This document shows, one piece after another, positions 1 to 64,000 of a stretch of DNA of 64,000 nt (position 1 is the stretch's first letter; every line of letters begins with the position of its first letter). This stretch comes from Burkholderiaceae bacterium 26 (lineage in GTDB: Bacteria; Pseudomonadota; Gammaproteobacteria; Burkholderiales; Burkholderiaceae). Under the pieces are notes generated by a model. It was not told where the DNA came from, ran no database searches, and worked only from the letters and a program-made list of their open reading frames with translations. A program made the translations under genes and the position numbers. The stretch spans positions 35,415 to 99,414 of the forward strand of contig JYOB01000014.1 of NCBI GenBank assembly GCA_000955795.1. Reading direction: 5' to 3'.

Positions 1-148
1 GCCCGAGATGGCGAAAGACTCCTTGAATTTGTGTGACCGTGCGGGGAAGGAGGCAAACTCGCTGCGCTCAAACAGGCCTCCTTCCTTTATCCGCCCGCTC
101 ACACAAATTCAAGGCGCCATCTAGGGCAGGGAACAGCCAAACCGGCTG
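1..148 (-). repeat. Dispersed structured repeat, copy 1 (reverse orientation, continues left of window)
   Basis: This is the reverse complement of the element also found at 1665-1882 and 9198-9414. The outer stem CCTTGAATTTGTGTGA at 21-36 pairs perfectly with 99-114. An inner stem GGAAGGAGGC/GCCTCCTTCC encloses the conserved loop motif TGAGCGCAGCGAGTTT. The arms GATGGCG/CGCCATC also pair outside the main stem. The element lies 40 bases downstream of the outer-membrane channel gene stop and could act as its 3' end structure. The function is unknown. Confidence 0.85.
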
Positions 149-187
149 AATGCTTGCGTTGCCGATTTGGTTTGCTTTGTGGTTTGC

Positions 188-1657
188 CTATTGCCAGCCG
201 CCGCCCAATGCCTGCATGAGCGCGGCGGAGTCGAGCAGCCTGTCAGCTTGGCTCTGCACCTGCTGAAGCGTGGCCTGATCGACCTGGCGTTGGGCGTCCA
301 GCAACGTCAGGGTGCTGATGCCGCCTGCGGCGTGGCGGGCTTCGGCGGCGCGCAGGGTCTGCTGCGCCTGGTCGGTTGCCAGCGCTCTGGCCTGCAGCGT
401 TTGGGCGTCGTTGTGCACGGCGTGCAGGGCGTCGGCCACTTCCTGCAAGCCTTGCAATACGGCTTGCTTGTAGGCCGCGCCGGCTGCATCGTAGGCGGCT
501 TCGGCTTCGCGCTTTTTGGCGCGCAGGGTGCCGCCGTGGAAGATCGGTTGCGTGAGCCCGGCGCCAAGGTTCCAGATGCTTGATCCGGCGCCAAGGAGGT
601 TTCGGAAGCTGGTGGTTTCCGATCCCAGCCCTGCGGACAGGGTGATGCGCGGGAACAGGTTGGCCGTGGCTACGCCCACGTTGGCGCTGGCTTCGTGCCA
701 CATCGCTTCGGCGGCGCGAATGTCGGGGCGCCGCTGTGCGAGCGTGGACGGCAGCGACACCGGCAGTGGGTCGGGCAGATGCAGCGCGTCGAGCGACGGC
801 AGGTCCGGCAACCCAGCACCGGGTTCACGGCCCAACAACACGGATAGACGATGCCGCTGCTGCGCAGCCTGCTGCATGAGCGGCGGCAGCGTGGCATCGG
901 TCTGCGCGACGAGCGTGCGCTGCGAGAACGCATCGACCTGCGCGACGCCCCCAAGGTTGAGGCGGCGCTCGGTGATCTCCAACTGCCTGCGCTGCTCGGC
1001 GCTCAATCGCTGCGTGGCCGCAATCTGCGCATCCAGTGCGGCAATCCGCACCGTGGCCGTCACCACATTGCCGGCCAGCGACAGGCGCGCCGCCTCCATT
1101 TCATAACGCTGCGTATCGAGCTGCGCGCGCGATGCCTCAAGCGCGCGTCGCACGCCGCCAAAAATATCCAGCGCATACGACACCGACAGCGACGCCGAAT
1201 ACAGCGTGAACGGCCCCGGCTTGGGCGTGTTGAACCCGAACGCCTCGGGGTTGATCTGCTGACGCACCGCCGACACGGTGCCATCCACCGATGGCATCAC
1301 ATAGCCGAACTGCGCCTCGGCTTCGGCCTGTGCCTGACGCAAGCGCGCTTCGGCCTGCACGACAGACGGGCTCGCACGCAACGCCTCGTCCACCAGCGCA
1401 TCAAGCGCGGGCGATCGGAACAGGTGCCACCAATCGACCGGCACGTTGGCATTGACAAGATGCTGCACCTCGCCGCCAACGACGGGGGCGGATGCGGTTT
1501 CCCGCGACACAGGCTGCGCGGAATAGCCCGCGGCCGCAGGCCCGCCCGGCGTCTTGAAGTCGGGACCGACGGCACAGCCGCTCACGGTCAGCGCGGCGAT
1601 CAACACTGCCCCAGCCGCCCCCTCACCACCCACCAACGCACGCCCCAACGCCAGCAA
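188..1657 (-). CDS. RND/ABC efflux outer-membrane channel lipoprotein, NodT/OprM family
   Basis: Outer-membrane factor of a tripartite exporter, forming the trimeric barrel and periplasmic tunnel through which substrate leaves the cell. The mature protein has the family's internal duplication, with two helical OEP regions full of Ala, Gln, Arg and Leu, and the typical 'GCAVGPDF' start after a lipobox (VSGC, Cys codon at 1576-1574). A longer reading frame reaches 2014, but everything beyond about 1665 is dispersed repeat copy 2. A TTG at 1657 giving a 27-residue signal peptide and a 489-residue protein of normal family length is therefore proposed; GTG at 1633 is an alternative. No good ribosome binding site is visible. 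It is the last gene of the leftward operon with the ABC permease, ATPase and HlyD adaptor. Family is sure; the start is not. Confidence 0.88.
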   Translation of the reverse strand: MLALGRALVGGEGAAGAVLIAALTVSGCAVGPDFKTPGGPAAAGYSAQPVSRETASAPVVGGEVQHLVNANVPVDWWHLFRSPALDALVDEALRASPSVVQAEARLRQAQAEAEAQFGYVMPSVDGTVSAVRQQINPEAFGFNTPKPGPFTLYSASLSVSYALDIFGGVRRALEASRAQLDTQRYEMEAARLSLAGNVVTATVRIAALDAQIAATQRLSAEQRRQLEITERRLNLGGVAQVDAFSQRTLVAQTDATLPPLMQQAAQQRHRLSVLLGREPGAGLPDLPSLDALHLPDPLPVSLPSTLAQRRPDIRAAEAMWHEASANVGVATANLFPRITLSAGLGSETTSFRNLLGAGSSIWNLGAGLTQPIFHGGTLRAKKREAEAAYDAAGAAYKQAVLQGLQEVADALHAVHNDAQTLQARALATDQAQQTLRAAEARHAAGGISTLTLLDAQRQVDQATLQQVQSQADRLLDSAALMQALGGGWQ

Positions 1658-1664
1658 ACGCCGC

Positions 1665-1882
1665 CAGACGGTTTGGCCGTACCTTGCCCTAGATGGCGCC
1701 TTGAATTTTTGTAAGCGGGCGGAAAAAAGAACGGGAACTGTCTGAGCGAAGCGAGTTTTCCCGTTCTCCGCCCGGTTATGAAAATTCAAGGGGAAGTCGC
1801 CATCTCGGGCGCGCCTTTCTTTGCTTACCTTTCTTTGGCAAGACAAAGAAAGTAAGTCGGCCCCGGCAGGGGACGAAACAGG
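1665..1882 (+). repeat. Dispersed structured repeat, copy 2, inside the efflux operon
   Basis: The element lies between the ABC permease stop (1930) and the channel gene start. Outer stem CCTTGAATTTT at 1699-1709 pairs with 1781-1791. CGGGCGGA pairs with TCCGCCCG, and AGAACGGGAA with TTCCCGTTCT, around loop CTGTCTGAGCGAAGCGAG. Downstream is a second hairpin, CTTTCTTTG-GCAAGA-CAAAGAAAG (about 1829-1852), and a small CCCC-GGCA-GGGG stem. Relative to copy 1 the element is inverted, so the channel gene is bracketed by inverted copies. Confidence 0.88.
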
Positions 1883-1929
1883 GGATGCACCACCATCATC
1901 ACAGCAAGAGAACATCCGCATACCCCACC

Positions 1930-3096
1930 TCAATCCAACGTCTTGCGATAAAACCGCAACGCCACCCCCAGCACCACCACCGTAAACACCATCAGCGGCC
2001 AAATGCTCGGCCACAGTTCAAACCAGCCATTGCCTTTGAGCAGGATGCCGCGCGTGAGCCGGTTGAAGTACGTCATCGGCAGCAGGTTGCCGATCGCCTG
2101 CGCCCACTTGGGCATCCCCACGAACGGAAACATGAAACCCGAGAGCAGGATGTTTGGCAGAAAGTAGAAGAAGGTCAGCTGCGTCGCCTGCAGTTGGTTC
2201 TGCGCGAGCGACGAAAGCGTGATCCCCACCGTCAGGCTCGCCACGATAAACAGCAGCGCCGATACGTAGACCATCCACACGCTGCCGACAAACGGCACGT
2301 GGAAAACGAAGACCGCCATCAGCAGAATGATGGTCACCTGCACCAGCCCGATGAAGATGTACGGAACGATCTTGCCCGTCATCACCTCCAGCGGATGCAC
2401 CGGCGTGGCGAGCAGGTTTTCCATCGTGCCGCGCTCGCGCTCGCGCGTCATGGCCAGGCCCGTCATCATCACCATGGTCATCGTCAAGATGGTGCCCATC
2501 AGGCCGGGGATGATGTTGTACTGCGTGATGCCCTCCGGGTTGTAGAGCTTGTGGATGCGCACATCGAATGGCGATGCTGCACCTGCGGAGCCGCCCGCGC
2601 CACCTGCCAGCGGTGACAGCGCGCCCTTCATATCCTTGCTGACGACGCCCTGCACCAGTTGCGAGAGCGAGGCGACGGCCAGGCCGGTGGCTGCAGGATC
2701 CGTGGCATCGGCCTCGACTAACAGCGAGGGCTTCTCGCCGCGCACGAGCTTGCGCGTGAAGTCCGGCGGGATCGATACGACAAACTGAAGTTGGCCCTTG
2801 GCCAAGGCCTCGCGCCCGGCGGTTTCGTCTGTCAGCGTGGTCGCCAAATCGAAGTAGTCGGAGTTGCGCATGCTGGCCAGGAAGCTGCGCGTGAACTCGC
2901 TCTGGTCTGCGGCAATCACGCCAGTCAGCAGATGCTTCGGGTCAGCGTTGATGGCAAAGCCGAAGAGGAACAGTTGCATGATCGGAATGCCGATCATCAT
3001 GGCGAACGTCACTCGGTCGCGGCGCAGCTGCAGAAACTCCTTGAGCACCACGCTCCACCAGCGCACCAGCGAAAATTGATTGCCGTCTGGCTTCAT
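1930..3096 (-). CDS. ABC-2 type transporter permease
   Basis: Inner-membrane subunit of a YbhFSR-like ABC exporter, 388 residues. One membrane segment lies near residues 28-50, followed by a large periplasmic loop to about 190. Five more hydrophobic segments follow (about 192-220, 240-268, 272-298, 306-326 and 358-380), which is the ABC-2/DUF3533-like arrangement. The start overlaps the ATPase stop by four bases (3093-3096), so the two are translationally coupled. Because the operon encodes a single permease, it probably works as a homodimer with the ATPase dimer. The substrate is unknown; E. coli relatives export cationic drugs and cephalosporins. Confidence 0.93.
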   Translation of the reverse strand: MKPDGNQFSLVRWWSVVLKEFLQLRRDRVTFAMMIGIPIMQLFLFGFAINADPKHLLTGVIAADQSEFTRSFLASMRNSDYFDLATTLTDETAGREALAKGQLQFVVSIPPDFTRKLVRGEKPSLLVEADATDPAATGLAVASLSQLVQGVVSKDMKGALSPLAGGAGGSAGAASPFDVRIHKLYNPEGITQYNIIPGLMGTILTMTMVMMTGLAMTRERERGTMENLLATPVHPLEVMTGKIVPYIFIGLVQVTIILLMAVFVFHVPFVGSVWMVYVSALLFIVASLTVGITLSSLAQNQLQATQLTFFYFLPNILLSGFMFPFVGMPKWAQAIGNLLPMTYFNRLTRGILLKGNGWFELWPSIWPLMVFTVVVLGVALRFYRKTLD

Positions 3097-4064
3097 GGCT
3101 GCGCCCCGTAATTGTCGGAGGAGCGCTTCATCATGTGGATGAACACGTCTTCGAGCCCGGTGTCGATCGGCTCGGCGCGCATGCCAGATTCCCCCGCGAG
3201 CTTGCGCAACGTGCCCTCCAGCGCTTGTGCATCCGCGCCGGTCACGTGCAGCACCGAGCCAAACGCGACGGTCTGATCCACGCCGGGCTGCCCTTCCAGC
3301 TTGCGGCCCAGCTCAACCAGATTGCCGCCTGAGATCGACCACGTCGACAGGTGCTGCCCGGCGATCACCTCATCGGCAGTGCCTTGCGCGAGCAGCTCGC
3401 CATACGCGATGTAAGCGAGCTTGTGGCAGCGCTCGGCCTCATCCATGTAGTGCGTGCTGACGAGCACCGAGATGCCCTCCGCCGCCAGACGATGCAACTC
3501 TTCCCAGAAATCGCGGCGCGCTTTCGGGTCGACGCCGGCGGTGGGTTCATCGAGCAGCAGCAGTTCGGGCTTGTGGAGCATGCAGGCGGCCAGCGCCAGG
3601 CGTTGCTTCCAGCCGCCCGACAGCGAGCCCGCCAGTTGCTTGGCGCGCGATGCCAGCCCGAGTTGCTCCAGCGCGTTGTCAACCGCCTCGCGTCGATTGG
3701 GCATCTCGTACAGACGTGCGACGAAGTCCAGGTTCTCGCGAATGGAAAGATCATCCCAGTACGAAAACCGCTGCGTCATGTAGCCAACGCGTCGCTTGAT
3801 CTGCGCCGACTGCTTGAGGATGTCGTAACCCAGGCACGAGCCACTGCCGCTATCGGGCGTCAGCAGCCCGCACATCATGCGGATCGACGTGGTCTTGCCG
3901 CTGCCGTTGGGGCCCAGGAAGCCGAAGATCTCGCCACGCGCAACCTGCATGGAGAGATCTTTCACAACGTGCTTGTCGCCAAAGTGCTTGTTCAGGCCAT
4001 GCACGTCGATGGCGTAGCCGCCGTTGCGTGTGTGCGGCTGGCTGTCGTGGCTGGCAGCGCTCAT
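3093..4064 (-). CDS. ABC exporter ATP-binding protein
   Basis: Cytoplasmic ATPase, 323 residues. Walker A GPNGSGKTT is at about 51-59, signature LSGGW at 148-152 and Walker B LLLLDEP at 168-174, followed by an H-loop in 'VSTHYMDEAE'. A C-terminal region of about 90 residues follows the nucleotide-binding domain, as in CcmA/NodI-type drug ATPases. Unlike the double-length E. coli YbhF it has one nucleotide-binding domain, so it must dimerise. It overlaps the adaptor gene (4061-4064) and the permease gene (3093-3096) by four bases each, a tightly coupled operon. Confidence 0.95.
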   Translation of the reverse strand: MSAASHDSQPHTRNGGYAIDVHGLNKHFGDKHVVKDLSMQVARGEIFGFLGPNGSGKTTSIRMMCGLLTPDSGSGSCLGYDILKQSAQIKRRVGYMTQRFSYWDDLSIRENLDFVARLYEMPNRREAVDNALEQLGLASRAKQLAGSLSGGWKQRLALAACMLHKPELLLLDEPTAGVDPKARRDFWEELHRLAAEGISVLVSTHYMDEAERCHKLAYIAYGELLAQGTADEVIAGQHLSTWSISGGNLVELGRKLEGQPGVDQTVAFGSVLHVTGADAQALEGTLRKLAGESGMRAEPIDTGLEDVFIHMMKRSSDNYGAQP

Positions 4065-5035
4065 GGCAGCATCACCTCCACGGGCTGGCCTGGGCGCAGC
4101 TTCGGGCCGTCCGCCGCGGCAGGCCGGGCTTCCACCATGAAGACCAACTTGTCGCGCGTCGTGTTGCTGTAGATGACGGGCGGCGTGTATTCGGCTTCGG
4201 TTGCGATGTACGTGACCGTGGCGTTGATGTCGGCCGCGCAGCCATCGCAGTGCAGGCGCGCAGTTTGCCCGGGCTTGAGTGCGCCCACCACGCCTTGCGG
4301 CACGAAGAAGCGCACCTTCACGTTGCCCGGCGGCAGCATGCGCACCACGGGGCTACCGGCGCCGACCCACTCGCCTTCGCGATACAGCGTGTCGAACACG
4401 AGGCCGCCCTGCGTAGCCTTCTGCGCTTTCTGATCGAGCCGCCATTGCGCTTGCGCCACTGCGGCGCGCGCCGCTTCCACCTGCGCGGATTGCGCGCGAA
4501 TCTGATCATTGCGCGCCGGCAGCTGGGCAATGCGCAGCTGGTTGGTCAATTCACGCACGCGCTGCGCGTTCGACTGCGCGGTCGAGCGGCTTGCATCGAG
4601 CTGCGATTGCGCAATGCCACCAGCGCGGAACTGCGCCTCGTCTCGCACCAGCTGCGTCGATGAAAGCTTGTCCGCCGCCACGGCTTGCGCCAGTTGCGCG
4701 CGCACCGCATCCACCTCCGGTACACGTTTGCCGACATTCAGATCGGCGAGTTGGGCTTCGGCGCCTTGCAGTTGCGCGGCTGCCTGCTGGCGGGCCGCGG
4801 TCTCATCCACCGATTCCAGCGCAAAGAGCGGCGCCCCAGCCTTGACACTCTGCCCACGCTGCACGCCAAGATGTTCGAGCCGCCCACCCACGGGCGATGC
4901 CACGTAGACGAACTCGCCCTCCACATAGCCCTGGTAGGTGTGGTTGTCTTGTTTGGCGCAACCCGCCAGGGCCATCGCTGCGGCCGATGCCACCGCAAAC
5001 CACCCTGCCCTGCCGATGCACAACGCTTTCCGCAT
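4061..5035 (-). CDS. HlyD/YbhG-type periplasmic adaptor lipoprotein
   Basis: Membrane-fusion subunit that joins the ABC pump to the outer-membrane channel. A signal peptide ends in a lipobox (LAGC, Cys26). A biotinyl/lipoyl-like half-motif follows ('GYVEGEFVYVASPVGG'), then a long Ala/Gln/Arg-rich coiled-coil hairpin at about 85-205, and a C-terminal beta-barrel region with 'FVPQGVVGALKPGQ'. At 324 residues it matches YbhG-type adaptors. It is read 57 bases after the TetR gene on the same strand. Confidence 0.92.
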   Translation of the reverse strand: MRKALCIGRAGWFAVASAAAMALAGCAKQDNHTYQGYVEGEFVYVASPVGGRLEHLGVQRGQSVKAGAPLFALESVDETAARQQAAAQLQGAEAQLADLNVGKRVPEVDAVRAQLAQAVAADKLSSTQLVRDEAQFRAGGIAQSQLDASRSTAQSNAQRVRELTNQLRIAQLPARNDQIRAQSAQVEAARAAVAQAQWRLDQKAQKATQGGLVFDTLYREGEWVGAGSPVVRMLPPGNVKVRFFVPQGVVGALKPGQTARLHCDGCAADINATVTYIATEAEYTPPVIYSNTTRDKLVFMVEARPAAADGPKLRPGQPVEVMLP

Positions 5036-5091
5036 ACCGCCCTCCGCGGGATTCGATTGATGCGATTGATTCGATTGCCTGCCGTGTTCGC

Positions 5092-5838
5092 CTACTTGCT
5101 CCCCTTGCTCTTTGGCTTGGGCTTCGGCTTCGCTTTCTTGCCTGCGCCGTCTTCAGGCGCCGCGACGGGGCCGATGCCGTGCAGCAGCAGCGCGGCAACG
5201 TGCCGGCCGATGTCCTCGTCGCTCACCCGATCCGCCAGGGGCAGGCGGCCCCAAAGCGCGCGCGTCGCCAGCGGCAGCATCGCCAAGCCGATCACCGACA
5301 CCATCACCAGCGGCGGCTGCAGTGCTGCGTTCACCGCGCCCGCCGCTTGTGCGCGGGCAATGCGATCAACCAGCAACGTGGCGCGCTCCAGCGCGATGCG
5401 CGCGAACACGCGCTCGCGCAACTGGCCGCCCTCGCTCGCGATCTCGCGAATCCACAGCGTTGGAAACCACGGCGTGGCCGTGGCCACCGCCACCATGCGC
5501 TGCGCCACGCCGGCTACGGTTTGCGCAAGGTCCGGCAAATGTGCGTCGTCGGCGATGATCGCCAGCGCCGGGCCCGTCACCTGGTCGATCAGCGGGCGGA
5601 TGCGCCCCTCGACCACGGCATCGAGCAATTGATCGCGCGTCTTGAAGTGGTAATGCACCATCGGCGCCGTCACCCCGGCTTCACGAGCGATGGCGGCAAG
5701 CGTGGTCGGGCCGACGCCGTCTCGCGCAAACAACGTGACGGCAATGTCGAGCAGGCGATCACGAAGGTCGTCCTGCGTTGCGCCATCCGAGCGACGAGGG
5801 CGGCCTGGGCCGCGAGAGGAAGGTTTGCCGGTTGCCAT
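5092..5838 (-). CDS. TetR-family transcriptional regulator of the efflux operon (CecR-like)
   Basis: N-terminal TetR helix-turn-helix at about 25-70 ('LAAIAREAGVTAPMVHYHF'), an Ala-rich ligand-binding domain and a Lys/Pro-rich tail, 248 residues from this start. The frame stays open to an ATG at 5874, but ATG 5838 is preferred because an operator-like inverted repeat (5848-5869) would otherwise lie within the gene. As first gene of the leftward export operon it probably represses itself and the pump until an inducer binds, like E. coli CecR (YbiH) with YbhGFSR. The inducer is unknown. Confidence 0.9.
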   Translation of the reverse strand: MATGKPSSRGPGRPRRSDGATQDDLRDRLLDIAVTLFARDGVGPTTLAAIAREAGVTAPMVHYHFKTRDQLLDAVVEGRIRPLIDQVTGPALAIIADDAHLPDLAQTVAGVAQRMVAVATATPWFPTLWIREIASEGGQLRERVFARIALERATLLVDRIARAQAAGAVNAALQPPLVMVSVIGLAMLPLATRALWGRLPLADRVSDEDIGRHVAALLLHGIGPVAAPEDGAGKKAKPKPKPKSKGSK

Positions 5839-5847
5839 GCCGCGAAT

Positions 5848-5869
5848 ATTAATTGTCGACTTAATTAAT
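5848..5869. promoter_or_regulatory. Candidate TetR operator
   Basis: Perfect 7-bp arms ATTAATT and AATTAAT are separated by GTCGACTT in an otherwise GC-rich surround. The site lies 10 bases upstream of the preferred TetR start, where an autorepressor would be expected to bind. Confidence 0.45.
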
Positions 5870-5925
5870 TTCAAGGCAGCAGTTTGGGCTTTGCAGATCG
5901 GCCCCCGAAGATTGCAACCGCGCGG

Positions 5926-6849
5926 CTAAGCGCGCGCTGCCGCTTCAAGCTGCGCCAGCCGCACAAGCAAGCGGTCTTGCGCTTCGCTCGGAAAGCTTGA
6001 TGTGCGGCGCACGGCAAACACGGTATTCAGGCAGCGCCGCGCCACGATCGGGCGCACGATCTGCAGGCGCCCGCGCTCCACGGCATCCTGAATGGCATGC
6101 AGCGGCAGCACCGACCAGCCCATGCCCGCCTCCACCAACGTGCTGACCTCTTCCAGGTCGGACACGTGATGTGCGCTGACGGTCGTCTCCGGCATGCGCC
6201 GAAACAGCGCCTTGAACCACAGCCCGTAGACCGCATCGGATTCGTCATAGGTGACGAAGGGCAGCGCCGCGCAATCAGCCAGCGTGCGTGGCGCACTGTG
6301 CTCACGCAATGCGCGGGCGCTGCAGGCGAGCACGAATTCTTCGGTGTAGACAGCGTGGTGTTCAAACAGGCGTGACGTGCGCGGCGTGTAGACAAAGCCG
6401 AGATCGGCACGGCCGGACTCGACATGGCTGAAGACTTCTTCGTCGCTGCCGAAGGCCAGTTCGAGGCGCACGTCGTCGAGAAGCGGCGCGTCGGATTCGG
6501 GCGATGGTTTCAGCAGCGCCGGCATCAGCACATAGCGCCCGAAGCTGGAGCCGCTCGCCAGCTTGAGCGACACGCGCTCCATCTCGCCGCTGTGCAATGC
6601 GGCGCGCAGCTCATCCAGCCCGGCAAACGCATCGCGGCACCACGCCCGCACCGACGTGCCGGCACGGGTGAGCACGAGCTTGCGCCCCGAGCGCTCGAAC
6701 AAAGGCACGCCGAGCCACTGCTCCAACTGCCGCATCTGGTACGACAGCGCCGGCTGCGACACAGCCAGGCGGTCTGCCGCGCGCACGAAGCTGCCTTCGT
6801 TGGCGACGGTCAGGAAGCTATGCAGATAGCGCAACGGCGAGTGCGACAT
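5926..6849 (-). CDS. LysR-family transcriptional regulator, divergent from rocD-rocF
   Basis: Winged helix-turn-helix at residues about 5-65 ('SFVRAADRLAVSQPALSYQM') followed by a LysR substrate-binding domain; 307 residues, normal for the family. It is transcribed away from rocD with 129 bases between the starts, the standard arrangement for a LysR activator of the neighbouring operon. The inducer may be arginine or ornithine, by analogy with the adjacent genes. That is inference only. Confidence 0.92.
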   Translation of the reverse strand: MSHSPLRYLHSFLTVANEGSFVRAADRLAVSQPALSYQMRQLEQWLGVPLFERSGRKLVLTRAGTSVRAWCRDAFAGLDELRAALHSGEMERVSLKLASGSSFGRYVLMPALLKPSPESDAPLLDDVRLELAFGSDEEVFSHVESGRADLGFVYTPRTSRLFEHHAVYTEEFVLACSARALREHSAPRTLADCAALPFVTYDESDAVYGLWFKALFRRMPETTVSAHHVSDLEEVSTLVEAGMGWSVLPLHAIQDAVERGRLQIVRPIVARRCLNTVFAVRRTSSFPSEAQDRLLVRLAQLEAAARA

Positions 6850-6873
6850 GGCAGAACAAAGTTGCCTTTATTT

Positions 6874-6915
6874 ATCAAATTTTTGGATCGAAAAATGAAA
6901 AACATTCGATTTGAT
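6874..6915. promoter_or_regulatory. Nested inverted repeats between lysR and rocD (candidate regulator site)
   Basis: The AT-rich intergenic region holds ATCAAAT (6874-6880) with its complement ATTTGAT (6909-6915). Inside these are ATCGAA (6887-6892) and TTCGAT (6905-6910). LysR proteins bind interrupted dyads in this position. Confidence 0.4.
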
Positions 6916-6978
6916 TTCAAGTCTGTCAGATCGCACAATCCGCCGCAAGTGAACGACCGATCCAGGCAGGAGGCCATC

Positions 6979-8205
6979 ATGACGACCGCAATGCAACATC
7001 CGAGCTATGCATTGGAAGACCGTTACGGCGCACGCAACTACGCGCCCTTACCGGTCATGCTGGAACGCGGCGAAGGCGTGTGGCTGTTCGATACCGACGG
7101 CCGGCGCTACCTCGACATGATGTCGGCGTATTCGGCGGTCAGCTTCGGGCATTCGCATCCGAAACTCGTTGCAGCGCTGACGGAGCAGGCCGGCCGGCTG
7201 ACGCTCACGTCGCGCGCCTTCCACAATACGGAGCTCGGCCCCTTCCTGGCCGACGTCTGCCGCATCACGCGCATGGACCGCGCGCTGCCGATGAACACGG
7301 GCGCCGAAGCCGTCGAAACCGCCATCAAGGCTGCGCGCAAGTGGGCGCGCGACGTGAAGGGCCTGGCGCCCGAGGCGGCCGAAATCATCGTCTTCGAAAA
7401 CAACTTCCACGGCCGCACGACGACCATCGTCGGGTTCTCCTCGCACGATCAATATCGCTACGGATTCGGCCCGTTCGCGGCCGGCTTCCGGCGCATTCCG
7501 TTTGGTGACGCCGATGCGCTGCGTGCGGCCATTGGGCCCAACACGGGCGCCATCCTGATGGAGCCGGTGCAGGGCGAGGGCGGCATCGTCGAGCCTCCTG
7601 CCGGCTACCTCAAACTCGCGCGCGAACTCGCCACCCAGCACAACGTGTTGCTCGTCTGCGACGAGGTCCAAACAGGCCTGGGCAGAACCGGCGATGTGCT
7701 GGCGAGCTGGCATGAAGGCGTTGACGCCGATCTGGTGGTGCTGGGCAAGGCGCTCGGGGGCGGCATGATGCCGGTGTCGGCCATCGCGGGGCGCGAGGCG
7801 GTCATGGGCGTGTTTCAGCCGGGCGACCACGGCTCCACGTTTGGCGGCAACCCGCTCGCAGCGCACATCGGACGCGCGGCACTCGCCTTGCTGATCGAAG
7901 AACAACTGCCACAGCGTGCCGCACGCGTGGGCGCAGCGTTCATCAACGAACTGAAAACGCTCGTCGGCCACGGCGTGCGGCAGGTGCGCGGGCGCGGCTT
8001 GATGATCGGCCTGCAACTCGATGCCGACATCGATGCGCACGACTTCGCCTTCGCGGTGGCCGAGCGCGGCGTGCTGACCAAGGACACCTACGGCAACGTG
8101 GTCCGTCTGACACCGCCGCTGGTGATTGGCGAGGCCGAGCTGGCGCTGGCGTTGGAAGCCATCCGCCAGACGCTGGCTGGCTGGCCGCGCCGCAAGGCGG
8201 CTTGA
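6979..8205 (+). CDS. rocD: Ornithine aminotransferase
   Basis: PLP-dependent class III aminotransferase that converts ornithine and 2-oxoglutarate to glutamate-5-semialdehyde and glutamate. From ATG 6979, preceded by AGGCAGGAGG, it is 408 residues, the usual length. Visible features are 'TGAEAVETAIKAARKW', 'NNFHGRTTTIVGFS', 'CDEVQTGLGRTG' and the Schiff-base lysine in 'LGKALGGGMMP' at about residue 257. The frame is open far upstream over the antisense of lysR, which is not coding. It is followed after 24 bases by arginase, so arginine is converted to glutamate semialdehyde by the pair. Confidence 0.96.
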   Translation: MTTAMQHPSYALEDRYGARNYAPLPVMLERGEGVWLFDTDGRRYLDMMSAYSAVSFGHSHPKLVAALTEQAGRLTLTSRAFHNTELGPFLADVCRITRMDRALPMNTGAEAVETAIKAARKWARDVKGLAPEAAEIIVFENNFHGRTTTIVGFSSHDQYRYGFGPFAAGFRRIPFGDADALRAAIGPNTGAILMEPVQGEGGIVEPPAGYLKLARELATQHNVLLVCDEVQTGLGRTGDVLASWHEGVDADLVVLGKALGGGMMPVSAIAGREAVMGVFQPGDHGSTFGGNPLAAHIGRAALALLIEEQLPQRAARVGAAFINELKTLVGHGVRQVRGRGLMIGLQLDADIDAHDFAFAVAERGVLTKDTYGNVVRLTPPLVIGEAELALALEAIRQTLAGWPRRKAA

Positions 8206-8229
8206 GGAAAAACTCGCAAGGGGAGTGAC

Positions 8230-9159
8230 ATGACCATCATTGATCTGATCGGCGCGGCCATCGGCTGCGGCGCGCAAGACGACGGCTGCAAGGACGGCCC
8301 GCGTGCGCTGCTGGAGGCCGGCGCGCTGGCGCGATTGCAGACGCCGGACACGCAAGCCGCGCTCGTGCACGACATCGAATTGGCGATGTCGGCGGGGCAC
8401 AGCCGTTCAGCACGCTTGGCGGCGCTGCCGGGCGTGGCCGGTTTCTCGCGCGCGCTCGCCGATGCGACAGCACACAGCGTGCACCAGGGGTATGTGCCGG
8501 TCGTCGTTGGCGGGGATCACTCGTGCGCGATCGGCACGTGGTCGGGTGTAGCAAACGCCTTGCGGCAGAAGGGCCCGCTGGGCCTGATCTGGATCGACGC
8601 GCACCTCGACAGCCACACCCCCCAGACGAGCGATTCCGGCGCCATCCACGGCATGCCGCTGGCTGCGCTGCTCGGCCACGGCGCCGCGACCCTCACGCAA
8701 GTTCGCGATGCCGCGCCGAAGGTATCGCCAGAACACGTCGTGGTGATCGGCGCGCGCAGTTATGAGCCCGCCGAACGCGCGTTGCTCGACCTGCTAGGCG
8801 TGCGCGTCATCGACGCAGCGGGAGTGGCACGCAACGGCCTGCGCGCCGTCATGGCCGACGCCATCCGCCAAGTCAAAACGGGCACGGCGGCCTTTGGCGT
8901 AACGCTGGATCTGGATGCCTTTGACCCCGCAGTCGCGCCCGGCGTCGGCACGCCCGAAACAGACGGGCTCACCGCGCAAGGCATGGCACAGGCACTCGCC
9001 GCTTGCGCCCGCGATGCACGTTTCGCCGCATTCGAGCTGGTGGAATACAACCCGCGTCACGACAAGGGCGGGATCACAGCACATCTGGCCCTGGACCTGC
9101 TGGCCAGCGTCGCGGGCGCGTTGCACGCCCAACGCCGCGAATACGCGACGGCGGCTTAA
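8230..9159 (+). CDS. rocF: Arginase
   Basis: Manganese enzyme hydrolysing arginine to ornithine and urea, 309 residues. The metal-binding motifs are present: GGDHS near residue 94, DAHLDSH near 123 and DLDAFDP near 229. The first aspartate motif reads DAHLDSH rather than the more common DAHaDxN. A GGGG-type ribosome binding site precedes ATG 8230. It is co-transcribed with rocD. Confidence 0.94.
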   Translation: MTIIDLIGAAIGCGAQDDGCKDGPRALLEAGALARLQTPDTQAALVHDIELAMSAGHSRSARLAALPGVAGFSRALADATAHSVHQGYVPVVVGGDHSCAIGTWSGVANALRQKGPLGLIWIDAHLDSHTPQTSDSGAIHGMPLAALLGHGAATLTQVRDAAPKVSPEHVVVIGARSYEPAERALLDLLGVRVIDAAGVARNGLRAVMADAIRQVKTGTAAFGVTLDLDAFDPAVAPGVGTPETDGLTAQGMAQALAACARDARFAAFELVEYNPRHDKGGITAHLALDLLASVAGALHAQRREYATAA

Positions 9160-9197
9160 GCCACCATCAAAAAACTCGGACCGCCAACACCCGCGCA

Positions 9198-9414
9198 CAG
9201 ACGGTGTGGCCGTACCCTGCCCTATGCGGCGCCTTGAATTTCTGTTGCGAGGAGGAAAAAGGAAGGGAAACTGTCTGAGCGCAGCGAGTTTTTCCCTTCC
9301 CCTCCTTGTGACATAAATTCAAGGAGTGGTTCGCCGCATCGGGCGCGCCTTTCTTTGGTTACTTTCTTTGGCAAGACAAAGAAAGTGACTCAGCCCCGGC
9401 AGGGGATGAAACAG
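9198..9414 (+). repeat. Dispersed structured repeat, copy 3
   Basis: The element lies between the convergent ends of rocF and folB. Outer stem CCTTGAATTT at 9232-9241 pairs with 9315-9324. AGGAGG pairs with CCTCCT and GGAAGGGAAA with TTTCCCTTCC, around CTGTCTGAGCGCAGCGAG. Here the flanking arm is ATGCGGCG/CGCCGCAT instead of GATGGCG/CGCCATC, so both sides changed together. The ACTTTCTTTG-GCAAGA-CAAAGAAAGT hairpin is at 9361-9386. The element may act as a two-way terminator. Confidence 0.88.
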
Positions 9415-9448
9415 AGAACCCGCCAACAACAACAACAAAAACAGCCGC

Positions 9449-9847
9449 TCAGGCCTGGTCCTTGATGCGAAACACCTCAACGCCCACGGATTCGCAATCC
9501 GGATACACATCCGGCTTCTCCGTCGACACCCGGGCGGCCAGCACATGCGGGTGCTTGAGCATGGCCGTCAGCACGTCATCGCACAGCGTCTCCTGCAGAT
9601 GGATATGGCCTTGCGCCATGCGGCGCGCCACGGTCTCACGCATGAAGTCGTAATCCACCACTTCATGCAGCTTGTCTTCCGTGGGCGACGAATGCTCCAG
9701 CGGCACGTACAGCTCGATGTTGATCAGGACGCGCTGCTCGCCCTTCTTCTCGAATTCGTGCACGCCGATGTTGATCTGCACTTCGTAGTTGCGCAGGAAC
9801 ATGCGGCGGCAGTGCGACAGGCGCGGGTGGGATAGCAGGGAAAGCAT
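9449..9847 (-). CDS. folB: Dihydroneopterin aldolase-family protein
   Basis: A 132-residue protein of the FolB/FolX tunnelling fold. It carries 'LRNYEVQINIGVHEFEKKGEQRVLINIEL' split over the usual first strands, then 'VVDYDFM' and a C-terminal 'VGVEVFRI' strand. FolB cleaves dihydroneopterin to 6-hydroxymethyl-dihydropterin and glycolaldehyde in folate synthesis; FolX-type relatives epimerise the triphosphate. It is followed upstream on the same strand, 20 bases away, by a pteridine-reductase-like gene, supporting a pterin role. Which of the two activities it has cannot be told from sequence alone. Confidence 0.85.
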   Translation of the reverse strand: MLSLLSHPRLSHCRRMFLRNYEVQINIGVHEFEKKGEQRVLINIELYVPLEHSSPTEDKLHEVVDYDFMRETVARRMAQGHIHLQETLCDDVLTAMLKHPHVLAARVSTEKPDVYPDCESVGVEVFRIKDQA

Positions 9848-9867
9848 GGGAGCGTCCGGGGGAAGAA

Positions 9868-10686
9868 TTATTCAGTGAGGAACATCACGTCGCGGGCCAG
9901 CGGCATCAGGTGCTGGCCTCCGTCGACGAACAGCGTGGTGCCGGTGACGGCGCGTGCGGTAGCCAGGTAGCACACCGCTTCGGCGATGTCTTCCGGCGTG
10001 GACGACTGGCCCAGCGGCGTCATCTGGTGCGCGCGCGCAAACCCGCCTTGCGACTGGTCGCCCGACACCATCGTGATGCCCGGCGCCACCCCCACCACGC
10101 GCAGCGCGGGCGCCAGGGCCTGCGCAAGCTGCATCGTGGCGGTCGACAGCGCCGCCTTCGACAACGTGTAAGAGAGGAAATCCGGGTTCAGGTTATCGAG
10201 CTTCTGATCGAGCAGATTGATCACGACGCCGCGGCCCTCGGCGCCATCGGCTGTCAGCGCACGGTGCAGCTCGCGCGAGAGCAGCAGCGGCGCCGCCACG
10301 TTGGTGCGCATGTGCGTATCGAGCGATGCGTAGCTGAAGCTGGTCGCTACGTCGTACTGAAACAGCGACGCGTTGTTGACCAGACAGGTGGGCGTACCCA
10401 GTGCAGCGATGCAGTCGGCGATCAGGCGGCCGGCGGCGGCTTCGTCCGAGAGGTCGGCCTGCAGCACGGCGGCGCGGCGCCCCATGGCAGTGATCTCGGC
10501 GGCCACGGCATCGGCCTCGGTGCGCGAGCGGTGGCAATGCACAGCCACATCCCAGCCGTGGCGGGCCAGGGCCAGGGCAATGACGCGGCCCACGCGGCGG
10601 CCTGCGCCTGTGACGAGGGCGATGCGCCGCTGTGTAGCGGATTCTGCGGTCGATTCCGCAGTTGACTGGATGGGCGTCTGCGCCAT
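9868..10686 (-). CDS. Short-chain dehydrogenase of the pteridine reductase (FolM/PTR1) type
   Basis: A 272-residue SDR protein. The cofactor motif is TGAGRRVG (residues about 27-34), with arginine where ordinary SDRs have glycine (TGxxxGxG). This TGxxxRxG form marks pteridine reductases and FolM, which reduce dihydromonapterin or dihydrofolate with NADPH. NNAS, the catalytic pair in 'YTLSKAAL' and the C-terminal 'GTTLFVDGGQHL' are present. The N-terminus has a short TAESTAES repeat. The neighbour folB fits pterin metabolism. It starts 16 bases from the divergent MidA-type gene. Confidence 0.82.
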   Translation of the reverse strand: MAQTPIQSTAESTAESATQRRIALVTGAGRRVGRVIALALARHGWDVAVHCHRSRTEADAVAAEITAMGRRAAVLQADLSDEAAAGRLIADCIAALGTPTCLVNNASLFQYDVATSFSYASLDTHMRTNVAAPLLLSRELHRALTADGAEGRGVVINLLDQKLDNLNPDFLSYTLSKAALSTATMQLAQALAPALRVVGVAPGITMVSGDQSQGGFARAHQMTPLGQSSTPEDIAEAVCYLATARAVTGTTLFVDGGQHLMPLARDVMFLTE

Positions 10687-10702
10687 TGTTTACAATTCGC
10701 CG

Positions 10703-11896
10703 ATGAGCAAAACCGTGAGTTTACCGCTTCCCAACGAGGCGGCGCAGGCGCAGTCCGCGCAACTGTTCGCCGTGATCGCCGACGCCATTGCGGCCGCCGG
10801 CGGCTGGCTCCCGTTCGACCGCTACATGGAACTGGCGCTCTACGCGCCGGGCCTGGGCTATTACAGCGGTGGCGCGGCCAAGTTCGGCCGCCGCGTGGAA
10901 GACGGCGGCGACTTCATCACCGCCCCCGAACTGACGCCGTTCTTCGGCCGCACCGTGGCGCACCAGATCGCGCAGGTGCTGCACGCATTACCCGAAGGCC
11001 AGCGCCACGTGCTGGAGTTTGGCGCCGGCACCGGCAAGCTGGCTGCCGACATCCTCACCGAACTCGATGCGGTGGGCGTGCGCCCCAACAGCTACGGCAT
11101 CGTCGAACTCTCCGGCGAGCTGCGCCAGCGCCAGCAGGAACGCCTGACCGCGCTCGGCCCCGAGCTGGGCGCCCTCGCGCAGTGGCATGACACGTTGCCC
11201 GCGCCGTTCTCCGGCGTGATGATCGGCAACGAAGTGCTCGATGCGATGCCCGTGTCGCTGTGGTCCCGTCGCAGCGGCGTGTGGCACCAGCGCGGCGTGA
11301 CACTCAACGCCGAAAACGGCCTGCAATGGGAAGACCGGCTCGTTGATCCGTCGGAGGTGCCTGCCAAGCTGGCTGCCCTGCCGGGCGCGGATGATCTCAT
11401 CACCGAATCACACGAAGCCGCCGAGGGCTTCATCCGCAGCGTTGGCACAGCGCTTGAGCGCGGCCTGCTGCTGCTGATCGACTACGGTTTCCCGGCTGCC
11501 GAGTACTACCACGCGCACCGCGCCAACGGCACGCTCATGTGCCACTACCGCCAGCACGCGCATGACGATCCGTTCTGGCTGCCGGGCCTGCAGGACATCA
11601 CCGCGCACGTCGATTTTTCGGGGATTGCCCAGGCGGGCCAAGAGGCCGGACTGGACCTGCTCGGCTATACGAGCCAGGCGCGCTTTCTGTTGAGCGCCGG
11701 GGTGGGCGAGCTGCTGATGACGCTAGATCCGTCCGACCCGATGCAGTTTCTGCCGGCGGCCAATGCCGTGCAGAAGCTGCTGTCGGAAGCCGAGATGGGC
11801 GAGCTGTTCAAGGCCATCGCGCTGGGCAAAGGCATCGATGCGGCGCTGCCGCTGGCCGGCTTTGCCGATGCCGACCGCTCGAACCGCTTGGGTTAG
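10703..11896 (+). CDS. SAM-dependent methyltransferase, MidA/NDUFAF7 family (DUF185)
   Basis: A 397-residue protein with the family signature 'ALYAPGLGYYSGG' near the N-terminus and the SAM-binding loop 'LEFGAGTGKLAAD'. It also has 'GNEVLDAMPV', 'LLLIDYGFPAAEYY' and 'GTLMCHYRQHAHDDPF'. Mitochondrial NDUFAF7 methylates an arginine of a complex I subunit; the bacterial role is not well defined. The start ATG 10703 follows a short AT-rich spacer; the upstream open frame is antisense to the SDR gene. It ends 4 bases before the convergent ampG-like gene. Confidence 0.9.
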   Translation: MSKTVSLPLPNEAAQAQSAQLFAVIADAIAAAGGWLPFDRYMELALYAPGLGYYSGGAAKFGRRVEDGGDFITAPELTPFFGRTVAHQIAQVLHALPEGQRHVLEFGAGTGKLAADILTELDAVGVRPNSYGIVELSGELRQRQQERLTALGPELGALAQWHDTLPAPFSGVMIGNEVLDAMPVSLWSRRSGVWHQRGVTLNAENGLQWEDRLVDPSEVPAKLAALPGADDLITESHEAAEGFIRSVGTALERGLLLLIDYGFPAAEYYHAHRANGTLMCHYRQHAHDDPFWLPGLQDITAHVDFSGIAQAGQEAGLDLLGYTSQARFLLSAGVGELLMTLDPSDPMQFLPAANAVQKLLSEAEMGELFKAIALGKGIDAALPLAGFADADRSNRLG

Positions 11897-11900
11897 TCAA

Positions 11901-13181
11901 TCAGGCTGACGCGGCTTTGGCCGCCAAGGCGCGTTCGTTCTGCTCGGCCTCGTAGCGGCCGATCGTGCCGCGCATCCACCACAGCAGCACCAGGCCCGGG
12001 AAGGCAAACGCCACGGTCATCAGATAAAACGCGGGCCAGCCATAGGCTTCCACGAGGTAGCCCGAGGTTGGCCCGACGTACACGCGACCGATGGAAGCCA
12101 GCGCTGACAGCAACGCATACTGCGTCGCCGAGAACGACCGGTTGCACAGCGCCATCAGCAACGCCACAAAGGCCGCCGTGCCCATGCCGCCGCAGATGTT
12201 TTCAATGCCGATGGCCACCGCCATCGTCCACAAATGCTGCGGCGTGACGGCCAGCACCCAGTAGCCGAGGTTCGACACCGCCTGCAGCACGCCAAAAAGC
12301 AGCAGCGCGCGCACCAGCCCCAGCCGCACCATCAGCGTGCCGCCATACAGCGCACCCACGATGGTGGCCGCCAACCCGAGCGTCTTGTTGACGATGCCAA
12401 CCTCGCCAGCGGAAAACCCGACGCCGCGGATCAGGAACGTGGTCGACAGGCTGCCTGCAAACGCGTCGCCCAGCTTGTAGAGCACGATCAGCGCCAGCAG
12501 CGCCCAGGCGCCCCGGCGTGAGAAAAAGTCCCGCAGTGGGCCGACCACGGCTTCCTGCAGACTGCGCGGCGGGCGTGCCGACACCTCCGGCTCCGGCGAC
12601 CACAGCGTCGCGATGATGCCCAGCGCCATCAGCCCGGCCATCAGCAGGTACATGTTGCTCCAGCCCATCACGCGATCGGCCAGATACAACGCCAGGCCGC
12701 CCGACACCAGCATCGCCAGCCGGTAGCCGAGCACCTTCACGGCCGCACCGACGCCCCGCTCGCTCGTATGCAGCACATCGGTGCTGTAGGCATCGAAAAC
12801 GATGTCCTGCGACGCTGATAAAAACGCCACCAACACTGCCAGCCCAGCCAGCGCCCAGAGCGCGGCATGCGGCGGCGTGAAGGCCATGGCGGCAATCGAC
12901 GCCACCAGCCCAGCCTGTGTCAGCACGAGCCAGCCGCGCCGCCGGCCCATCAGCGGCGGCGTAAACCGGTCCATCAACGGCGCCCACAGGAACTTGAAGA
13001 TGTACGCCTGCCCCACCAGCGAGAACAACCCGATGGTGCGGATGTCGAGTCCTTCCACCGTCATCCAGGCCTGCAGCGTGCCCGAGGTGAGCGCCAGCGG
13101 CAGGCCGGAGGCAAAGCCCAGCAACAGCATCGCGCCGATGCGGCGGTTGCGGAAAATATCGAGGTAATCGTGGAAGGTCAT
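11901..13181 (-). CDS. AmpG-like MFS permease (muropeptide transporter family)
   Basis: A 426-residue membrane protein with about 12 hydrophobic segments. It begins with the AmpG signature 'GFASGLPLALTSGTLQAWM' and 'GLFSLVGQAYIFKFLWAPLMDR'. AmpG imports anhydro-muropeptides for cell-wall recycling and affects AmpC induction. The frame extends to 13283, but that extension is hydrophilic and overlaps the divergent protease promoter, so ATG 13181 is preferred. Family assignment is strong; substrate is by homology. Confidence 0.88.
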   Translation of the reverse strand: MTFHDYLDIFRNRRIGAMLLLGFASGLPLALTSGTLQAWMTVEGLDIRTIGLFSLVGQAYIFKFLWAPLMDRFTPPLMGRRRGWLVLTQAGLVASIAAMAFTPPHAALWALAGLAVLVAFLSASQDIVFDAYSTDVLHTSERGVGAAVKVLGYRLAMLVSGGLALYLADRVMGWSNMYLLMAGLMALGIIATLWSPEPEVSARPPRSLQEAVVGPLRDFFSRRGAWALLALIVLYKLGDAFAGSLSTTFLIRGVGFSAGEVGIVNKTLGLAATIVGALYGGTLMVRLGLVRALLLFGVLQAVSNLGYWVLAVTPQHLWTMAVAIGIENICGGMGTAAFVALLMALCNRSFSATQYALLSALASIGRVYVGPTSGYLVEAYGWPAFYLMTVAFAFPGLVLLWWMRGTIGRYEAEQNERALAAKAASA

Positions 13182-13283
13182 GCGGCGGGCCAGAGGCGAA
13201 GGCGATGCGAATGCGGGTTGCCACGTAGCGTGGCGCGGTGCGTTGGCCGATATTATGTCGCACGGATTCGGCCCCTCGACCAT

Positions 13284-14228
13284 ATGCCCCGCGTAACACG
13301 CTCCCTGCTGACCGCTATCGGCCTCGCGCTATCTGCGTGGGCAACCGCCATGGACGGCCCGCTGCCGGTGCCCGCCGACGGCGTGAAACTGGAAGCGCCG
13401 ACCACCACGTCGCCCAACATCCGGCTCGTCATTCCGGCTGAAGAAATCGACAAGCGCGCGCTGGCCGAATACCAGGGAATCATCGACAACGCGGCCCACG
13501 AAGGCGCGCTTGCGCCTGACAACGTGCCGGATCTGATCCGCATTCGCGGCATCGTCAGGCGCCTCACGTCGCAGGCGCCGCGCTGGAACCCCGACGCCGC
13601 GCACTGGCAGTGGGAGGTCAACCTGATCGGCTCGTCGCAGGTGAATGCGTTCTGCATGCCCGGCGGCAAGATCGCCGTGTTCTCGGGGCTGCTCGAACAG
13701 TTCAAGCTGACGGACGACGAGCTCGCCATGGCACTCGGCCACGAGATCGCCCACGCCCTGCGCGAACACGCCCGCGCCCGCGCCGGCCAGCGCGAAATCA
13801 CCAACCTGGGCGCCAACGTCATCTCGCAATTGTTCGGCTTCGGCAACCGGGGCGACACGGACCTGGGCGAAGGCGCCAAGATGCACCTGCTGGCGTTCTC
13901 GCGTGCGGAGGAAACCGAGGCCGACCTGGTCGGCATGGACATCGCCTCGCGCGCCGGCTACGACCCGCGCGCCGCGCTCACGCTGTGGCAAAAGATGGGT
14001 TCGATCGGCGGGACAGAGCAAAAGCAGTTTCTGTCGACACACCCGTCGGGGCGCACGCGCATGGCCGTGCTGTCGCGTCATTTGCCTGAAACGCTCACGC
14101 TGTTTGCCGAGGCCCGGCACATGACGATGGCGAAGCTGCCGGAATATCGGTCGAACATGCAATATCTGGGTGCCGCGCCTGTTGATAATGGCGATGAGGC
14201 GCCCATGCGGCCGATGGTGCGGCGGTAG
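13284..14228 (+). CDS. M48-family metalloprotease with signal peptide
   Basis: A 314-residue Zn protease related to LoiP/YcaL/OMA1. A signal sequence ('SLLTAIGLALSAWATAM') is followed by an M48 domain. The zinc motif HEIAH is at about residue 153 and the third ligand glutamate lies in 'EETEADLVG' at about 212. Probably periplasmic quality control of outer-membrane proteins. The frame upstream of ATG 13284 is antisense to ampG and non-coding. It ends 7 bases before the convergent DMT transporter. Confidence 0.92.
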   Translation: MPRVTRSLLTAIGLALSAWATAMDGPLPVPADGVKLEAPTTTSPNIRLVIPAEEIDKRALAEYQGIIDNAAHEGALAPDNVPDLIRIRGIVRRLTSQAPRWNPDAAHWQWEVNLIGSSQVNAFCMPGGKIAVFSGLLEQFKLTDDELAMALGHEIAHALREHARARAGQREITNLGANVISQLFGFGNRGDTDLGEGAKMHLLAFSRAEETEADLVGMDIASRAGYDPRAALTLWQKMGSIGGTEQKQFLSTHPSGRTRMAVLSRHLPETLTLFAEARHMTMAKLPEYRSNMQYLGAAPVDNGDEAPMRPMVRR

Positions 14229-14235
14229 GCAACAA

Positions 14236-15156
14236 TCAACGTGTCTGCCGCCTTCCGGGGCTGGGATGCTGCACCGAATTCGCCAGCGCCGAGCGCACTC
14301 GCGGCGCCCGCCGCGACAACGCCATCCCCGCCACTGTGGCGCCCAGGATCAGCACCGCGCCGCCTGTCTGCATCGGGCTGAACCATTCGCCCAAGACCAG
14401 CGCACCGAGCACCGTTGCCGTCAGCGGGCTGAGCAGCGAAAGGAACGTCACGTCCGCGCCGAGCATGCCGATGCCGCGCACCCACAGCCAGTAACCCAGC
14501 GCCGTGCCGATGACGATGAGGTACGCAAAGCCGACCGCATTGCGCACGGTGAGTGCGGGTGGCAGCCCCTCGACGAACAACGCCACGGGCAGCAAGACCA
14601 GTCCGCCGAGCGCGAGCTGCCATGCCGCAACGGCCAGCGGCGTGCCGATACGGCCCCAGCGTTCGATGAGCACAGTCCCCATCGCCATCGATAGCGCGGC
14701 GGCCAGCGCCGCCACAACGCCGACCGCATCGAGCTTGGCCGCAGGGCCGAGAATCAGCAGCCCCACCCCCACCGACCCGGCCAGCGCGGCCGCCAATTGC
14801 GCCGGGCGCGGCTTGCGTGCGAGCAACGGCCACGCCAACAGCGCGACCACCAGCGGCTGTGCAGACATGATCGTCGCCGCCACGCCACCCGGCAGACGCT
14901 GCGCTGCCACGAACAACAGCGCGAAAAACACGCCGATGTTGGCCAGGCCAAGCGCCAGCAGGCGCAGCAACTTGTCTCGCGGCGGCAGCCCAGGGCCCAG
15001 CAGCGTCAGCAGCACGCCTGCCGGCAGCGCACGTAGCGCGCCGACCAGCAATGGGTGGCCGACAGGAAGCGTCTGCGTAAAGACGAGATATGTGGTGCCC
15101 CACAGCATGGGCGCCAACGCGGTGGCCAACATCGCAGCCAGACGATTAAACGGCAT
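14236..15156 (-). CDS. EamA/DMT-family transporter
   Basis: A 306-residue inner-membrane protein with ten hydrophobic segments and two EamA repeats ('APMLWGTTYLVFTQTLP' in the first, 'VIGTALGYWLWVRGIGMLG' in the second). Such proteins export amino acids or small metabolites. ATG 15156 is preferred over the open frame to 15255, which would run through the operator region. It is divergent from a MarR gene with three similar palindromes between them, suggesting MarR-controlled efflux. Confidence 0.9.
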   Translation of the reverse strand: MPFNRLAAMLATALAPMLWGTTYLVFTQTLPVGHPLLVGALRALPAGVLLTLLGPGLPPRDKLLRLLALGLANIGVFFALLFVAAQRLPGGVAATIMSAQPLVVALLAWPLLARKPRPAQLAAALAGSVGVGLLILGPAAKLDAVGVVAALAAALSMAMGTVLIERWGRIGTPLAVAAWQLALGGLVLLPVALFVEGLPPALTVRNAVGFAYLIVIGTALGYWLWVRGIGMLGADVTFLSLLSPLTATVLGALVLGEWFSPMQTGGAVLILGATVAGMALSRRAPRVRSALANSVQHPSPGRRQTR

Positions 15157-15178
15157 GAGAAATCTCCACGTGACGTAA

Positions 15179-15190
15179 TTTGATATCGAA
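15179..15190. promoter_or_regulatory. Candidate MarR operator, DMT side
   Basis: TTTGATATCGAA, a near-perfect palindrome, lies 23 bases upstream of the DMT start. It matches the sites at 15276-15303 near the marR start. Confidence 0.5.
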
Positions 15191-15275
15191 GTAATCACCT
15201 GAAGAAGAGCTGGGAATACGCAGCCGTCCGCACGCCGATTGCTGGGGGCCCGCAAACCCGGTACGATTTTTAAAA

Positions 15276-15303
15276 TTCGATATCAAGTAGTTTGACGTCG
15301 AAA
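15276..15303. promoter_or_regulatory. Candidate MarR operators, marR side (two palindromes)
   Basis: TTCGATATCAA (15276-15286) and TTTGACGTCGAAA (15291-15303) are two TTyGAyrTCrAA-type palindromes just before the MarR start. They share the half-site of 15179-15190. Confidence 0.5.
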
Positions 15304-15322
15304 TACTAGGATGAGGTGTTCG

Positions 15323-15832
15323 ATGGGTCAAGGCAATTCAGCGCCGGCACAAGGCGGTCCGATGGACGGCATTCTCGCGCAGTGGCGTCGGGAGCGTCCG
15401 GACATCGACCCAAGTCCGATGGCGGTCTGCGGTGAAATCTGGCGCGCGGGCGAACGTCTGCGGCAGGCGGTCGTCGCCAACGTGGCCGAGGCAGAGCTCG
15501 ACATGGCCGGCTTTGACGTGCTGCTCACCCTGCGCCGCAATGGCCGCGAAGAGGCACTGTCGCCGTCAGCCCTGGCCAAGGACATGATGTTGTCAACCTC
15601 GGCCATGACCAATCGGCTTGACCGGCTGGAAACACGTGGTCTCATTGTCCGCAGGACCGATCCTGACGACCGGCGCGGCCTGCAGATCGCCCTCACCGAT
15701 GCAGGCTTTGAGCTGATTGACGGGCTCGTTGCCTCCCACGTCGAGACGGAGGAGCGCATGCTTGCGGCGCTTGGCCCGGCCGAGCGGTCGATGTTGCGTG
15801 CGTTGCTCGGGAAGATTGGCGCGGCGGAGTGA
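15323..15832 (+). CDS. MarR-family transcriptional regulator
   Basis: A 169-residue protein with winged helix-turn-helix at about 60-125 ('SPSALAKDMMLSTSAMTNRLDRL' region and 'RRTDPDDRRGLQIALTDAG' wing). ATG 15323 is chosen because GGATGAGGTG stands at the right distance before it; ATG 15311, four codons earlier, is possible. It is likely to repress itself and the divergent DMT exporter. The ligand is unknown. Confidence 0.9.
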   Translation: MGQGNSAPAQGGPMDGILAQWRRERPDIDPSPMAVCGEIWRAGERLRQAVVANVAEAELDMAGFDVLLTLRRNGREEALSPSALAKDMMLSTSAMTNRLDRLETRGLIVRRTDPDDRRGLQIALTDAGFELIDGLVASHVETEERMLAALGPAERSMLRALLGKIGAAE

Positions 15833-15928
15833 AAGGCACATCCGATCGCTGCCTTCAGCCAATCTGCAGCCTGCCGTAACAACCCCGTAAGCAGACGGGT
15901 CGCGCAACCGTTCATTCCTCTTTACGAT

Positions 15929-15956
15929 GGCGCCTCACGTACGTGCATGAGGCGCC
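15929..15956 (+). promoter_or_regulatory. Perfect hairpin in the ydcF-like leader
   Basis: GGCGCCTCA (15929-15937) pairs with TGAGGCGCC (15948-15956) around a 10-base loop. It is followed 5 bases later by the GGAGG ribosome binding site. There is no T-run, so it is more likely a leader or mRNA-stability structure than a terminator. Confidence 0.4.
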
Positions 15957-15971
15957 AACCTGGAGGAACGT

Positions 15972-16727
15972 GTGAGCCTGACCATCCTGTGTGTGCTGGT
16001 GATCGTGGCAGCGGTGTGTGCAGCACGCGGCCGACGTCGGGCTGCGCGCGGGCTGGCGGTAGTCACGGGTGTGCTGGTGATGGCGATCGGCTGCGGGCCA
16101 GTGCCGGCATGGCTGCTGGATTCGCTGGAAAAGCCCTTCGAGAACGAGCCGCACATCCAATGGGGCGCGCGCAACGCCATCGTGCTGCTGGGCGCGGGCA
16201 CCTTTCGCGTGGGCGACGCGGTCGAGCCCGGGCTGTTCTCGTATCCGCGCATGGTGGAAGCCGCGCAGTTGTATCAGGCCTGCCGCAAGGCCGACGGCGA
16301 CTGCAAGATCCTCGTCAGCGGCGGCGATGCCCGCCATCATGGCGAGCCGGAAGCCACGGTATATGGCCGCGAACTCGTTGCCCTCGGCGTCGACCAGGCC
16401 GACGTACTGATGGAGCCCAAGAGCATGAACACGTGGCAGAACGCTCAGTTCTCGCGCACGGTGCTTGCGCAATACGCGGCTGATCGCACGGTGCTCGTCT
16501 CGTCGGCTATCCACCTACGACGCAGCCTGCTGTATTTCACGCACTTCGGCATGGCGCCGGTTCCCGTGCGCGCCGACGATCTGCAGGCTGCGGCATCGCC
16601 CTTGCCGGTGGCGTACAACTTCGCGCTGACAGATTTTGCGCTGCACGAGTGGATCGGCATCGCGCGCTATCACGTGTACAACGCGCTGGGCTGGAACCCT
16701 GCGCGCATCAACCCCGGCGACACCTGA
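15972..16727 (+). CDS. YdcF/ElyC-family (DUF218) envelope protein
   Basis: A 251-residue protein starting at GTG 15972 after TGGAGGAAC. Two N-terminal hydrophobic segments (about 3-18 and 27-50) are followed by a DUF218 domain with 'AIVLLGAGTF', 'LVSGGDARHHGEPEA', 'MEPKSMNTWQNA' and 'VLVSSAIHLRRSLLYF'. Relatives ElyC and SanA act in envelope and peptidoglycan homeostasis. The exact role here is unknown. Confidence 0.85.
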   Translation: MSLTILCVLVIVAAVCAARGRRRAARGLAVVTGVLVMAIGCGPVPAWLLDSLEKPFENEPHIQWGARNAIVLLGAGTFRVGDAVEPGLFSYPRMVEAAQLYQACRKADGDCKILVSGGDARHHGEPEATVYGRELVALGVDQADVLMEPKSMNTWQNAQFSRTVLAQYAADRTVLVSSAIHLRRSLLYFTHFGMAPVPVRADDLQAAASPLPVAYNFALTDFALHEWIGIARYHVYNALGWNPARINPGDT

Positions 16728-17038
16728 TCCGACTCCGCAACGCCCGCGCATTCGAAGCCACGCTCTAGTGCTTCCGGAGGGGAGCAAAAATCGGGCGCCG
16801 GCCTATACTTTGTGCATTGCAACATTCGGGCATCGCAATGCGCCACCTCGGTCGTATTGAAGCTCAGCACCTCATCACCATTGGCAAGCTCGCTTGCCAC
16901 CACCCGCCCACCGGGCGCGGCCATCCCTGACGGGAATCGCTGACGATTCCTGCGCCAGCAAGTGGGCCATTGCGTAAGCAGCGCGCCCGCCCCGCCAGCC
17001 ACACCTCAGAAGCAAACCAACAAGCAAGGGGAACCCTT
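16728..17038. other. Intergenic region before the SPFH gene
   Basis: 311 bases without a gene. Two inverted repeats are visible: GCATTGC...GCAATGC around 16818-16842, and GGCAAGC-TC-GCTTGCC near 16882. No convincing promoter or terminator could be assigned. Confidence 0.5.
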
Positions 17039-17947
17039 ATGCCTCAAGTCACGGCAAGCAAGCTGCCGGTCAAACTGCTCGCGCTCGTCTTTGGCGCCAT
17101 TGCGGCGCTGGCCATCGGGCGGACTTTCCTGCTGAACTGGCAGATCATTCCGCCCGGCTACACGGGCATCAAGATCAACCGACTCGTCGATCGCGGCATC
17201 ACGCATGAAAACGTCGTGACCGGGTTCGTCTTCTACAACCCCGTGCAGACGGCGATCATCCAGTACCCGACCTACGTGCAGCGCGTGATCTGGACGCAAG
17301 ATGTGAATGAAGGCCACGCGCTCAACGAAGAGCTGACGTTCAACACCAAGGACGCCGTGCCCGTGAATGTGGACGTGGCTGTCTCGTACCAGCTCGACCG
17401 CGACAAGGTGCCGGCGTTCTACACCAACTTCCGCGCCGATCGCATCGAGACCTTCACGCACGGCTACCTGCGCGACACGGCGCGCAACGTGATCGTCGCC
17501 ATCGGCTCGGAATACAACTTTGACGACGTGAACGGCGGCAAGAAGGAAGAGTTCGTCGCGCGGCTGACCAACGAGCTGGACGCGCGACTCGCACCGCTGG
17601 GCGTGTCGATCAAGCAGTTCGGCATTGTCGGCTCGCTGCGCCCGCCACGCTCGTTGCTCGATGCGGTGAGCGCCAAGACCAAGGCCATCCAGGACGCGAT
17701 CCGCACCGAGAACGAAGTGCGTTCCGCTCAGGCCGAAGCCAAGAAGAAGGTGGCGATTGCTGAAGGCGAAGCTGCGGCCAACCGCGCGCTCGCCTCATCG
17801 CTGGATGACCGCCTGCTGGCGTGGGAACGCCTGAAGCTCGAACGTGCCGCCATCGAGAAATGGAACGGCGTGACGCCGAGCGTGATGGCGGGCGGCAACG
17901 GCGGCGGCATGCTGTTCAACATTCCGGCAGGCGCGCAAAGTAGGTAA
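17039..17947 (+). CDS. SPFH/prohibitin-family membrane protein
   Basis: A 302-residue protein with an N-terminal membrane anchor (about 10-32) and an SPFH/Band 7 domain ('IPPGYTGIKINRLVDRG', 'DAVPVNVDVAVSYQL'). An Ala/Glu/Lys-rich helix ('EVRSAQAEAKKKVAIAEGEAAANRAL') follows for oligomerisation. Such proteins form large cages around membrane proteases. It starts at ATG 17039 after CAAGGGGAACC. It stands alone, ending in a strong terminator. Confidence 0.9.
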   Translation: MPQVTASKLPVKLLALVFGAIAALAIGRTFLLNWQIIPPGYTGIKINRLVDRGITHENVVTGFVFYNPVQTAIIQYPTYVQRVIWTQDVNEGHALNEELTFNTKDAVPVNVDVAVSYQLDRDKVPAFYTNFRADRIETFTHGYLRDTARNVIVAIGSEYNFDDVNGGKKEEFVARLTNELDARLAPLGVSIKQFGIVGSLRPPRSLLDAVSAKTKAIQDAIRTENEVRSAQAEAKKKVAIAEGEAAANRALASSLDDRLLAWERLKLERAAIEKWNGVTPSVMAGGNGGGMLFNIPAGAQSR

Positions 17948-17962
17948 GTCGCACCACCAAAG

Positions 17963-17988
17963 AAAAACGCGCCCGAAGGCGCGTTTTT
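17963..17988. terminator. Bidirectional Rho-independent terminator
   Basis: AAAAACGCGCC-CGAA-GGCGCGTTTTT is a perfect 11-bp stem with a T-run on both strands. It sits between the convergent SPFH gene and argC. Confidence 0.93.
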
Positions 17989-18012
17989 CGTTTCAGCCCA
18001 GGCGGTAATCGA

Positions 18013-19026
18013 TCAGCTCGCAAAACCCGGAGCGGCCTCGCGCACAGCGTGCTCGGCGCCGGCTGCAGGAATCGGCGCTTCCACGTGCAGACTGGTCGCC
18101 TCATCCACGCCCAGATGCACGTTCATGCATTGCACCGCGGCGCCGGCCGCGCCCTTGCCCAGGTTGTCCAGGCGCGCGGTGACGACCATGCGCTCGTCCG
18201 AGCCGAAGACGAACAGGTCGGCGCGGTTGGTGTCGTTGGCGCCCTGCACGTCGAAGAAGCCGTTGTCGAGTGTCGCAACATTGTCAGCCGGCGCCACGCG
18301 GATGAACTGCTCGCCCTGGTAGTAATCGGCAAACACCTTGGCGATGTCTGCCGGGCTCACCTTGCGTGCCAGATGCTGCGGGTGCAGGCCGATCGTCACG
18401 GCCAGGCCCTTGAGGAAGTTGCCGACCACCGGCGTGAAAATCGGGGCGAGCGACAGCTTGCTCTGCACGCGCATCTCCGGCAGGTGCTTGTGTGCCAGTG
18501 CCAGCGCGTACGGGCGCGGGCTGTCCAGCTTCGGATTATTGGCGGCGAGGTAGTCGGCAATCATCGCCTTGCCACCGCCGCTGTAGCCCGTGAGCGAGAA
18601 CGCGGTGACCGGGTAGTCGGCCGGCACGATGCCCGCCTCCACCAGCGGGCGCATCAGCAGCACGAAAGCACTGGCGTGGCAGCCCGGCACGGCGATGCGC
18701 TTGGTGTTGCGCAGGCGCTCGCGCTGGCCCTTGTTCAACTCGGGCAGGCCGTAGACCCAATCATCCGACGTGCGGAACGCGGTGCTGGCGTCGATGATGC
18801 AGGTGTTCGGATTGTTGACCAGCGAGACGGCCTCGCGCGAGGCGACGTCCGGCAGGCACAGGAATGCGACATCGGCGGCATTCAGGAATTTGGCGCGCTC
18901 GGCTGAATCCTTGCGCTTGTCTTCGGCGATGCGCAGCAGCTCGATATCGTCGCGCTGCGACAGATAGTCGAGCAAGCGAAGGCCAGTGGTGCCTTCCTGA
19001 CCGTCGACGAAAACCTTGAATGCCAT
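18013..19026 (-). CDS. argC: N-acetyl-gamma-glutamyl-phosphate reductase (type 2)
   Basis: NADPH-dependent reductase of arginine synthesis, converting N-acetylglutamyl phosphate to the semialdehyde. The N-terminal nucleotide fold has '[11 protein letters not shown]', the catalytic Cys116 lies in '[10 protein letters not shown]', and '[12 protein letters not shown]' follows. It is slightly longer (337 residues) than many short type ArgC proteins. It ends at the shared terminator with the SPFH gene and is not beside other arg genes. Confidence 0.95.
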
Positions 19027-19141
19027 GGCGATCTCGCTAAAAACAGAGGAGCAAAAAGCACAACGCCGGCCCCATGCCGGCGCGTGAGTTTTGCATTGTA
19101 GCGGCTGACGAAGAAATTTCTGCGGCAGCGCAATAAAGTGC

Positions 19142-19927
19142 CTACCAGTGCACCTTGGTGTCGTAATCGATCGTCAGCGGCGCGTGGTCGCTGAACTTGA
19201 TGTCCTTGAAGATCGACGTGCGGCGCGCGGTGGCGGCAATGCCCGGCGTGGCGATCTGGTAATCGATCCGCCACCCGACGTTCTTTGCGTAAGCCTGGCC
19301 GCGGTTGCTCCACCACGTGTACTGCTCGGGGCGGTCGTCCAGCGTGCGGAAAACATCCACGTAGCCGACTTCGTCAAACAGCTTGGTCAGCCACGCGCGC
19401 TCTTCGGGCAGGCAGCCGGAGTTCTTCTGGTTGCCCTTCCAGTTCTTGATGTCGATTTCCTTGTGGACGATGTTGACGTCGCCGCACAACACGACCTCGC
19501 GCCCTTTTTCGTGGCGCAGGTCTTTGAGGTGCTCCATGAACAGGTCCATGAAGCGGAACTTGGCCTGCTGGCGCTCTTCGCCGCTGGAGCCCGACGGCAC
19601 GTAGACCGAGATGATCGACAGCTTGCCGTAGCGGGCCTCGACATAGCGGCCTTCGGCGTCGAATTCGCCGTTATCGAAACCGACGATGACTTCATCCGGC
19701 TTGTGGCGCGTGTACAGGCCTGCGCCGCTGTAGCCTTTCTTCACCGCGTGCTGGAACACGCCGTGGTAGCCGTGCGGCGCCAGGAATTCGGGCGTCATGT
19801 CGTCTTGCGCGCATTTCAGTTCCTGCACACAGACGAAATCGGCGTCCTGCTTGCCCATCCATTCGAAAAAGCCTTTGCTGGCAGCGGAGCGAACGCCGTT
19901 GAGGTTGGCGGAAATGATGCGTAACAT
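19142..19927 (-). CDS. xth: Exodeoxyribonuclease III
   Basis: A 261-residue EEP-fold nuclease for abasic-site repair and 3'-end cleaning. Motifs seen are '[11 protein letters not shown]', 'FVCVQELKC' (metal-binding Glu), '[12 protein letters not shown]', '[20 protein letters not shown]' and C-terminal '[10 protein letters not shown]'. The start at 19927 lies 32 bases from divergent pyrE, so the two share a promoter region. Confidence 0.95.
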
Positions 19928-19959
19928 GGCGGGACTTTTTTGCAGACCAGAGAAAAAAG

Positions 19960-20637
19960 ATGAGCCAAAACAGCGAGTTGCGCCAATCCTTCATCCGCTT
20001 TGCGGTGGAAGCCGGCGTGCTGTCGTTCGGGGAATTCGTGACCAAGGCGGGGCGGACGTCGCCCTATTTCTTCAACGCCGGCAAGTTCGCAGACGGCGCG
20101 CTGCTGGGCCAAGTCGCGCAATTCTATGCGAAAACCCTGCTGGACTCGGGTGTCGAGTTCGACATGCTGTTCGGGCCGGCCTACAAGGGCATCACCCTGG
20201 CGTCGGCCACCGCCGTCGCGCTCGCAGGCCTGGGCCGCAATGTGGGCTTTGCGTACAACCGCAAGGAAGCCAAGGACCACGGCGAAGGCGGCAGCCTGGT
20301 CGGCGCGAAGCTGCAGGGGCGCGTGGTGATCGTCGATGACGTGATTTCCGCCGGCACCTCGGTGCGCGAGTCGGTTGAGCTGATTCGCGCCGCTGGCGCG
20401 ACGCCGGCTGCCGTGCTGATCCTGATGGATCGGATGGAGCGCAGCGGCAATGCTGTGGATATCGGCGAGCGCTCTGCGGTGCAGGATGTGCAGGCGCAGT
20501 ATGGGATGCCGGTGGTGTCGATTGCCAACCTGGATGACTTGCTGGGATATCTGGATGGGGCTGGCGACCCTGCGCTGGCTGGCTACCGTGAAAAGGCTGC
20601 GGCCTACCGGGACAAATACGGCGTTAGCGCGATCTGA
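19960..20637 (+). CDS. pyrE: Orotate phosphoribosyltransferase
   Basis: Transfers the phosphoribosyl group of PRPP to orotate, giving OMP, in pyrimidine synthesis. It is 225 residues with 'TKAGRTSPYFFNAGKF', 'FGPAYKGITLA' and the PRPP motif 'VVIVDDVISAGTS' at about 122-134. It is followed by a Rho-independent terminator. Confidence 0.96.
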   Translation: MSQNSELRQSFIRFAVEAGVLSFGEFVTKAGRTSPYFFNAGKFADGALLGQVAQFYAKTLLDSGVEFDMLFGPAYKGITLASATAVALAGLGRNVGFAYNRKEAKDHGEGGSLVGAKLQGRVVIVDDVISAGTSVRESVELIRAAGATPAAVLILMDRMERSGNAVDIGERSAVQDVQAQYGMPVVSIANLDDLLGYLDGAGDPALAGYREKAAAYRDKYGVSAI

Positions 20638-20659
20638 CGCTTTTCGCTGTGCTGTTGGG

Positions 20660-20697
20660 AAACCCCGGTTGATGGACTTCGCCGGGGTTTTGTTTTT
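20660..20697 (+). terminator. Rho-independent terminator of pyrE
   Basis: AACCCCGG pairs with CCGGGGTT across a 13-base loop and is followed by TTGTTTTTTG. Confidence 0.85.
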
Positions 20698-20726
20698 TGT
20701 GGTTCATCAACCCACAACCCAACACC

Positions 20727-21554
20727 CTACTCGATCTTCAACCCCGAATACGCCGGATTCCCCGCCGGATACTCCGGTTTCAACCGCTCCATCACCGCCA
20801 GCAGAATCTCCGCCACCATCAGGCTGCGGTGCGACTTGGAATTCGCCGGAATAATGTGCCAGGGCGCGTGCGGGGTGGCCGTGGCATTGATGGCGTCTTC
20901 GTAGGCGGCCATGTAGTCGTCCCAGAGCTTGCGGTCTTCAAGGTCCGCCATCCCGAGCTTCCAGTGCTTTTGCGGATCGTCGATACGCTCCTGCAGCCGG
21001 TCGCGCTGCTCGTCCTTGGAGATATGCAAAAAGCACTTGACGATGGTGGTACCGGTCTCGGCCAGCATCTGCTCGAACGCGTTGATGTGAGCGTAGCGGC
21101 GCTTGCACTCGGCGGCGTCGATATCGCCATGCACGCGAGTGACGAGCACATCTTCGTAATGGCTGCGATTGAAGATGGCGATCTCGCCAGCGGCTGGCAC
21201 CTGTGCGTGTATGCGCCAGAGGAAGTCGTGCGCCAGCTCCAGGGGCGTCGGCACCTTGAAACCCTCCACGCGCAGGCCAAGTGGGTCGAGCGCACGGAAC
21301 ACGGTGCGTACCGTGCCATCCTTGCCCGCGGTATCCATGCCCTGCAGCACGACCAGCAGCTTGCGCCGGTGCTCAGCATAGAAAATGTCCTGGAGTGCCT
21401 CTATGCGCGCAGAGAGTTCGGCCAGCCGTGCCTGGTCGCCTGCCTTACTGCCCGTGGTGCACGGCTTGGCGGCAGGATCGAACTTGGCAATCTTGAACTT
21501 GCTGCTGCCGTCGAAATACCAGGAGTCAATCGGGTTCTTGCCGCTGGATGCCAC
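20727..21554 (-). CDS. ppk2: Polyphosphate kinase 2 family protein (class I/III type, single domain)
   Basis: A 275-residue PPK2 that phosphorylates nucleotides with polyphosphate. It has Walker A 'GMDTAGKDG' at about 72-80, Walker B-like 'IFNRSHYEDVLV' near 126-137 and lid residues 'KCFLHISKDEQRDRLQER'. The N-terminal 'KFKIAKFDP' resembles class III enzymes that act on both AMP and ADP; the class is inference. Confidence 0.92.
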   Translation of the reverse strand: MASSGKNPIDSWYFDGSSKFKIAKFDPAAKPCTTGSKAGDQARLAELSARIEALQDIFYAEHRRKLLVVLQGMDTAGKDGTVRTVFRALDPLGLRVEGFKVPTPLELAHDFLWRIHAQVPAAGEIAIFNRSHYEDVLVTRVHGDIDAAECKRRYAHINAFEQMLAETGTTIVKCFLHISKDEQRDRLQERIDDPQKHWKLGMADLEDRKLWDDYMAAYEDAINATATPHAPWHIIPANSKSHRSLMVAEILLAVMERLKPEYPAGNPAYSGLKIE

Positions 21555-21618
21555 GGTATCTCCTTGTTGGCTTGTTGCTCTGACGTAGGCGGCAGGCCGC
21601 CGTGCGGTATCCGCGATA

Positions 21619-22500
21619 TCAATGCGCGGCGGCGGTCAGCTTGAGCGCATCCAGGTCCAGCGTGCCTTCAAAGACGGTTGTGGCGGGGCCCGTCATCATG
21701 ACCGGTTGGCCAACGCCCGCCCAGGCGATGGTCAGATCGCCGCCATGTGTGGCCACCTTGACGGGCGAATCGATCAGGCCACGACGGATGCCGGCCACCA
21801 CCGCTGCGCATGCGCCGGTGCCACAGGCGAGCGTCTCGCCCGCGCCGCGCTCGTACACGCGCAGGCGCACGGAATGACGATCGACGATCTGCATGAATCC
21901 CGCATTCACGCGACGCGGAAACACGGCATGCGATTCGATCAGCGGGCCGTCTTCCAGCACGGGAAAAGCCTCCGTGTCGTCGACAATCTGCACCGCGTGC
22001 GGATTGCCCATCGACACGGTCGAGATCCATTCAGTGCGGCCGTTGATTTGCAGCGCGTGCTGCGTGTCTTCGCCTTCGACGCGGGTGGGCAGACCTTCGG
22101 GCAGGAACGGCAGGCGTGCCGCCTCGAATACCGGTGCCCCCATGTCGACGGTCACTTGGCCATCGTCCTGCATTGTCAGCGTGGCGATGCCGTTCATGAC
22201 TTCCACGCGCACGGTGCGCTTATCGGTCAAACCCCGGTCGGTGACGAACTTGACGAAGCAGCGGGCGCCATTGCCGCAGTGCTCCACCTCACCGCCGTCG
22301 TGGTTGAAGATGCGGTAGCGGAAATCGACATCGGGCCGTGTCGAACGCTCGACCAGCAGGAGTTGATCTGCCCCCACGCCAAAGTGGCGGTCGGCAATGG
22401 CAGCCCATTGCTCGGGCGTGAAGTCGATCGGGGTCTGGATGCCGTCGAGCACGACAAAGTCGTTGCCCGCGCCATGCATCTTGGTGAAGTGCAGTTTCAT
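21619..22500 (-). CDS. dapF: Diaminopimelate epimerase
   Basis: Converts LL- to meso-diaminopimelate for lysine and peptidoglycan synthesis. It is 293 residues from ATG 22500 ('[19 protein letters not shown]'). The two catalytic cysteines are in '[10 protein letters not shown]' (Cys75) and '[10 protein letters not shown]'. The open frame upstream to 22689 is over a non-coding gap and the end of the acyltransferase gene. It is followed on the same strand by nothing closer than ppk2, 65 bases away. Confidence 0.96.
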
Positions 22501-22588
22501 GGCTGGCCGCACAGATGCGGCAATGAGCGTTCGGAAAACGCCCATTCTAAAGCGAGCCGGCCCCGGTTGCCCCGGCCGGCTCCCGGCA

Positions 22589-23482
22589 TCAGTAAATGCC
22601 CGGCATGCCCTCGGGGCGGTGCTTGAAGCGCTTGTGCACCCAGTAATACTCGGTGATGCGCGGGCGGATGGCGTCTTCAAAGAAGGCATTCATCCGGCGC
22701 GTGTCGGCGGTCAAATCGCCGGTGGGGTAGTTCTCCCACGCGGGCAGGATGCGCAGCGCATAGCCCTCGTAGTTGGGCAGGATCTCGGTGTACATCGGGA
22801 TGACCTTGGCGCCAGTCATCGACGCCATGCGCGGAATGGCATTGAGCGTGAGCGCCGGCACGCCAAAGAACGGCACGAACTCCGAGTCGCGCTCGCCGAA
22901 ATCCATGTCGGAGATGAGCTGCAGCGCCTCGCCCCGCTTGATGGTGCGCATGATCTGGCGGATGTTTTCGTTGCGCGACACCATAGTCGCGCCAAAGCGG
23001 CTGCGCAGCGCCTTGATGGCGTCATCGAGCACCGGGTTGGCCATGCGCGTGTACAGCGAGCAGCCCGCGTTGCCGACGTGCGTGCGCAGGTAGTCCGTCA
23101 GCGCCAGCGCGCCGATCTCCACGCCTGACAGATGCAGCGTGACGAGAATGTGCGGCTGGCCGTGGAGCGCCGGCAGATTGGCCTGGTCGTCGATCTTCAC
23201 CACGCGCATCAGGCGCTTTTCTGATGCGAACCACGCAAACGAGCGCTCGGCAAAGCTGCGGAAGACCTTGCGGAAGACGTCATGCGCCATGGCTTCGCGC
23301 TCGGCGTCGGACTTCTCGGGAAAGCACGCACGCAGGTTGGCCAGCACCACGCGGCGGCGGCCATTGGGAATGCGGTACAGCAGCCCGCCCAGGCCTTCGC
23401 CAAAACGCGCGACAAAACCGTACGGCAAGAAGGACAGCAGCCATAGAAAGCCGAGTCCGAGTTTGGCAGAGAAACGTTCCAT
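22589..23482 (-). CDS. Lipid A acyltransferase, LpxL/HtrB family (second gene of pair)
   Basis: Inner-membrane acyltransferase adding a secondary acyl chain to lipid A. It has an N-terminal membrane segment, the HX4E catalytic motif 'HLSGVE' (His117, Glu122), '[20 protein letters not shown]' and 'PDMDFGE'-like '[10 protein letters not shown]'. It lies 12 bases after a related acyltransferase gene, so the pair is an operon. Length 297. Which of the pair adds laurate or myristate cannot be judged. Confidence 0.92.
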
Positions 23483-23494
23483 AAAGGCAGAGTG

Positions 23495-24343
23495 TCAGGC
23501 AGCGGGCGGAGCGTCCGCGCCCTTGGGATGCTTGTAGCGGTTATAGCCCCAGAGATATTGCGTCGGCGCCACGGCAATCAACTGTTCGATGGCGGCATTG
23601 ATGAGGGTCGCAGCTTGCGTGGCGTCTTCGGGTAGATCGCCGAGCTCATGCATGTGCAAGCGGTAGCCGGCGCCGCGCGGCAGCCGTTCGGCAAACAGTG
23701 CCACGACGGGCGCACCTGTCAGCCGATGCAAACGGTGCACCAGCGTCATCGTATAGGCAGGCTTGCCGAAGAACGGCGCCCATACACCTTCGCCGCCGGT
23801 GGGCGTCTGGTCGGGCAGGATGCCAACGGCCTCGCCGCGCTTGAGTGCACGCACCAGCATGCGCACGCCGCGCGGGTCCGCCGGGGCCATGTGCATGTTA
23901 GGCCCCTTGCGCATGTTCTCGATCCAGGTGCGCAGGCTCTCCTTGCGCGGCGGCTTGAACAGCGACGTGACCGGATGCTCGCGCGCGTAGGCCTGCGGCA
24001 AGACCTCGAAGCAGCCCAGATGCGGCGTGAGGAAGATCAGGCCGCGCCCATCTGCAAGCGCGCGCTCAACAGCTTCTCGGCAAACGTCGAACAGGTGCGG
24101 AGCAACGTCCGCCCCGTTCTTGCGCACCCAGAAGTACGGCATCTCGAACACCATCCGGCCGGCAGAGCGCCCCGCCTCTTTGAGCATGGCGGGCGTGACG
24201 TCGGGATAGGCGTGGCGGAAGTTGGCGATGAGCCGGTCGCGATAGCGGCCGGGCACCTTGGCGGCCAACGCTCCCAGCCAGCCGCCCAGCGCCTGCAGCA
24301 CTGGCAGGGGCAGGCGAGAAAACAGCCAGTAGAGGAAGGTCAT
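23495..24343 (-). CDS. lpxL: Lipid A acyltransferase, LpxL/HtrB family (first gene of pair)
   Basis: A 282-residue paralogue of the next gene. It carries 'HLGCFE' (His108, Glu113), 'FKPPRKESLRTWIENMR', 'GILPDQTPTGGEGVWAPFFGKPAYT' in two parts around a proline, and an N-terminal hydrophobic helix. It is divergent from metK. In betaproteobacteria such pairs commonly precede metK on the opposite strand. Confidence 0.92.
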   Translation of the reverse strand: MTFLYWLFSRLPLPVLQALGGWLGALAAKVPGRYRDRLIANFRHAYPDVTPAMLKEAGRSAGRMVFEMPYFWVRKNGADVAPHLFDVCREAVERALADGRGLIFLTPHLGCFEVLPQAYAREHPVTSLFKPPRKESLRTWIENMRKGPNMHMAPADPRGVRMLVRALKRGEAVGILPDQTPTGGEGVWAPFFGKPAYTMTLVHRLHRLTGAPVVALFAERLPRGAGYRLHMHELGDLPEDATQAATLINAAIEQLIAVAPTQYLWGYNRYKHPKGADAPPAA

Positions 24344-24429
24344 GCGTGCGTACGCTGCAATGTGTTGGTCGCAGTCGACAGGGGAGCAGGGTCTTGACAG
24401 GCCTTGCTGCGGCCCCGAAAAGTGCCGCG

Positions 24430-24435
24430 TATAAT
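24430..24435 (+). promoter_or_regulatory. -10 element of metK promoter
   Basis: A perfect TATAAT. The best -35 candidates are TTGCTG (24404-24409, 20-base spacing) or the more distant TTGACA (24394-24399, 30 bases, too far). Transcription from here would give a leader of about 140 bases. Confidence 0.6.
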
Positions 24436-24440
24436 AGCGC

Positions 24441-24573
24441 GATTCGCCGAGTTAACTGACAACTTGCGGGGCGAATCCTTGCTTGGCCACAAACCTCGGC
24501 AAGGTTGCTAAATACCGCTAAAGCGTCGCCGGCCGTGGCTTAACGGATTGGCAACGTGATAGCCAATCTGGAG
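24441..24573 (+). promoter_or_regulatory. Structured metK leader, candidate cis-regulatory RNA
   Basis: Three stems follow one another. GATTCGCC (24441-24448) pairs with GGCGAATC (24470-24477). CCTTGC (24477-24482) pairs with GCAAGG (24499-24504). GATTGGC (24546-24552) pairs with GCCAATC (24562-24568). The last stem ends one base before the GGAG ribosome binding site (24570-24573). GCTAAATACCGCTAAAGCG between the second and third stems recalls the AA-rich core of small SAM-binding RNAs. No known class could be matched with certainty. Confidence 0.45.
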
Positions 24574-24582
24574 CTAACAGCC

Positions 24583-25773
<1,191 letters not shown>

Positions 25774-25794
25774 AGCCACGCTGGCGCACAGAAG

Positions 25795-25820
25795 AAACCG
25801 CCTCTCGGGGCGGTTTTTTT
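25795..25820 (+). terminator. Rho-independent terminator of metK
   Basis: ACCGCC-TCTCGG-GGCGGT followed by TTTTTT, 24 bases after the stop codon. Confidence 0.92.
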
Positions 25821-25890
25821 ATGGCATCGAGCAATTGCGATCAGGCACGCGAAGGAGCACACCGCTACCGTGTTGCTACCCAGGAGCCCC

Positions 25891-26775
25891 ATGTTGACCA
25901 CCGCCACCGACCGCTACCTCGCCCGCTTGCGCGCCGTGCTCGCACACATCGACGCGCATGTGGAAGACACGCTGGACGTGGACGGGCTGGCCGAGGTCGC
26001 CGCGTTTTCCAGGTACCACTTTCACCGCCAATTTTCGTTGCTGTTCGGCATGAACGTCGGGCGCTATGTGCAGTTGCTGCGCCTGAAGCGCGCCGCGCAT
26101 CAACTCGCCTATCGCGACGATGCGCGTATCACCGACATCGCGCTGGCGTGCGGGTACGAAGGGCCGGAAGCATTTGCGCGGGCGTTCCGCAGGCAAACGG
26201 GGCAATCGCCGTCAGCATTTCGGGCGGCGCCGCAGTGGGCGCCCTGGGCCACTGATCTACAGGCGCTGCGCGCCCTCAGGAGCCAACACATGCCCGCACG
26301 ACCGCAATCCCATTCCGTCGAGATCGTCGAGCGCGAAGCCGTGCCCGTCGCGGCCATCGAGCACCGCGGTGACCCAGCGTGTCTGGGTGAGACCATCCGC
26401 ACGTTCATCGCCTGGCGCCGCGAGCATCGGCTGCACCCAAGCGTTTCGGCCACGTACAACGTCGTCTACGACAACCCCGACGATGTGCCGCCCGAGGCGT
26501 TCCGTATGGATATCTGCGCGGCCACGCCCGCACCGGCCGCACCCAACGCTGCGGGCGTGGTGGCCAAGACGCTGGCAGGCGGCCGCTACGCCGTGCTGCG
26601 CCACACGGGCTCCGACGATACGCTCGGCCAGAGCGTTGCGTACCTGTATGCCGATTGGCTGCCCGCCAGCGGCGAGGAATTGCGCGACGCGCCGTTGCTG
26701 TTCCAGCGCGTGCGCTTCTACCCCGACGTGCCCGAACACGAAGCCGTGACGGACGTGCTGCTGCCGCTCAGGTAA
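25891..26775 (+). CDS. AraC-family regulator with GyrI-like effector domain
   Basis: A 294-residue protein with an N-terminal AraC double helix-turn-helix (about 15-110, 'LDVDGLAEVAAFSRYHFHRQFSLLFG' and 'ITDIALACGYEGPEAFARAFRRQTG' regions) and a C-terminal GyrI-like/SOUL-type ligand domain from about 135. This resembles Rob/SoxS-type and DUF-GyrI fusions that sense drugs. ATG 25891 is preceded by CAGGAG at 25881-25886; an upstream GTG at 25870 is less likely. It ends 4 bases before the convergent phosphatase gene. Confidence 0.9.
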   Translation: MLTTATDRYLARLRAVLAHIDAHVEDTLDVDGLAEVAAFSRYHFHRQFSLLFGMNVGRYVQLLRLKRAAHQLAYRDDARITDIALACGYEGPEAFARAFRRQTGQSPSAFRAAPQWAPWATDLQALRALRSQHMPARPQSHSVEIVEREAVPVAAIEHRGDPACLGETIRTFIAWRREHRLHPSVSATYNVVYDNPDDVPPEAFRMDICAATPAPAAPNAAGVVAKTLAGGRYAVLRHTGSDDTLGQSVAYLYADWLPASGEELRDAPLLFQRVRFYPDVPEHEAVTDVLLPLR

Positions 26776-26779
26776 GCGA

Positions 26780-28765
26780 TCAGGCGTCCAGGTGGATCTG
26801 GATGCCGGTAGCCGTGTAGATGGCCGTGGCCTTGAAGCCGTCAACGACCACCGACGAGAACTGGCGGTTGCTGCCCGCGCCATCCACCACGGCGATGGTG
26901 TCGCCCACCTTGGGCGTGTAACCGTTCACGAACTTCACGCGCAGCGTGCCGCCGGCAATCGTGGTGAGGCCCGCCACGCTCAGCTTGCCCTGACCGTTCG
27001 GGCCAATGGCCAGATCCAGCGTGGTGCCCTGCAGTTGCGTGAACTTGCCCGCAATGGCCACCGCCGCCGGCGCGTTGACCGCCAGCGTGCCGGCGCCCAC
27101 ATACACATCGCCCGCGCCGAACGCGTTGGCCGAATCGGCTTCCAGCACACCACCTGCGACCTGCGTGCCGCCGGTGTAGGTGTTGGCGCCAGCCAGACGC
27201 AACGTGCCGCTGCCTTGCAGCGTGAGCTTGCCCGCGCCGGAGATGGCGTTGCGCCACGTGTCGGCCGCGTTGAAGCCGCCCTGCGTTGCATCCATCGACA
27301 CGATCACGTTGCCATTGAACGCGCCGTAGCCGTCCGCCGCAGCGAACAGGTTGAGGCGGCCCCAACCTTCGGCGTCGTCGAGCACCGGGTAGCCGGAAGC
27401 CAGCTCCGTGGTCTTGAGCACCACGCGGCGCTGGTCAGCACTCAGATACGGGAAGCGCGTTTCCAGCAGCACCTCGGCGCCCTTGGGCACCACCGGCACC
27501 AGCGTCGTGGCGCCGATCTGCGTGAAGCCGAAGGTCATGCGACGCGTGAAGTTGGCCTGGTTGGTGGCGTAGTCGGCAAAGCGGTCGGTGGCGAGCGTGC
27601 CGGACTGCGCAAGCGCCGGGAAGCTGGTGGCATCCGTGCCCGTCTGCGCCATCAGGGCGGTGTGCGCTTGCGAGAAGGCCGCCGCCTTGAGCGTGGCGTT
27701 GGCCGGGTCCGCCAGGTTGGCCGCGGCCGCAGCAATGCCGATCATGCGGCCGGACATCACGTCCAGCGGCGAATGCATGCCGGCCAGGATGCGGTTCTCG
27801 CCCAGTTCCATCCCGCGCGCCACGATCTGCTGGAAGCGTTCAGGCACCAGATACGCCATCGCCACGGTATCGCGCACGGCTTCGGCCGAGTGGCCGCTGA
27901 TGAAGCCGCCGTCGGTCGTGGGCGTGGGGCTCTCTGCCGGCACCAGCGTCGGCACGACAACCACGCTGTTGCTCCAGCGGTACGGCCGCGCATACTTGTA
28001 GAAACGCTTGGACGGCTCGGTGGATGCGTTGTTTCCCACCGTGTTGATCAGGTCGACGACCTTGCCGAAGGCGGTATTGCCGCCCGAGGTGCCCACGCCG
28101 GTGTTGTTGCCGCTGTCGTTGTAGAGCACGGTGGTCGCATCGGCCGGCACGGTGGTGATGGACGTGGTCTGCTGCGCCAGCGTGCGCCACGCGGTGGTCA
28201 GCGGCCCCATGCCGTCGCTCACGCTGTAGCCCTTGCCACGGCGGTCATCAAAGTACGCTGCGTCGGCCTGGGCCTGCGTGCGGTTGGTGGTCGCATTCAC
28301 CACGTATTGAACGTTTGCGTTCAAGACCGGCAGGTTGAGCTGCGTGCCGCCGGCCGTGCCGTCATTGGGCAGGCCCGTCCACGTGGACGCAACCACCGCC
28401 GGGAACGATCCATTGGCCGGCGCGCTCACCCCCGCATCCACGATTTCCGTGAGCGGCTGCCACAGGTCGAGAAAGCGCGTGAACAGGCGCACACCGGCGT
28501 TGGTGCCAAGCGTGGCGTAGCGCGCGTCGCCGCGTTGGTTGGTGGCGATGTTGTCGACGAACGCCGGTACGCCAGTGGCCACCGCCGCCGTGTCGACAAA
28601 GCCCGGGTCTGCGGGCGGCGCGGGAATGGCTTGCGTGGTGGCTACCGGCGCCGTGGTGGTGTCGCCGCCGCCGCCGCACGCGGTAAGCGCGAGGGCGCCG
28701 AACAGCGCAACGAAACTGGAGCAAAGACGCGGGCGGGAAAATGCAGGGCGAGCAGTGAAGGACAT
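26780..28765 (-). CDS. PAP2-family acid phosphatase lipoprotein with autotransporter-type beta-strand repeat
   Basis: A 661-residue secreted lipoprotein with lipobox LTAC at Cys30. The central PAP2/vanadium-haloperoxidase core has all three motifs. They are KX6RP ('KRFYKYARP', about 252-260), SGHS (about 289) and RX5HX3D ('NRILAGMHSPLD', about 322-334). The C-terminal 170 residues contain a passenger-associated beta-strand repeat ('LRLAGANTYTGGTQVAGGVL') and a following strand-rich region. No 12-strand autotransporter barrel is present, so the repeat is a fused tail and not part of a type V system. The start is ATG 28765; the frame is open to 28855. A long antisense frame covers the gene and is an artefact of GC bias. 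Confidence 0.9.
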   Translation of the reverse strand: MSFTARPAFSRPRLCSSFVALFGALALTACGGGGDTTTAPVATTQAIPAPPADPGFVDTAAVATGVPAFVDNIATNQRGDARYATLGTNAGVRLFTRFLDLWQPLTEIVDAGVSAPANGSFPAVVASTWTGLPNDGTAGGTQLNLPVLNANVQYVVNATTNRTQAQADAAYFDDRRGKGYSVSDGMGPLTTAWRTLAQQTTSITTVPADATTVLYNDSGNNTGVGTSGGNTAFGKVVDLINTVGNNASTEPSKRFYKYARPYRWSNSVVVVPTLVPAESPTPTTDGGFISGHSAEAVRDTVAMAYLVPERFQQIVARGMELGENRILAGMHSPLDVMSGRMIGIAAAAANLADPANATLKAAAFSQAHTALMAQTGTDATSFPALAQSGTLATDRFADYATNQANFTRRMTFGFTQIGATTLVPVVPKGAEVLLETRFPYLSADQRRVVLKTTELASGYPVLDDAEGWGRLNLFAAADGYGAFNGNVIVSMDATQGGFNAADTWRNAISGAGKLTLQGSGTLRLAGANTYTGGTQVAGGVLEADSANAFGAGDVYVGAGTLAVNAPAAVAIAGKFTQLQGTTLDLAIGPNGQGKLSVAGLTTIAGGTLRVKFVNGYTPKVGDTIAVVDGAGSNRQFSSVVVDGFKATAIYTATGIQIHLDA

Positions 28766-28998
28766 GGTGCGGCGGGCTTGCAACCCGAAGAGAGCGCTGG
28801 AAAGCCCAGCAGTCTCGGCACGCGCCGTGAAAAAACGGTGACGTTTCGTTGACAAATCTGCGTGATCCGCGCCCTACATTGGGGCATTCCGCGCCATGAC
28901 AGCGCTGACAGTTCTTTATGTCACAGAGTGATACAATCGCCGGCTGCGTTTTTTGACTTTGGTGAAGCCTCGTCCGGGCAATCGCCGTCCCGTCGACC

Positions 28999-30147
28999 AT
29001 GTCCGCTTCACCTCTGCATCCCGCCCTGCGCCGCTGGCTCCACAGCTTTATTCCTGCACCCGTGACGGTGCGCTGGAGCGAGCGTGTCCGTTCCGCCGTC
29101 GGCGCACTCGTCGGCATCCTCTTTACCGGCACGATGATGAAGATGGTGCCGGGCGCTGCCACGCTGATCCCGCTGCTGGTCGCGCCAATGGGCGCCTCGG
29201 CCGTGCTGCTGTTTGCGGTGCCGGCCAGCCCGCTCGCGCAACCGTGGTCGATCATCGGCGGCAACCTCGTAGCGGCCACCGTGGGCGTGACCTTCGCGCT
29301 GCTGGTGGATGACCCCGTGATTGCGTCTGCGCTGGCTATCTCGGCGGCCATTGCCGGCATGTTTGCGCTGCGCTGCGTGCACCCGCCGTCGGGCGCGGTA
29401 GCGCTCACCGCCGTGATTGGCGGGCCGGCCGTGCATGCGCTGGGCTATCGCTTCGTGCTGGAGCCGATCCTGATCCAGTCAGCGCTGCTGCTGGTGGGCG
29501 CGCTGGCGTACCACGCGGCCACGGGCCACCGCTATCCGCACGCGCAACGCCTGCCCGCCGCCGAGCGTCCGCCCACCGCAGCCGGCTTCACCCGCGCCGA
29601 CATCGTCGCCGCGCTGCGCCGTCAAAGCGAGCTGCTCGACATCGACCCCGAAGACATTGAAGCCGTGCTGCGCGAGATGCAGCTGCAGGCCTACACGCGC
29701 ACGTTCCACGCGCTCGCCTGCGCCGACATCATGACCACGCCGGTGGTCACGGTCTCGGCCAGCACGTCGATCCCGCGCGCACTGCAACTGCTGCGTCAGC
29801 ATGGCTTCAAGGCACTGCCGGTGGTGGACGAAGCGCGGCGCGTGGTGGGCATCGTCACGCGCGTCGACCTGCTCGGCCTGGCGCCGGCAGACATGCGCCA
29901 GACGCTGCGCCGCTGGTTCAGCATCGGCGCGCTCACGCCGCCGCGCGTGGCCGATCACATGAAGACGCGCGTGCAGACCATCGCTGCCACGGCGCCCATG
30001 TCGGATCTTGTGCCGATGTTTGCCAGCGCCGGCCACCACCACATTCCGGTGCTGGATGCCGACGGCCGGCTGGCCGGCATCGTTACCGAATCCGACTTGG
30101 TGGGCGGGCTGTACCGTCAGGCGAATATCGCGCCGCAGGCGGCCTGA
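28999..30147 (+). CDS. HPP-family membrane protein with two CBS domains
   Basis: A 382-residue protein. The N-terminal half has four hydrophobic segments with the HPP signature 'LRCVHPPSGAVALTAV' near residues 115-130. Two CBS repeats follow (about 240-300, 'MTTPVVTVSASTSIPRAL', and 315-375). Plant and cyanobacterial HPP proteins carry nitrite into plastids or cells; the CBS pair suggests adenylate-sensitive gating. It is divergent from the phosphatase gene with 233 bases between; TGATACAAT at 28929-28937 may be an extended -10. Confidence 0.9.
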   Translation: MSASPLHPALRRWLHSFIPAPVTVRWSERVRSAVGALVGILFTGTMMKMVPGAATLIPLLVAPMGASAVLLFAVPASPLAQPWSIIGGNLVAATVGVTFALLVDDPVIASALAISAAIAGMFALRCVHPPSGAVALTAVIGGPAVHALGYRFVLEPILIQSALLLVGALAYHAATGHRYPHAQRLPAAERPPTAAGFTRADIVAALRRQSELLDIDPEDIEAVLREMQLQAYTRTFHALACADIMTTPVVTVSASTSIPRALQLLRQHGFKALPVVDEARRVVGIVTRVDLLGLAPADMRQTLRRWFSIGALTPPRVADHMKTRVQTIAATAPMSDLVPMFASAGHHHIPVLDADGRLAGIVTESDLVGGLYRQANIAPQAA

Positions 30148-30158
30148 CGCGTCAGCAC

Positions 30159-30182
30159 AGCAGGCGCCCGAGTGCGCCTGCT
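30159..30182. terminator. Hairpin between convergent HPP and lysR genes
   Basis: AGCAGGCGC-CCGAGT-GCGCCTGCT is a perfect 9-bp stem without a T-run. A two-way transcription end is likely, but intrinsic activity is doubtful. Confidence 0.5.
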
Positions 30183-30188
30183 CCGCCG

Positions 30189-31094
30189 TCACAGCGCATC
30201 CCAACGCCAATCCCTCTGCAGCCGATCCCGTACGTAATCGACAAACACGCGCACGCGCGGCGCAAGGTGCTGGCTGTGCGGATAGATCGCGTGCAGCGGT
30301 GCCGCCGACACCGAATGCCCCGGCAGCACACGCACCAGGCGCCCGGCCAGCAGATCATCGCCCACATCCCAGATGGATTTGACGGCAATGCCCGCGCCTT
30401 CGGCCGCCAGCGCATGCGCGGCTTCACCGTCGTTGGTGACGATGGATGCGGTAACGCGCACGGTGTGTTCTTCGCCCCCGCCGCTGAAGCGCCAGTCGGC
30501 GCGGCGCTGGTCACCGATGAGAATGCACCGATGCCGCACCAGGTCTGCCGGATGCGCCGGCGCGCCATGCTCGGCCAGATAGTCCGGCGAGGCGCATAGC
30601 ACCCGAAAATTTGGCGCCAGCGGCCGCGCGATCAGCGTCGAATCGGTCAGCGCGCCAAAGCGGATGGCCATGTCGTAACCGCTGTCGATCAGGTCGACCA
30701 CGGCGTCGGTCAGCTCAAGCTGCACGCTCAGTTGCGGATGTTCCCGCTGAAACGCCGCCACGATGGGCGCAATGCGTCGACGCCCGAGCTGGCCCGGCGC
30801 GGTCACGCGCAGCAGGCCGCTCACAGCCTGGCGACGCTGCATCAACAGCGACTCTGCCTGTTCGATTTCATCGAGGATGCGCACCACGCGGCTATGGAAC
30901 AGCACGCCCTCTTCGGTCAGCGTCTGACGGCGCGTGGTGCGCTGAATCAGGCGTACGCCCAGAGCGGCTTCAAGTTGCGTCAGGCGCTTGCTGACCACCG
31001 ACAGCGGCAAATCCATCTCGCGCGCCGCGCCCGACAGGCTGCCGGCCGAGACGATACGGGCAAACGAAATGAGCGCAGGCAGGTTGTCGAGCAT
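30189..31094 (-). CDS. LysR-family transcriptional regulator
   Basis: A 301-residue LysR protein with helix-turn-helix at 5-65 ('SLSGAAREMDLPLSVVSKRL') and an effector domain of the CrgA/DsdC-like subgroup ('RIAPIVAAFQREHPQLSVQL'). It is divergent from the deacetylase-tautomerase-MFS cluster with 106 bases between starts, and probably controls it. Effector unknown. Confidence 0.92.
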   Translation of the reverse strand: MLDNLPALISFARIVSAGSLSGAAREMDLPLSVVSKRLTQLEAALGVRLIQRTTRRQTLTEEGVLFHSRVVRILDEIEQAESLLMQRRQAVSGLLRVTAPGQLGRRRIAPIVAAFQREHPQLSVQLELTDAVVDLIDSGYDMAIRFGALTDSTLIARPLAPNFRVLCASPDYLAEHGAPAHPADLVRHRCILIGDQRRADWRFSGGGEEHTVRVTASIVTNDGEAAHALAAEGAGIAVKSIWDVGDDLLAGRLVRVLPGHSVSAAPLHAIYPHSQHLAPRVRVFVDYVRDRLQRDWRWDAL

Positions 31095-31200
31095 GGGGCA
31101 ATTCTTCGCGCTTTGGAAAGGATGTTTCCTATTGGCAGCGGTATTTCAGCGATTTCGCGAAGGCTAGCATGCCTCGGTCTTTTACGTTCGCGCTTTCGCC

Positions 31201-32259
31201 ATGACCCGACTGCTTGATACCCCGCCCTCCACCGACACCCGCGTCGACACCGCAGCCGCCGTGCCACACACCGGCCGCCGCACCTTTCTCGCCCGTGCGG
31301 GAACCGGGGCCGGCGCCCTGGCCGCCGGCGCGCTGCTGGCCGGCAACGCCACCGCGCAGACGCCGCGAGCCAACGGCCCCGTGACTGCGGGCGCCCCAAG
31401 TACAGGGCAGTTCTGGCCCGACGGCATCCGCCTTGTCATCTCCATCTCGATGCAGTTCGAGGCCGGCGGCCAGCCGCCCAAAGGCACCGACAGCCCGTTC
31501 CCCAAGATCGACTTTCCGGCCAGCATGCCGTCCGACCCGGCCACCAACACGTGGTTTGCCTACGGTTACCGCGAGGGCATTCCGCGCATGCTCGACCTGT
31601 GGGACCGACACGGTGTGAAAGTCACCTCGCACATGATCGGCGAGGCTGCGCAGCGCCACCCTGAACTGGCGCGTGAGATCGTCGCACGCGGCCACGAGGC
31701 CGCCGGACACGGCCCGCGCTGGAGCTCGCAATACGCCATGACGCGCGCCCAGGAGCGCGCCTTCCTGAGCGAAGCCATGACGATGGTCGAGGCGGTGACG
31801 GGCCAGCGCCCCGTTGGGTATAACTGCAACTGGCTGCGACGCGGCCCTAACACGCTGTCGCTGCTGCAGGAGCTGGGCTACCTGTATCACATTGACGACC
31901 TGAGCCGCGACGAGCCCTTCATCGAACAGGTCAACGGCCGCGACTTCGTGGTCGTGCCCTACACGCTGCGCAACAACGACATCCTGCTCGTGGAGGGCCG
32001 CAACTATTCGCCCTCAGCGTTCCTTGAGCAGATCAAGCTCGACTTCGACCAGCTTTACGAAGAAGCCGGCTCGCGCCGCCGCATGATGTCGATCAGTGCG
32101 CACGACCGCATCAGCGGCACGCCGCAAATGGTGCGCGCATGGGACGCCTTCCTGCGCTACGCGAAGCAGCACCCTGGCGTGGCCTTCCTGCGCAAGGACG
32201 AGATCGCCCGCTACACGGCCGCGAGCCCATTGAGCGTGCGGGAGCAGGAAACCATCTGA
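31201..32259 (+). CDS. Tat-exported polysaccharide deacetylase-family hydrolase
   Basis: A 352-residue protein with a twin-arginine signal ('GRRTFLARAGTGAGALAAG', residues about 26-44, cleavage near 'NATAQ'). A NodB-type deacetylase domain like PuuE/allantoinase homologues follows, with 'YREGIPRMLDLWDRHGVKVT', 'EIVARGHEAAGHGPRW' and 'MSISAHDRISGTPQMV'. The metal-binding His pair is in 'GHEAAGHG'. It is the first gene of a cluster with a tautomerase-like protein and an MFS carrier, so a catabolic role on a small amide or ester is more likely than glycan editing. Substrate unknown. Confidence 0.85.
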   Translation: MTRLLDTPPSTDTRVDTAAAVPHTGRRTFLARAGTGAGALAAGALLAGNATAQTPRANGPVTAGAPSTGQFWPDGIRLVISISMQFEAGGQPPKGTDSPFPKIDFPASMPSDPATNTWFAYGYREGIPRMLDLWDRHGVKVTSHMIGEAAQRHPELAREIVARGHEAAGHGPRWSSQYAMTRAQERAFLSEAMTMVEAVTGQRPVGYNCNWLRRGPNTLSLLQELGYLYHIDDLSRDEPFIEQVNGRDFVVVPYTLRNNDILLVEGRNYSPSAFLEQIKLDFDQLYEEAGSRRRMMSISAHDRISGTPQMVRAWDAFLRYAKQHPGVAFLRKDEIARYTAASPLSVREQETI

Positions 32260-32320
32260 AGCCAGCACGGCGGCGGCGCTGCATATCCGCCGCCCGGCTA
32301 CACACCTCTCACGCACCGCC

Positions 32321-32695
32321 ATGCCCCATATCGTGATCGAAGCGACGGAGCCGCTGGCGCGTCGCATGGACTTTCCCGCGCTATTGCGCACGATCCACCA
32401 TCGCTTGGCCGAAAGTGGCAGCGCACGGCTGACCGATCTCAAGAGCCGCGTGCATATCGCCGAAACGTTCCTGGCCGGGGCTGACGCGCAAGCGCAATTC
32501 GTCGTCGCCCGGCTTGTGCTGACCAACCCGCGCCCTGCCGAGATGCAACGCGCCATGGCTGCAGTCATCCACGACGTCCTGCGCGACGCCGTTGCCGCCA
32601 GCGCAGATGCCGGTGCCTGGTGGCAATGCTGCGTGCTGGTCGAAACGCTCGACCGCACGCTGTACCAGAAGACCGACTCGCGCGCCCCTGGCTAG
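32321..32695 (+). CDS. 5-carboxymethyl-2-hydroxymuconate isomerase-like protein (tautomerase superfamily)
   Basis: A 124-residue protein beginning 'MPHIVIEATEPL', with Pro2 as the presumed catalytic base after Met removal. It aligns with HpaF/CHMI along its length ('LTDLKSRVHIAETFLAG'). HpaF isomerises a ring-cleavage product of homoprotocatechuate. No other hpa genes are nearby, so the substrate may differ. It is placed between the deacetylase and the MFS carrier. Confidence 0.82.
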   Translation: MPHIVIEATEPLARRMDFPALLRTIHHRLAESGSARLTDLKSRVHIAETFLAGADAQAQFVVARLVLTNPRPAEMQRAMAAVIHDVLRDAVAASADAGAWWQCCVLVETLDRTLYQKTDSRAPG

Positions 32696-32742
32696 CCCGC
32701 CTGTCCATTCCATACGCCCACAACAACAACCCAGGAGACCGC

Positions 32743-34107
32743 ATGAACACGCACCCGCACGCCGGTGCGCTGGCCCAGCCCGCGCCCGCTTCCCCCGTTT
32801 CTCCCACCTCGCCCGCACTGCCACACGCCGCGCCCGACGACCCGGCCCTCGATGCCATCTACCGCCGCATCGCCTGGCGGCTGATGCCGATCCTGCTGCT
32901 GGCCCAAGTGCTGGCCTACCTGGACCGCGTCAACATCGGCACAGCCAAGCTGCAGATGGCGGCGGACCTGAGCCTGAGCGCCACCGCCTACGGACTCGGC
33001 GCAGGCATCTTCTTCCTTGGTTATTTCTTCTTCGAGGTGCCAAGTAACCTGCTGCTGCATCGGCTGGGCGCGCGCGCCTGGATCGCACGGATCATGGTGT
33101 CGTGGGGGCTGCTATCGGCGACCATGGGCTGGGTGCAGAGCACGACCGGGTTTTACGTGCTGCGCTTCCTGCTCGGTGTGGCCGAGGCGGGGTTCTTTCC
33201 CGGCATCGTGCTGTATCTGACGTACTGGTTTCCCGCGCACCGGCGTGGCCGCATGACCACGTTGTTCATGAGCGCCACGGCCGTGGCGGGCATTGTGGGC
33301 GGCCCGTTGTCCGGATGGATCCTGGCTGCGTTCGACGGGCAGCTCGGGCACGCCGGCTGGCGCTGGATGTTTGTGCTGGAGGGGCTGCCTTCAGCGCTGG
33401 TGGGCGTGCTGGTGTTCTTTCTCTTGCCGAGCCGGCCGCGCGAAGTGCGCTGGCTCAGCGCCGGCGCGCTGGCCCATCTCGAAGCCGATCTCGCCAAGGC
33501 TGCACCGGCGCAGGCGCGCCTGCATCGCGCATCGGACATCCTCAACGGCACGGTCATGCTGTTTGCGCTGATTTACTTCCTGCTGCTGGCAGGCCTGTAT
33601 GGCGTGAGCTTCTGGCTGCCAAGCGTGATTCGCGCCGCCGGCATCGCCAACACCGTCACGGTCGGCTGGCTGAGTGCCATACCTTATGCGGTGGCCATGG
33701 TGGCCATGAACGTGGTGGCGCGGCAAGCCGACAAGCGGCGCAACTGGGGCACGCTGGTGGGCTCCTGCGCCCTGGTGGCAGGCGCGGGATTTTGTGTGAG
33801 TGCGTTTACCGTGAGCCAGCTTGCCCCCGCCATGGCGGCCTTGACGGTGGCCTCGGCCGGCATCCTGTCAGCGCTGCCGCTGTTCTGGAACCTACCCACC
33901 GCGCGGCTGGATGGCGTGGCGGCAGCTGCCGGCATCGGCTTCATCAACGCGATTGGCAATCTGTCGGGCTTCGTCAGTCCATTCGCTATCGGGTGGCTGA
34001 CCGACCTGACACACACGGCAACCGCAGGCGTCGGGCTGCTGGGCGCATGCGCCATGCTGGCCGGTGCACTCACGCTTGCGTACGGGCGTCGCGGCCGCCC
34101 GTCTTGA
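32743..34107 (+). CDS. MFS transporter, anion:cation symporter family
   Basis: A 454-residue carrier with 12 membrane segments. The ACS/phthalate-permease signatures are 'LAYLDRVNIGTAKLQMAADL' and 'GFFPGIVLYLTYWFPAHRRG'. ATG 32743 follows CCAGGAGACC. An Ala/Pro-rich N-terminal tail of about 30 residues precedes the first helix. It probably takes up the organic acid degraded by the two preceding enzymes. Confidence 0.92.
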   Translation: MNTHPHAGALAQPAPASPVSPTSPALPHAAPDDPALDAIYRRIAWRLMPILLLAQVLAYLDRVNIGTAKLQMAADLSLSATAYGLGAGIFFLGYFFFEVPSNLLLHRLGARAWIARIMVSWGLLSATMGWVQSTTGFYVLRFLLGVAEAGFFPGIVLYLTYWFPAHRRGRMTTLFMSATAVAGIVGGPLSGWILAAFDGQLGHAGWRWMFVLEGLPSALVGVLVFFLLPSRPREVRWLSAGALAHLEADLAKAAPAQARLHRASDILNGTVMLFALIYFLLLAGLYGVSFWLPSVIRAAGIANTVTVGWLSAIPYAVAMVAMNVVARQADKRRNWGTLVGSCALVAGAGFCVSAFTVSQLAPAMAALTVASAGILSALPLFWNLPTARLDGVAAAAGIGFINAIGNLSGFVSPFAIGWLTDLTHTATAGVGLLGACAMLAGALTLAYGRRGRPS

Positions 34108-34125
34108 CCTCAAGGTTGCATGCGT

Positions 34126-34164
34126 GCGGCTGATGCGGGCACGGCACAAGTCCGCATCAGCCGC
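34126..34164. terminator. Long hairpin between convergent MFS and GST genes
   Basis: GCGGCTGATGCGG (34126-34138) pairs perfectly with CCGCATCAGCCGC (34152-34164), loop 13 bases, no T-run. Position suggests a two-way 3' end. Confidence 0.5.
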
Positions 34165-34174
34165 CCTCGCCCTA

Positions 34175-34789
34175 TCAAACCGCATCCATCGGCAACTCGC
34201 GAAAAACGCCGAGCTGTTCCGCCGCCGCCGAGTACGCCACCAGGCGCGGGTAGTCCGCCGCCGGCACGCGATCCGGCACCATCAACTGGATAAAGGCCCA
34301 GGCCACGGCCACCGTCACGCCGGCCTGCGTCAGCTCACCCGCCTCCACAGGCAGCGGCGCGTCCTTCCACTCCGCTTCCAGCGCTTCCAGCGCTGCCAGC
34401 AATTGGCTGTGCACGCGCTCAACCCAGGGCCCGTGCACTTTCTCGGTCGGGCGCAGGTTGTGTTCATAGACGATCTGCACCGCCTTCTCGCACGCGGCCA
34501 GCGCTAGGCCGATCACGCGCAACGCGTGCTGGCGTTCGGCTATGGCGGCCGGCATCAGGCTGCGGCCCGCCAGCGTTTCTGCGTAATCGATGATGAGCGT
34601 GGAGTCGATCAGCACGGTGCCGTCGTCGCACACCAGGGTGGGCGCCTTGACGACCGGGTTGATGGCGCGGAACTGGTCGAAATGCCGGAAGACGGACACC
34701 GACGCGTGCTCGAACGGCAGCCCGAGCAGCTTGAGCGAAATGGCCGTGCGGCGCACGTACGGGGAATCAAGCATGCCGATCAACTTCAT
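34175..34789 (-). CDS. Glutathione S-transferase family protein
   Basis: A 204-residue protein with an N-terminal thioredoxin-like domain ('MKLIGMLDSPYVRRTAISLKL', 'KAPTLVCDDGTVLIDSTLII', where Asp-Ser binds the glutathione gamma-glutamyl group) and an alpha-helical C-terminal domain. ATG 34789 has AGGAGTTTTC upstream on the coding strand. Substrate unknown. Confidence 0.92.
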   Translation of the reverse strand: MKLIGMLDSPYVRRTAISLKLLGLPFEHASVSVFRHFDQFRAINPVVKAPTLVCDDGTVLIDSTLIIDYAETLAGRSLMPAAIAERQHALRVIGLALAACEKAVQIVYEHNLRPTEKVHGPWVERVHSQLLAALEALEAEWKDAPLPVEAGELTQAGVTVAVAWAFIQLMVPDRVPAADYPRLVAYSAAAEQLGVFRELPMDAV

Positions 34790-35030
34790 GAAAACTCCTG
34801 GCGAGTGTGGGCGTGTGGTGGGTAGGAAACTCCGGTGCGAAGCGCGCGGCTGCGCGGGCACGGATGCACATGATAGACAGCCAGCGCAAAGCGTGCCGGG
34901 CGCCTTGGGCACGTTTTCTGCGTGCGTGATGTCACTTTGAGCCGTCGGATGCCGACGCCGGCCGGCCTCCCCATTTTCTAGAATGACCGCGACTCGGCCG
35001 CATTGTGCTGCCCGCCACAGAGGAGACCTT

Positions 35031-37235
35031 ATGCCGTTTCTCGCGCATCACCATGACTGCCTCGGATGGAAGGGTGAGATGGCGCAGCGCGTGCTGGCAT
35101 TCGATTGGGCCGCTACCCAGTTGGGTCCGATCCAGGACTGGCCGAGCAGCCTGCACGCCGCGGTGCAAATGGTGCTGGCATCGCCCGTGCCGCTGGTCAT
35201 GATGTGGGAGCGCCATGGCTACATGATCTACAACGACGCTTACGCCGTATTTGCCGGCGGGCGTCATCCGTATCTTCTTGGTTGCCCGGTGGAACTCGGC
35301 TGGCCCGAAGTGGCTGACTTCAACCGGCACGTCATGGATGTCTGCCTGGGTGGCGGCACGCTCTCGTACCGCGACAAGGAACTCGTCCTGCTGCGCAACG
35401 GCCGCCCCGAAGACGTGTGGATGGATCTCTACTACAGCCCGCTGCCCGACGACAACGGCCGCCCGGCAGGTGTGCTGGCCATCGTGGTGGAAACCACCGA
35501 GCGCGTGCAGACCGAGCGCGAGCGACAGGCCGCCGAACAGGCGCTGCGCCAGTTGACCGAAACGCTGGAGCAACGCGTGGCCGATGCGCTGTCTGCCCGC
35601 GCTGAAGTGGAAGCGCAATTGCGCCAGGCTCAAAAGATGGAAGCCATCGGCAACCTGACCGGCGGCGTGGCGCACGACTTCAACAACGTGCTTCAGGTGA
35701 TTGCCGGCAACCTGCAGTTGCTGTCGGTGGAAGCGCCGGGCAACACACGCGTGCAGCATCGGATTGCCGCCGCCACGCGAGCCGTGCAGCGCGGTGCCAC
35801 GCTGGCGGCGCAATTGCTCGCCTTTGCGCGGCGCCAGCAGCTCTCGCCTGCGGTCGTCAAACCGACGCGGTTGATCCAAGGCATGAGCGAAATGCTGCAC
35901 CGTGCGCTGGGCGAAGCCATCAAGGTGGAAACGCGCCTGGCCGACGACCTGTGGAACGTGCAAGCCGACCGCAACCAGCTCGAGAACGCGCTGCTGAACC
36001 TCGCCATCAACGCACGCGACGCCATGCGCGGCGGCGGCATGCTGACCATTGCGGCCAACAACATCACGCTCGACAGCACAAAAGCACGAGGGCGTGACCA
36101 GCCCGCCCACGGCGACTACCTCGTCTTCTCTGTCACCGACACGGGCGTAGGCATGCCGCCCGAAGTGGTCGAACACGTCTTCGAGCCCTTCTTCACCACC
36201 AAGCCCGACGGCCACGGCACGGGCCTGGGGCTGAGCATGGTGTTTGGCTTCGTCAAGCAGAGCGGCGGGCATATCGCCATCGACAGCGCGGTCGGACAGG
36301 GCACCACGGTGCGGCTGTACTTCCCGCGCTGCACGGAGGCGGCCCCGGACGATGCCGTCGAGCTGCGCGACACCATCGTCACGCCCATGGGCGGGCGCGA
36401 AACCATCCTTGTGGTGGAAGACGATACCGACGTGCGCCTGACCGCCGTCGACATGCTGACCCAGCTCGGTTACCGCGTGCTCACAGCCGCCAACGGCGAG
36501 GCCGCACTCGAGCTCATGAACAGCGACACACCCATCGACCTGCTGTTTACCGACGTGATCATGCCGGGCTCCATCAAGGGCAGCGAGCTGTCGATACGCG
36601 CCGCGCAACGCGTGCCGCCGCTGCCGGTGCTGCTCGTCTCAGGCTACACGCGTGACGAGGTGCTACACGACGGCAGACTGCCGCCCGGCGTGACGCTGCT
36701 CGGCAAGCCCTACCGGCGTGACGACCTGGCGCGCATGGTGCGCAACGTGCTCACCGCCAACCGCACCGCCCAATCGGCATCGGCATCGGCATCGGCATCG
36801 GCATCGATGGGCCATGCAGTGGCAACCGACGCTTCACAACCGCCTACGGTGCTGCTGGTGGAAGACGACACCGCCTCGCGCGAAGCCATGCAGGAAGTGC
36901 TCACCACTTTCGGCCTGCAGTGCGTGGCAGTCGCCACTGCCGAAGACGCCCTTGCACTGGCCCGCACGCGCACCGTGCAGGTACTGCTGACTGATCTCAC
37001 CCTGCCCGGCCAATCCGGCGCGGACCTCGCCCGTACGCTGCTGCGCCTGCAGCCTCAGGTGGACGTGCTGCTGATGTCCGGCTACGGCACGGAGGCCGAG
37101 ATTGGCGAGCCCATTGCCGGCGCACGCCTGCTCGGCAAGCCCATCGACCTGTTGACGCTGCGACAGGCGCTGGGGCCGTGGCTCAGTGCAAGCGCCAGTG
37201 CGGCCGACGCGCAGCATGTGACGAACGCCGCATAA
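35031..37235 (+). CDS. Hybrid sensor histidine kinase with PAS and two receiver domains
   Basis: A 734-residue, apparently cytoplasmic kinase with no membrane segment. An N-terminal PAS-like domain ('YMIYNDAYAVFAGGRHPYLL', about 60-160) is followed by a short coiled coil. HisKA carries the phospho-His in 'GGVAHDFNNVLQVI' (about 215). HATPase has N, G1 and G2 boxes ('NLAINARDAM', 'DTGVGMPPEV', 'GTGLGLSMV'). Receiver 1 has its Asp in 'FTDVIMPGS' and receiver 2 in 'LTDLTLPGQ', with conserved Lys in 'GKPYRR' and 'GKPIDL'. A Ser-Ala repeat joins the two receivers. ATG 35031 follows AGGAGACC; an upstream ATG (34983) lacks a site. No response regulator gene adjoins. Confidence 0.93.
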   Translation: MPFLAHHHDCLGWKGEMAQRVLAFDWAATQLGPIQDWPSSLHAAVQMVLASPVPLVMMWERHGYMIYNDAYAVFAGGRHPYLLGCPVELGWPEVADFNRHVMDVCLGGGTLSYRDKELVLLRNGRPEDVWMDLYYSPLPDDNGRPAGVLAIVVETTERVQTERERQAAEQALRQLTETLEQRVADALSARAEVEAQLRQAQKMEAIGNLTGGVAHDFNNVLQVIAGNLQLLSVEAPGNTRVQHRIAAATRAVQRGATLAAQLLAFARRQQLSPAVVKPTRLIQGMSEMLHRALGEAIKVETRLADDLWNVQADRNQLENALLNLAINARDAMRGGGMLTIAANNITLDSTKARGRDQPAHGDYLVFSVTDTGVGMPPEVVEHVFEPFFTTKPDGHGTGLGLSMVFGFVKQSGGHIAIDSAVGQGTTVRLYFPRCTEAAPDDAVELRDTIVTPMGGRETILVVEDDTDVRLTAVDMLTQLGYRVLTAANGEAALELMNSDTPIDLLFTDVIMPGSIKGSELSIRAAQRVPPLPVLLVSGYTRDEVLHDGRLPPGVTLLGKPYRRDDLARMVRNVLTANRTAQSASASASASASMGHAVATDASQPPTVLLVEDDTASREAMQEVLTTFGLQCVAVATAEDALALARTRTVQVLLTDLTLPGQSGADLARTLLRLQPQVDVLLMSGYGTEAEIGEPIAGARLLGKPIDLLTLRQALGPWLSASASAADAQHVTNAA
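36774..36806 (+). repeat. TCGGCA hexanucleotide tandem repeat
   Basis: Five TCGGCA units plus TCG encode the Ser-Ala linker between the two receiver domains of the hybrid kinase. Copy-number change would keep the frame and only alter linker length. Confidence 0.9.
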
Positions 37236-37253
37236 TCGTTAATCACGGCATCC

Positions 37254-37280
37254 TGTCACAACCGATCGCGCCCGCCCGTC
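37254..37280 (+). promoter_or_regulatory. ECF41-type promoter of the sigma gene
   Basis: TGTCACA (37254-37260), 16 bases, then CGTC (37277-37280) is the -35/-10 pair known for ECF41 sigma factors. It indicates autoregulation of the gene starting at 37314. Confidence 0.8.
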
Positions 37281-37302
37281 TAGGGAGCATCATCCCTAGA
37301 CG
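37277..37302. promoter_or_regulatory. 10-bp inverted repeat overlapping the ECF41 -10 element
   Basis: CGTCTAGGGA-GCATCA-TCCCTAGACG is a perfect dyad whose left arm begins with the -10 CGTC. It could bind a repressor or form an mRNA 5' hairpin. It is not present at the second ECF41 promoter. Confidence 0.6.
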
Positions 37303-37313
37303 ACACGCCCGCC

Positions 37314-38231
37314 ATGACCAAGCCCAGCCCCGACCACACCACCCGCGCCATCCGCGCCGACAGCGAAGACACGACCTTCACCGCCGCCCGGCCCCGCCTC
37401 TTTGCGATTGCCTATCGCATGCTCGGCAGCCGGGCTGACGCGGAAGACGTGCTGCAAGACGCCTGGATGCGCTGGCACCAGACCGATCAAACCGCATTGC
37501 AATCGGCCGAGGCGTGGCTCGTGACCGTGGTCACCCGCCTGTCGATCGACCGCCTGCGCGCCGTCAAGACCGAGCGCGAAGCGTACGTCGGCTGGTGGCT
37601 GCCCGAGCCCCTGGTCGAACCGGAATCTGCCGCGCCCACGCCCGAGGCCGCCGTTGAACTGGCGGGCGACTTGTCGATGGCCCTGCTGTGGGTGCTGGAG
37701 CGCCTGTCGCCCGAGGAGCGCGCGGCGTTTCTGATGCGCCAGGTGTTCGACCAGGACTACGCAGAGATTGCCGCCCTGCTGGGCAAGACCGAAGCCGCGT
37801 GCCGGCAGATGGTGCACCGCGCATCCGACCGCGTGCAGCAGGAGCGCCCGCGCTTTGATGTCGCGCCCGATGCGCATCGGGACTTGCTGGAGCGCTTTGC
37901 CGAAGCCTCACGCACGGGCCAGCGCGACGCCATTCGCGCCCTGCTGGCAGACGACGCGCAACTGGTGGGCGATGGCGGCGGCAAGGTGCCTTCGTTCATG
38001 CGCATCATTCAAGACGCCGGCCAGATCACCAAGATCTACTGCGAGCTGGTGCGCGCCATGGGCGAAGTCCGCTACGTGCATGCCCGCGTGAATGGCGAGC
38101 CCGGCCTGCTGCGCTACGTCAACGGCACGCTGGAATCGGCGCAGTCGTTCGTCATCGAAAACGGCCGCATTGTGGCCATCTACGTGGTGCGCAATCCGGA
38201 CAAGCTGGCACACATCGGCACCCACGCATAA
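37314..38231 (+). CDS. ECF41-family sigma factor with SnoaL-like C-terminal domain
   Basis: A 305-residue protein. Sigma-2 ('LFAIAYRMLGSRADAEDVLQD') is at about 28-95 and sigma-4 ('LSPEERAAFLMRQVFDQDYAEIA') at about 128-180. A SnoaL-like domain follows, carrying the ECF41 marks DGGGK, NGEPG and 'YVVRNPDKL'. In this family the C-terminal domain replaces a separate anti-sigma factor and tunes activity. Its own promoter and that of the downstream gene carry the ECF41 consensus. Confidence 0.93.
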   Translation: MTKPSPDHTTRAIRADSEDTTFTAARPRLFAIAYRMLGSRADAEDVLQDAWMRWHQTDQTALQSAEAWLVTVVTRLSIDRLRAVKTEREAYVGWWLPEPLVEPESAAPTPEAAVELAGDLSMALLWVLERLSPEERAAFLMRQVFDQDYAEIAALLGKTEAACRQMVHRASDRVQQERPRFDVAPDAHRDLLERFAEASRTGQRDAIRALLADDAQLVGDGGGKVPSFMRIIQDAGQITKIYCELVRAMGEVRYVHARVNGEPGLLRYVNGTLESAQSFVIENGRIVAIYVVRNPDKLAHIGTHA

Positions 38232-38259
38232 AAGAAAGCGAAACATTTTTTGGGCGGGC

Positions 38260-38286
38260 TGTCACAAGCCGGCCGCGCGGGGCGTC
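38260..38286 (+). promoter_or_regulatory. ECF41-type promoter of the CMD-family gene
   Basis: TGTCACA (38260-38266), 16 bases, then CGTC (38283-38286). Sequence and spacing are identical to the sigma gene's own promoter. The gene start is 85 bases downstream. Confidence 0.8.
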
Positions 38287-38370
38287 TTAAAGGTATGGAG
38301 CGACGCAAGGCACCAACGCAACGCCTGCCACTGCTCCTGGTGACCAACCCAAACCCTTTAGGAGCCGCTC

Positions 38371-38841
38371 ATGTCGCAAGCCCCCCGCATCGCTTACTTC
38401 CAACTCGCACCGAAGGCGTTCAACAACCTGCTAAACCTGTCGAACGGCCTGCGCCGCGACTTGCTGGGCGCCCGGCTGGTCGACCTCGTGCTGCTGCGCG
38501 TGTCGCAAATCAACGGTTGCGCCTTCTGCATCGACATGCACTGGAGCGACCTCATCAAGATGGGCGAAGACCCGCGCCACCTGAACGCCGTGGCCGGCTG
38601 GCGCGAGGCCCCGTTCTTTACCGAGCGCGAGCGCGCCGCATTGCGCTGGGCCGAGCTGGTCACCAACACCCCGCACAGCGATGCCAGCGACGAAGAATTC
38701 GCCAAACTGCGCGAGCACTTCAGCGATGAAGAGATCGCCGAGCTGAGCTTTGTGATCGTCACCATCAACAGTTGGAACCTGCTGAACGTGAGCCTGCGCA
38801 ACCCGGTGCCGCTGAAGGCGCCGTACGTTGCAGCGGCGTAA
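38371..38841 (+). CDS. Carboxymuconolactone decarboxylase/AhpD-family protein
   Basis: A 156-residue helical protein with the redox motif CAFC followed by His ('NGCAFCIDMHW', about 48-58), typical of AhpD-like alkylhydroperoxidase core proteins. ECF41 sigma factors are regularly linked to such genes, and the promoter just upstream supports direct control. The physiological reaction is unknown; a peroxide or disulfide role is likely from the CXXC. Confidence 0.92.
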   Translation: MSQAPRIAYFQLAPKAFNNLLNLSNGLRRDLLGARLVDLVLLRVSQINGCAFCIDMHWSDLIKMGEDPRHLNAVAGWREAPFFTERERAALRWAELVTNTPHSDASDEEFAKLREHFSDEEIAELSFVIVTINSWNLLNVSLRNPVPLKAPYVAAA

Positions 38842-38874
38842 CAACTCCGGCGCCAGTACGACGATCGCTGTACA

Positions 38875-38904
38875 GCAGCGCCTGCGCACACGCGTAGGCG
38901 CTGC
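38875..38904. terminator. Hairpin between convergent CMD and GNAT genes
   Basis: GCAGCGCCT pairs with AGGCGCTGC around 12 bases; no T-run. Likely shared 3' end. Confidence 0.45.
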
Positions 38905-38914
38905 ACCTACAGGC

Positions 38915-39463
38915 TTAGCCCTGCAGGAAGCGCACCATCAGCACTTCATCTGCATAGCCCGTGGTGGACTTGAGCGCGCGCGGCTCCACGCCGTAGGTTT
39001 CAAACCCGCAACGCTCGTACAGCGCCAGCGCCGCATCGTTGCCCTGCACCACCGACAAGGTGAGCTGCTGAACCAACCCCGTTGCCGCCGCCACGATGCG
39101 CTCCACCAGCGCCACGCCCACACCGCGCCCTCGCGCTGCCGGCGCCACGTAGAAGCCCCACACAAAGCCCTTGTGCGCGAGCTTTGTCATCGTCTGCTGC
39201 TTGAAGCCGACCATGCCGATGATGCGTGCGTCGCCTGCGCCTGCCGCTGCCTCGTAGGCGCCCAGCACGATGGTGGTGGCCAGCCGCTCGGCAAAGGCCT
39301 CCATCGAGAGCCCGGCTTCAGCGTCGTAGGTTGAACCGAATGCGTCGGGCGAATCCTTGAGCGCAGCAAGACGAATGGCGCGGTAGTCCGCCACATCGGC
39401 CGCATTTTCGGAAGAGAGCTGGCGGATAACGACGGCGTTGTTGCTCGGGTTGGCGTTGGACAT
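38915..39463 (-). CDS. GNAT-family N-acetyltransferase
   Basis: A 182-residue protein with the acetyl-CoA loop 'VAPAARGRGVGVALVERIV' (about 110-128) and 'AALALYERCGFETYG' near the C-terminus, of the RimI-like type. It starts at ATG 39463 ('MSNANPSNN'); the frame is open 11 codons further. The substrate is unknown. Confidence 0.9.
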   Translation of the reverse strand: MSNANPSNNAVVIRQLSSENAADVADYRAIRLAALKDSPDAFGSTYDAEAGLSMEAFAERLATTIVLGAYEAAAGAGDARIIGMVGFKQQTMTKLAHKGFVWGFYVAPAARGRGVGVALVERIVAAATGLVQQLTLSVVQGNDAALALYERCGFETYGVEPRALKSTTGYADEVLMVRFLQG

Positions 39464-39688
39464 GGCTGGCAGCGCGTGGGGGCAAAAAACGGGCAAAAAA
39501 CGGACAAGAAGCGGGCGAGAGCCGCCAGTATCGCGCCAATCACATGCACGAGACCTACAGCGCCGCCTCCGTCCATGAAGCCGAGGGCGTTGTCCGTCAA
39601 TTGGCCTATGTCGGCGTGCGAACCCGGGTACCTATGCTTCGAGGAAACGCGAGTCAACAAACCGCGACAACCAGAAACGGGGGAAGCC

Positions 39689-41221
39689 ATGGTCGAGCTT
39701 TTGATCGCCCAAGCGCAACACAGCAGCAGCGCACACGTACAACCCACACCGGCACCGATCCCACCCGACGCTCCACGGCAAGCACGCGGCATGCACGGCG
39801 CCGCGCTGGTGATGGCTGCCGCGCTGTCGTTGGGGCTAACTGCCTGCGGCGGCGGCGAAGATGGCGGTACCACGACCCCGCCGACGAACAACAACACGCC
39901 CGCGCCATCACCCGGGCCGTCACCGTCTCCATCGCCATCGCCATCGCCGACGCCTGCGCCTGCCCCGGCAACCTACTCGGTGGGCGGCACCGTCACCGGC
40001 TTGGCCTCAGGCAAATCCGTCACGCTGCTGAACAACGGCGGCGACGCGGTCACGGTCAGTGCCGACGGTAGCTTCCAATTCGCCACGGCGCTGGCACAGG
40101 GCGCACCGTATGCCGCTACGGTTGGCACGCGGCCCTCGGGCGAGAACTGCACCGTTACCAACGGCAGCGGCACCGTGGGCACCAGCAACGTGACCACCAT
40201 TGCGGTGGCCTGCGCACCGCGGCCGCTGTTCGGCTACGCGGTCAACTCCAACGACGGCACGATCTCCGCCTTCACGCTGGACCTGACCACCGGCATGCCC
40301 ACGGCCATCGGCGCATCGGTGCCCGTGGGGCAAGGGCCACTTTCACTGACCATCGACCCGGCGGGCAAGTACGTCTACGTGGCCAACGCCAACGACAACA
40401 CCGTCACCACGCTCGCCGTCGATGCGGAAACCGGCCTGCTCACGGTAGTGGGGTCGGCCACGCCCACGGGCATTCAGCCGTACAGCATTGCGCGCACGCC
40501 CAACGGCAACTTTGCGTACACCGCCAACTTTGGAGACAACACGCTCTCGGCCTTCTCCGTAGATACCGGCACGGGCGCGCTCACGGCGCTGGCGCCCATC
40601 ACGGCGGGCAACAACCCGTACACCGTCACCATGAACAGCGCGGGCACCTTCGCCTACGTGGTGAACGCCGACAGCGGCAACGCCACCGGCACGGCCATGG
40701 CGTTCGGCATCAACGGCAGCACGGGCGCACTCACGCAGGTGGGCAGCGTCGTGGCCACGGGCGGCACGCCGCAGTTCATTGCCGTGAACCCCGCAGGCAC
40801 CTTTGCCTACGTGGCCAACTCGGCAGACAACACGTTGAGCGTGTACAGCATTGATGGCACCGGCGCGCTCGCCGCCTCGGGCTCACCCGTGGCGACCGGC
40901 ATCAACCCGTTCTACATCGCCATCGCACCGTCGGGTGGATTCCTGTACACGGCCAACGTGCTGGACAACACCGTCAGCGTCTTCAGCATCAACCCCACCA
41001 ACGGCGCGCTCACGCTGGTCGACACCACGCCCACCGGCAACGCACCCGTGACCGTGCTCGTGAACCCCGCCGGCACCTTCGCCTATGTGGTCAACGCCGT
41101 GGACAACAGCGTCTGCGCGTACAGCATCGACAGCACCACCGGCAAGCTGACCGCCGTGGCAAGCGGGTCTGCGGCCACCGGCAACATCCCGCGCGGGATG
41201 GCGATTGTGGCGGTGCCGTGA
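39689..41221 (+). CDS. Beta-propeller lipoprotein, lactonase/YVTN family
   Basis: A 510-residue secreted protein with lipobox 'LGLTAC' at about residues 48-53 and a Pro/Ser/Thr linker. A small Ig-like domain ('YSVGGTVTGLASGKSVTL') precedes about seven repeats of the form 'GTFAYVVNxxDNTVSVFSI', as in 6-phosphogluconolactonase-like and YVTN propellers. The start ATG 39689 has GGGGGAAG upstream; ATG 39791, just before the hydrophobic segment, is an alternative. A strong terminator follows. A decayed copy of the last 18 codons lies at 47735. Confidence 0.88.
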   Translation: MVELLIAQAQHSSSAHVQPTPAPIPPDAPRQARGMHGAALVMAAALSLGLTACGGGEDGGTTTPPTNNNTPAPSPGPSPSPSPSPSPTPAPAPATYSVGGTVTGLASGKSVTLLNNGGDAVTVSADGSFQFATALAQGAPYAATVGTRPSGENCTVTNGSGTVGTSNVTTIAVACAPRPLFGYAVNSNDGTISAFTLDLTTGMPTAIGASVPVGQGPLSLTIDPAGKYVYVANANDNTVTTLAVDAETGLLTVVGSATPTGIQPYSIARTPNGNFAYTANFGDNTLSAFSVDTGTGALTALAPITAGNNPYTVTMNSAGTFAYVVNADSGNATGTAMAFGINGSTGALTQVGSVVATGGTPQFIAVNPAGTFAYVANSADNTLSVYSIDGTGALAASGSPVATGINPFYIAIAPSGGFLYTANVLDNTVSVFSINPTNGALTLVDTTPTGNAPVTVLVNPAGTFAYVVNAVDNSVCAYSIDSTTGKLTAVASGSAATGNIPRGMAIVAVP

Positions 41222-41250
41222 GGCCGGGCTGAATCGGTTTGCTCGAATGC

Positions 41251-41281
41251 AAAGCCCCTCGCCATGGCGAGGGGCTTTTTT
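41251..41281 (+). terminator. Rho-independent terminator of the beta-propeller gene
   Basis: AAGCCCCTCGCC and GGCGAGGGGCTT form a long stem followed by TTTT. Confidence 0.92.
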
Positions 41282-41528
41282 GTATTCCGGCGTTCACTCG
41301 TCGGGGCCTGCAGTGCCTGGAAGGTGCTATTTCTGCGGTTTGTTAACACCTCTTAATCCAGCCCAGGGCGCGATTCCAATACCATCGCCTAGCCCAGGCC
41401 GGCGGCACCTCGAATGACGCTTCATTTGAGTGATGCGAGAACACCGGCAGAGCGCGTTCGCGATACCGCTGCCCATCGTGTTGACCCACTCGACGACATG
41501 GGCGCGACGCCGCCCAAGGAACCGTAAC

Positions 41529-42509
41529 GTGGCCAACAGCATCCTCCAGGAACTGGCACAAAGCATGGCGGCGCGCCCGAGCCCCCAGCGCACCGCCCTG
41601 GCCGATGCCAGCACGCTCCAACACCTGCGGGACCACCTGTTTGCGCAAGTCGACCCGCTGCTAGACGGCTCACCGCCGTCGTCACTGTGGGTACTGATCA
41701 GCCCGCAGATTACGGATCCGCTTGCCAACGCACGGTGTCGCAGCGAAGCCGTGCCGCTACCCATCGAGCCTGACATCATCCAGCCCGAGCAGCGCCCTTA
41801 CCTGCTTCCGCTCGGCGACTTCGGTCGCGATGACACGATCGATTTCACGCTCGACCTCGCCTGGGCCGAAGCCACCCGCCATTCCGACAGAGAGACGCGC
41901 GGCTCATCGGTTTGCGCATGGCTGGTCTTTCCTGCAGCGCAGGCCCGACACGTTGCGCACGAGATTGCGATGCAGGCCAGGCACCGCTGGCCCGGATCAC
42001 ACGCACGCTATTTGCGCCTGTGGGATCCGCGCGTGTTTGAACTGCTCACTGACTTGGGCGATGCCGAACCACCGGTGCGCTACGCACCCAGCACCAACGG
42101 CGTGTGGTGGCTGAACCGTGCAGGCGCGTTGCAGCGCTACCCAGCGCCGGCACCGATTACGCCCTTGGCCGACGCAACATGGCCGGAGACCGCCAAGGCG
42201 ATGCTGCGCAACAGCGGCACCATCAACGCCGTACTGAACGCATTACAGGACGCCGAACACAACGTCGTGCAGCCTTCATTGGCCGCCGCCATTCTGTCGT
42301 TGGTCGAACGCGCAAGCAGCGCGTGGAGCCTCACCAACGAGCTCGACCGCATCATCTACGCCTTGTACGGCGTTCTGATTTCCCCGCAGTTCGATCAAGA
42401 CACCACCGTGCGCGAGGCTATGCTCGCCGCGCGTGCCCAGGGTGACTCACCCATCGCGGCACTCGCCGGCTTCGACGCAGCGTTCTGGGAGCGACACAGC
42501 CATGCCTGA
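41529..42509 (+). CDS. DUF4123-type T6SS effector adaptor
   Basis: A 326-residue protein of the DUF4123 (Tap/TEC) kind. These chaperones load a cargo effector onto VgrG. The N-terminal half matches the family ('LFAQVDPLLDGSPPSSLWVL', 'RYLRLWDPRVFELLTDL', 'WWLNRAGAL'). GTG 41529 is preferred with AAGGA 9 bases upstream; the frame is open to 41430. It overlaps the effector gene by eight bases, as adaptors often do. No vgrG is in the window. Confidence 0.82.
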   Translation: MANSILQELAQSMAARPSPQRTALADASTLQHLRDHLFAQVDPLLDGSPPSSLWVLISPQITDPLANARCRSEAVPLPIEPDIIQPEQRPYLLPLGDFGRDDTIDFTLDLAWAEATRHSDRETRGSSVCAWLVFPAAQARHVAHEIAMQARHRWPGSHARYLRLWDPRVFELLTDLGDAEPPVRYAPSTNGVWWLNRAGALQRYPAPAPITPLADATWPETAKAMLRNSGTINAVLNALQDAEHNVVQPSLAAAILSLVERASSAWSLTNELDRIIYALYGVLISPQFDQDTTVREAMLAARAQGDSPIAALAGFDAAFWERHSHA

Positions 42510-45500
42510 CCACGCCAAGCTGCAGAAAGCCGTCGCAGCGGCCAAAGAGAACAATCTGCCAGTGCAGCCGCCAAAGTGCCCGAGTTGCGACAAGTCGGGC
42601 CTGACGATGCTCGTGACGCTGTACGCTGCCCTGCCGCCACAGTACTTTCGGCCAGGAGAATCCGACTGGATACAGTTGGCCGACATGCTCGATCAGCAGG
42701 GCTACCTCGCTGGCCGGCCGTTGCAAGCATCGCAATATGTGCTGCGCCGCATGCGCGCCGGGTGGCTCTATGTCTACTATCCGGAAGACCCCTCGTGGGA
42801 AATCTACACCGTGCAGCCTGACGGGCGTATGCAACGCATGGCGCCGGATCTGGCCGGGGCCATGGGCGGTCATCCTGCAACATGTTCGCGCTTGGCCAAC
42901 ACCCCGGATGCACTGCTGCTCACCATCGCCGAGCCAACGAAGCGTCCCACCGCCTGGATCGGCTTCTCGGATGCACGCTGGACGAAGCGCGTGCGTGACA
43001 ACGTGGCCAAGGACCCGGCCGCCTTCCACATGAAGAAGATCATGCCGAAGAAGGTGTGCGAGTCGACCGTGATGGCCAACATGGGACCGTTGAGCCTGAT
43101 TGGCGATGGCCTACTGAAGAACCAGGTGATGGGGTTCCAGCAGCGCGTTGATCGTCGCACCTTGCTGGTGGAGGCTTACAGCCGGCCCGCGCCGTGCACG
43201 GAAGCCTCGCTCTTGAACGTCATGAAGCGCAACAACGCTCCGTACAAGATCGAGGGACTTCTGTTGCCGCTGGAAGATGACATTGGCATCGCCACGCAGT
43301 TGAACTATTACCGCAACTGCGCGCTGGCCGACATCATGGGGAATACGGACGGGAAGGGAAAACCGTACACCGATGCCGATCGTGACTTGATGGCCACTGC
43401 CGGGTTGATTGAGAGCACGCCGTTTGGAAACCAGAAAGGCAAAGTGGAAGCCATGCTGGATACTCAAGCGTACAAAAAATACCTTGAGAGCTATCACCGA
43501 TGCGCCGACGCCTCTGCCGATTTCGACAAGCGTTCTGCTGACTACATCGCGTGGATGCAGTTCGTGCCGCAGCGGCGGCATCCCGAACTGTTCGACCCGA
43601 AGGACAAGCAGATGGGCGCCCTGCTCGGCCACTGCGTCGCCAACATATTTGAAGGGTGCGGAGTCAGCAAAGACGAATTCGATAAGGTGCTGCTCGCCCA
43701 GCTGACACTCGACACGGTAAGTGCGCAGCAACTGTTCTGGAGAGGCATTGCCGCCAATCAAGATGATCTCCTGTCCTTGCTGTCGCCACATAAAGGAAAG
43801 GTGGGTGAAGGCACCAAGATGTATGTGGAAGGGCGCGAGCAGATCGCCTTCCTCCGTGAGGTACGCGAGTTAAAGAACGAGGCAGCACACCTCAATGCGG
43901 AAAGTGCCAAGCGATTGATGCAAGCTGTCGGTGCGCGCGCCCGTCAGTTGCTCAAAGCCAACCCCAAGCTCTACCGTCAGACGTTCCGGCGCATCCAGGC
44001 GGCAGCGTTGACTGCAGAAGACGTGGCCTTCATCCAAGTGCCAGGCAAGGGCGGCGCCTCCGCCCTGGTCGCCAGCCTGCGCCGAAAGCAAGGCGAAGCT
44101 GTCGACAAAGGGCTAAGCGTCGGCACCCCAAAGACGCCCTACAACCGACCGTTACCCGCCGATGCGGTACCGGATGGCATGAAGAGCCAGGCAGGCGGCA
44201 AGATCATGACCAAGGTGCCCAAGACCACCAAGCAGATCGACGAGTATTTCGATGTGCTTGGTAAGGAGTGGCGCAAGGGCGAGACGATGCCCGCGCAATT
44301 CAACAAGATCGCCGAGATTGCGGATGTTACGCACGCACTGCCCGAGCATGAAGTCTTCAAGATGAAGGAAGACCTTTCGCTGACGGGGGCCAAAGTCTAC
44401 GCCGCTGCGTCAGCAGGACTTGCCGTGCTGCGGATTTTTTCTCTTGCTCAAAGCGTAAACGAGCTTGGTGTCGATATCAGCGAGGCGCAATCCGGTGACG
44501 CCAACTGGAAGCGTTTGACGAAAGACCTGATGGAAGCCAGCGCATCGGCAATTGCGATCTGGCAGGCGGGATATGAACTCAAATACGTTGCTGAGCAGAT
44601 AGCCCATCAGGGCGTTAAGACGGCGGAGTACTACCGACTGTCCGCCATTGCCGGCAGGCTTGTGCTTGCGGTTTCCGTGATCGAAGGCACCGCGGGCATC
44701 TTGGATGGAGCCCAACTGTGGCGAGAAGGCGACCGTGTCGCTGGCGGCCTGAAGATGACTGCGGGTGGCACCAGTGCTGCAAGCGGCGCCGCCTACTATC
44801 TCTACACGCGCATGGTGGCGAAGGCTGCGTTAAGAGGAATGGCAGAGCGCGCCGCCATTACAACCATGGGTGAGGCAGCCGCAGGCCTGGCTGCTGCGGG
44901 CGAAGCAGCCGCAGTGGGGGCGGAGGTGTCGGTTGAGGCTCCTCCGCTTGCCATGTGGATTGGTATTGCTTCTGCAGCCCTGACCGCGACGTCATGGGGC
45001 TTCAGCTACCTCGCGGATCACTTCACTACAAGCCCGTTTGAAAAATGGGCGAGCCGCTCACTGCTCCGCAAGAATCGGACTTCGGATTGGGGAAATGCGT
45101 ATGCGACAACCCGGCAGCAGCTCGACGCACTGCTGCGCCTGTTTTACTCGGTCAAACTTGAAAAAGCGTCTGCGTTTGGCAACCCAAACGCCATGAAGAT
45201 CGAGATCCCGGTGTTTGGCGACGCCACCGAGATGGACATCCAGGTCAAAGCCCCGAAATCTTCCGGACAAGGTGTGATTGCGAGATACCAACTCAATGGT
45301 GCGGGTCGGTCAAAGGCGTCCGCCAAGGAATTCCATCTCGAAAACGTGATTCGCTCGCCTGCAGCAGCGCAAGTGCACGCCCAGGCGAGCCTAGAAGGTG
45401 ATGGCTTGTCTATCCTGATCTGGATTGGTGAAGGCTCAAGCCTCCAGGCCAATACGATCAAGAACGCGATCACAGACGCGATCCTCCCTGGCGCAGGCGT

Positions 45501-45651
45501 CTATCGCACTGGCAAAGCATTGATCCAGGGCGTACCTGCTGCCGAAGTGCAGTACTGGCCCAACCGCGCCGCATACAAGGATTTCGTGGTGGATGGCCGC
45601 TCCGCCGATGATGTAGCAGAAAGCAAGGAAAAGGAGCCTGCCCATGGTTAA
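42502..45651 (+). CDS. VasX-like T6SS effector, predicted pore-forming toxin
   Basis: A 1049-residue protein. The N-terminal region matches the toxin VasX N-terminal domain: two CxxC-like cysteines in 'KCPSCDKSG' (about 24-33) and 'YVLRRMRAGWLYVYY' (about 83-97). The middle is helical and hydrophilic. Hydrophobic segments occur near 628-650, 710-735, 755-780 and 815-835, consistent with colicin-like membrane insertion. VasX and relatives are delivered by type VI secretion and depolarise target membranes. The start overlaps the adaptor gene. The two genes downstream code for membrane proteins, probable immunity. The toxin class is by homology. Confidence 0.85.
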   Translation: MPDHAKLQKAVAAAKENNLPVQPPKCPSCDKSGLTMLVTLYAALPPQYFRPGESDWIQLADMLDQQGYLAGRPLQASQYVLRRMRAGWLYVYYPEDPSWEIYTVQPDGRMQRMAPDLAGAMGGHPATCSRLANTPDALLLTIAEPTKRPTAWIGFSDARWTKRVRDNVAKDPAAFHMKKIMPKKVCESTVMANMGPLSLIGDGLLKNQVMGFQQRVDRRTLLVEAYSRPAPCTEASLLNVMKRNNAPYKIEGLLLPLEDDIGIATQLNYYRNCALADIMGNTDGKGKPYTDADRDLMATAGLIESTPFGNQKGKVEAMLDTQAYKKYLESYHRCADASADFDKRSADYIAWMQFVPQRRHPELFDPKDKQMGALLGHCVANIFEGCGVSKDEFDKVLLAQLTLDTVSAQQLFWRGIAANQDDLLSLLSPHKGKVGEGTKMYVEGREQIAFLREVRELKNEAAHLNAESAKRLMQAVGARARQLLKANPKLYRQTFRRIQAAALTAEDVAFIQVPGKGGASALVASLRRKQGEAVDKGLSVGTPKTPYNRPLPADAVPDGMKSQAGGKIMTKVPKTTKQIDEYFDVLGKEWRKGETMPAQFNKIAEIADVTHALPEHEVFKMKEDLSLTGAKVYAAASAGLAVLRIFSLAQSVNELGVDISEAQSGDANWKRLTKDLMEASASAIAIWQAGYELKYVAEQIAHQGVKTAEYYRLSAIAGRLVLAVSVIEGTAGILDGAQLWREGDRVAGGLKMTAGGTSAASGAAYYLYTRMVAKAALRGMAERAAITTMGEAAAGLAAAGEAAAVGAEVSVEAPPLAMWIGIASAALTATSWGFSYLADHFTTSPFEKWASRSLLRKNRTSDWGNAYATTRQQLDALLRLFYSVKLEKASAFGNPNAMKIEIPVFGDATEMDIQVKAPKSSGQGVIARYQLNGAGRSKASAKEFHLENVIRSPAAAQVHAQASLEGDGLSILIWIGEGSSLQANTIKNAITDAILPGAGVYRTGKALIQGVPAAEVQYWPNRAAYKDFVVDGRSADDVAESKEKEPAHG

Positions 45652-45659
45652 GAGGTGGC

Positions 45660-46796
45660 ATGCGTAAGTCGTCTGATCTTTCGCCGTACCCTGCTGCGTC
45701 TGACGGCTCGCAACCGTTGATGCAGGGCGAACTGCCGCGCCATAGCGATGCAACACCCGAAGCCCCACCGCGCAGCATCGTCAAGCTTGACTCCCGCTCC
45801 ATGGTTTGGGCCTACGACGAGATCGCCTCCGACGTGGAAGCACTCAGCCCCTTTATGGCGCTTGCCTTGCTATTCATGCTGGCGTTCATCGTGCCGGCGT
45901 CGATACTCATCATCCTTGACGACAAGCAGCCCTGGTCGGGCCGACTCATCATGGGTGCGATCGCGGCCGTGCTGACTCCGGGCTTTGTTGCCGGAATCAT
46001 CTATTTGCTCAAAATCAGCCTATTCAGCCGGTACGCCGACCTGCACTTCAACCGAAAGGCGCGCAGCGTGTACACGCAAGAGGGCAAGATCGCCGTTCGG
46101 CTGGACTGGAACCATGTGCGGCCATTTGCGTCAGCCGTGCCCGGGCCGCTCACTATGGGTGCGCTCCCCGCCTGGGCCTTGACGCTGGTCGAGTTCAGCG
46201 CAGGCGCATCGCCGCGGCCGATACAGCGCCTGCAGGTGCAAGGCATCCTGCCCGACCGCGATGCGTGCCAGCGCCTCTGGGAGCTCATTCGACGCTACAT
46301 GGACGAGGCGCCGGAACAGGTACCTGAACTTGAGGTGGTACGCGGTGGCCGTACATGGCAGAGCGCACTGCTCGACTTTGGGCCGATGCGCGAAGTCAGC
46401 CTCGCCGATTCGTCAGAGGAGATGGAAGCCGGTGTCATCGGTCGCTTACGCAAGCGTAACTGGTGGCCAGTCATCGGACCATTTCGCATCTTCTGGTGGA
46501 CCGCGTTCTGGCCGGGGCCACTGTCGACGATTCTGTACGAGCGTTTCCGGCGCGAAGCGCTTCTGCCCGCCGCGTGGACGGCAGAGGAAGCGCCGACAGC
46601 TAGAGAAGCGAACCCATACCGCTTCCGAAGCCAAGCCTCCGACGAACGCGCGGGCCGACGCAAGGCAACCTGGATCATCGGCATTGTGTGCACCGGCTGT
46701 ATCGCGGTCGGCGCGAGCGTATGGGCATTCGCATTCCACGTTGCTTTTCAGTCATTCTTGGCGGAAATCTGGGGCGAACTCTTTCACAAGCTTTAA
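45660..46796 (+). CDS. DUF6708-like membrane protein, candidate immunity or accessory protein
   Basis: A 378-residue protein. Two hydrophobic segments are at about 64-88 and 98-120, a soluble region with 'LHFNRKARSVYTQEGKIAVRLDW' follows, then a segment near 270-290 and a C-terminal one at 335-360. The 'FNRKxRxVY' region resembles DUF6708 proteins that sit beside VasX-type effectors. It starts 8 bases after the effector stop (AGAGGTGG site). Location and membrane topology fit immunity to a pore former, but this is inference. Confidence 0.7.
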   Translation: MRKSSDLSPYPAASDGSQPLMQGELPRHSDATPEAPPRSIVKLDSRSMVWAYDEIASDVEALSPFMALALLFMLAFIVPASILIILDDKQPWSGRLIMGAIAAVLTPGFVAGIIYLLKISLFSRYADLHFNRKARSVYTQEGKIAVRLDWNHVRPFASAVPGPLTMGALPAWALTLVEFSAGASPRPIQRLQVQGILPDRDACQRLWELIRRYMDEAPEQVPELEVVRGGRTWQSALLDFGPMREVSLADSSEEMEAGVIGRLRKRNWWPVIGPFRIFWWTAFWPGPLSTILYERFRREALLPAAWTAEEAPTAREANPYRFRSQASDERAGRRKATWIIGIVCTGCIAVGASVWAFAFHVAFQSFLAEIWGELFHKL

Positions 46797-46817
46797 GAAA
46801 CTAAGCAACGCAAGACC

Positions 46818-47573
46818 ATGGACGCTCTATCGACTCCCCCCTCACGCCACCAGCCTCTGCGCTGGTACGGCGCCCTTGTCGCGCTGCTGCTCATAACCGG
46901 TGGCCTGTGCCTGATGTTCGGCCAGTCGCAAGATATCGGCTGGCTCGAACAATTGGGCTGGCGGCTCAACTACGATACCGTCAGCGTTGCATTGCTGTGG
47001 CTGGGCGGTCTGCTGATGCTGCCGCAACTGGCGTATTCGCTCTGGGTGCATCGCGGGCCGGGCAGGCATGGTGGTCGGCTACAACAGGCGGGCTTCGTCA
47101 TCGCCGCGCTGGTTGCCATTGCAGTGCTGTGGATCGCGCCCGAAAGCGTCAGTATCGACAAGTATCAGGGTGGCGACTCCAGCGCCTATGGCGAGTCCGG
47201 TGACAACGAGATGAACCGCTCATCCACGTTCGCACTGTGCAGCCTGCGACACTTACCCGGTGTCTGGATGCATCGCTACTTTGATCCGGAGCACCAGCAA
47301 TACGCGCCAGACAGAACAAGCCGTACTGTATGGCGAGGCGAACACGGCCTGCTCTCCGGTGTGCAAGACACCTATGAATGGCACGCCGTTGCACCTGATT
47401 ACGTGTCGAGCGCGCAAGGTGACACAGCCGCGAGCCAACCCGTCGGGTACGAATGTTTGGTGCAGACACAGCGCTATTTCGGGCCGTTCGTGGTTTCGAA
47501 TCGAACCTTTGTGAGCGGCTCGGCTGACTTTGCGACCTTTCCGGAATGCAAACCCATCCTAGGCCGCCAGTAA
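46818..47573 (+). CDS. Membrane protein of the T6SS cassette, unknown function
   Basis: A 251-residue protein not recognised as a known family. Three hydrophobic segments (about 15-35, 54-72, 88-108) are followed by a mainly periplasmic C-terminal domain with four cysteines ('FALCSLRHLPGVWMHRYF', 'YECLVQTQRYFG', 'FPECKPILG'). It begins 21 bases after the preceding gene and is the last gene of the cassette. It could be a second immunity protein or an accessory factor. Confidence 0.7.
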   Translation: MDALSTPPSRHQPLRWYGALVALLLITGGLCLMFGQSQDIGWLEQLGWRLNYDTVSVALLWLGGLLMLPQLAYSLWVHRGPGRHGGRLQQAGFVIAALVAIAVLWIAPESVSIDKYQGGDSSAYGESGDNEMNRSSTFALCSLRHLPGVWMHRYFDPEHQQYAPDRTSRTVWRGEHGLLSGVQDTYEWHAVAPDYVSSAQGDTAASQPVGYECLVQTQRYFGPFVVSNRTFVSGSADFATFPECKPILGRQ

Positions 47574-47734
47574 CACCCTCCCAAACCCCGTCAACTCAGC
47601 GGGCCGCCGCCGCGCCCGCAGCGGCCCTGGCATCCAACTAAGCCTGATGCTGTGGATGGCCGACGGCAACGAGTTGAACGGTGCGGCGCGCCCACGCCGC
47701 TCCGCGTCCAGTAACCAAGTGACACCGTGCTGCG

Positions 47735-47791
47735 TCAAGTGCCCGCCACCGGCTACATCCTGGGCGGGATGGCGATTGTGGCGGTGCCCTG
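47735..47791 (+). pseudogene. Remnant of the 3' end of a beta-propeller lactonase gene
   Basis: The last 18 codons end in GMAIVAVP and stop, the same as the intact gene at 39689-41221. The stretch from GGCGGGATGG to the stop differs by one base (GTGA against CTGA context), and 'ATGYILGGMAIVAVP' aligns with 'ATGNIPRGMAIVAVP'. No open frame leads into it. Confidence 0.75.
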
Positions 47792-47820
47792 AAACGCCTG
47801 CCGGTTCAGACCTCTAGCCG

Positions 47821-47859
47821 GAGCCCCCTGCGCACGCACGGGGCTCTGTTTTGTTTTTT
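47821..47859 (+). terminator. Terminator following the propeller-gene remnant
   Basis: GAGCCCC pairs with GGGGCTC around 12 bases and is followed by TGTTTTGTTTTTTG. It serves a 3' end that no longer has a gene, or ends the T6SS cassette transcript. Confidence 0.8.
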
Positions 47860-47898
47860 GCTTCCCGGCGCGGGCGCACGCAGCAGCCCGCAACAAGC

Positions 47899-49533
47899 TC
47901 ACACGTCGATCGCCGAGGTGGAGTTCACCTTGCGGCGCAGCTCGTACTTCTGGATCTTGCCCGTCGACGTCTTGGGCAGCGGCCCGAAGAACACGGCCTT
48001 GGGCACCTTGAAGCCGGCCAGCAATGTCTTGCAATGCGCGATCAGGTCTTCTGCGGTGGCGGTGGCGCCGTCCTTGAGTTCAACGAAGGCGCACGGTGTT
48101 TCGCCCCACTTGGCGTCGGGCTGGGCGACCACGGCTGCGGCCAGCACGGCGGGGTGCCGATACAGCGCGTCTTCCACTTCCACGCTGGAGATGTTCTCTC
48201 CGCCGGAGATGATGATGTCCTTGCTGCGGTCCTTGATCTTGATGTAGCCGTCGGGCATGCAGACGCCCAGATCGCCGGTGTGGAACCAACCGCCGGCAAA
48301 TGCCTCGCGCGTGGCCTTCTCGTTCTTGAGGTAGCCCTTCATACAGATGTTGCCGCGGAACATGATTTCGCCAATGGTCTCGCCATCGGCCGGCACGAGC
48401 TGCATGGTTTCCGGGTCGAGCACCGCCACTTGCGATTGCAGGTGATACCGCACGCCCTGGCGCGCCTTCATGGTGGCGCGGTCGTGCTCGGGCAGCGTGC
48501 GCCATTCGTCCTGCTCGGCACAGACGGCGGCAGGGCCGTACACCTCGGTCAGGCCGTAGACGTGCGTCAGCTCGAAGCCCATGGCTTCCATCTGCGCCAG
48601 CACGGCGGCCGGCGGCGGTGCACCCGCCACCATGCCGCGCACCGGCCCGCGCAGGCCCTCGCGCCAAGCAGGCGGCGCGTTCACCAGCGCGGTGTGCACG
48701 ATGGGCGCTGCGCAGTAATGCGTCACGCCCTCGTCGCGCATGAGGTCGAACACCAGCTTCGGCTCGAACTTGCGCAGGCAGACGTTCACGCCCGCGCGCG
48801 CCGCGATCGTCCACGGGAAGCACCAGCCGTTGCAGTGGAACATCGGCAGCGTCCAGAGGTAGACCGGGTGCTTGGGCAGATCCCACTCCAGGATGTTCGA
48901 TACCGCGTTGATGGTGGCGCCACGATGGTGATAGACCACGCCTTTCGGGTCGCCCGTGGTGCCCGAGGTGTAGTTCAGCGCAATCGCATCCCACTCATCT
49001 GCCGGCATCTGCCAGTCGTAGTGCGGGTCGCCCAAGGCCAGGAAGGATTCGTAATCGGTATCGCCAAACGGCTCGGCCTGCGGGCCCAGGGCATCGTTGA
49101 CGGCAATCACCTTCAGGCCGGGAATCTCCAGCGCCATCTGGCGGGCCAAGTCGGCAAACTCGGTATCGGCCAGCAGCACGCGAGCCTCGCCATGGCGCAG
49201 CATGAAGACGAGGTTGGCCGCGTCCAGGCGAATGTTCAGCGCATTGAGCACGCCGCCCGCCATCGGCACCCCAAAATGGGCCTCCACCATGGCCGGCGTG
49301 TTCGGCAAGAGCGCCGCCACCGTGTCGCCACGGCCCACGCCGGCCAGCGACAGCGCACTGGCCAGGCGGCGCGCGCGCACATAGGTGTCGCGCCAGTTCT
49401 GGCGCACGGGGCCGTGCACGATCGCCAGGCGGTCACCATAGACGTCTGCCGCGCGGGCAAGAAACTCGATCGGGGTGAGCGGGACGAAGTTGGCCGCGTT
49501 GCGGGCCAGACCGCTATCAAAATCCGTGGGCAT
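47899..49533 (-). CDS. Acyl-CoA ligase (AMP-binding, medium/long-chain fatty acid type)
   Basis: A 544-residue adenylate-forming enzyme with 'NYTSGTTGDPKGV' (P-loop, about 178-190), 'HVYGLTEVYGPA' (A5) and 'GWFHTGDLGVCMPDGYIKIKDRSKD' (A7-A8) split by a glycine. It also has the C-terminal lysine in 'KTSTGKIQKYELR'. It activates a fatty or aryl acid to its CoA thioester. ATG 49533 follows GGAGACACAGCA. It is divergent from a Crp-type regulator with an operator-like dyad between, suggesting control by that regulator. Confidence 0.93.
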   Translation of the reverse strand: MPTDFDSGLARNAANFVPLTPIEFLARAADVYGDRLAIVHGPVRQNWRDTYVRARRLASALSLAGVGRGDTVAALLPNTPAMVEAHFGVPMAGGVLNALNIRLDAANLVFMLRHGEARVLLADTEFADLARQMALEIPGLKVIAVNDALGPQAEPFGDTDYESFLALGDPHYDWQMPADEWDAIALNYTSGTTGDPKGVVYHHRGATINAVSNILEWDLPKHPVYLWTLPMFHCNGWCFPWTIAARAGVNVCLRKFEPKLVFDLMRDEGVTHYCAAPIVHTALVNAPPAWREGLRGPVRGMVAGAPPPAAVLAQMEAMGFELTHVYGLTEVYGPAAVCAEQDEWRTLPEHDRATMKARQGVRYHLQSQVAVLDPETMQLVPADGETIGEIMFRGNICMKGYLKNEKATREAFAGGWFHTGDLGVCMPDGYIKIKDRSKDIIISGGENISSVEVEDALYRHPAVLAAAVVAQPDAKWGETPCAFVELKDGATATAEDLIAHCKTLLAGFKVPKAVFFGPLPKTSTGKIQKYELRRKVNSTSAIDV

Positions 49534-49605
49534 TGCTGTGTCTCCGTGCGCCGGGCGCTGTTGCTTTTTGTTGGGCAACGCTATCATCTGCCGGCTCCCG
49601 CACTC

Positions 49606-49621
49606 TGTCACCTGAATGACA
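49606..49621. promoter_or_regulatory. Candidate Crp/Fnr-type operator 1
   Basis: TGTCA-CCTGAA-TGACA in the divergent region between the acyl-CoA ligase and crp-like genes. The same pattern, within the shared context CTCTGTCACC, is found at 50450-50465. Confidence 0.6.
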
Positions 49622-49727
49622 AACCGCCCGGAAACCCGCGTCACACCAAGGCTGACGGGTTTCTTACAAAGCGACGGCTGAGCCCCACGCGCCCCCGCCA
49701 CCCTTTGACCGAGTGCCCACGCCTGCC

Positions 49728-50435
49728 ATGAACGCCACCCGCGCCCCCACGCCTGCCACGCCCGCCACGCAACTGGAAGGCCATGCGTGGTTCACCGCGC
49801 TGGCGCCTGAACATCAGGCCCTGGCCGCGCGAGAAACCCTGCTGCAGGCATTCGAGCCCGGCGCCTTCATTGCCCGGCGCGGCGAGCCGTCTCGCTACTG
49901 GATCGGCGTCGACACCGGCCTCATCAAGCTGGCGGTTTACACCTCCGACGGGCGCGGCTGCACATTCTCGGGCGTGCCCGCGGGCGGCTGGTGCGGCGAG
50001 GGCAGCGTCATCAAGCGCGAAGACCGCCGCTATGACGTGATCGCCATCCGCACCTCACAAGTGCTGCTGGTGCCCGAACCCGTGTTCAACACGCTGCTTG
50101 CGCAGAGCCTGCCGTTTGCCAGCTTTGTGGTGCGGCAGCTCAACGAACGCATGGGCCAGTTCATTGCCACCGTGCAGAACGACCGCCTGCTGAGCGCCGA
50201 TGCGCGCGTGGCGCAAGCGATTGCGCAGTTGTTCCACCCGGCGCTGTACCCGCGCACGAGCAGCGTGCTGGAACTGTCGCAGGAAGAGATCGGGCTGCTG
50301 ACGGGGCTGTCGCGCCAGCGCGTCAACCGCGCGCTGCAACGCCTGGCCGAAGGCGGAATGATCGCGCTGTCATATCAGACCATCCGCGTGACCGACCTTG
50401 AGCGGCTGCGGCTCTTCGGCCTGTCGGAGCTGTAA
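49728..50435 (+). CDS. Crp/Fnr-family transcriptional regulator
   Basis: A 235-residue protein with a cyclic-nucleotide-binding-like domain (about 25-140, 'FEPGAFIARRGEPSRYWIGVDTG' region) and a C-terminal helix-turn-helix ('LSQEEIGLLTGLSRQRVNRAL', about 178-198). It lacks the Fnr cysteine cluster. An in-frame GTG at 49713 is a possible earlier start. It is divergent from the acyl-CoA ligase, and TGTCA-N6-TGACA dyads stand before it and after it. Confidence 0.92.
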   Translation: MNATRAPTPATPATQLEGHAWFTALAPEHQALAARETLLQAFEPGAFIARRGEPSRYWIGVDTGLIKLAVYTSDGRGCTFSGVPAGGWCGEGSVIKREDRRYDVIAIRTSQVLLVPEPVFNTLLAQSLPFASFVVRQLNERMGQFIATVQNDRLLSADARVAQAIAQLFHPALYPRTSSVLELSQEEIGLLTGLSRQRVNRALQRLAEGGMIALSYQTIRVTDLERLRLFGLSEL

Positions 50436-50449
50436 GCGGCGCCCGACTC

Positions 50450-50465
50450 TGTCACCCGAGCGACA
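50450..50465. promoter_or_regulatory. Candidate Crp/Fnr-type operator 2
   Basis: TGTCA-CCCGAG-CGACA is found 15 bases after the crp-like stop and 70 bases before the next gene. It matches operator 1. Confidence 0.55.
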
Positions 50466-50535
50466 TTGCCCCTGTTGCACGCAGACTTAGAATCCTGCGA
50501 CAGTCGCGCTTCACCCGCCGCCTTATCGGTCAGCC

Positions 50536-51207
50536 ATGCCACTCATCAGCCGTGCCCATGTCCGTCTCTCGCGCCTGCGCTTTCCGTTTGCGGTGCGCGT
50601 GCAGGCCGAGCGGGGCAGCGCGTGCCTGCGCGATGCCAATGGGCGGCGCGAAGTGCGCCCGGGCGATCCGTTTGTCGTGCCCGCCTTCGCGCATTTCGGC
50701 TGCGAGATACCGGGCACCGTATGGCAGCCATGCTCAATCAGCTTCAAGGCCGTGCCCGACGCGGGCTGCCCGCGCATGGCCGCCATTCAGCATGACAAGC
50801 CCTGGGCGCGCGCAGCGGCCACGCTGGTGTTTGAACACCCCGCGCAGGCGTGGAAAGCGGCCTTGTTGAGCGAGTGCTGGCAGGCCTGCCCGCGTCAGGT
50901 GCGGGCGCGTCTGTTTGCAGAAGGCGAAGCGCTGCATGCCCTGGTGCGCGAGCAACGCGCCGCGTGGGCGCTGTACCAGTTGGCGCAGATGTGCGGCAGT
51001 GCCGAGCCCGACGCCGAAGCGCTGCACGCGCTGGCCCGGCGGGCTGGCCTGCGCAACGTGCGCACGCTAGACGACACATGCGCAAGCCTGTTCGGTGTGG
51101 AACTGAGCGCCCTGCTGGCGGGCAACGCAGATTCGGCTGGCGGTGCGGCACACGGCAACGCCGCCACCTTGGAGCGGTGGGCGCAGCCGCTGGCGATGGC
51201 TGTTTAA
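50536..51207 (+). CDS. Uncharacterised protein with cupin-like N-terminus
   Basis: A 223-residue protein not assigned to a family. The first 80 residues ('RDANGRREVRPGDPFVVPAFAHFGCEIPG' region) resemble the cupin-like part of AraC regulators. The C-terminal part ('LARRAGLRNVRTLDDTCASLFG') looks like a single degenerate helix-turn-helix. It may be a shortened AraC-type regulator. A Crp-type dyad lies upstream, and it ends 22 bases before the convergent bestrophin gene. Confidence 0.65.
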   Translation: MPLISRAHVRLSRLRFPFAVRVQAERGSACLRDANGRREVRPGDPFVVPAFAHFGCEIPGTVWQPCSISFKAVPDAGCPRMAAIQHDKPWARAAATLVFEHPAQAWKAALLSECWQACPRQVRARLFAEGEALHALVREQRAAWALYQLAQMCGSAEPDAEALHALARRAGLRNVRTLDDTCASLFGVELSALLAGNADSAGGAAHGNAATLERWAQPLAMAV

Positions 51208-51229
51208 ACCTTGCGCGGCAACCGCCGCA

Positions 51230-52168
51230 TCAATCCAAGATCACCCCGCCTCGCACACCCGCACGCGGCGGCATGCTGGGCTCGCCCATGATGTCGCGCA
51301 CCGCATCTTCAATCGTGTTGGACAGCGCATTCAGCGCGAGGTCGTTGTCTTCCGTGCCGAACGGATCTTCAAGCTGCGAGGCGATGGCTTCATGCGCCAT
51401 GAAGGTGTACGCCACGAACACCGCAAATACGGGCGTGAAACTGCCGATGCTTTCCACCAGACCGAACGGCAGCGCCGCGCAGAAGAAGTACACCGTGCGA
51501 TGGATCATGACGGAGTACGCAAACGGCAGCGGCGTGCCGGCAATGCGCTCGCACCCGCCGATGCTGTTCGACAGCTCGTTCAGGTTGCGGTCGAACGCCA
51601 GGGCGGCATACGCATCCAGGGTGCCGGCTTGCGTGCGACGCTGCACCCATTCACTCAACCACTGCACGATGGCGATGGGCTGGTAGCGCGAGGCCATCAC
51701 GCGTTCGAGCAACGGTACGGGCAGGCGCGCGGCGAGGTCTTCTCGTGCATCGGTATGGCGCAACTGATGGCGCAGCGCGTGCGGCAGCGCGCCCAGCACC
51801 TGAGCGAACTCGCGCACGTCGGCTGCGTCCGCGCCATCGTTCGGACCAACGCCACGCGGCAGCGTCAGTGCCTGGCGCGTGAGCGAGCGCGCCGTGTTGA
51901 GCAACTGGCCCCAGAGCTTGCGCGCCTCCCAATAGCGGTCGTAGCTGGCGTTGTTGCGGAAACCCAGGAACACCGCCAGCGCAATGCCGACGAGCGAGAA
52001 TGGCGTAGTGCTCAGGTTGACCGAGATGGGCAGCAGGTGCGCATGCACCGCAATGGCCACCAACGACACGCAGAAGATCAGGAACAGGCGCGGCAGAAGC
52101 TGCGGCAGCACCGAACCGCGCCATGCCAGAAGCATGCGGAACCAGTGCAGATGGGGGCGGACAACCAT
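51230..52168 (-). CDS. Bestrophin-family ion channel (UPF0187)
   Basis: A 312-residue membrane protein with the family motifs 'FLGFRNNASYDRYWEARKLWG' in its first third and 'PLPFAYSVMIHRTVYFFC' and 'PFGTEDNDLALNAL' later. Bacterial bestrophins are pentameric cation- or anion-selective channels. ATG 52168 starts 'MVVRPHLHWFRMLL'. No partner gene is visible. Confidence 0.92.
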   Translation of the reverse strand: MVVRPHLHWFRMLLAWRGSVLPQLLPRLFLIFCVSLVAIAVHAHLLPISVNLSTTPFSLVGIALAVFLGFRNNASYDRYWEARKLWGQLLNTARSLTRQALTLPRGVGPNDGADAADVREFAQVLGALPHALRHQLRHTDAREDLAARLPVPLLERVMASRYQPIAIVQWLSEWVQRRTQAGTLDAYAALAFDRNLNELSNSIGGCERIAGTPLPFAYSVMIHRTVYFFCAALPFGLVESIGSFTPVFAVFVAYTFMAHEAIASQLEDPFGTEDNDLALNALSNTIEDAVRDIMGEPSMPPRAGVRGGVILD

Positions 52169-52522
52169 GGGGCGGGTGAGGCGGGAGCTGGAGTGCCGCG
52201 ATTATCGCAGAGCACCCCGGGCGCCTGACACCCGTGTGGGCCGCATTTACGCCAGGTGCGGCTCTGCTTAGGCGCGCGGCGCAATGCCGGGAGGCGCGCG
52301 CGAGCAGTGCGGCAGATGCATTGCCGGCAAGCAGGGCCATGCCCTCCGGCGGCAGGCGGTATTTTATGGGCCGATTATCTTCAAATACCGATCAACCCAA
52401 ATTCCCAAAATCAAAAACATTAAAAATACGAAACGCAAATCGGCGCAAAACGAACGCTCTCGCTTTACGCCAACCTGTGCGGAACCCCATTTCAGATTCC
52501 GCACGATCAAGCCTGCGGAAAA
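52169..52522. other. Gap between bestrophin and lectin genes, AT-rich at its lectin end
   Basis: 354 bases without a gene. From about 52370 to 52520 base composition falls well below the surroundings, as it does upstream of the lectin (about 52800-52990). No terminator or promoter was recognised. Confidence 0.5.
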
Positions 52523-52798
52523 TCAGTTGGTAGCGGTATAGCCGCCCTTGGTCCAGCTGTTGCCGTCCCAGCACCACTCCGTGGTGGTGCTGCCGCTGGT
52601 TGCATACACGCGGATATGGATAGCGCTGCCGACCAGCCAGCTCGTGACGGAGACGTTATCGCCGGGCTCGCTGAAAGCGCCCGTGTACCACCCCTTCCCG
52701 TCATAGCAACGCTCGGTGATCTTGCCACCATTGGCCGTGTACACACGGATCGACGGCACTGTCCCCCACGACGTGGCAGCGGTCTGAACGTTAGACAT
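52523..52798 (-). CDS. Fucose-binding lectin, RSL type
   Basis: A 91-residue soluble lectin nearly identical to Ralstonia solanacearum RSL. Two internal repeats, each a W-motif blade ('[19 protein letters not shown]' and '[19 protein letters not shown]'), form a six-bladed propeller as a trimer with six fucose sites. The sugar-binding Arg and Glu of each repeat ('IRVY', 'TERC/TEWC') are kept; one aromatic is Tyr where the published RSL has Trp. GGAGATAAAAC precedes the ATG. No signal peptide is present, as in RSL. It is flanked by AT-rich gaps on both sides, including 289 bases upstream with no gene. Confidence 0.93.
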
Positions 52799-53087
52799 GT
52801 TTTATCTCCAGAATGTGATTTCAATATCAACGCAGCAAATGCGGTGCGATTTTCACGGCATTTACTTCGGCCCAAATTCAGGGCTTCGGTAGCATAAGCA
52901 AATAAAATTCCGGCCGCTGCTGAGAGATAAGAAGCACAGATGGAGAGAAAACTTACTGAACAGATTACCGATTTGGCGCCCCTAACCATTATGTTGAGCG
53001 CATCAACAAAATAGTCAGAAGGCACCAGGTGGGGTGATGAGAAACCGCCTAATCCTAAATAGCTGCAAGAGGTGGCATAGGCCCCGC

Positions 53088-53825
53088 TTACTGCACCGCG
53101 CCAATGAACGCCGCCAGCTCCGCCGTCTTGGGACTGGCAAACACTTCCTTGGCCGGGCCGCTTTCATGGATCAGCCCTTGGTGCATGAAGACGAGTTGAT
53201 CACCAACGTCACGCGCAAAGCGCATCTCGTGCGTGACCATGATGAGCGTCATGCCTTCGGCGGCGAGCTGCTTCACCACGGCCAGCACTTCGTTCACCAG
53301 TTCCGGGTCCAGCGCGGAGGTGATCTCGTCGCACAGCAGCACCTTCGGCTGCATGGCGAGCGCCCGCGCAATGGCCACGCGCTGCTGCTGGCCGCCACTG
53401 AGCTGATCGGGATAGGCATCGAACTTATCGGCCAGGCCCACCTTGATCAGCATCTGCCGGGCGAGGTCTTGGGCGTCTGACTTTTTCATGCCCTTGACCA
53501 CCACGGGCGACAGCGCCACGTTTTCGCCCGCCGTGAGGTGCGGAAACAGGTTGAACTGCTGAAACACCATGCCCACATTCAGGCGCAGCGCGCGCAGTTG
53601 CGCGGGCGTGGCCTGCGAGCCCTTGAGCACCGCGTTGTCGACGACGATCTGGCCGTCGTCGATGGCTTCCAGCCCATTGATGGACCGCAGCAGCGTGCTC
53701 TTGCCCGAGCCGCTGCGCCCGATGATGGCGACCACCTGGCCGCTTTCAACGCGCAGGTCCACGCCCTTGAGAACGTGGTTGTTGCCGTAATGCTTGTGTA
53801 CGGCGCAGAGATCAACGAGCGGCAT
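53088..53825 (-). CDS. Polar amino acid ABC importer, ATP-binding protein
   Basis: A 245-residue GlnQ/HisP-type ATPase. Walker A '[11 protein letters not shown]', signature '[15 protein letters not shown]', Walker B '[12 protein letters not shown]' and the switch His in 'VTHEMRFA' are all intact. It overlaps the second permease gene by 14 bases. It is the last gene of the leftward importer operon. Confidence 0.94.
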
Positions 53826-54465
53826 AGAGCTTCTTTTCCAGATGAGAGGCGTAAAGAGACAGCGGCCAGCACAGCGCGAAGTACGCAACGGCCACCAGCC
53901 CGTAGATGAGGAACGGCTGGAAGGTGGCATTGGCCAGCACCGAACCCAGCTTGGACAGGTCTTCAAACCCGATGATGGAGGCCACCGCCGTGCCCTTGAC
54001 GATCTGCACGGAGAACCCCACGGTGGGCGCAATCGACAGGCGCACCGCCTGCGGCAGCACCACGTGCCGCATCTGCTGGAAGTAGCCCATCGCCAGGCTG
54101 GAAGACGCCTCCCACTGCCCGCGCGGAATGGCCTCGACACAGCCGCGCCAGACCTCGGCCAGATAGGCGCTGGTGTACAGCGTCAGGCCGATGGCGGCGG
54201 CCGTCCACGGCGACATATCGAACCCCGCCATGGACGCACCAAAGAACACGATGAACATCTGCATGAGCAGCGGCGTGTTCTGAAAGAGCTGGATGTACGC
54301 CTTGCTCACGCGCCGCAGCGTGGCGTTGCGCCCCACGCGGGCAAACAGCACCACGAGGCCAGCCGTGCCGCCCAGCGCAAAGGCCATGAGCGACAGCATG
54401 AGCGTGGCGAGCAGCCCTTCCCCCAGCTTGAGGAGAATGGGCAACAGAGGGATGTCGGAGATCAT
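53812..54465 (-). CDS. Polar amino acid ABC importer, permease 2
   Basis: A 217-residue HisMQ-type inner-membrane protein with about five membrane segments. It has the EAA loop 'EASSSLAMGYFQQMRHVVLPQA' in two parts and 'FQNTPLLMQMFIVFFG'. It pairs with the 54462 permease and overlaps it by four bases. Confidence 0.93.
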   Translation of the reverse strand: MISDIPLLPILLKLGEGLLATLMLSLMAFALGGTAGLVVLFARVGRNATLRRVSKAYIQLFQNTPLLMQMFIVFFGASMAGFDMSPWTAAAIGLTLYTSAYLAEVWRGCVEAIPRGQWEASSSLAMGYFQQMRHVVLPQAVRLSIAPTVGFSVQIVKGTAVASIIGFEDLSKLGSVLANATFQPFLIYGLVAVAYFALCWPLSLYASHLEKKLYAAR

Positions 54466-55193
54466 GCGGCGTCTCCAATGGAGGCGGCTGCGGTGGTGGC
54501 AGCAAGCGGTGCAGCGGACACCGCAGGCGCGCGGCGCCCCACGATAAAGCGCTGCCCGATCCAGGCCAGCAACTGACGCAGCAACAGTGCCAGCGCAAAG
54601 TACAGCGCCGTCACCACCAGGTAGGTTTCAAATGCGCGGAAGTTGCGCGACTGGATGAAGTTGGCGGCAAAGGTCAGATCCTGCGCGGCAATCTGCGAGA
54701 CAACCGACGTGCCCAGCATCACGATCACGATCTGGCTGCTCAGCGCCGGCCACACCTTCTGCAGCGCGGGCCGCAGCACCACGTGCCGGAAGATGGCCCA
54801 GCGGCTCATTGCCAATGCGTTGGCCGCTTCCAACTGGCCGCGCGGCGTTTCTTGAATGCCCGCACGCACGATCTCGGTGATGTACGCGCCCAGGTTGACC
54901 ACCGCCGTGAGCAATGCCGCCTGCCATTCGTTGATCTGCAAACCCAGCGAGGGCAAGCCGAAGAACACGAACATCAACTGCACCAGGAACGGCGTGTTGC
55001 GGATGCCCTCCACATACACCTTGAACAGCGCATTGAACGGCGCGATGCGCCAGGCGCGGCACACGCCCCCGGCAATGCCGATGGCGCCACCGAGCACCGC
55101 GCCCGCCGCCGTGAGCGCGAGCGTAAAGGCCGCGCCCTGCGCAAGCTGGCCGCTGTAACTGAAGACAGCGCCAAAGTCGAATTGATAAGCCAT
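54462..55193 (-). CDS. Polar amino acid ABC importer, permease 1
   Basis: A 243-residue HisMQ-type permease with 'GIRNTPFLVQLMFVFFGLP', the EAA loop 'LEAANALAMSRWAIFRHVVL' and an Ala-rich tail. Start ATG 55193 ('MAYQFDFGAVF'); ATG 55202 is an alternative. It lies 68 bases after the binding-protein gene. Confidence 0.92.
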   Translation of the reverse strand: MAYQFDFGAVFSYSGQLAQGAAFTLALTAAGAVLGGAIGIAGGVCRAWRIAPFNALFKVYVEGIRNTPFLVQLMFVFFGLPSLGLQINEWQAALLTAVVNLGAYITEIVRAGIQETPRGQLEAANALAMSRWAIFRHVVLRPALQKVWPALSSQIVIVMLGTSVVSQIAAQDLTFAANFIQSRNFRAFETYLVVTALYFALALLLRQLLAWIGQRFIVGRRAPAVSAAPLAATTAAASIGDAA

Positions 55194-55261
55194 GGAGGTC
55201 ATCCGTGGCCCAGCACACCTAAGCGCGCGCCGGGCCTGTGTTGCGAAGGCGTGCGCGGTTC

Positions 55262-56089
55262 TTACATTTTTGCCGGCAGCGGCATCTTGATCCAGCGCTG
55301 CGACAGATCGTTCAGGCGGCCATCCGTCTTCAGCTTGGTGATGATGGCGTTGACCTTGTCCAGCAGCGCGGGCTCGCCCTTGGCCACACCCACGTAGCAA
55401 GGCGTGTCTTCCACGGGGAACTTCACATCGAGCTGGCGCAGCTTCGTGCGCTCGTTCACCGCGTTGGCAACGATGTTGCCCAGCGTGACCAACTGCACCT
55501 GACCGATCAGGTAGCTCTGCGCGGTAGCGTTGTTGTCTTCATAGCGCTTGATGGTGGCCGAGGCCGGGGCCAGCGCCGAGAGCGCCAGATCTTCCGTTGA
55601 GCCGCGCGTGACGCCAATCGTCTTGCCGGCCAGATCCGCCGGGCCCTTGATCGACGCTTCCTTTGGGCCGTACACGCTCTTGGGGAACGGTGCATACGCC
55701 TGCGAGAAGTCGATCACCTTGGCGCGCTCGGCGTTCTTACCCAGGCTGGAGATGACGACATCCACCTTGCCCGTGGTCAGGAACGGAATGCGGTTGGTGC
55801 TGGTGACGGGCACCAGCTCGGCCTTGACGCCGAGTTCCTTGGCGATGAGGCCGGCCATGTCGATGTCATAGCCCTGCAGCTTCAGGTCCGGACCGAGCGA
55901 GCCGAACGGCGGGAAGTCATTCGGGATGGCCACGCGGATCACGCCGGCTTTCTGGATGTTGGCCAGCGTATCGGCATGGGCCGGGCGGCCCGGCAACAAC
56001 GCGACGAGCGCGCTGGCGGCCATGACGGCGTGGAAGAAGGTGCGGCGCGAGGTGTGACGCGACAGCTGCAGAGCAAGGGTGCGGAACAT
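55262..56089 (-). CDS. Polar amino acid ABC importer, periplasmic binding protein
   Basis: A 275-residue family 3 solute-binding protein with a Tat-like N-terminus ('SRRTFFHAVMAASALVALL', cleavage near 'AHA'). The mature part carries 'KLQGYDIDMAGLIAKELGVK' and 'KTIGVTRGSTEDLAL'. It probably binds a polar amino acid or opine-like compound; the ligand is not predictable here. Confidence 0.93.
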   Translation of the reverse strand: MFRTLALQLSRHTSRRTFFHAVMAASALVALLPGRPAHADTLANIQKAGVIRVAIPNDFPPFGSLGPDLKLQGYDIDMAGLIAKELGVKAELVPVTSTNRIPFLTTGKVDVVISSLGKNAERAKVIDFSQAYAPFPKSVYGPKEASIKGPADLAGKTIGVTRGSTEDLALSALAPASATIKRYEDNNATAQSYLIGQVQLVTLGNIVANAVNERTKLRQLDVKFPVEDTPCYVGVAKGEPALLDKVNAIITKLKTDGRLNDLSQRWIKMPLPAKM

Positions 56090-56110
56090 TCAAAAACTCC
56101 TTCAGGAAAT

Positions 56111-56860
56111 TCAGGAAATCGAGGCGAGGCGAAAGGAAACCGGTTCGTGCTGCATGGGTTCGGGCGTAGTAGGCGGCGCGCTCAAGTCGATGCCGCTGCG
56201 GCGCGCGGCCGACAAAAGATGCGCGCGCATGGCCTCTGCGCTGGCGACGGCATCACCCGCGGCAACGGCCTGCACGATGGCGTCGTGCTCGTGCGCGGGG
56301 TGGTCGTCTGCGCCGTTGCGGGCAAAGGGCAGGCGCAGGCTGTGGCCAATGGCGTGCTCCAGCTGGCCGGCCATCGCCATCAGGCCCGGGTTGCCGGACA
56401 ACTGCGCGAGCAGCACGTGGAAGTGCAAGTCCGCCTCTGCCGCGCTCAGCAAATCATTGCGCTCCAGCGCGTGGGCCAGCTGCTGCTGCAGCCATTGCAG
56501 GTGGCGCAGGCCGGCGGCATGCATGCGCGCGGCGGCCAGCGCCGTCCAGCCGGGCTCCAGCACCAGACGCAGCTCAATCAACTGACGCGGCGACAGCGTG
56601 CCCAGCGCCGGCGTGGCAAACGGGCGATGCATGCGCTCGGCACTAGCCTGCGTGCCGCGCACCACCACGCCCCGGCTGGGGAGGATGTCGACCAGGCCCA
56701 GCGTCTCAAGCACCGTCAGCGCCTCGCGCAACGACGCGCGGCTCACGCCCAGCGTTTCCGCCAGCTCACGCTGCGGCGGCAGGCGGCTGCCACTGGGGTA
56801 ATCGCCGCTCAGGATGCGTTGCTGCAGCGTTTGTGCGACGGAGGAAGGAATGCTGTGCAT
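56111..56860 (-). CDS. GntR-family (FCD/FadR-type) regulator of the importer
   Basis: A 249-residue protein with winged helix-turn-helix at about 5-70 ('RLPPQRELAETLGVSRASLREAL') and an all-helical FCD domain whose metal-binding His/Asp residues ('DLHFHVLLAQ', 'EHDAIVQAV') are present. It is the first gene of the leftward importer operon and likely represses it. ATG 56860; the frame is open to 56908. Confidence 0.92.
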   Translation of the reverse strand: MHSIPSSVAQTLQQRILSGDYPSGSRLPPQRELAETLGVSRASLREALTVLETLGLVDILPSRGVVVRGTQASAERMHRPFATPALGTLSPRQLIELRLVLEPGWTALAAARMHAAGLRHLQWLQQQLAHALERNDLLSAAEADLHFHVLLAQLSGNPGLMAMAGQLEHAIGHSLRLPFARNGADDHPAHEHDAIVQAVAAGDAVASAEAMRAHLLSAARRSGIDLSAPPTTPEPMQHEPVSFRLASIS

Positions 56861-57352
56861 GGGCCGAAGCTGGAGAAAGACACGGTCGTGGTCTGACCGG
56901 TCGCCCACGGCTTATGCGAGTTTTGTGCCATGCAGCACGAAGCGGCGTGTTGAGCCGCATTACGGGTGGTTGATTGCCTGGGCGCTGCCCTTGTGCGGGG
57001 CGTGCGCTGTCGGATGAGCGCATTGCCGCTTGGAGTTGGTGCGGGGCGCACCGATTTGGGATGCCCTGCCCGCGCACCAGTGCCAAGCGCAACAGCGAGG
57101 GCCACACGTCAGATGAATACGCAGGCCGGGTTGCAGACCGCCAAGGCCGTCTTGCGGGCAGCGCAGGTTTGGTGCGCGTGGCCCGCTTGATCACAACGAC
57201 AAGCCATGGAGATGTTCAAGAACTCTCACCAACCCCGCCATTGCCTTGACGCCCGTCGAGGCGACGTGGGATACCGCGTGTGCCAAACGGAGCACCCCAC
57301 TTTCGTAGGGGGTGGCTGCCGCGCGTAACCCATCTAAAAAAAGAGCCAAGAC
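56861..57352. other. Divergent gap between gntR and the GH30-type gene
   Basis: 492 bases with no gene. It contains the candidate GntR dyad. Near 57290-57313 a hairpin CACCCC...GGGGTG lies about 40 bases before the GH30 gene start. The many small frames have no support. Confidence 0.5.
56890..56898. promoter_or_regulatory. Candidate GntR operator
   Basis: GGTCTGACC within GTGGTCTGACCGG, 30 bases upstream of the regulator's start. FadR-type regulators bind short TGGT-N-ACCA-like dyads in this position. Confidence 0.35.
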
Positions 57353-59392
57353 ATGTTGTTGACGTTGAGAAGAACGAGCGCGCCGCAAGACCGGCATTAC
57401 CCATTCGCGCGGAGCGTGGTGATTGGTTTGTTGAGCCTGTGGCTGGCGGCTTGCGGCGGCGGCTCGGCCGATACGCCTGCCGACTCGTCCACTGCCGCGA
57501 CGACTGCGCCCGTGTCTGCGTCAAGCCCTGGCGCCAGCCCGGCGCCGACGCCCGCCACGACACCGACGCCTGCGCCAACGCCCACTCCTGCGCCGAGCCC
57601 TACGCCAACACCCACGCCAACGCCAACGCCAACGCCGACGCCAACGATCACCTGGCTCAACCCCGCATCGATTGCATGGGGAACCGCGCTCAGCACCGCG
57701 CAGTTGAACGCGACTGCCAATGTGCCCGGCACCTTCGCCTATTCACCCGCGGCTGGCACCAAGCCGGAGGTGGGCACGCAAACCCTGTCGGTGACATTCA
57801 CGCCGCAGGACACGACCAGGTACGCCACCACCACCGCCGTGCGAACGCTGACCGTCAACAAGGCCGAGCCGCCGGTGCGGTGGGATCTGCCCGCCGCCGT
57901 GCTGCAGGGTTCTGCGCTGACGCCTGCGCAGGTTTCCACGGCGCCTTACGCGCTGTACGGCATTGGGGGCACAGTGGACCCGGCTTCATACACCACAGCG
58001 GATGGCGCACCGCTGAGTGCCGCCACCACCAGCACCGCCGGCAGCGTGACCCTGCAGGCCACGTTCGTGCCGAGGGACAGCGCGCACTACCGCACAGCCA
58101 TAGTCAGCACAACGCTGAGCATCAAACCCGCCGCCACGGCCGCGGCCATCAACTTTGGCAGTGCGAAACAAACCATCCAGGGGTTCGGCGGCTCGGCGGC
58201 CTGGTACTACACCAAGATGGCGGACGACCGCGTGAACGCGCTGTTCGGCACCAGCCTGACCGACAGCCTGGGGCTTTCCATCCTGCGGCTGCGCATTGCG
58301 CCTGCCGAGTGGAACACCACCACCCAGACGGCCGACACCACCCAATGGACGGCGGAGCTTGCGAACGGCGCCGCCGCCCAGGCACGCGGCGCACTCATCT
58401 TTGCATCGCCGTGGACGCCGCCGGCCAGCATGAAGATCGTCAACACAGACCGCACGAACCCGCTCTATAGCGGGCGCCTTGACCCGGCGCGGTACGCCGA
58501 CTACGCCAAGTACCTGAACAGCTACGTCCGGTATGCCGCCACCCGCAACGTGAACCTCTACGCCGTGTCACTGCAGAACGAGCCAGACTGGGACCCGGCG
58601 ACCTACGAATCCTGCCTGTGGAGCCCCGACGAAATGCGCGTGTGGGCCGCCGGCCATGGGGCCGAGGCCGTTGCCGGCACCACGGCCAAGCTGATGGCAC
58701 CAGAATCCTTCTACTTTTCTCAAGCGACGGTGGACACGCTGCTGGGCAATACCAATGCGGCCAGCAACATCTCGATCATTGGCGGGCACCTGTACGGCGG
58801 CGTGCCCGCCTACCCGGCCTCTGCCCGCAAGCTGGGCAAAGACGTATGGATGACCGAACACTTCCTGGATTCCGTCAACAAGGCCGACAACAAGACGGTC
58901 TGGCAGACCAGCATTGACGATGCCATTGCCATTGCGAAGGAGATCCACGACGGCTTTACGCTGGGGCAGTACAACGCGTATGTCTACTGGTGGCTGGTCA
59001 ACTCCAACGATGCCCAGCCCACCGGCCTGATCGGCTCGGACAACAAGCCCACCTACTTCGGCATTGGCCTGAAGCACTTTGCGTACTTCATTCGCCCCGG
59101 CTACGTGCGCTACGACACCACCGCGTTGCCGCAGAAGGGCGTGCGTGTTTCTGCGTTTGGCACGCCCGCAGGTGCGAGCGTCAACAAGGCTGTGGTGGTG
59201 CTGGTGAACGAGAACGCCACGGACGTCACCCTGACGACGTCGATCAACCCTGCGGGGCGCACGGTGACCAGCCTGACTCCGTACCGGACGACTGCGACTG
59301 CCACGTTTGAGCAGCAGCAGCCGTTGAGCGTGAGCGGGAATATGTTCACCGTTACGCTGCCGGCTAAGAGCATTACTACGTTGGTGAATTAG
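57353..59392 (+). CDS. GH30-type glycoside hydrolase lipoprotein (glucuronoxylanase/glucosidase-like)
   Basis: A 679-residue secreted enzyme. Lipobox 'LAAC' at Cys34 is followed by a Thr/Pro repeat linker (about 60-98) and two MBG-like strand repeats (about 99-170 and 172-262). The catalytic barrel runs from 'QTIQGFGGSAAWYY' to about 590. The acid/base Glu is in 'SLQNEPDWD' (about 409) and the nucleophile in 'VWMTEHFLD' (about 502), both typical of GH30. A beta-sandwich ends the protein. GH30 enzymes cut xylan or beta-glucans; a plant-cell-wall substrate is plausible but not shown. Confidence 0.88.
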   Translation: MLLTLRRTSAPQDRHYPFARSVVIGLLSLWLAACGGGSADTPADSSTAATTAPVSASSPGASPAPTPATTPTPAPTPTPAPSPTPTPTPTPTPTPTPTITWLNPASIAWGTALSTAQLNATANVPGTFAYSPAAGTKPEVGTQTLSVTFTPQDTTRYATTTAVRTLTVNKAEPPVRWDLPAAVLQGSALTPAQVSTAPYALYGIGGTVDPASYTTADGAPLSAATTSTAGSVTLQATFVPRDSAHYRTAIVSTTLSIKPAATAAAINFGSAKQTIQGFGGSAAWYYTKMADDRVNALFGTSLTDSLGLSILRLRIAPAEWNTTTQTADTTQWTAELANGAAAQARGALIFASPWTPPASMKIVNTDRTNPLYSGRLDPARYADYAKYLNSYVRYAATRNVNLYAVSLQNEPDWDPATYESCLWSPDEMRVWAAGHGAEAVAGTTAKLMAPESFYFSQATVDTLLGNTNAASNISIIGGHLYGGVPAYPASARKLGKDVWMTEHFLDSVNKADNKTVWQTSIDDAIAIAKEIHDGFTLGQYNAYVYWWLVNSNDAQPTGLIGSDNKPTYFGIGLKHFAYFIRPGYVRYDTTALPQKGVRVSAFGTPAGASVNKAVVVLVNENATDVTLTTSINPAGRTVTSLTPYRTTATATFEQQQPLSVSGNMFTVTLPAKSITTLVN

Positions 59393-59504
59393 GGGGATGA
59401 GGGGCGCGGGTTGGTTGGCGCCCGCTGCCGATGCCCCACCGTTGGCACGGTTGGCCCCGGCAGTTCCATCACTGGCGCCGGCTTGTTGGCCATCTTCCTC
59501 GGTA

Positions 59505-59530
59505 ATAAAAAGGGGCGCCAATGCGCCCCT
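59505..59530 (-). terminator. Rho-independent terminator of the broken leftward gene
   Basis: Read on the minus strand, GGGGCGC-ATTG-GCGCCCC (59529-59512) is followed by TTTTTATTACC. It lies 12 bases after the stop of the fragment at 59542. Confidence 0.85.
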
Positions 59531-59541
59531 CCGTCCCACAG

Positions 59542-59728
59542 TTACATCGCTGCAACGCCACCCGACGTCAGGTACTGACCGAAGAGGCGCGCGAACTGGC
59601 CGCCGTCGGTGTTGATGTTCGTCGAATAGGTACCGCCGCCGCCAAACACAATGGCAAAGGTATGCATGCCGCCGTACTCCCACGTGTTGCGCAGCATGTA
59701 GTCAACGTGGTTGTCTCGGTAGTGCCCA
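59542..59728 (-). pseudogene. 3' end of a leftward gene cut at the mobile-cassette junction
   Basis: On the minus strand a frame of about 62 codons with strong GC3 bias runs to TAA at 59542. It ends 'YLTSGGVAAM' and carries 'RNTWEYGGMHTFAIVFGGGG' upstream. A good terminator follows. At about 59729 the frame runs into sequence that is clearly parB on the other strand, so the upstream part of the gene is missing. The family was not recognised. Confidence 0.7.
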
Positions 59729-60003
59729 GCGATGAAGACGCTTTCGTGATGAGCCTGGCAGAAAATATCGCGCGCCGAAAGTGCAGCCCCTTAGAGCTCT
59801 TGGCAGGTATTGGCCGACTCCAAGAGCAAGGCTATGACAAGAAGGCGATCGCGGAGAAAACTGGCCTGACACTGGACTATGTACACGGCATCCTGCAGCT
59901 ACTCAGCAGCGGCGAGGAGCGTCTACTTGTGGCGGTGGAGTCGGGGCGCATCCCGTTGACAGCAGCACTTGTCATCTCGGGTGTAGGTTCTCAAATTAAC
60001 TGA
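59729..60003 (+). pseudogene. parB remnant
   Basis: Codons from about 59732 ('SDEDAFVMSLAENIARRKC') to about 59985 ('IPLTAALVIS') match residues about 88-170 of the intact ParB at 62369, roughly 70% at DNA level by eye. Both ends of the domain are lost. The open frame upstream to 59521 is only a chance fusion with the antisense of the broken leftward gene. Confidence 0.85.
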
Positions 60004-60251
60004 ATTGCCCCTCCATACAAATCAAAGACTTACTCATTTTTTTTGAGACTGTGACCTCAAGAAATTTCAAAAAAGATGGAAATTTCCTATCCGCGTTTCA
60101 CAATAGATGAAGTGACGCTTTCGATGGGTCCTCAGATTTCCAACGATCAACGCTCGGCTGCAAGTGTTTGCGTGGGCAGCAAGTCTTCTACGCTTGCTTA
60201 ATAGGGCCACGGCGGGCAGCGGCATACTCACCCAGACATCTGGAGTGAGTC

Positions 60252-60710
60252 ATGAGACCTGCCCGTTTGTGCGCCGCGTGCGGCCACCTCTTCCTCGCAC
60301 GCCCTCAAGTGCCGAGGCAACGATATTGCTCGGCCTCCTCGTGCCAACGGGAACGTCGACGGCGATGGCAGAAGCAGCATCTCCGGACGGACACCGATTA
60401 CCGGGACAACCAGGCACGAGCTCGGGCGAGGTGGACACAGCGCCACCGTGACTATTGGCGCAGCTATCGCACAACCCATCCGGCTTATGCCGAGCGCAAT
60501 CGGCTCTTGCAGCGGACAAGGAACGATCGACGACGAGCGATTGCAAAGATGTACGCGTCAGTCCCGAAAACGCCTCTGCCTTCAGGCACTTACGTGCTCC
60601 AGCGCGCGTCCGAAGACGGGATTGCAAAGATGGACGTCTGGAGGGTCCAGATCGTAGTGCTGCCGCCACCGCGCGCGCCATCAAGAGCTGATTGCAAAGA
60701 GATGATGTGA
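60252..60710 (+). CDS. Small basic protein with C4 zinc-ribbon-like motif, mobile-cassette associated
   Basis: A 152-residue protein with 'LCAACGHLFL' and 'RYCSASSCQRERRRRW': two CxxC/CxxxxC pairs about 18 residues apart. An Arg-rich helix ('DYRDNQARARARWTQRHRDY') and 'HPAYAERNRLLQRTRNDRR' follow. This looks like a DNA-binding protein. Proteins of this appearance tend to accompany the recombinase-ParB pair, from general knowledge. It could be a directionality factor, but that is a guess. The C-terminal third contains the GATTGCAAAGA repeats and may not be under strong protein selection. Confidence 0.7.
   Translation: MRPARLCAACGHLFLARPQVPRQRYCSASSCQRERRRRWQKQHLRTDTDYRDNQARARARWTQRHRDYWRSYRTTHPAYAERNRLLQRTRNDRRRAIAKMYASVPKTPLPSGTYVLQRASEDGIAKMDVWRVQIVVLPPPRAPSRADCKEMM
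60539..60700 (+). repeat. Three direct GATTGCAAAGA repeats
   Basis: Copies start at 60539, 60620 and 60690; the first two extend to GATTGCAAAGATG. Spacings are 81 and 70 bases, so the third is out of frame with the others and the similarity is at DNA level. They lie in the end of the small basic gene and before the recombinase. Confidence 0.75.
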
Positions 60711-60761
60711 GGCATGGTCTGCGGCCACCTGCTAACGTGATCTTGTGCGCTGTCCCCGTGA

Positions 60762-60775
60762 TTCCCGAACGGGAA
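60762..60775. promoter_or_regulatory. Short dyad before the recombinase
   Basis: TTCCCG-AA-CGGGAA lies 31 bases upstream of ATG 60807. It may be an operator or a site for the cassette's own ParB. It differs from the chromosomal parS consensus. Confidence 0.35.
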
Positions 60776-60806
60776 GAGCAGCGCCGCTCGCTAGCCGGTG
60801 CTCGCC

Positions 60807-62372
60807 ATGGCATTCGATCAGTACACCAGCGCTCTTCCGATCGCGGCTCCCGCGCTTCGGGCAGCAGAGTACGTGCGTATGTCGACCGAGCATCAGCAGT
60901 ACTCCACGCAGAACCAATGCGACAAGATCCGCGAGTACGCCGCTTCACGAGGTATTGAGGTTGTCCGTACCTATGCCGATGAAGGCAAAAGCGGCCTGCG
61001 GATCGACGGACGGGAAGCACTGCAAAGCCTCATCCGCGATGTCACGACCGGTCGCCCAGACTTCCAAGCGATCCTTGTCTATGACGTCAGCCGTTGGGGG
61101 CGCTTCCAGGATGCAGACGAGAGCGCGTACTACGAGTACATCTGCCGGCGCGCAGGCATCCAGGTCATCTACTGCGCCGAACAGTTCGACAACGATGGCT
61201 CACCTGTCTCGACAATCGTAAAAGGCGTCAAGCGCGCCATGGCGGGTGAATACAGTCGGGAGCTCTCTGCGAAGGTGTTTGCTGGACAGTGCCGTCTGAT
61301 CGAAATGGGCTTCCGGCAAGGCGGTCCTGCCGGCTTTGGTCTGCGCCGTGTGCTGGTCGACGAGCACGGTCTCATGAAGGCAGAACTCTGCCGCGGTCAG
61401 CGCAAGAGTCTGCAAACCGATCGCGTCGTCCTAGTGCCGGGCCCCGAGAGCGAGGTGCGTATTGTCAATCTGGTCTACAACTGGTTCATCGATGAGTCCA
61501 TGAACGAGTTCGACATCGCCGCGCGACTGAACACCATGCATGTGCGTACGGACTTGGACCGCGACTGGACTCGCGCAACTGTTAGGGAGGTGCTCACCAA
61601 CGAAAAATACATCGGCAACAACATCTACAACCGCGTGTCATGCAAACTCAAACGTGCCCGTGTCGTAAACGCTCCAGACATGTGGATCCGCAAGGACGGC
61701 GCCTTCGAGCCAATCGTCGCACCGGACGTGTTCTACACCGCTCAAGGAATCATGCGGGCCCGCGCCAGGCGGTACAGCAGCGAGGAGTTGATCGAGCGGC
61801 TGCGCAATCTTTATCGGAACCGCGGCTTCCTGTCCGGCCTCATCATCGACGAGACGGAGGGCATGCCATCTTCCGCAGCCTATGTGTATCGCTTTGGGAG
61901 CCTGATACGAGCCTACCAAACAGTGGGCTTCACGCCTGATCGCGACTATCGGTACTTGGAGATCAACCGTTTCCTGCGACAACTGCATCCAAAGATCGTC
62001 ACTCAAACAGAGCAAACCATTGCCGATCTAGGCGGCATGGTCCTCCGAGATCCTGCGACCGACATCCTGGACGTCAACAGGGAATTCACTGTATCGATTG
62101 TTCTGTCGCGCTGCCAGCCGAGAACGAATGGCGGCTATCACTGGAAGGTGCGGTTCGACACGAGCCTCTTGCCGGACGTCACCGTGGCGATTCGTCTGAA
62201 CAAGGCGAATGATGCGCCGCTGGACTACTACCTGTTGCCTCGCCTCGACTTCGCTCGCCCCGGCATCAGACTAGCCGAGCGCAACGCCATTGAGTACGAA
62301 AGCTATCGCTTCGACACGCTGGACTATCTGTATCGCATGGCCGAACGGGCGAAACTGAGAAGAGCAGCATGA
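60807..62372 (+). CDS. Large serine recombinase
   Basis: A 521-residue site-specific recombinase. The catalytic resolvase domain has Ser in 'YVRMSTEHQQYSTQNQ' (about 25) and Arg in 'YDVSRWGRFQD' (about 92), followed by 'GEYSRELSAKVFAGQ'. The recombinase domain ('GGPAGFGLRR', 'VREVLTNEKYIGNNIYN') extends to about 280. The Cys4 zinc ribbon usual in large serine integrases is not seen. In its place 'YSSEELIERLRNLYRNRGFL' and 'VYRFGSLIRAYQTVGF' resemble an HNH-endonuclease-associated DNA-binding repeat (about 317-370). The C-terminal 130 residues were not recognised. GTG 60798 is an alternative start. Confidence 0.9.
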   Translation: MAFDQYTSALPIAAPALRAAEYVRMSTEHQQYSTQNQCDKIREYAASRGIEVVRTYADEGKSGLRIDGREALQSLIRDVTTGRPDFQAILVYDVSRWGRFQDADESAYYEYICRRAGIQVIYCAEQFDNDGSPVSTIVKGVKRAMAGEYSRELSAKVFAGQCRLIEMGFRQGGPAGFGLRRVLVDEHGLMKAELCRGQRKSLQTDRVVLVPGPESEVRIVNLVYNWFIDESMNEFDIAARLNTMHVRTDLDRDWTRATVREVLTNEKYIGNNIYNRVSCKLKRARVVNAPDMWIRKDGAFEPIVAPDVFYTAQGIMRARARRYSSEELIERLRNLYRNRGFLSGLIIDETEGMPSSAAYVYRFGSLIRAYQTVGFTPDRDYRYLEINRFLRQLHPKIVTQTEQTIADLGGMVLRDPATDILDVNREFTVSIVLSRCQPRTNGGYHWKVRFDTSLLPDVTVAIRLNKANDAPLDYYLLPRLDFARPGIRLAERNAIEYESYRFDTLDYLYRMAERAKLRRAA

Positions 62373-63271
62373 ACACACAACCGCAACCTGGCGAGATCAG
62401 GATGATTCCGATCGACCGTATCGACGTGATCAACCCACGAGAGCGGAACAGCAAGGTCTTTGACGAGATCGTCGGGAACATCAAAGCTATTGGCCTCAAG
62501 AAGCCAATCACTGTCACGCCGAGGGCTGCTGCAGACGGCAGTGAAAAATTCCTTCTTGTCTGCGGTGAGGGACGGCTCAAGGCGTTCCGCTCGCTAGGGG
62601 AGGCGACGATTCCTGCGATGGTGGTCCACGTTAGCGACGAGGACGCGTTCATCATGAGCCTGGCCGAGAACATCGCGCGTCGTCAGTGTCGCCCTCTTGA
62701 GTTGCTGGCCGGTATCCGGCAATTGCGTGACAGCGGGTATTCGCCCAAAAAGATCGCGGAAAAGACGGGCTTAACAACAGCCTATGTGCAGGGAGTCCTG
62801 ACCTTGCTCCAGCACGGGGAAGAGCGCCTGCTGATTGCTGTTGAGAAAGGAACAATTCCTCTTACAGCTGCGCTCGCCATCGTTGGGGCCGGAGACGACG
62901 ACAAGGCAATCCAAGCAGCGCTGCAGGAGGCCTACGAATCTGGAAAGCTACGAGGCAAGCAGCTGATAAACGCGCGGCGCGTTATCGAGCGACGCCAAAC
63001 GCTGGGCAGATCCGCATCGCGCTACATGATTGGCAGGCGGGATGACGTGACCACCTCAAGCCTCGTCCGGACGTATGAAAGTGAGGTGGAGCGACAGAAA
63101 GCGATGGTCCGCAAGGCCGAATTCACACAGCAGCGACTCCTGTTTGTTGTTGGCGCGCTCCGACAACTGTTCGCAGATGAGAACTTCGTGAATCTGCTGC
63201 GGGCGGAATCACTGACAACACTACCGAAGTACCTCGCCGAACGAGTCTGGCCTACCGGGAGCTCACCATGA
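62369..63271 (+). CDS. ParB/RepB/Spo0J-family protein
   Basis: A 300-residue protein with the ParB N-terminal CTP-binding fold: 'MIPIDRIDVINPRERN', 'CGEGRLKAFRSLG' in place of GERRxRA, and 'MSLAENIARRQC'. A helix-turn-helix follows ('KKIAEKTGLTTAYVQGVLTL', about 127-146). It overlaps the recombinase by ATGA. No ParA is nearby, so classic partition is unlikely. It may spread on cassette DNA or assist the recombinase. Confidence 0.9.
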   Translation: MNTQPQPGEIRMIPIDRIDVINPRERNSKVFDEIVGNIKAIGLKKPITVTPRAAADGSEKFLLVCGEGRLKAFRSLGEATIPAMVVHVSDEDAFIMSLAENIARRQCRPLELLAGIRQLRDSGYSPKKIAEKTGLTTAYVQGVLTLLQHGEERLLIAVEKGTIPLTAALAIVGAGDDDKAIQAALQEAYESGKLRGKQLINARRVIERRQTLGRSASRYMIGRRDDVTTSSLVRTYESEVERQKAMVRKAEFTQQRLLFVVGALRQLFADENFVNLLRAESLTTLPKYLAERVWPTGSSP

Positions 63272-64000
63272 CAAGCGTCACTCTAGGCTTTGTGCCTGAG
63301 CCGCTTGCCGTTCCCTTGCCGCGCATTCTTCCGTCCCGCAGGACTCCGGCGGGCCTGACCAGCACTCGAAAGTTCAAGCAGATTCTCTCGTCCATCGGTG
63401 AAGTGGGCTTGATTGAGCCGTTGACCGTAACAGCAGTGGACCAGCAGTCGGGCAACCACATCCTGCTGGATGGGCACATCCGACTGCTCGCGCTGCGCGA
63501 CTTGGGCCACGACAACGCCTCCTGCTTGGTTGCTACCGATGACGAGGCATACACCTACAACAACCGCATCAACCGCCTGTCGACCATTCAAGAGCATTTC
63601 ATGGTCCGACGTGCCATTGAACGTGGCGTCTCGCTGGAGCGTCTCGCCAAAGCTCTTTCCGTCGATACCACTCAGATCGTGAAGAAGATGAATCTTCTGG
63701 AAGGAATCTGCCCGGAGGCGGTGGATTTACTGCGCGACCGGCAGTTCTCAACAGAGCTAGCGCGAGCGCTTCGAAAAATGAAGCCGACGCGCCAGGTTGA
63801 ATGCGTCGAGTTGATGATTGCCGCGAACAACGTTACGGTTGCCTATGCAGAGGCGCTTCTCGTTGCTACGCCAGCCGCACGCCTTGTCGACGGAAAGAAG
63901 CCGGCCAAGCTAACTGGAGTGACGCATGAGCAGATGGCTAAGATGGAACGGGAGATGAGCAACCTGCAAGAACAGTACAAGATCGTCGAGCAGACCTACG
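63268..64000 (+). CDS. RepB-like ParB paralogue, 3' end outside the window
   Basis: An open frame of 244 codons runs to the window end. The ParB-like N-terminal region has 'IGEVGLIEPLTVTA' and 'LLDGHIRLLALRDLG'. A helix-turn-helix part follows ('SLERLAKALSVDTTQIVKKM'). A RepB-type C-terminal start, 'EQMAKMEREMSNLQEQYK', lies near 224-242. It overlaps the preceding parB by ATGA at 63268-63271. The short frame on the other strand here is not coding. Confidence 0.88.
   Translation, partial: MTSVTLGFVPEPLAVPLPRILPSRRTPAGLTSTRKFKQILSSIGEVGLIEPLTVTAVDQQSGNHILLDGHIRLLALRDLGHDNASCLVATDDEAYTYNNRINRLSTIQEHFMVRRAIERGVSLERLAKALSVDTTQIVKKMNLLEGICPEAVDLLRDRQFSTELARALRKMKPTRQVECVELMIAANNVTVAYAEALLVATPAARLVDGKKPAKLTGVTHEQMAKMEREMSNLQEQYKIVEQTY

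Follow-up and report, generated by a model that had tools for sequence, protein, structure and literature searches.

A serine recombinase-parB-repB operon as a probable integration module of proteobacterial genomic islands

The genes at the right-hand end of the window (the whole 64,000-nt stretch of DNA analysed here) are probably an integration/excision module used by a family of genomic islands in proteobacteria, as judged by comparing the locus with its relatives. At the 3′ end of a tRNA gene (or another gene), the recombinase would cut a short core and join the circular island there, and the zinc-ribbon-like protein ZNR, encoded upstream, may contribute DNA contacts. Less certainly, ParB and the RepB-like protein could act as DNA-loading partners on iterons, not as a segregation system, and might govern when recombination occurs, in which direction, or how its sites are paired; a sequence-only reading of this DNA had proposed that the ParBs aid the attachment complex or choose target sites, which fits the evidence, and had suggested as a third possibility that they might spread on the element to protect or silence it. 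As a rule, a large serine recombinase depends on a single small directionality factor, and a recurring version tied by its operon to two ParB-family proteins suggests another control of integration and excision. Island ends in proteobacteria could be located by using the operon as a marker, and a role for ParB without ParA becomes testable.

The first gene, znr (60252..60710, plus strand), encodes a basic protein of 152 aa with a CxxC...YC pattern and had no Pfam match. The recombinase gene (60798..62372, plus strand; 524 aa) encodes both the resolvase catalytic domain (PF00239, E=2.6e-23) and the recombinase domain (PF07508, E=1.6e-19) expected of a large serine recombinase, and is the one PF07508 match in its own genome at E<=0.001; the recombinase zinc-ribbon family gave no match in it at E<=1, and PDB matches stop near profile position 307. 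Residues R27, M28, S29, and T30 are invariant across 55 sequences, S29 being what we take to be the catalytic serine. The recombinase falls below the NCBIfam CcrB and CcrC cut-off (49.2 and 20.6 bits vs 900), and the Ccr proteins of SCC elements lack ParBs. The parB gene (62369..63271, plus strand; 300 aa) matches PF02195 (1.6e-10) and PF07506 (1.7e-14), and its product aligns with Spo0J and matches the Spo0J and Noc structures by sequence. Like the ParB proteins of ParABS and RepABC systems (Spo0J, Noc, RepB), it keeps the motifs CG(E/Q)GR..A and EN.ARR (here CGEGR..A and ENIARR), which are present in 16/16 aligned ParBs and presumably serve CTP binding, clamp closure, and spreading. The repB-like gene, a parB paralogue (63268..64149, plus strand, with 63268..64000 in the window; 293 aa), finishes 149 nt past the window end (L002:7564), and its product matches PF07506 strongly (2.2e-46) and ParB_N weakly (E=0.14). 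The description of recombinase, parB, and repB as tightly overlapping is correct, with 4 nt shared at both junctions; znr does not belong to the overlapping set and stands 87 nt upstream of the recombinase. The operon contains no second serine recombinase. In ParABS systems ParA is encoded with ParB, whereas here the operon partner is the recombinase, and the ORFs around the operon, read by eye as listed rightward to gyrB (~33 kb; library search of the first proteins only), include no parA or plasmid replication gene, in agreement with the earlier statement that ParA is missing.

The module forms the left edge of an island of ~37 kb that ends at gyrB and is rich in defence-like genes. A chromosomal minus-strand gene, intact (434 aa) in the same-genus genome G015, is broken at 59727|59728, where its C-terminal remnant (59542..59727, minus strand) is cut and a plus-strand parB-like fragment with both ends missing begins (59728..59987; PF07506 E=2.2e-7). 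The sequence-only reading began its cassette at 59729, a position that lies in this fragment and not in the zinc-ribbon gene, and missed the fragment. It shares 68% identity with residues 86-181 of the intact ParB, marks the left edge of the foreign DNA, and reads as what is left of an earlier module of a related kind. The non-coding stretch upstream of znr (59981..60251) aligns with a Cupriavidus necator module (L006) from 59981 onward, and 59981 is the probable left limit of the present module. No tRNA gene or attachment repeat was found for the window copy, the best flanking direct repeat scoring 25 against a shuffled maximum of 27, and because its own end sites were not found, this copy may be fixed. 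It is close to an even chance that the window module is a dead fossil, independently of the activity of the family elsewhere, which would be compatible with the integration-module reading: its left edge is scarred by the broken host gene and the parB relic, no flanking repeat was found, and the interval before gyrB differs between the two compared species, whereas each of the four genes has an open reading frame and the iterons are present. Tn7-like-looking ORFs were noticed by eye in this island. Placing the module at the left end of a Tn7-like element was considered and rejected, as comparison of 59950-60260 with the DNA right of the TnsA-like ORF gave no convincing inverted repeat.

In four relatives (L023, G270, G188, and G154), the operon has a tRNA gene on its repB side and, beyond znr, a displaced 3′-end copy of the same tRNA. 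In L023, 49 bp of the tRNA-Val 3′ end are repeated 4.95 kb away from the tRNA, and no other recombinase is present among the ORFs listed between the two copies. G270 carries a perfect tandem pair of 100%-identical 67,431-bp units at tRNA-Phe, and the 6-bp core TGGTGG occurs at all three junctions, the last of which is the CCA end of tRNA-Phe. This array has no PF00589 match (no tyrosine integrase), and its PF07508 matches are the module recombinase and a prophage serine integrase, both within the unit. In G188, tRNA-Arg end copies lie to the left (58 bp) and right (46 bp) of the module, and in G154, there is a weak copy (26/33 bases). Island size in the measured relatives runs from 4.95 kb to 67.4 kb. 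A tRNA-end copy was obtained in 3/6 genomes examined, one strong, one of 6 bp only, and one weak (G154), with the search covering the znr side, so that the constant orientation is partly built in; L084 has a tRNA-like end on the right, in reversed orientation. Both flanks were of sufficient length in 72/86 loci; the module has flanking direct repeats in 5 of these as against 0/5112 cross-locus pairs and flanking inverted repeats in none, and the other 67 have no flanking repeat. A tRNA-arm pattern gave nine matches in the near flanks of L031, L047, L023, L084, L113, L115, and L127 and 18 in background stretches 3.6 times as long; the enrichment is therefore weak at most. In L015 and L047, no Rfam family coincides with the repeats.

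These repeats could instead belong to other enzymes, with the operon carried as passive cargo in islands moved by tyrosine or prophage integrases or by Tn7-like transposases, an explanation that we consider unlikely. It draws on G188, where an adjoining element has a likely tyrosine integrase (by eye) and its own copy of that tRNA-Arg end, so that this integrase could be using the same repeats, as well as on the prophage serine integrase in the G270 unit, the Tn7-like-looking ORFs of the window island, and L015/L020, which share nothing but the operon at E<=1e-6. Against it stand the 4.95 kb of L023, with its lack of another listed recombinase between the tRNA-Val copies, the G270 array, where there is only a 6-bp core and PF00589 is unmatched, and the window's own island, which likewise has no PF00589 match.

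The module reading also agrees with how the genes are distributed. In a survey of 80 relatives, with counts limited to loci with enough sequence, the recombinase is followed by ParB in 73/73 loci and RepB in 67/69, in differing contexts; the genes thus do travel together, as had been expected, and no plasmid replication or parA module was seen to the right of the window among the ORFs read by eye as far as gyrB. Relatives of znr were detected in 32/76 loci, all of beta/gamma-type, and the general unit is therefore recombinase-parB-repB, not the four-gene unit first proposed. Similarly, a free four-gene cassette has some basis in that the operon is sometimes the sole shared block, but the genes are better described as the likely integration module of larger islands. 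In viral contigs (66/80 viral loci used, 14 rows left out), ParB is present in 55/59 and RepB in 54/57; the recombinase start lies no more than 3.5 kb from the left contig end in 27/66 (a uniform distribution would give 8.8), and 19/66 are near the right end (13.8 expected), although these may be mere assembly ends. Overall, the three proteins have correlated distances (Mantel r 0.69-0.79, n=73), and within the beta/gamma group, the correlation is weak (r 0.22-0.40, n=30, not permuted). Among 300 sampled genomes of the order, 17 carry a version of the recombinase, own genome included and three of them at <=50% identity; E. coli genomes gave no DNA match to recombinase-parB. The operon is found at high identity between unrelated flanks; for example, a 3,904-bp Agrobacterium unit occurs at 96.9% identity in another context, and its edges carry tRNA-end-like 27-mers. 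The moved unit occurs in three Agrobacterium records, which are equal in length and probably represent one plasmid. The same place lacks the unit in 16 Sphingobium-type plasmid records; one attachment core common to the Sphingobium plasmids was sought and given up, the left and right junctions having no one clean common core.

Plasmid records matching the recombinase number 127, of which 60 match over >=80% of it, and ParB and RepB are homologous to partition proteins, both of which would suit a plasmid-derived set in which the recombinase resolves multimers and ParB/RepB segregate a chromosome-integrated replicon. Such an origin is nevertheless very improbable, as no parA or rep gene was seen beside the operon in the window and none was annotated immediately next to it in the plasmid stretches viewed; the ParA and RepA genes annotated in one Roseomonas plasmid are ~7.6 kb and ~5.5 kb from the operon, and the repA annotated in a Sphingobium plasmid is ~12.6 kb from it. 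The idea that the recombinase inverts or silences adjacent genes as part of a defence or regulatory system, suggested by nearest neighbours such as UvrD (6), AbiEii (3), and Fic (3) of 68 on the left and Fic (2) and SLATT (2) of 64 on the right, deserves least credence of all, given that the flanking repeats are direct, with none inverted, and that proteins >=6 kb away match defence models too. The same control led to enrichment of defence genes beside the module being discarded, and such matches may therefore be a property of the islands (132/135 neighbour and 95/114 distant proteins were compared, those of >=1700 aa being left out).

The closest precedent is the ssrA islands of Dehalococcoides (DsiB module), which, in the part of the source used here, place a CcrB-like serine recombinase next to attL, in a module that, as here, also encodes a ParB-domain protein, and have direct repeats of the RNA gene 3′ end of 20 bp and tandem islands as well as islands without an integrase (PMC3146451). 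The same part of that source gives the module six genes, including a second small serine recombinase (DsiA), RecF and Mom homologues, and a tRNA-like locus, with one 210-aa ParB protein and without a RepB paralogue, znr, or iterons, and gives ssrA as the target (PMC3146451), whereas the mapped relatives here use tRNA ends; insertion at ssrA was not seen in these relatives, nor DsiA in the operon. The sequence-only reading knew of no functional description, which holds for the recombinase-parB-repB set in searches of open-licence PMC papers, although the Dehalococcoides islands come near, as far as the account in PMC3146451 drawn on here goes. That account also presents the SCC elements, in which a large serine recombinase (CcrA/CcrB) inserts islands at one gene and composite cassettes occur (PMC3146451). 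In the Islander tRNA islands, as given in the part of the report used here, a regenerated tRNA and a displaced fragment mark the ends (PMC4383910); here, a tRNA gene at one end with a displaced 3′ copy is found in L023 and G188, as a 6-bp core in G270, and weakly in G154. The Islander islands use tyrosine integrases (PMC4383910, same part), whereas the enzyme here is of the serine type with two ParB-family partners, and the G270 core is 6 bp.

Within znr lies an iteron pattern, TTGCAAAG...GGACGTGT, a new feature maintained at the DNA level; in many beta/gamma-type loci, such iterons closely precede the operon. Its plus-strand copies in the window are R1 (GATTGCAAAGATGTACGCGT; 60539..60558), R2 (GATTGCAAAGATGGACGTCT; 60620..60639), 81 nt after R1, and R3 (60690..60709), 70 nt after R2, with one extra base and in another frame, at the znr end DCKEMM. 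When the fixed pattern was applied to 35 znr-type sequences (the window, 32 genome loci, and two plasmids), 16 had at least two iterons, 10 had one, and nine, including L023, had none. The iteron codons are ATT in 14/14 and GCA in 23/23 and 17/18 cases; the top-codon share at three other alanine columns is 0.40-0.50, and the iteron lysine and aspartate codons differ little from those elsewhere. A search expression located znr in 27/35 sequences, so that no more than 27 related sequences underlie these codon counts. The iteron copies also co-vary in diverged subgroups. It is possible, though doubtful, that ParB clamps load at the znr iterons and slide or bridge to the island ends, where, with the RepB-like protein as partner or antagonist, they would decide between integration and excision; if so, ParB machinery would have moved from segregation to recombination control in islands of beta-, gamma-, and alphaproteobacteria. 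One iteron common to both groups was rejected, as the alpha-type loci lack the znr iterons; among the alpha-type sequences printed, 17/24 have at least two copies of a different repeat.

At the right end of the window, genes for a large serine recombinase of 524 aa (60798-62372), ParB (62369-63271) and a RepB-like protein (63268-64149, the last 149 nt lying beyond the window), all named with the backing of family searches, follow one another with 4-nt overlaps at both the recombinase/parB and the parB/repB-like junctions, and znr, the gene of the zinc-ribbon-like protein ZNR (60252-60710), stands upstream (window position in its own genome, G000:C6:35415-99414). ZNR has no match in Pfam at E≤1, in PHROGs at E≤0.001 or, searched as a profile, in the PDB at E≤1, and its sole NCBIfam match lies far under the cut-off (21 of 70 bits). 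No recombinase zinc ribbon was detectable in the recombinase by family search, and a sequence search at E≤0.01 brought up no solved structure for its last 200 residues; ParB retains CG(E/Q)GR..A and EN.ARR and can be aligned with Spo0J. Judged from sequence comparisons, it is reasonably likely that the module serves as an integration and excision kit of genomic islands at the 3' ends of tRNA or other genes.

Relatives were taken as 80 loci in other genomes found by recombinase search (the best 80 of 180 candidates), and within this set the sequence-only reading that the four genes travel together holds for the recombinase with ParB (73 of the 73 loci with enough downstream sequence) and RepB (67 of 69; shortened or diverged in L021, none detected in L076) and does not extend to ZNR, which was detected in 32 of 76 loci, all of the closer beta/gamma-type group. 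Viral loci with enough sequence carry ParB in 55/59 cases and RepB in 54/57 (counts taken from 66 of the 80 viral loci). The distances of the proteins correlate across 73 loci (Mantel r 0.77, 0.79, and 0.69, p 0.001); the same correlation is weak inside 30 beta/gamma loci (r 0.22-0.40, calculated without permutation), and some reassortment or alignment noise is therefore left. Among 300 genomes sampled from the order, 17 had a recombinase match at E≤1e-100, the genome under study included. A 13.5-kb record labelled Lactiplantibacillus plantarum (NZ_CP110863.1, hit H26) encodes a recombinase 57.8% identical, and its label is possibly mistaken.

Two Pseudomonas loci have znr to repB in common (4,020 bp, 90%), with no further common block at E≤1e-6. 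A 3,904-bp Agrobacterium unit reappears at 96.9% identity amid other flanks in three plasmid records, which are of equal length (one viewed in detail) and are probably one plasmid. The proposed comparison of occupied and empty sites succeeded in part: 16 Sphingobium-type plasmid records (two viewed in detail) have both flanks and lack the unit, and the junctions gave no single core to which its ends could be fixed. Direct repeats surround the module in 5 of 72 loci (L015, L023, L047, L112, and L117), compared with 0 of 5112 cross-locus control comparisons, and flanking inverted repeats were found in none of the 72. Remnants of related modules adjoin intact ones in the window and in loci L014, L021, and L008. 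On Sphingobium plasmids, one site ahead of a DUF2493 gene hosts differing modules (L117, L119, L123, and L125), namely arsenic genes, nhaA, or the recombinase module.

The two repeats of locus L023 lie 4.95 kb from each other; the one on the right forms the 3' part of a tRNA-Val gene, and its counterpart on the left is a displaced copy of 49 bp. Genome G270 (C1:1182469-1317336) has two tandem units of 67,431 bp at tRNA-Phe, 100% identical and including a prophage recognised from ORFs by eye, with TGGTGG at 3/3 junctions, the last being the CCA end of tRNA-Phe; this array has no match to the tyrosine integrase profile PF00589 and two kinds of PF07508 recombinase, the module's own near the left end and the prophage's. 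G188 has two copies of a tRNA-Arg end, one of 58 bp left of the module and one of 46 bp on its right, with the tRNA further right and a neighbouring element that begins with a likely tyrosine integrase (by appearance), and G154 offers a weak tRNA-Phe case (26/33 bases, counted by eye). The search for tRNA-end copies in six genomes found none in G295, G299, or G122, the G122 stretch containing no tRNA. The displaced copy is always on the znr side in these four cases, a constancy partly built in because the six-genome search covered that side only, and this, together with the probable identity of the Agrobacterium records, slightly reduces confidence in the island-module reading; counter to a fixed orientation, L084 has a tRNA-like end right of the module in reverse orientation. 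The module of G299 is flanked by a direct repeat of 1,251 bp (99.8% identity), possibly an insertion sequence, whose copies lie 3.6 kb from the recombinase on the left and 11.9 kb from it on the right. The recombinase module of Agrobacterium plasmids is edged by 27-mers that resemble tRNA ends and differ at 1 to 7 bases from a made-up consensus (0.05 expected in each 29.5-kb shuffle), as are Fic and AbiE modules there. A 24-base version of the motif matched pAtC58 at 8 places, each on the same strand, and pAt1D1460 at 7 places spread over both strands; the reversed control matched none of four plasmids. In L113, L127, L128, and L129, Fic modules of one gene each and paired AbiE genes stand between such 27-mers and look like an array of cassettes without a recombinase of their own. 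As the earlier reading had it, no functional description of the recombinase-parB-repB set was recognised in searches of open-licence PMC papers, Dehalococcoides islands being a near precedent. In an excerpt of their account, a CcrB-like serine recombinase is accompanied by a ParB-domain protein, the end of an RNA gene is present as direct repeats, and islands can stand in tandem (PMC3146451); set against that excerpt, the present family works alike but has other targets, other partners, and two ParB-family proteins, and it is not a member of that group.

In the window genome, a chromosomal minus-strand gene is interrupted at 59727|59728; G015, a genome of the same genus, has it whole (434 aa). 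Foreign DNA begins at this island edge midway in a parB-like fragment truncated at both ends (59728-59987), which is 68% identical to the intact ParB and is the relic of an earlier related module. Because non-coding DNA from 59981 onward aligns with the upstream stretch of the Cupriavidus necator module L006, the present module probably starts at ~59981, against this relic. Right of the repB-like gene come an ORF without assigned identity and then, by family search, an AAA ATPase that also has a methyltransferase domain, and an nSTAND3 protein. In the stretch right of the window (L003:1418-9166 and 9965-19279), ORFs that look, by eye, like Tn7-like transposition genes come first, and after them presumed genes of a C5 methyltransferase and a Vsr-like nuclease, of a helicase and of a DISARM-like set. 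The DISARM-like ORFs adjoin gyrB, the island's right limit, which is followed by dnaN and dnaA. The island has no tyrosine integrase match, the nearest on the contig being at C6:200980, and no tRNA was found in it. In G010, ~10.5 kb of different DNA separates the GH30-like gene (window 57353-59392) from gyrB, and sequence comparison marks this interval as an insertion hotspot. G015 shares the left flank but has other genes after it.

The recombinase would join the island to the tRNA end at a short core, and ParB and its RepB-like paralogue would load at iterons and govern recombination; this ParB may share the link of ParB proteins with CTP. The 3' end of znr, upstream of the recombinase gene, holds copies of TTGCAAAG-NN(N)-GGACGYGT, spaced mostly 81 nt from R1 to R2 and about 70 from R2 to R3, and a fixed pattern with up to 2 mismatches found two or more copies in 16 of 35 sequences, one in 10, and none in 9. 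The R1/R2 codons are nearly invariant (ATT 14/14, GCA 23/23, and GCA 17/18, against an average top share of 0.56 for other conserved codons), in counts that stem from related sequences and are not independent events; R3 has one added base and a different reading frame, and the copies co-vary in diverged subgroups (L021/L029, L031/L033, L010/L011, and L032). The znr iterons are evidently a DNA-level signal. Repeats of another kind, tandem 12-bp units containing AGGGTCA, occur in an alpha-type subgroup (L060-L080); they lie upstream of the recombinase by ~550-600 nt and are present in 17 of the 24 alpha-type sequences printed.
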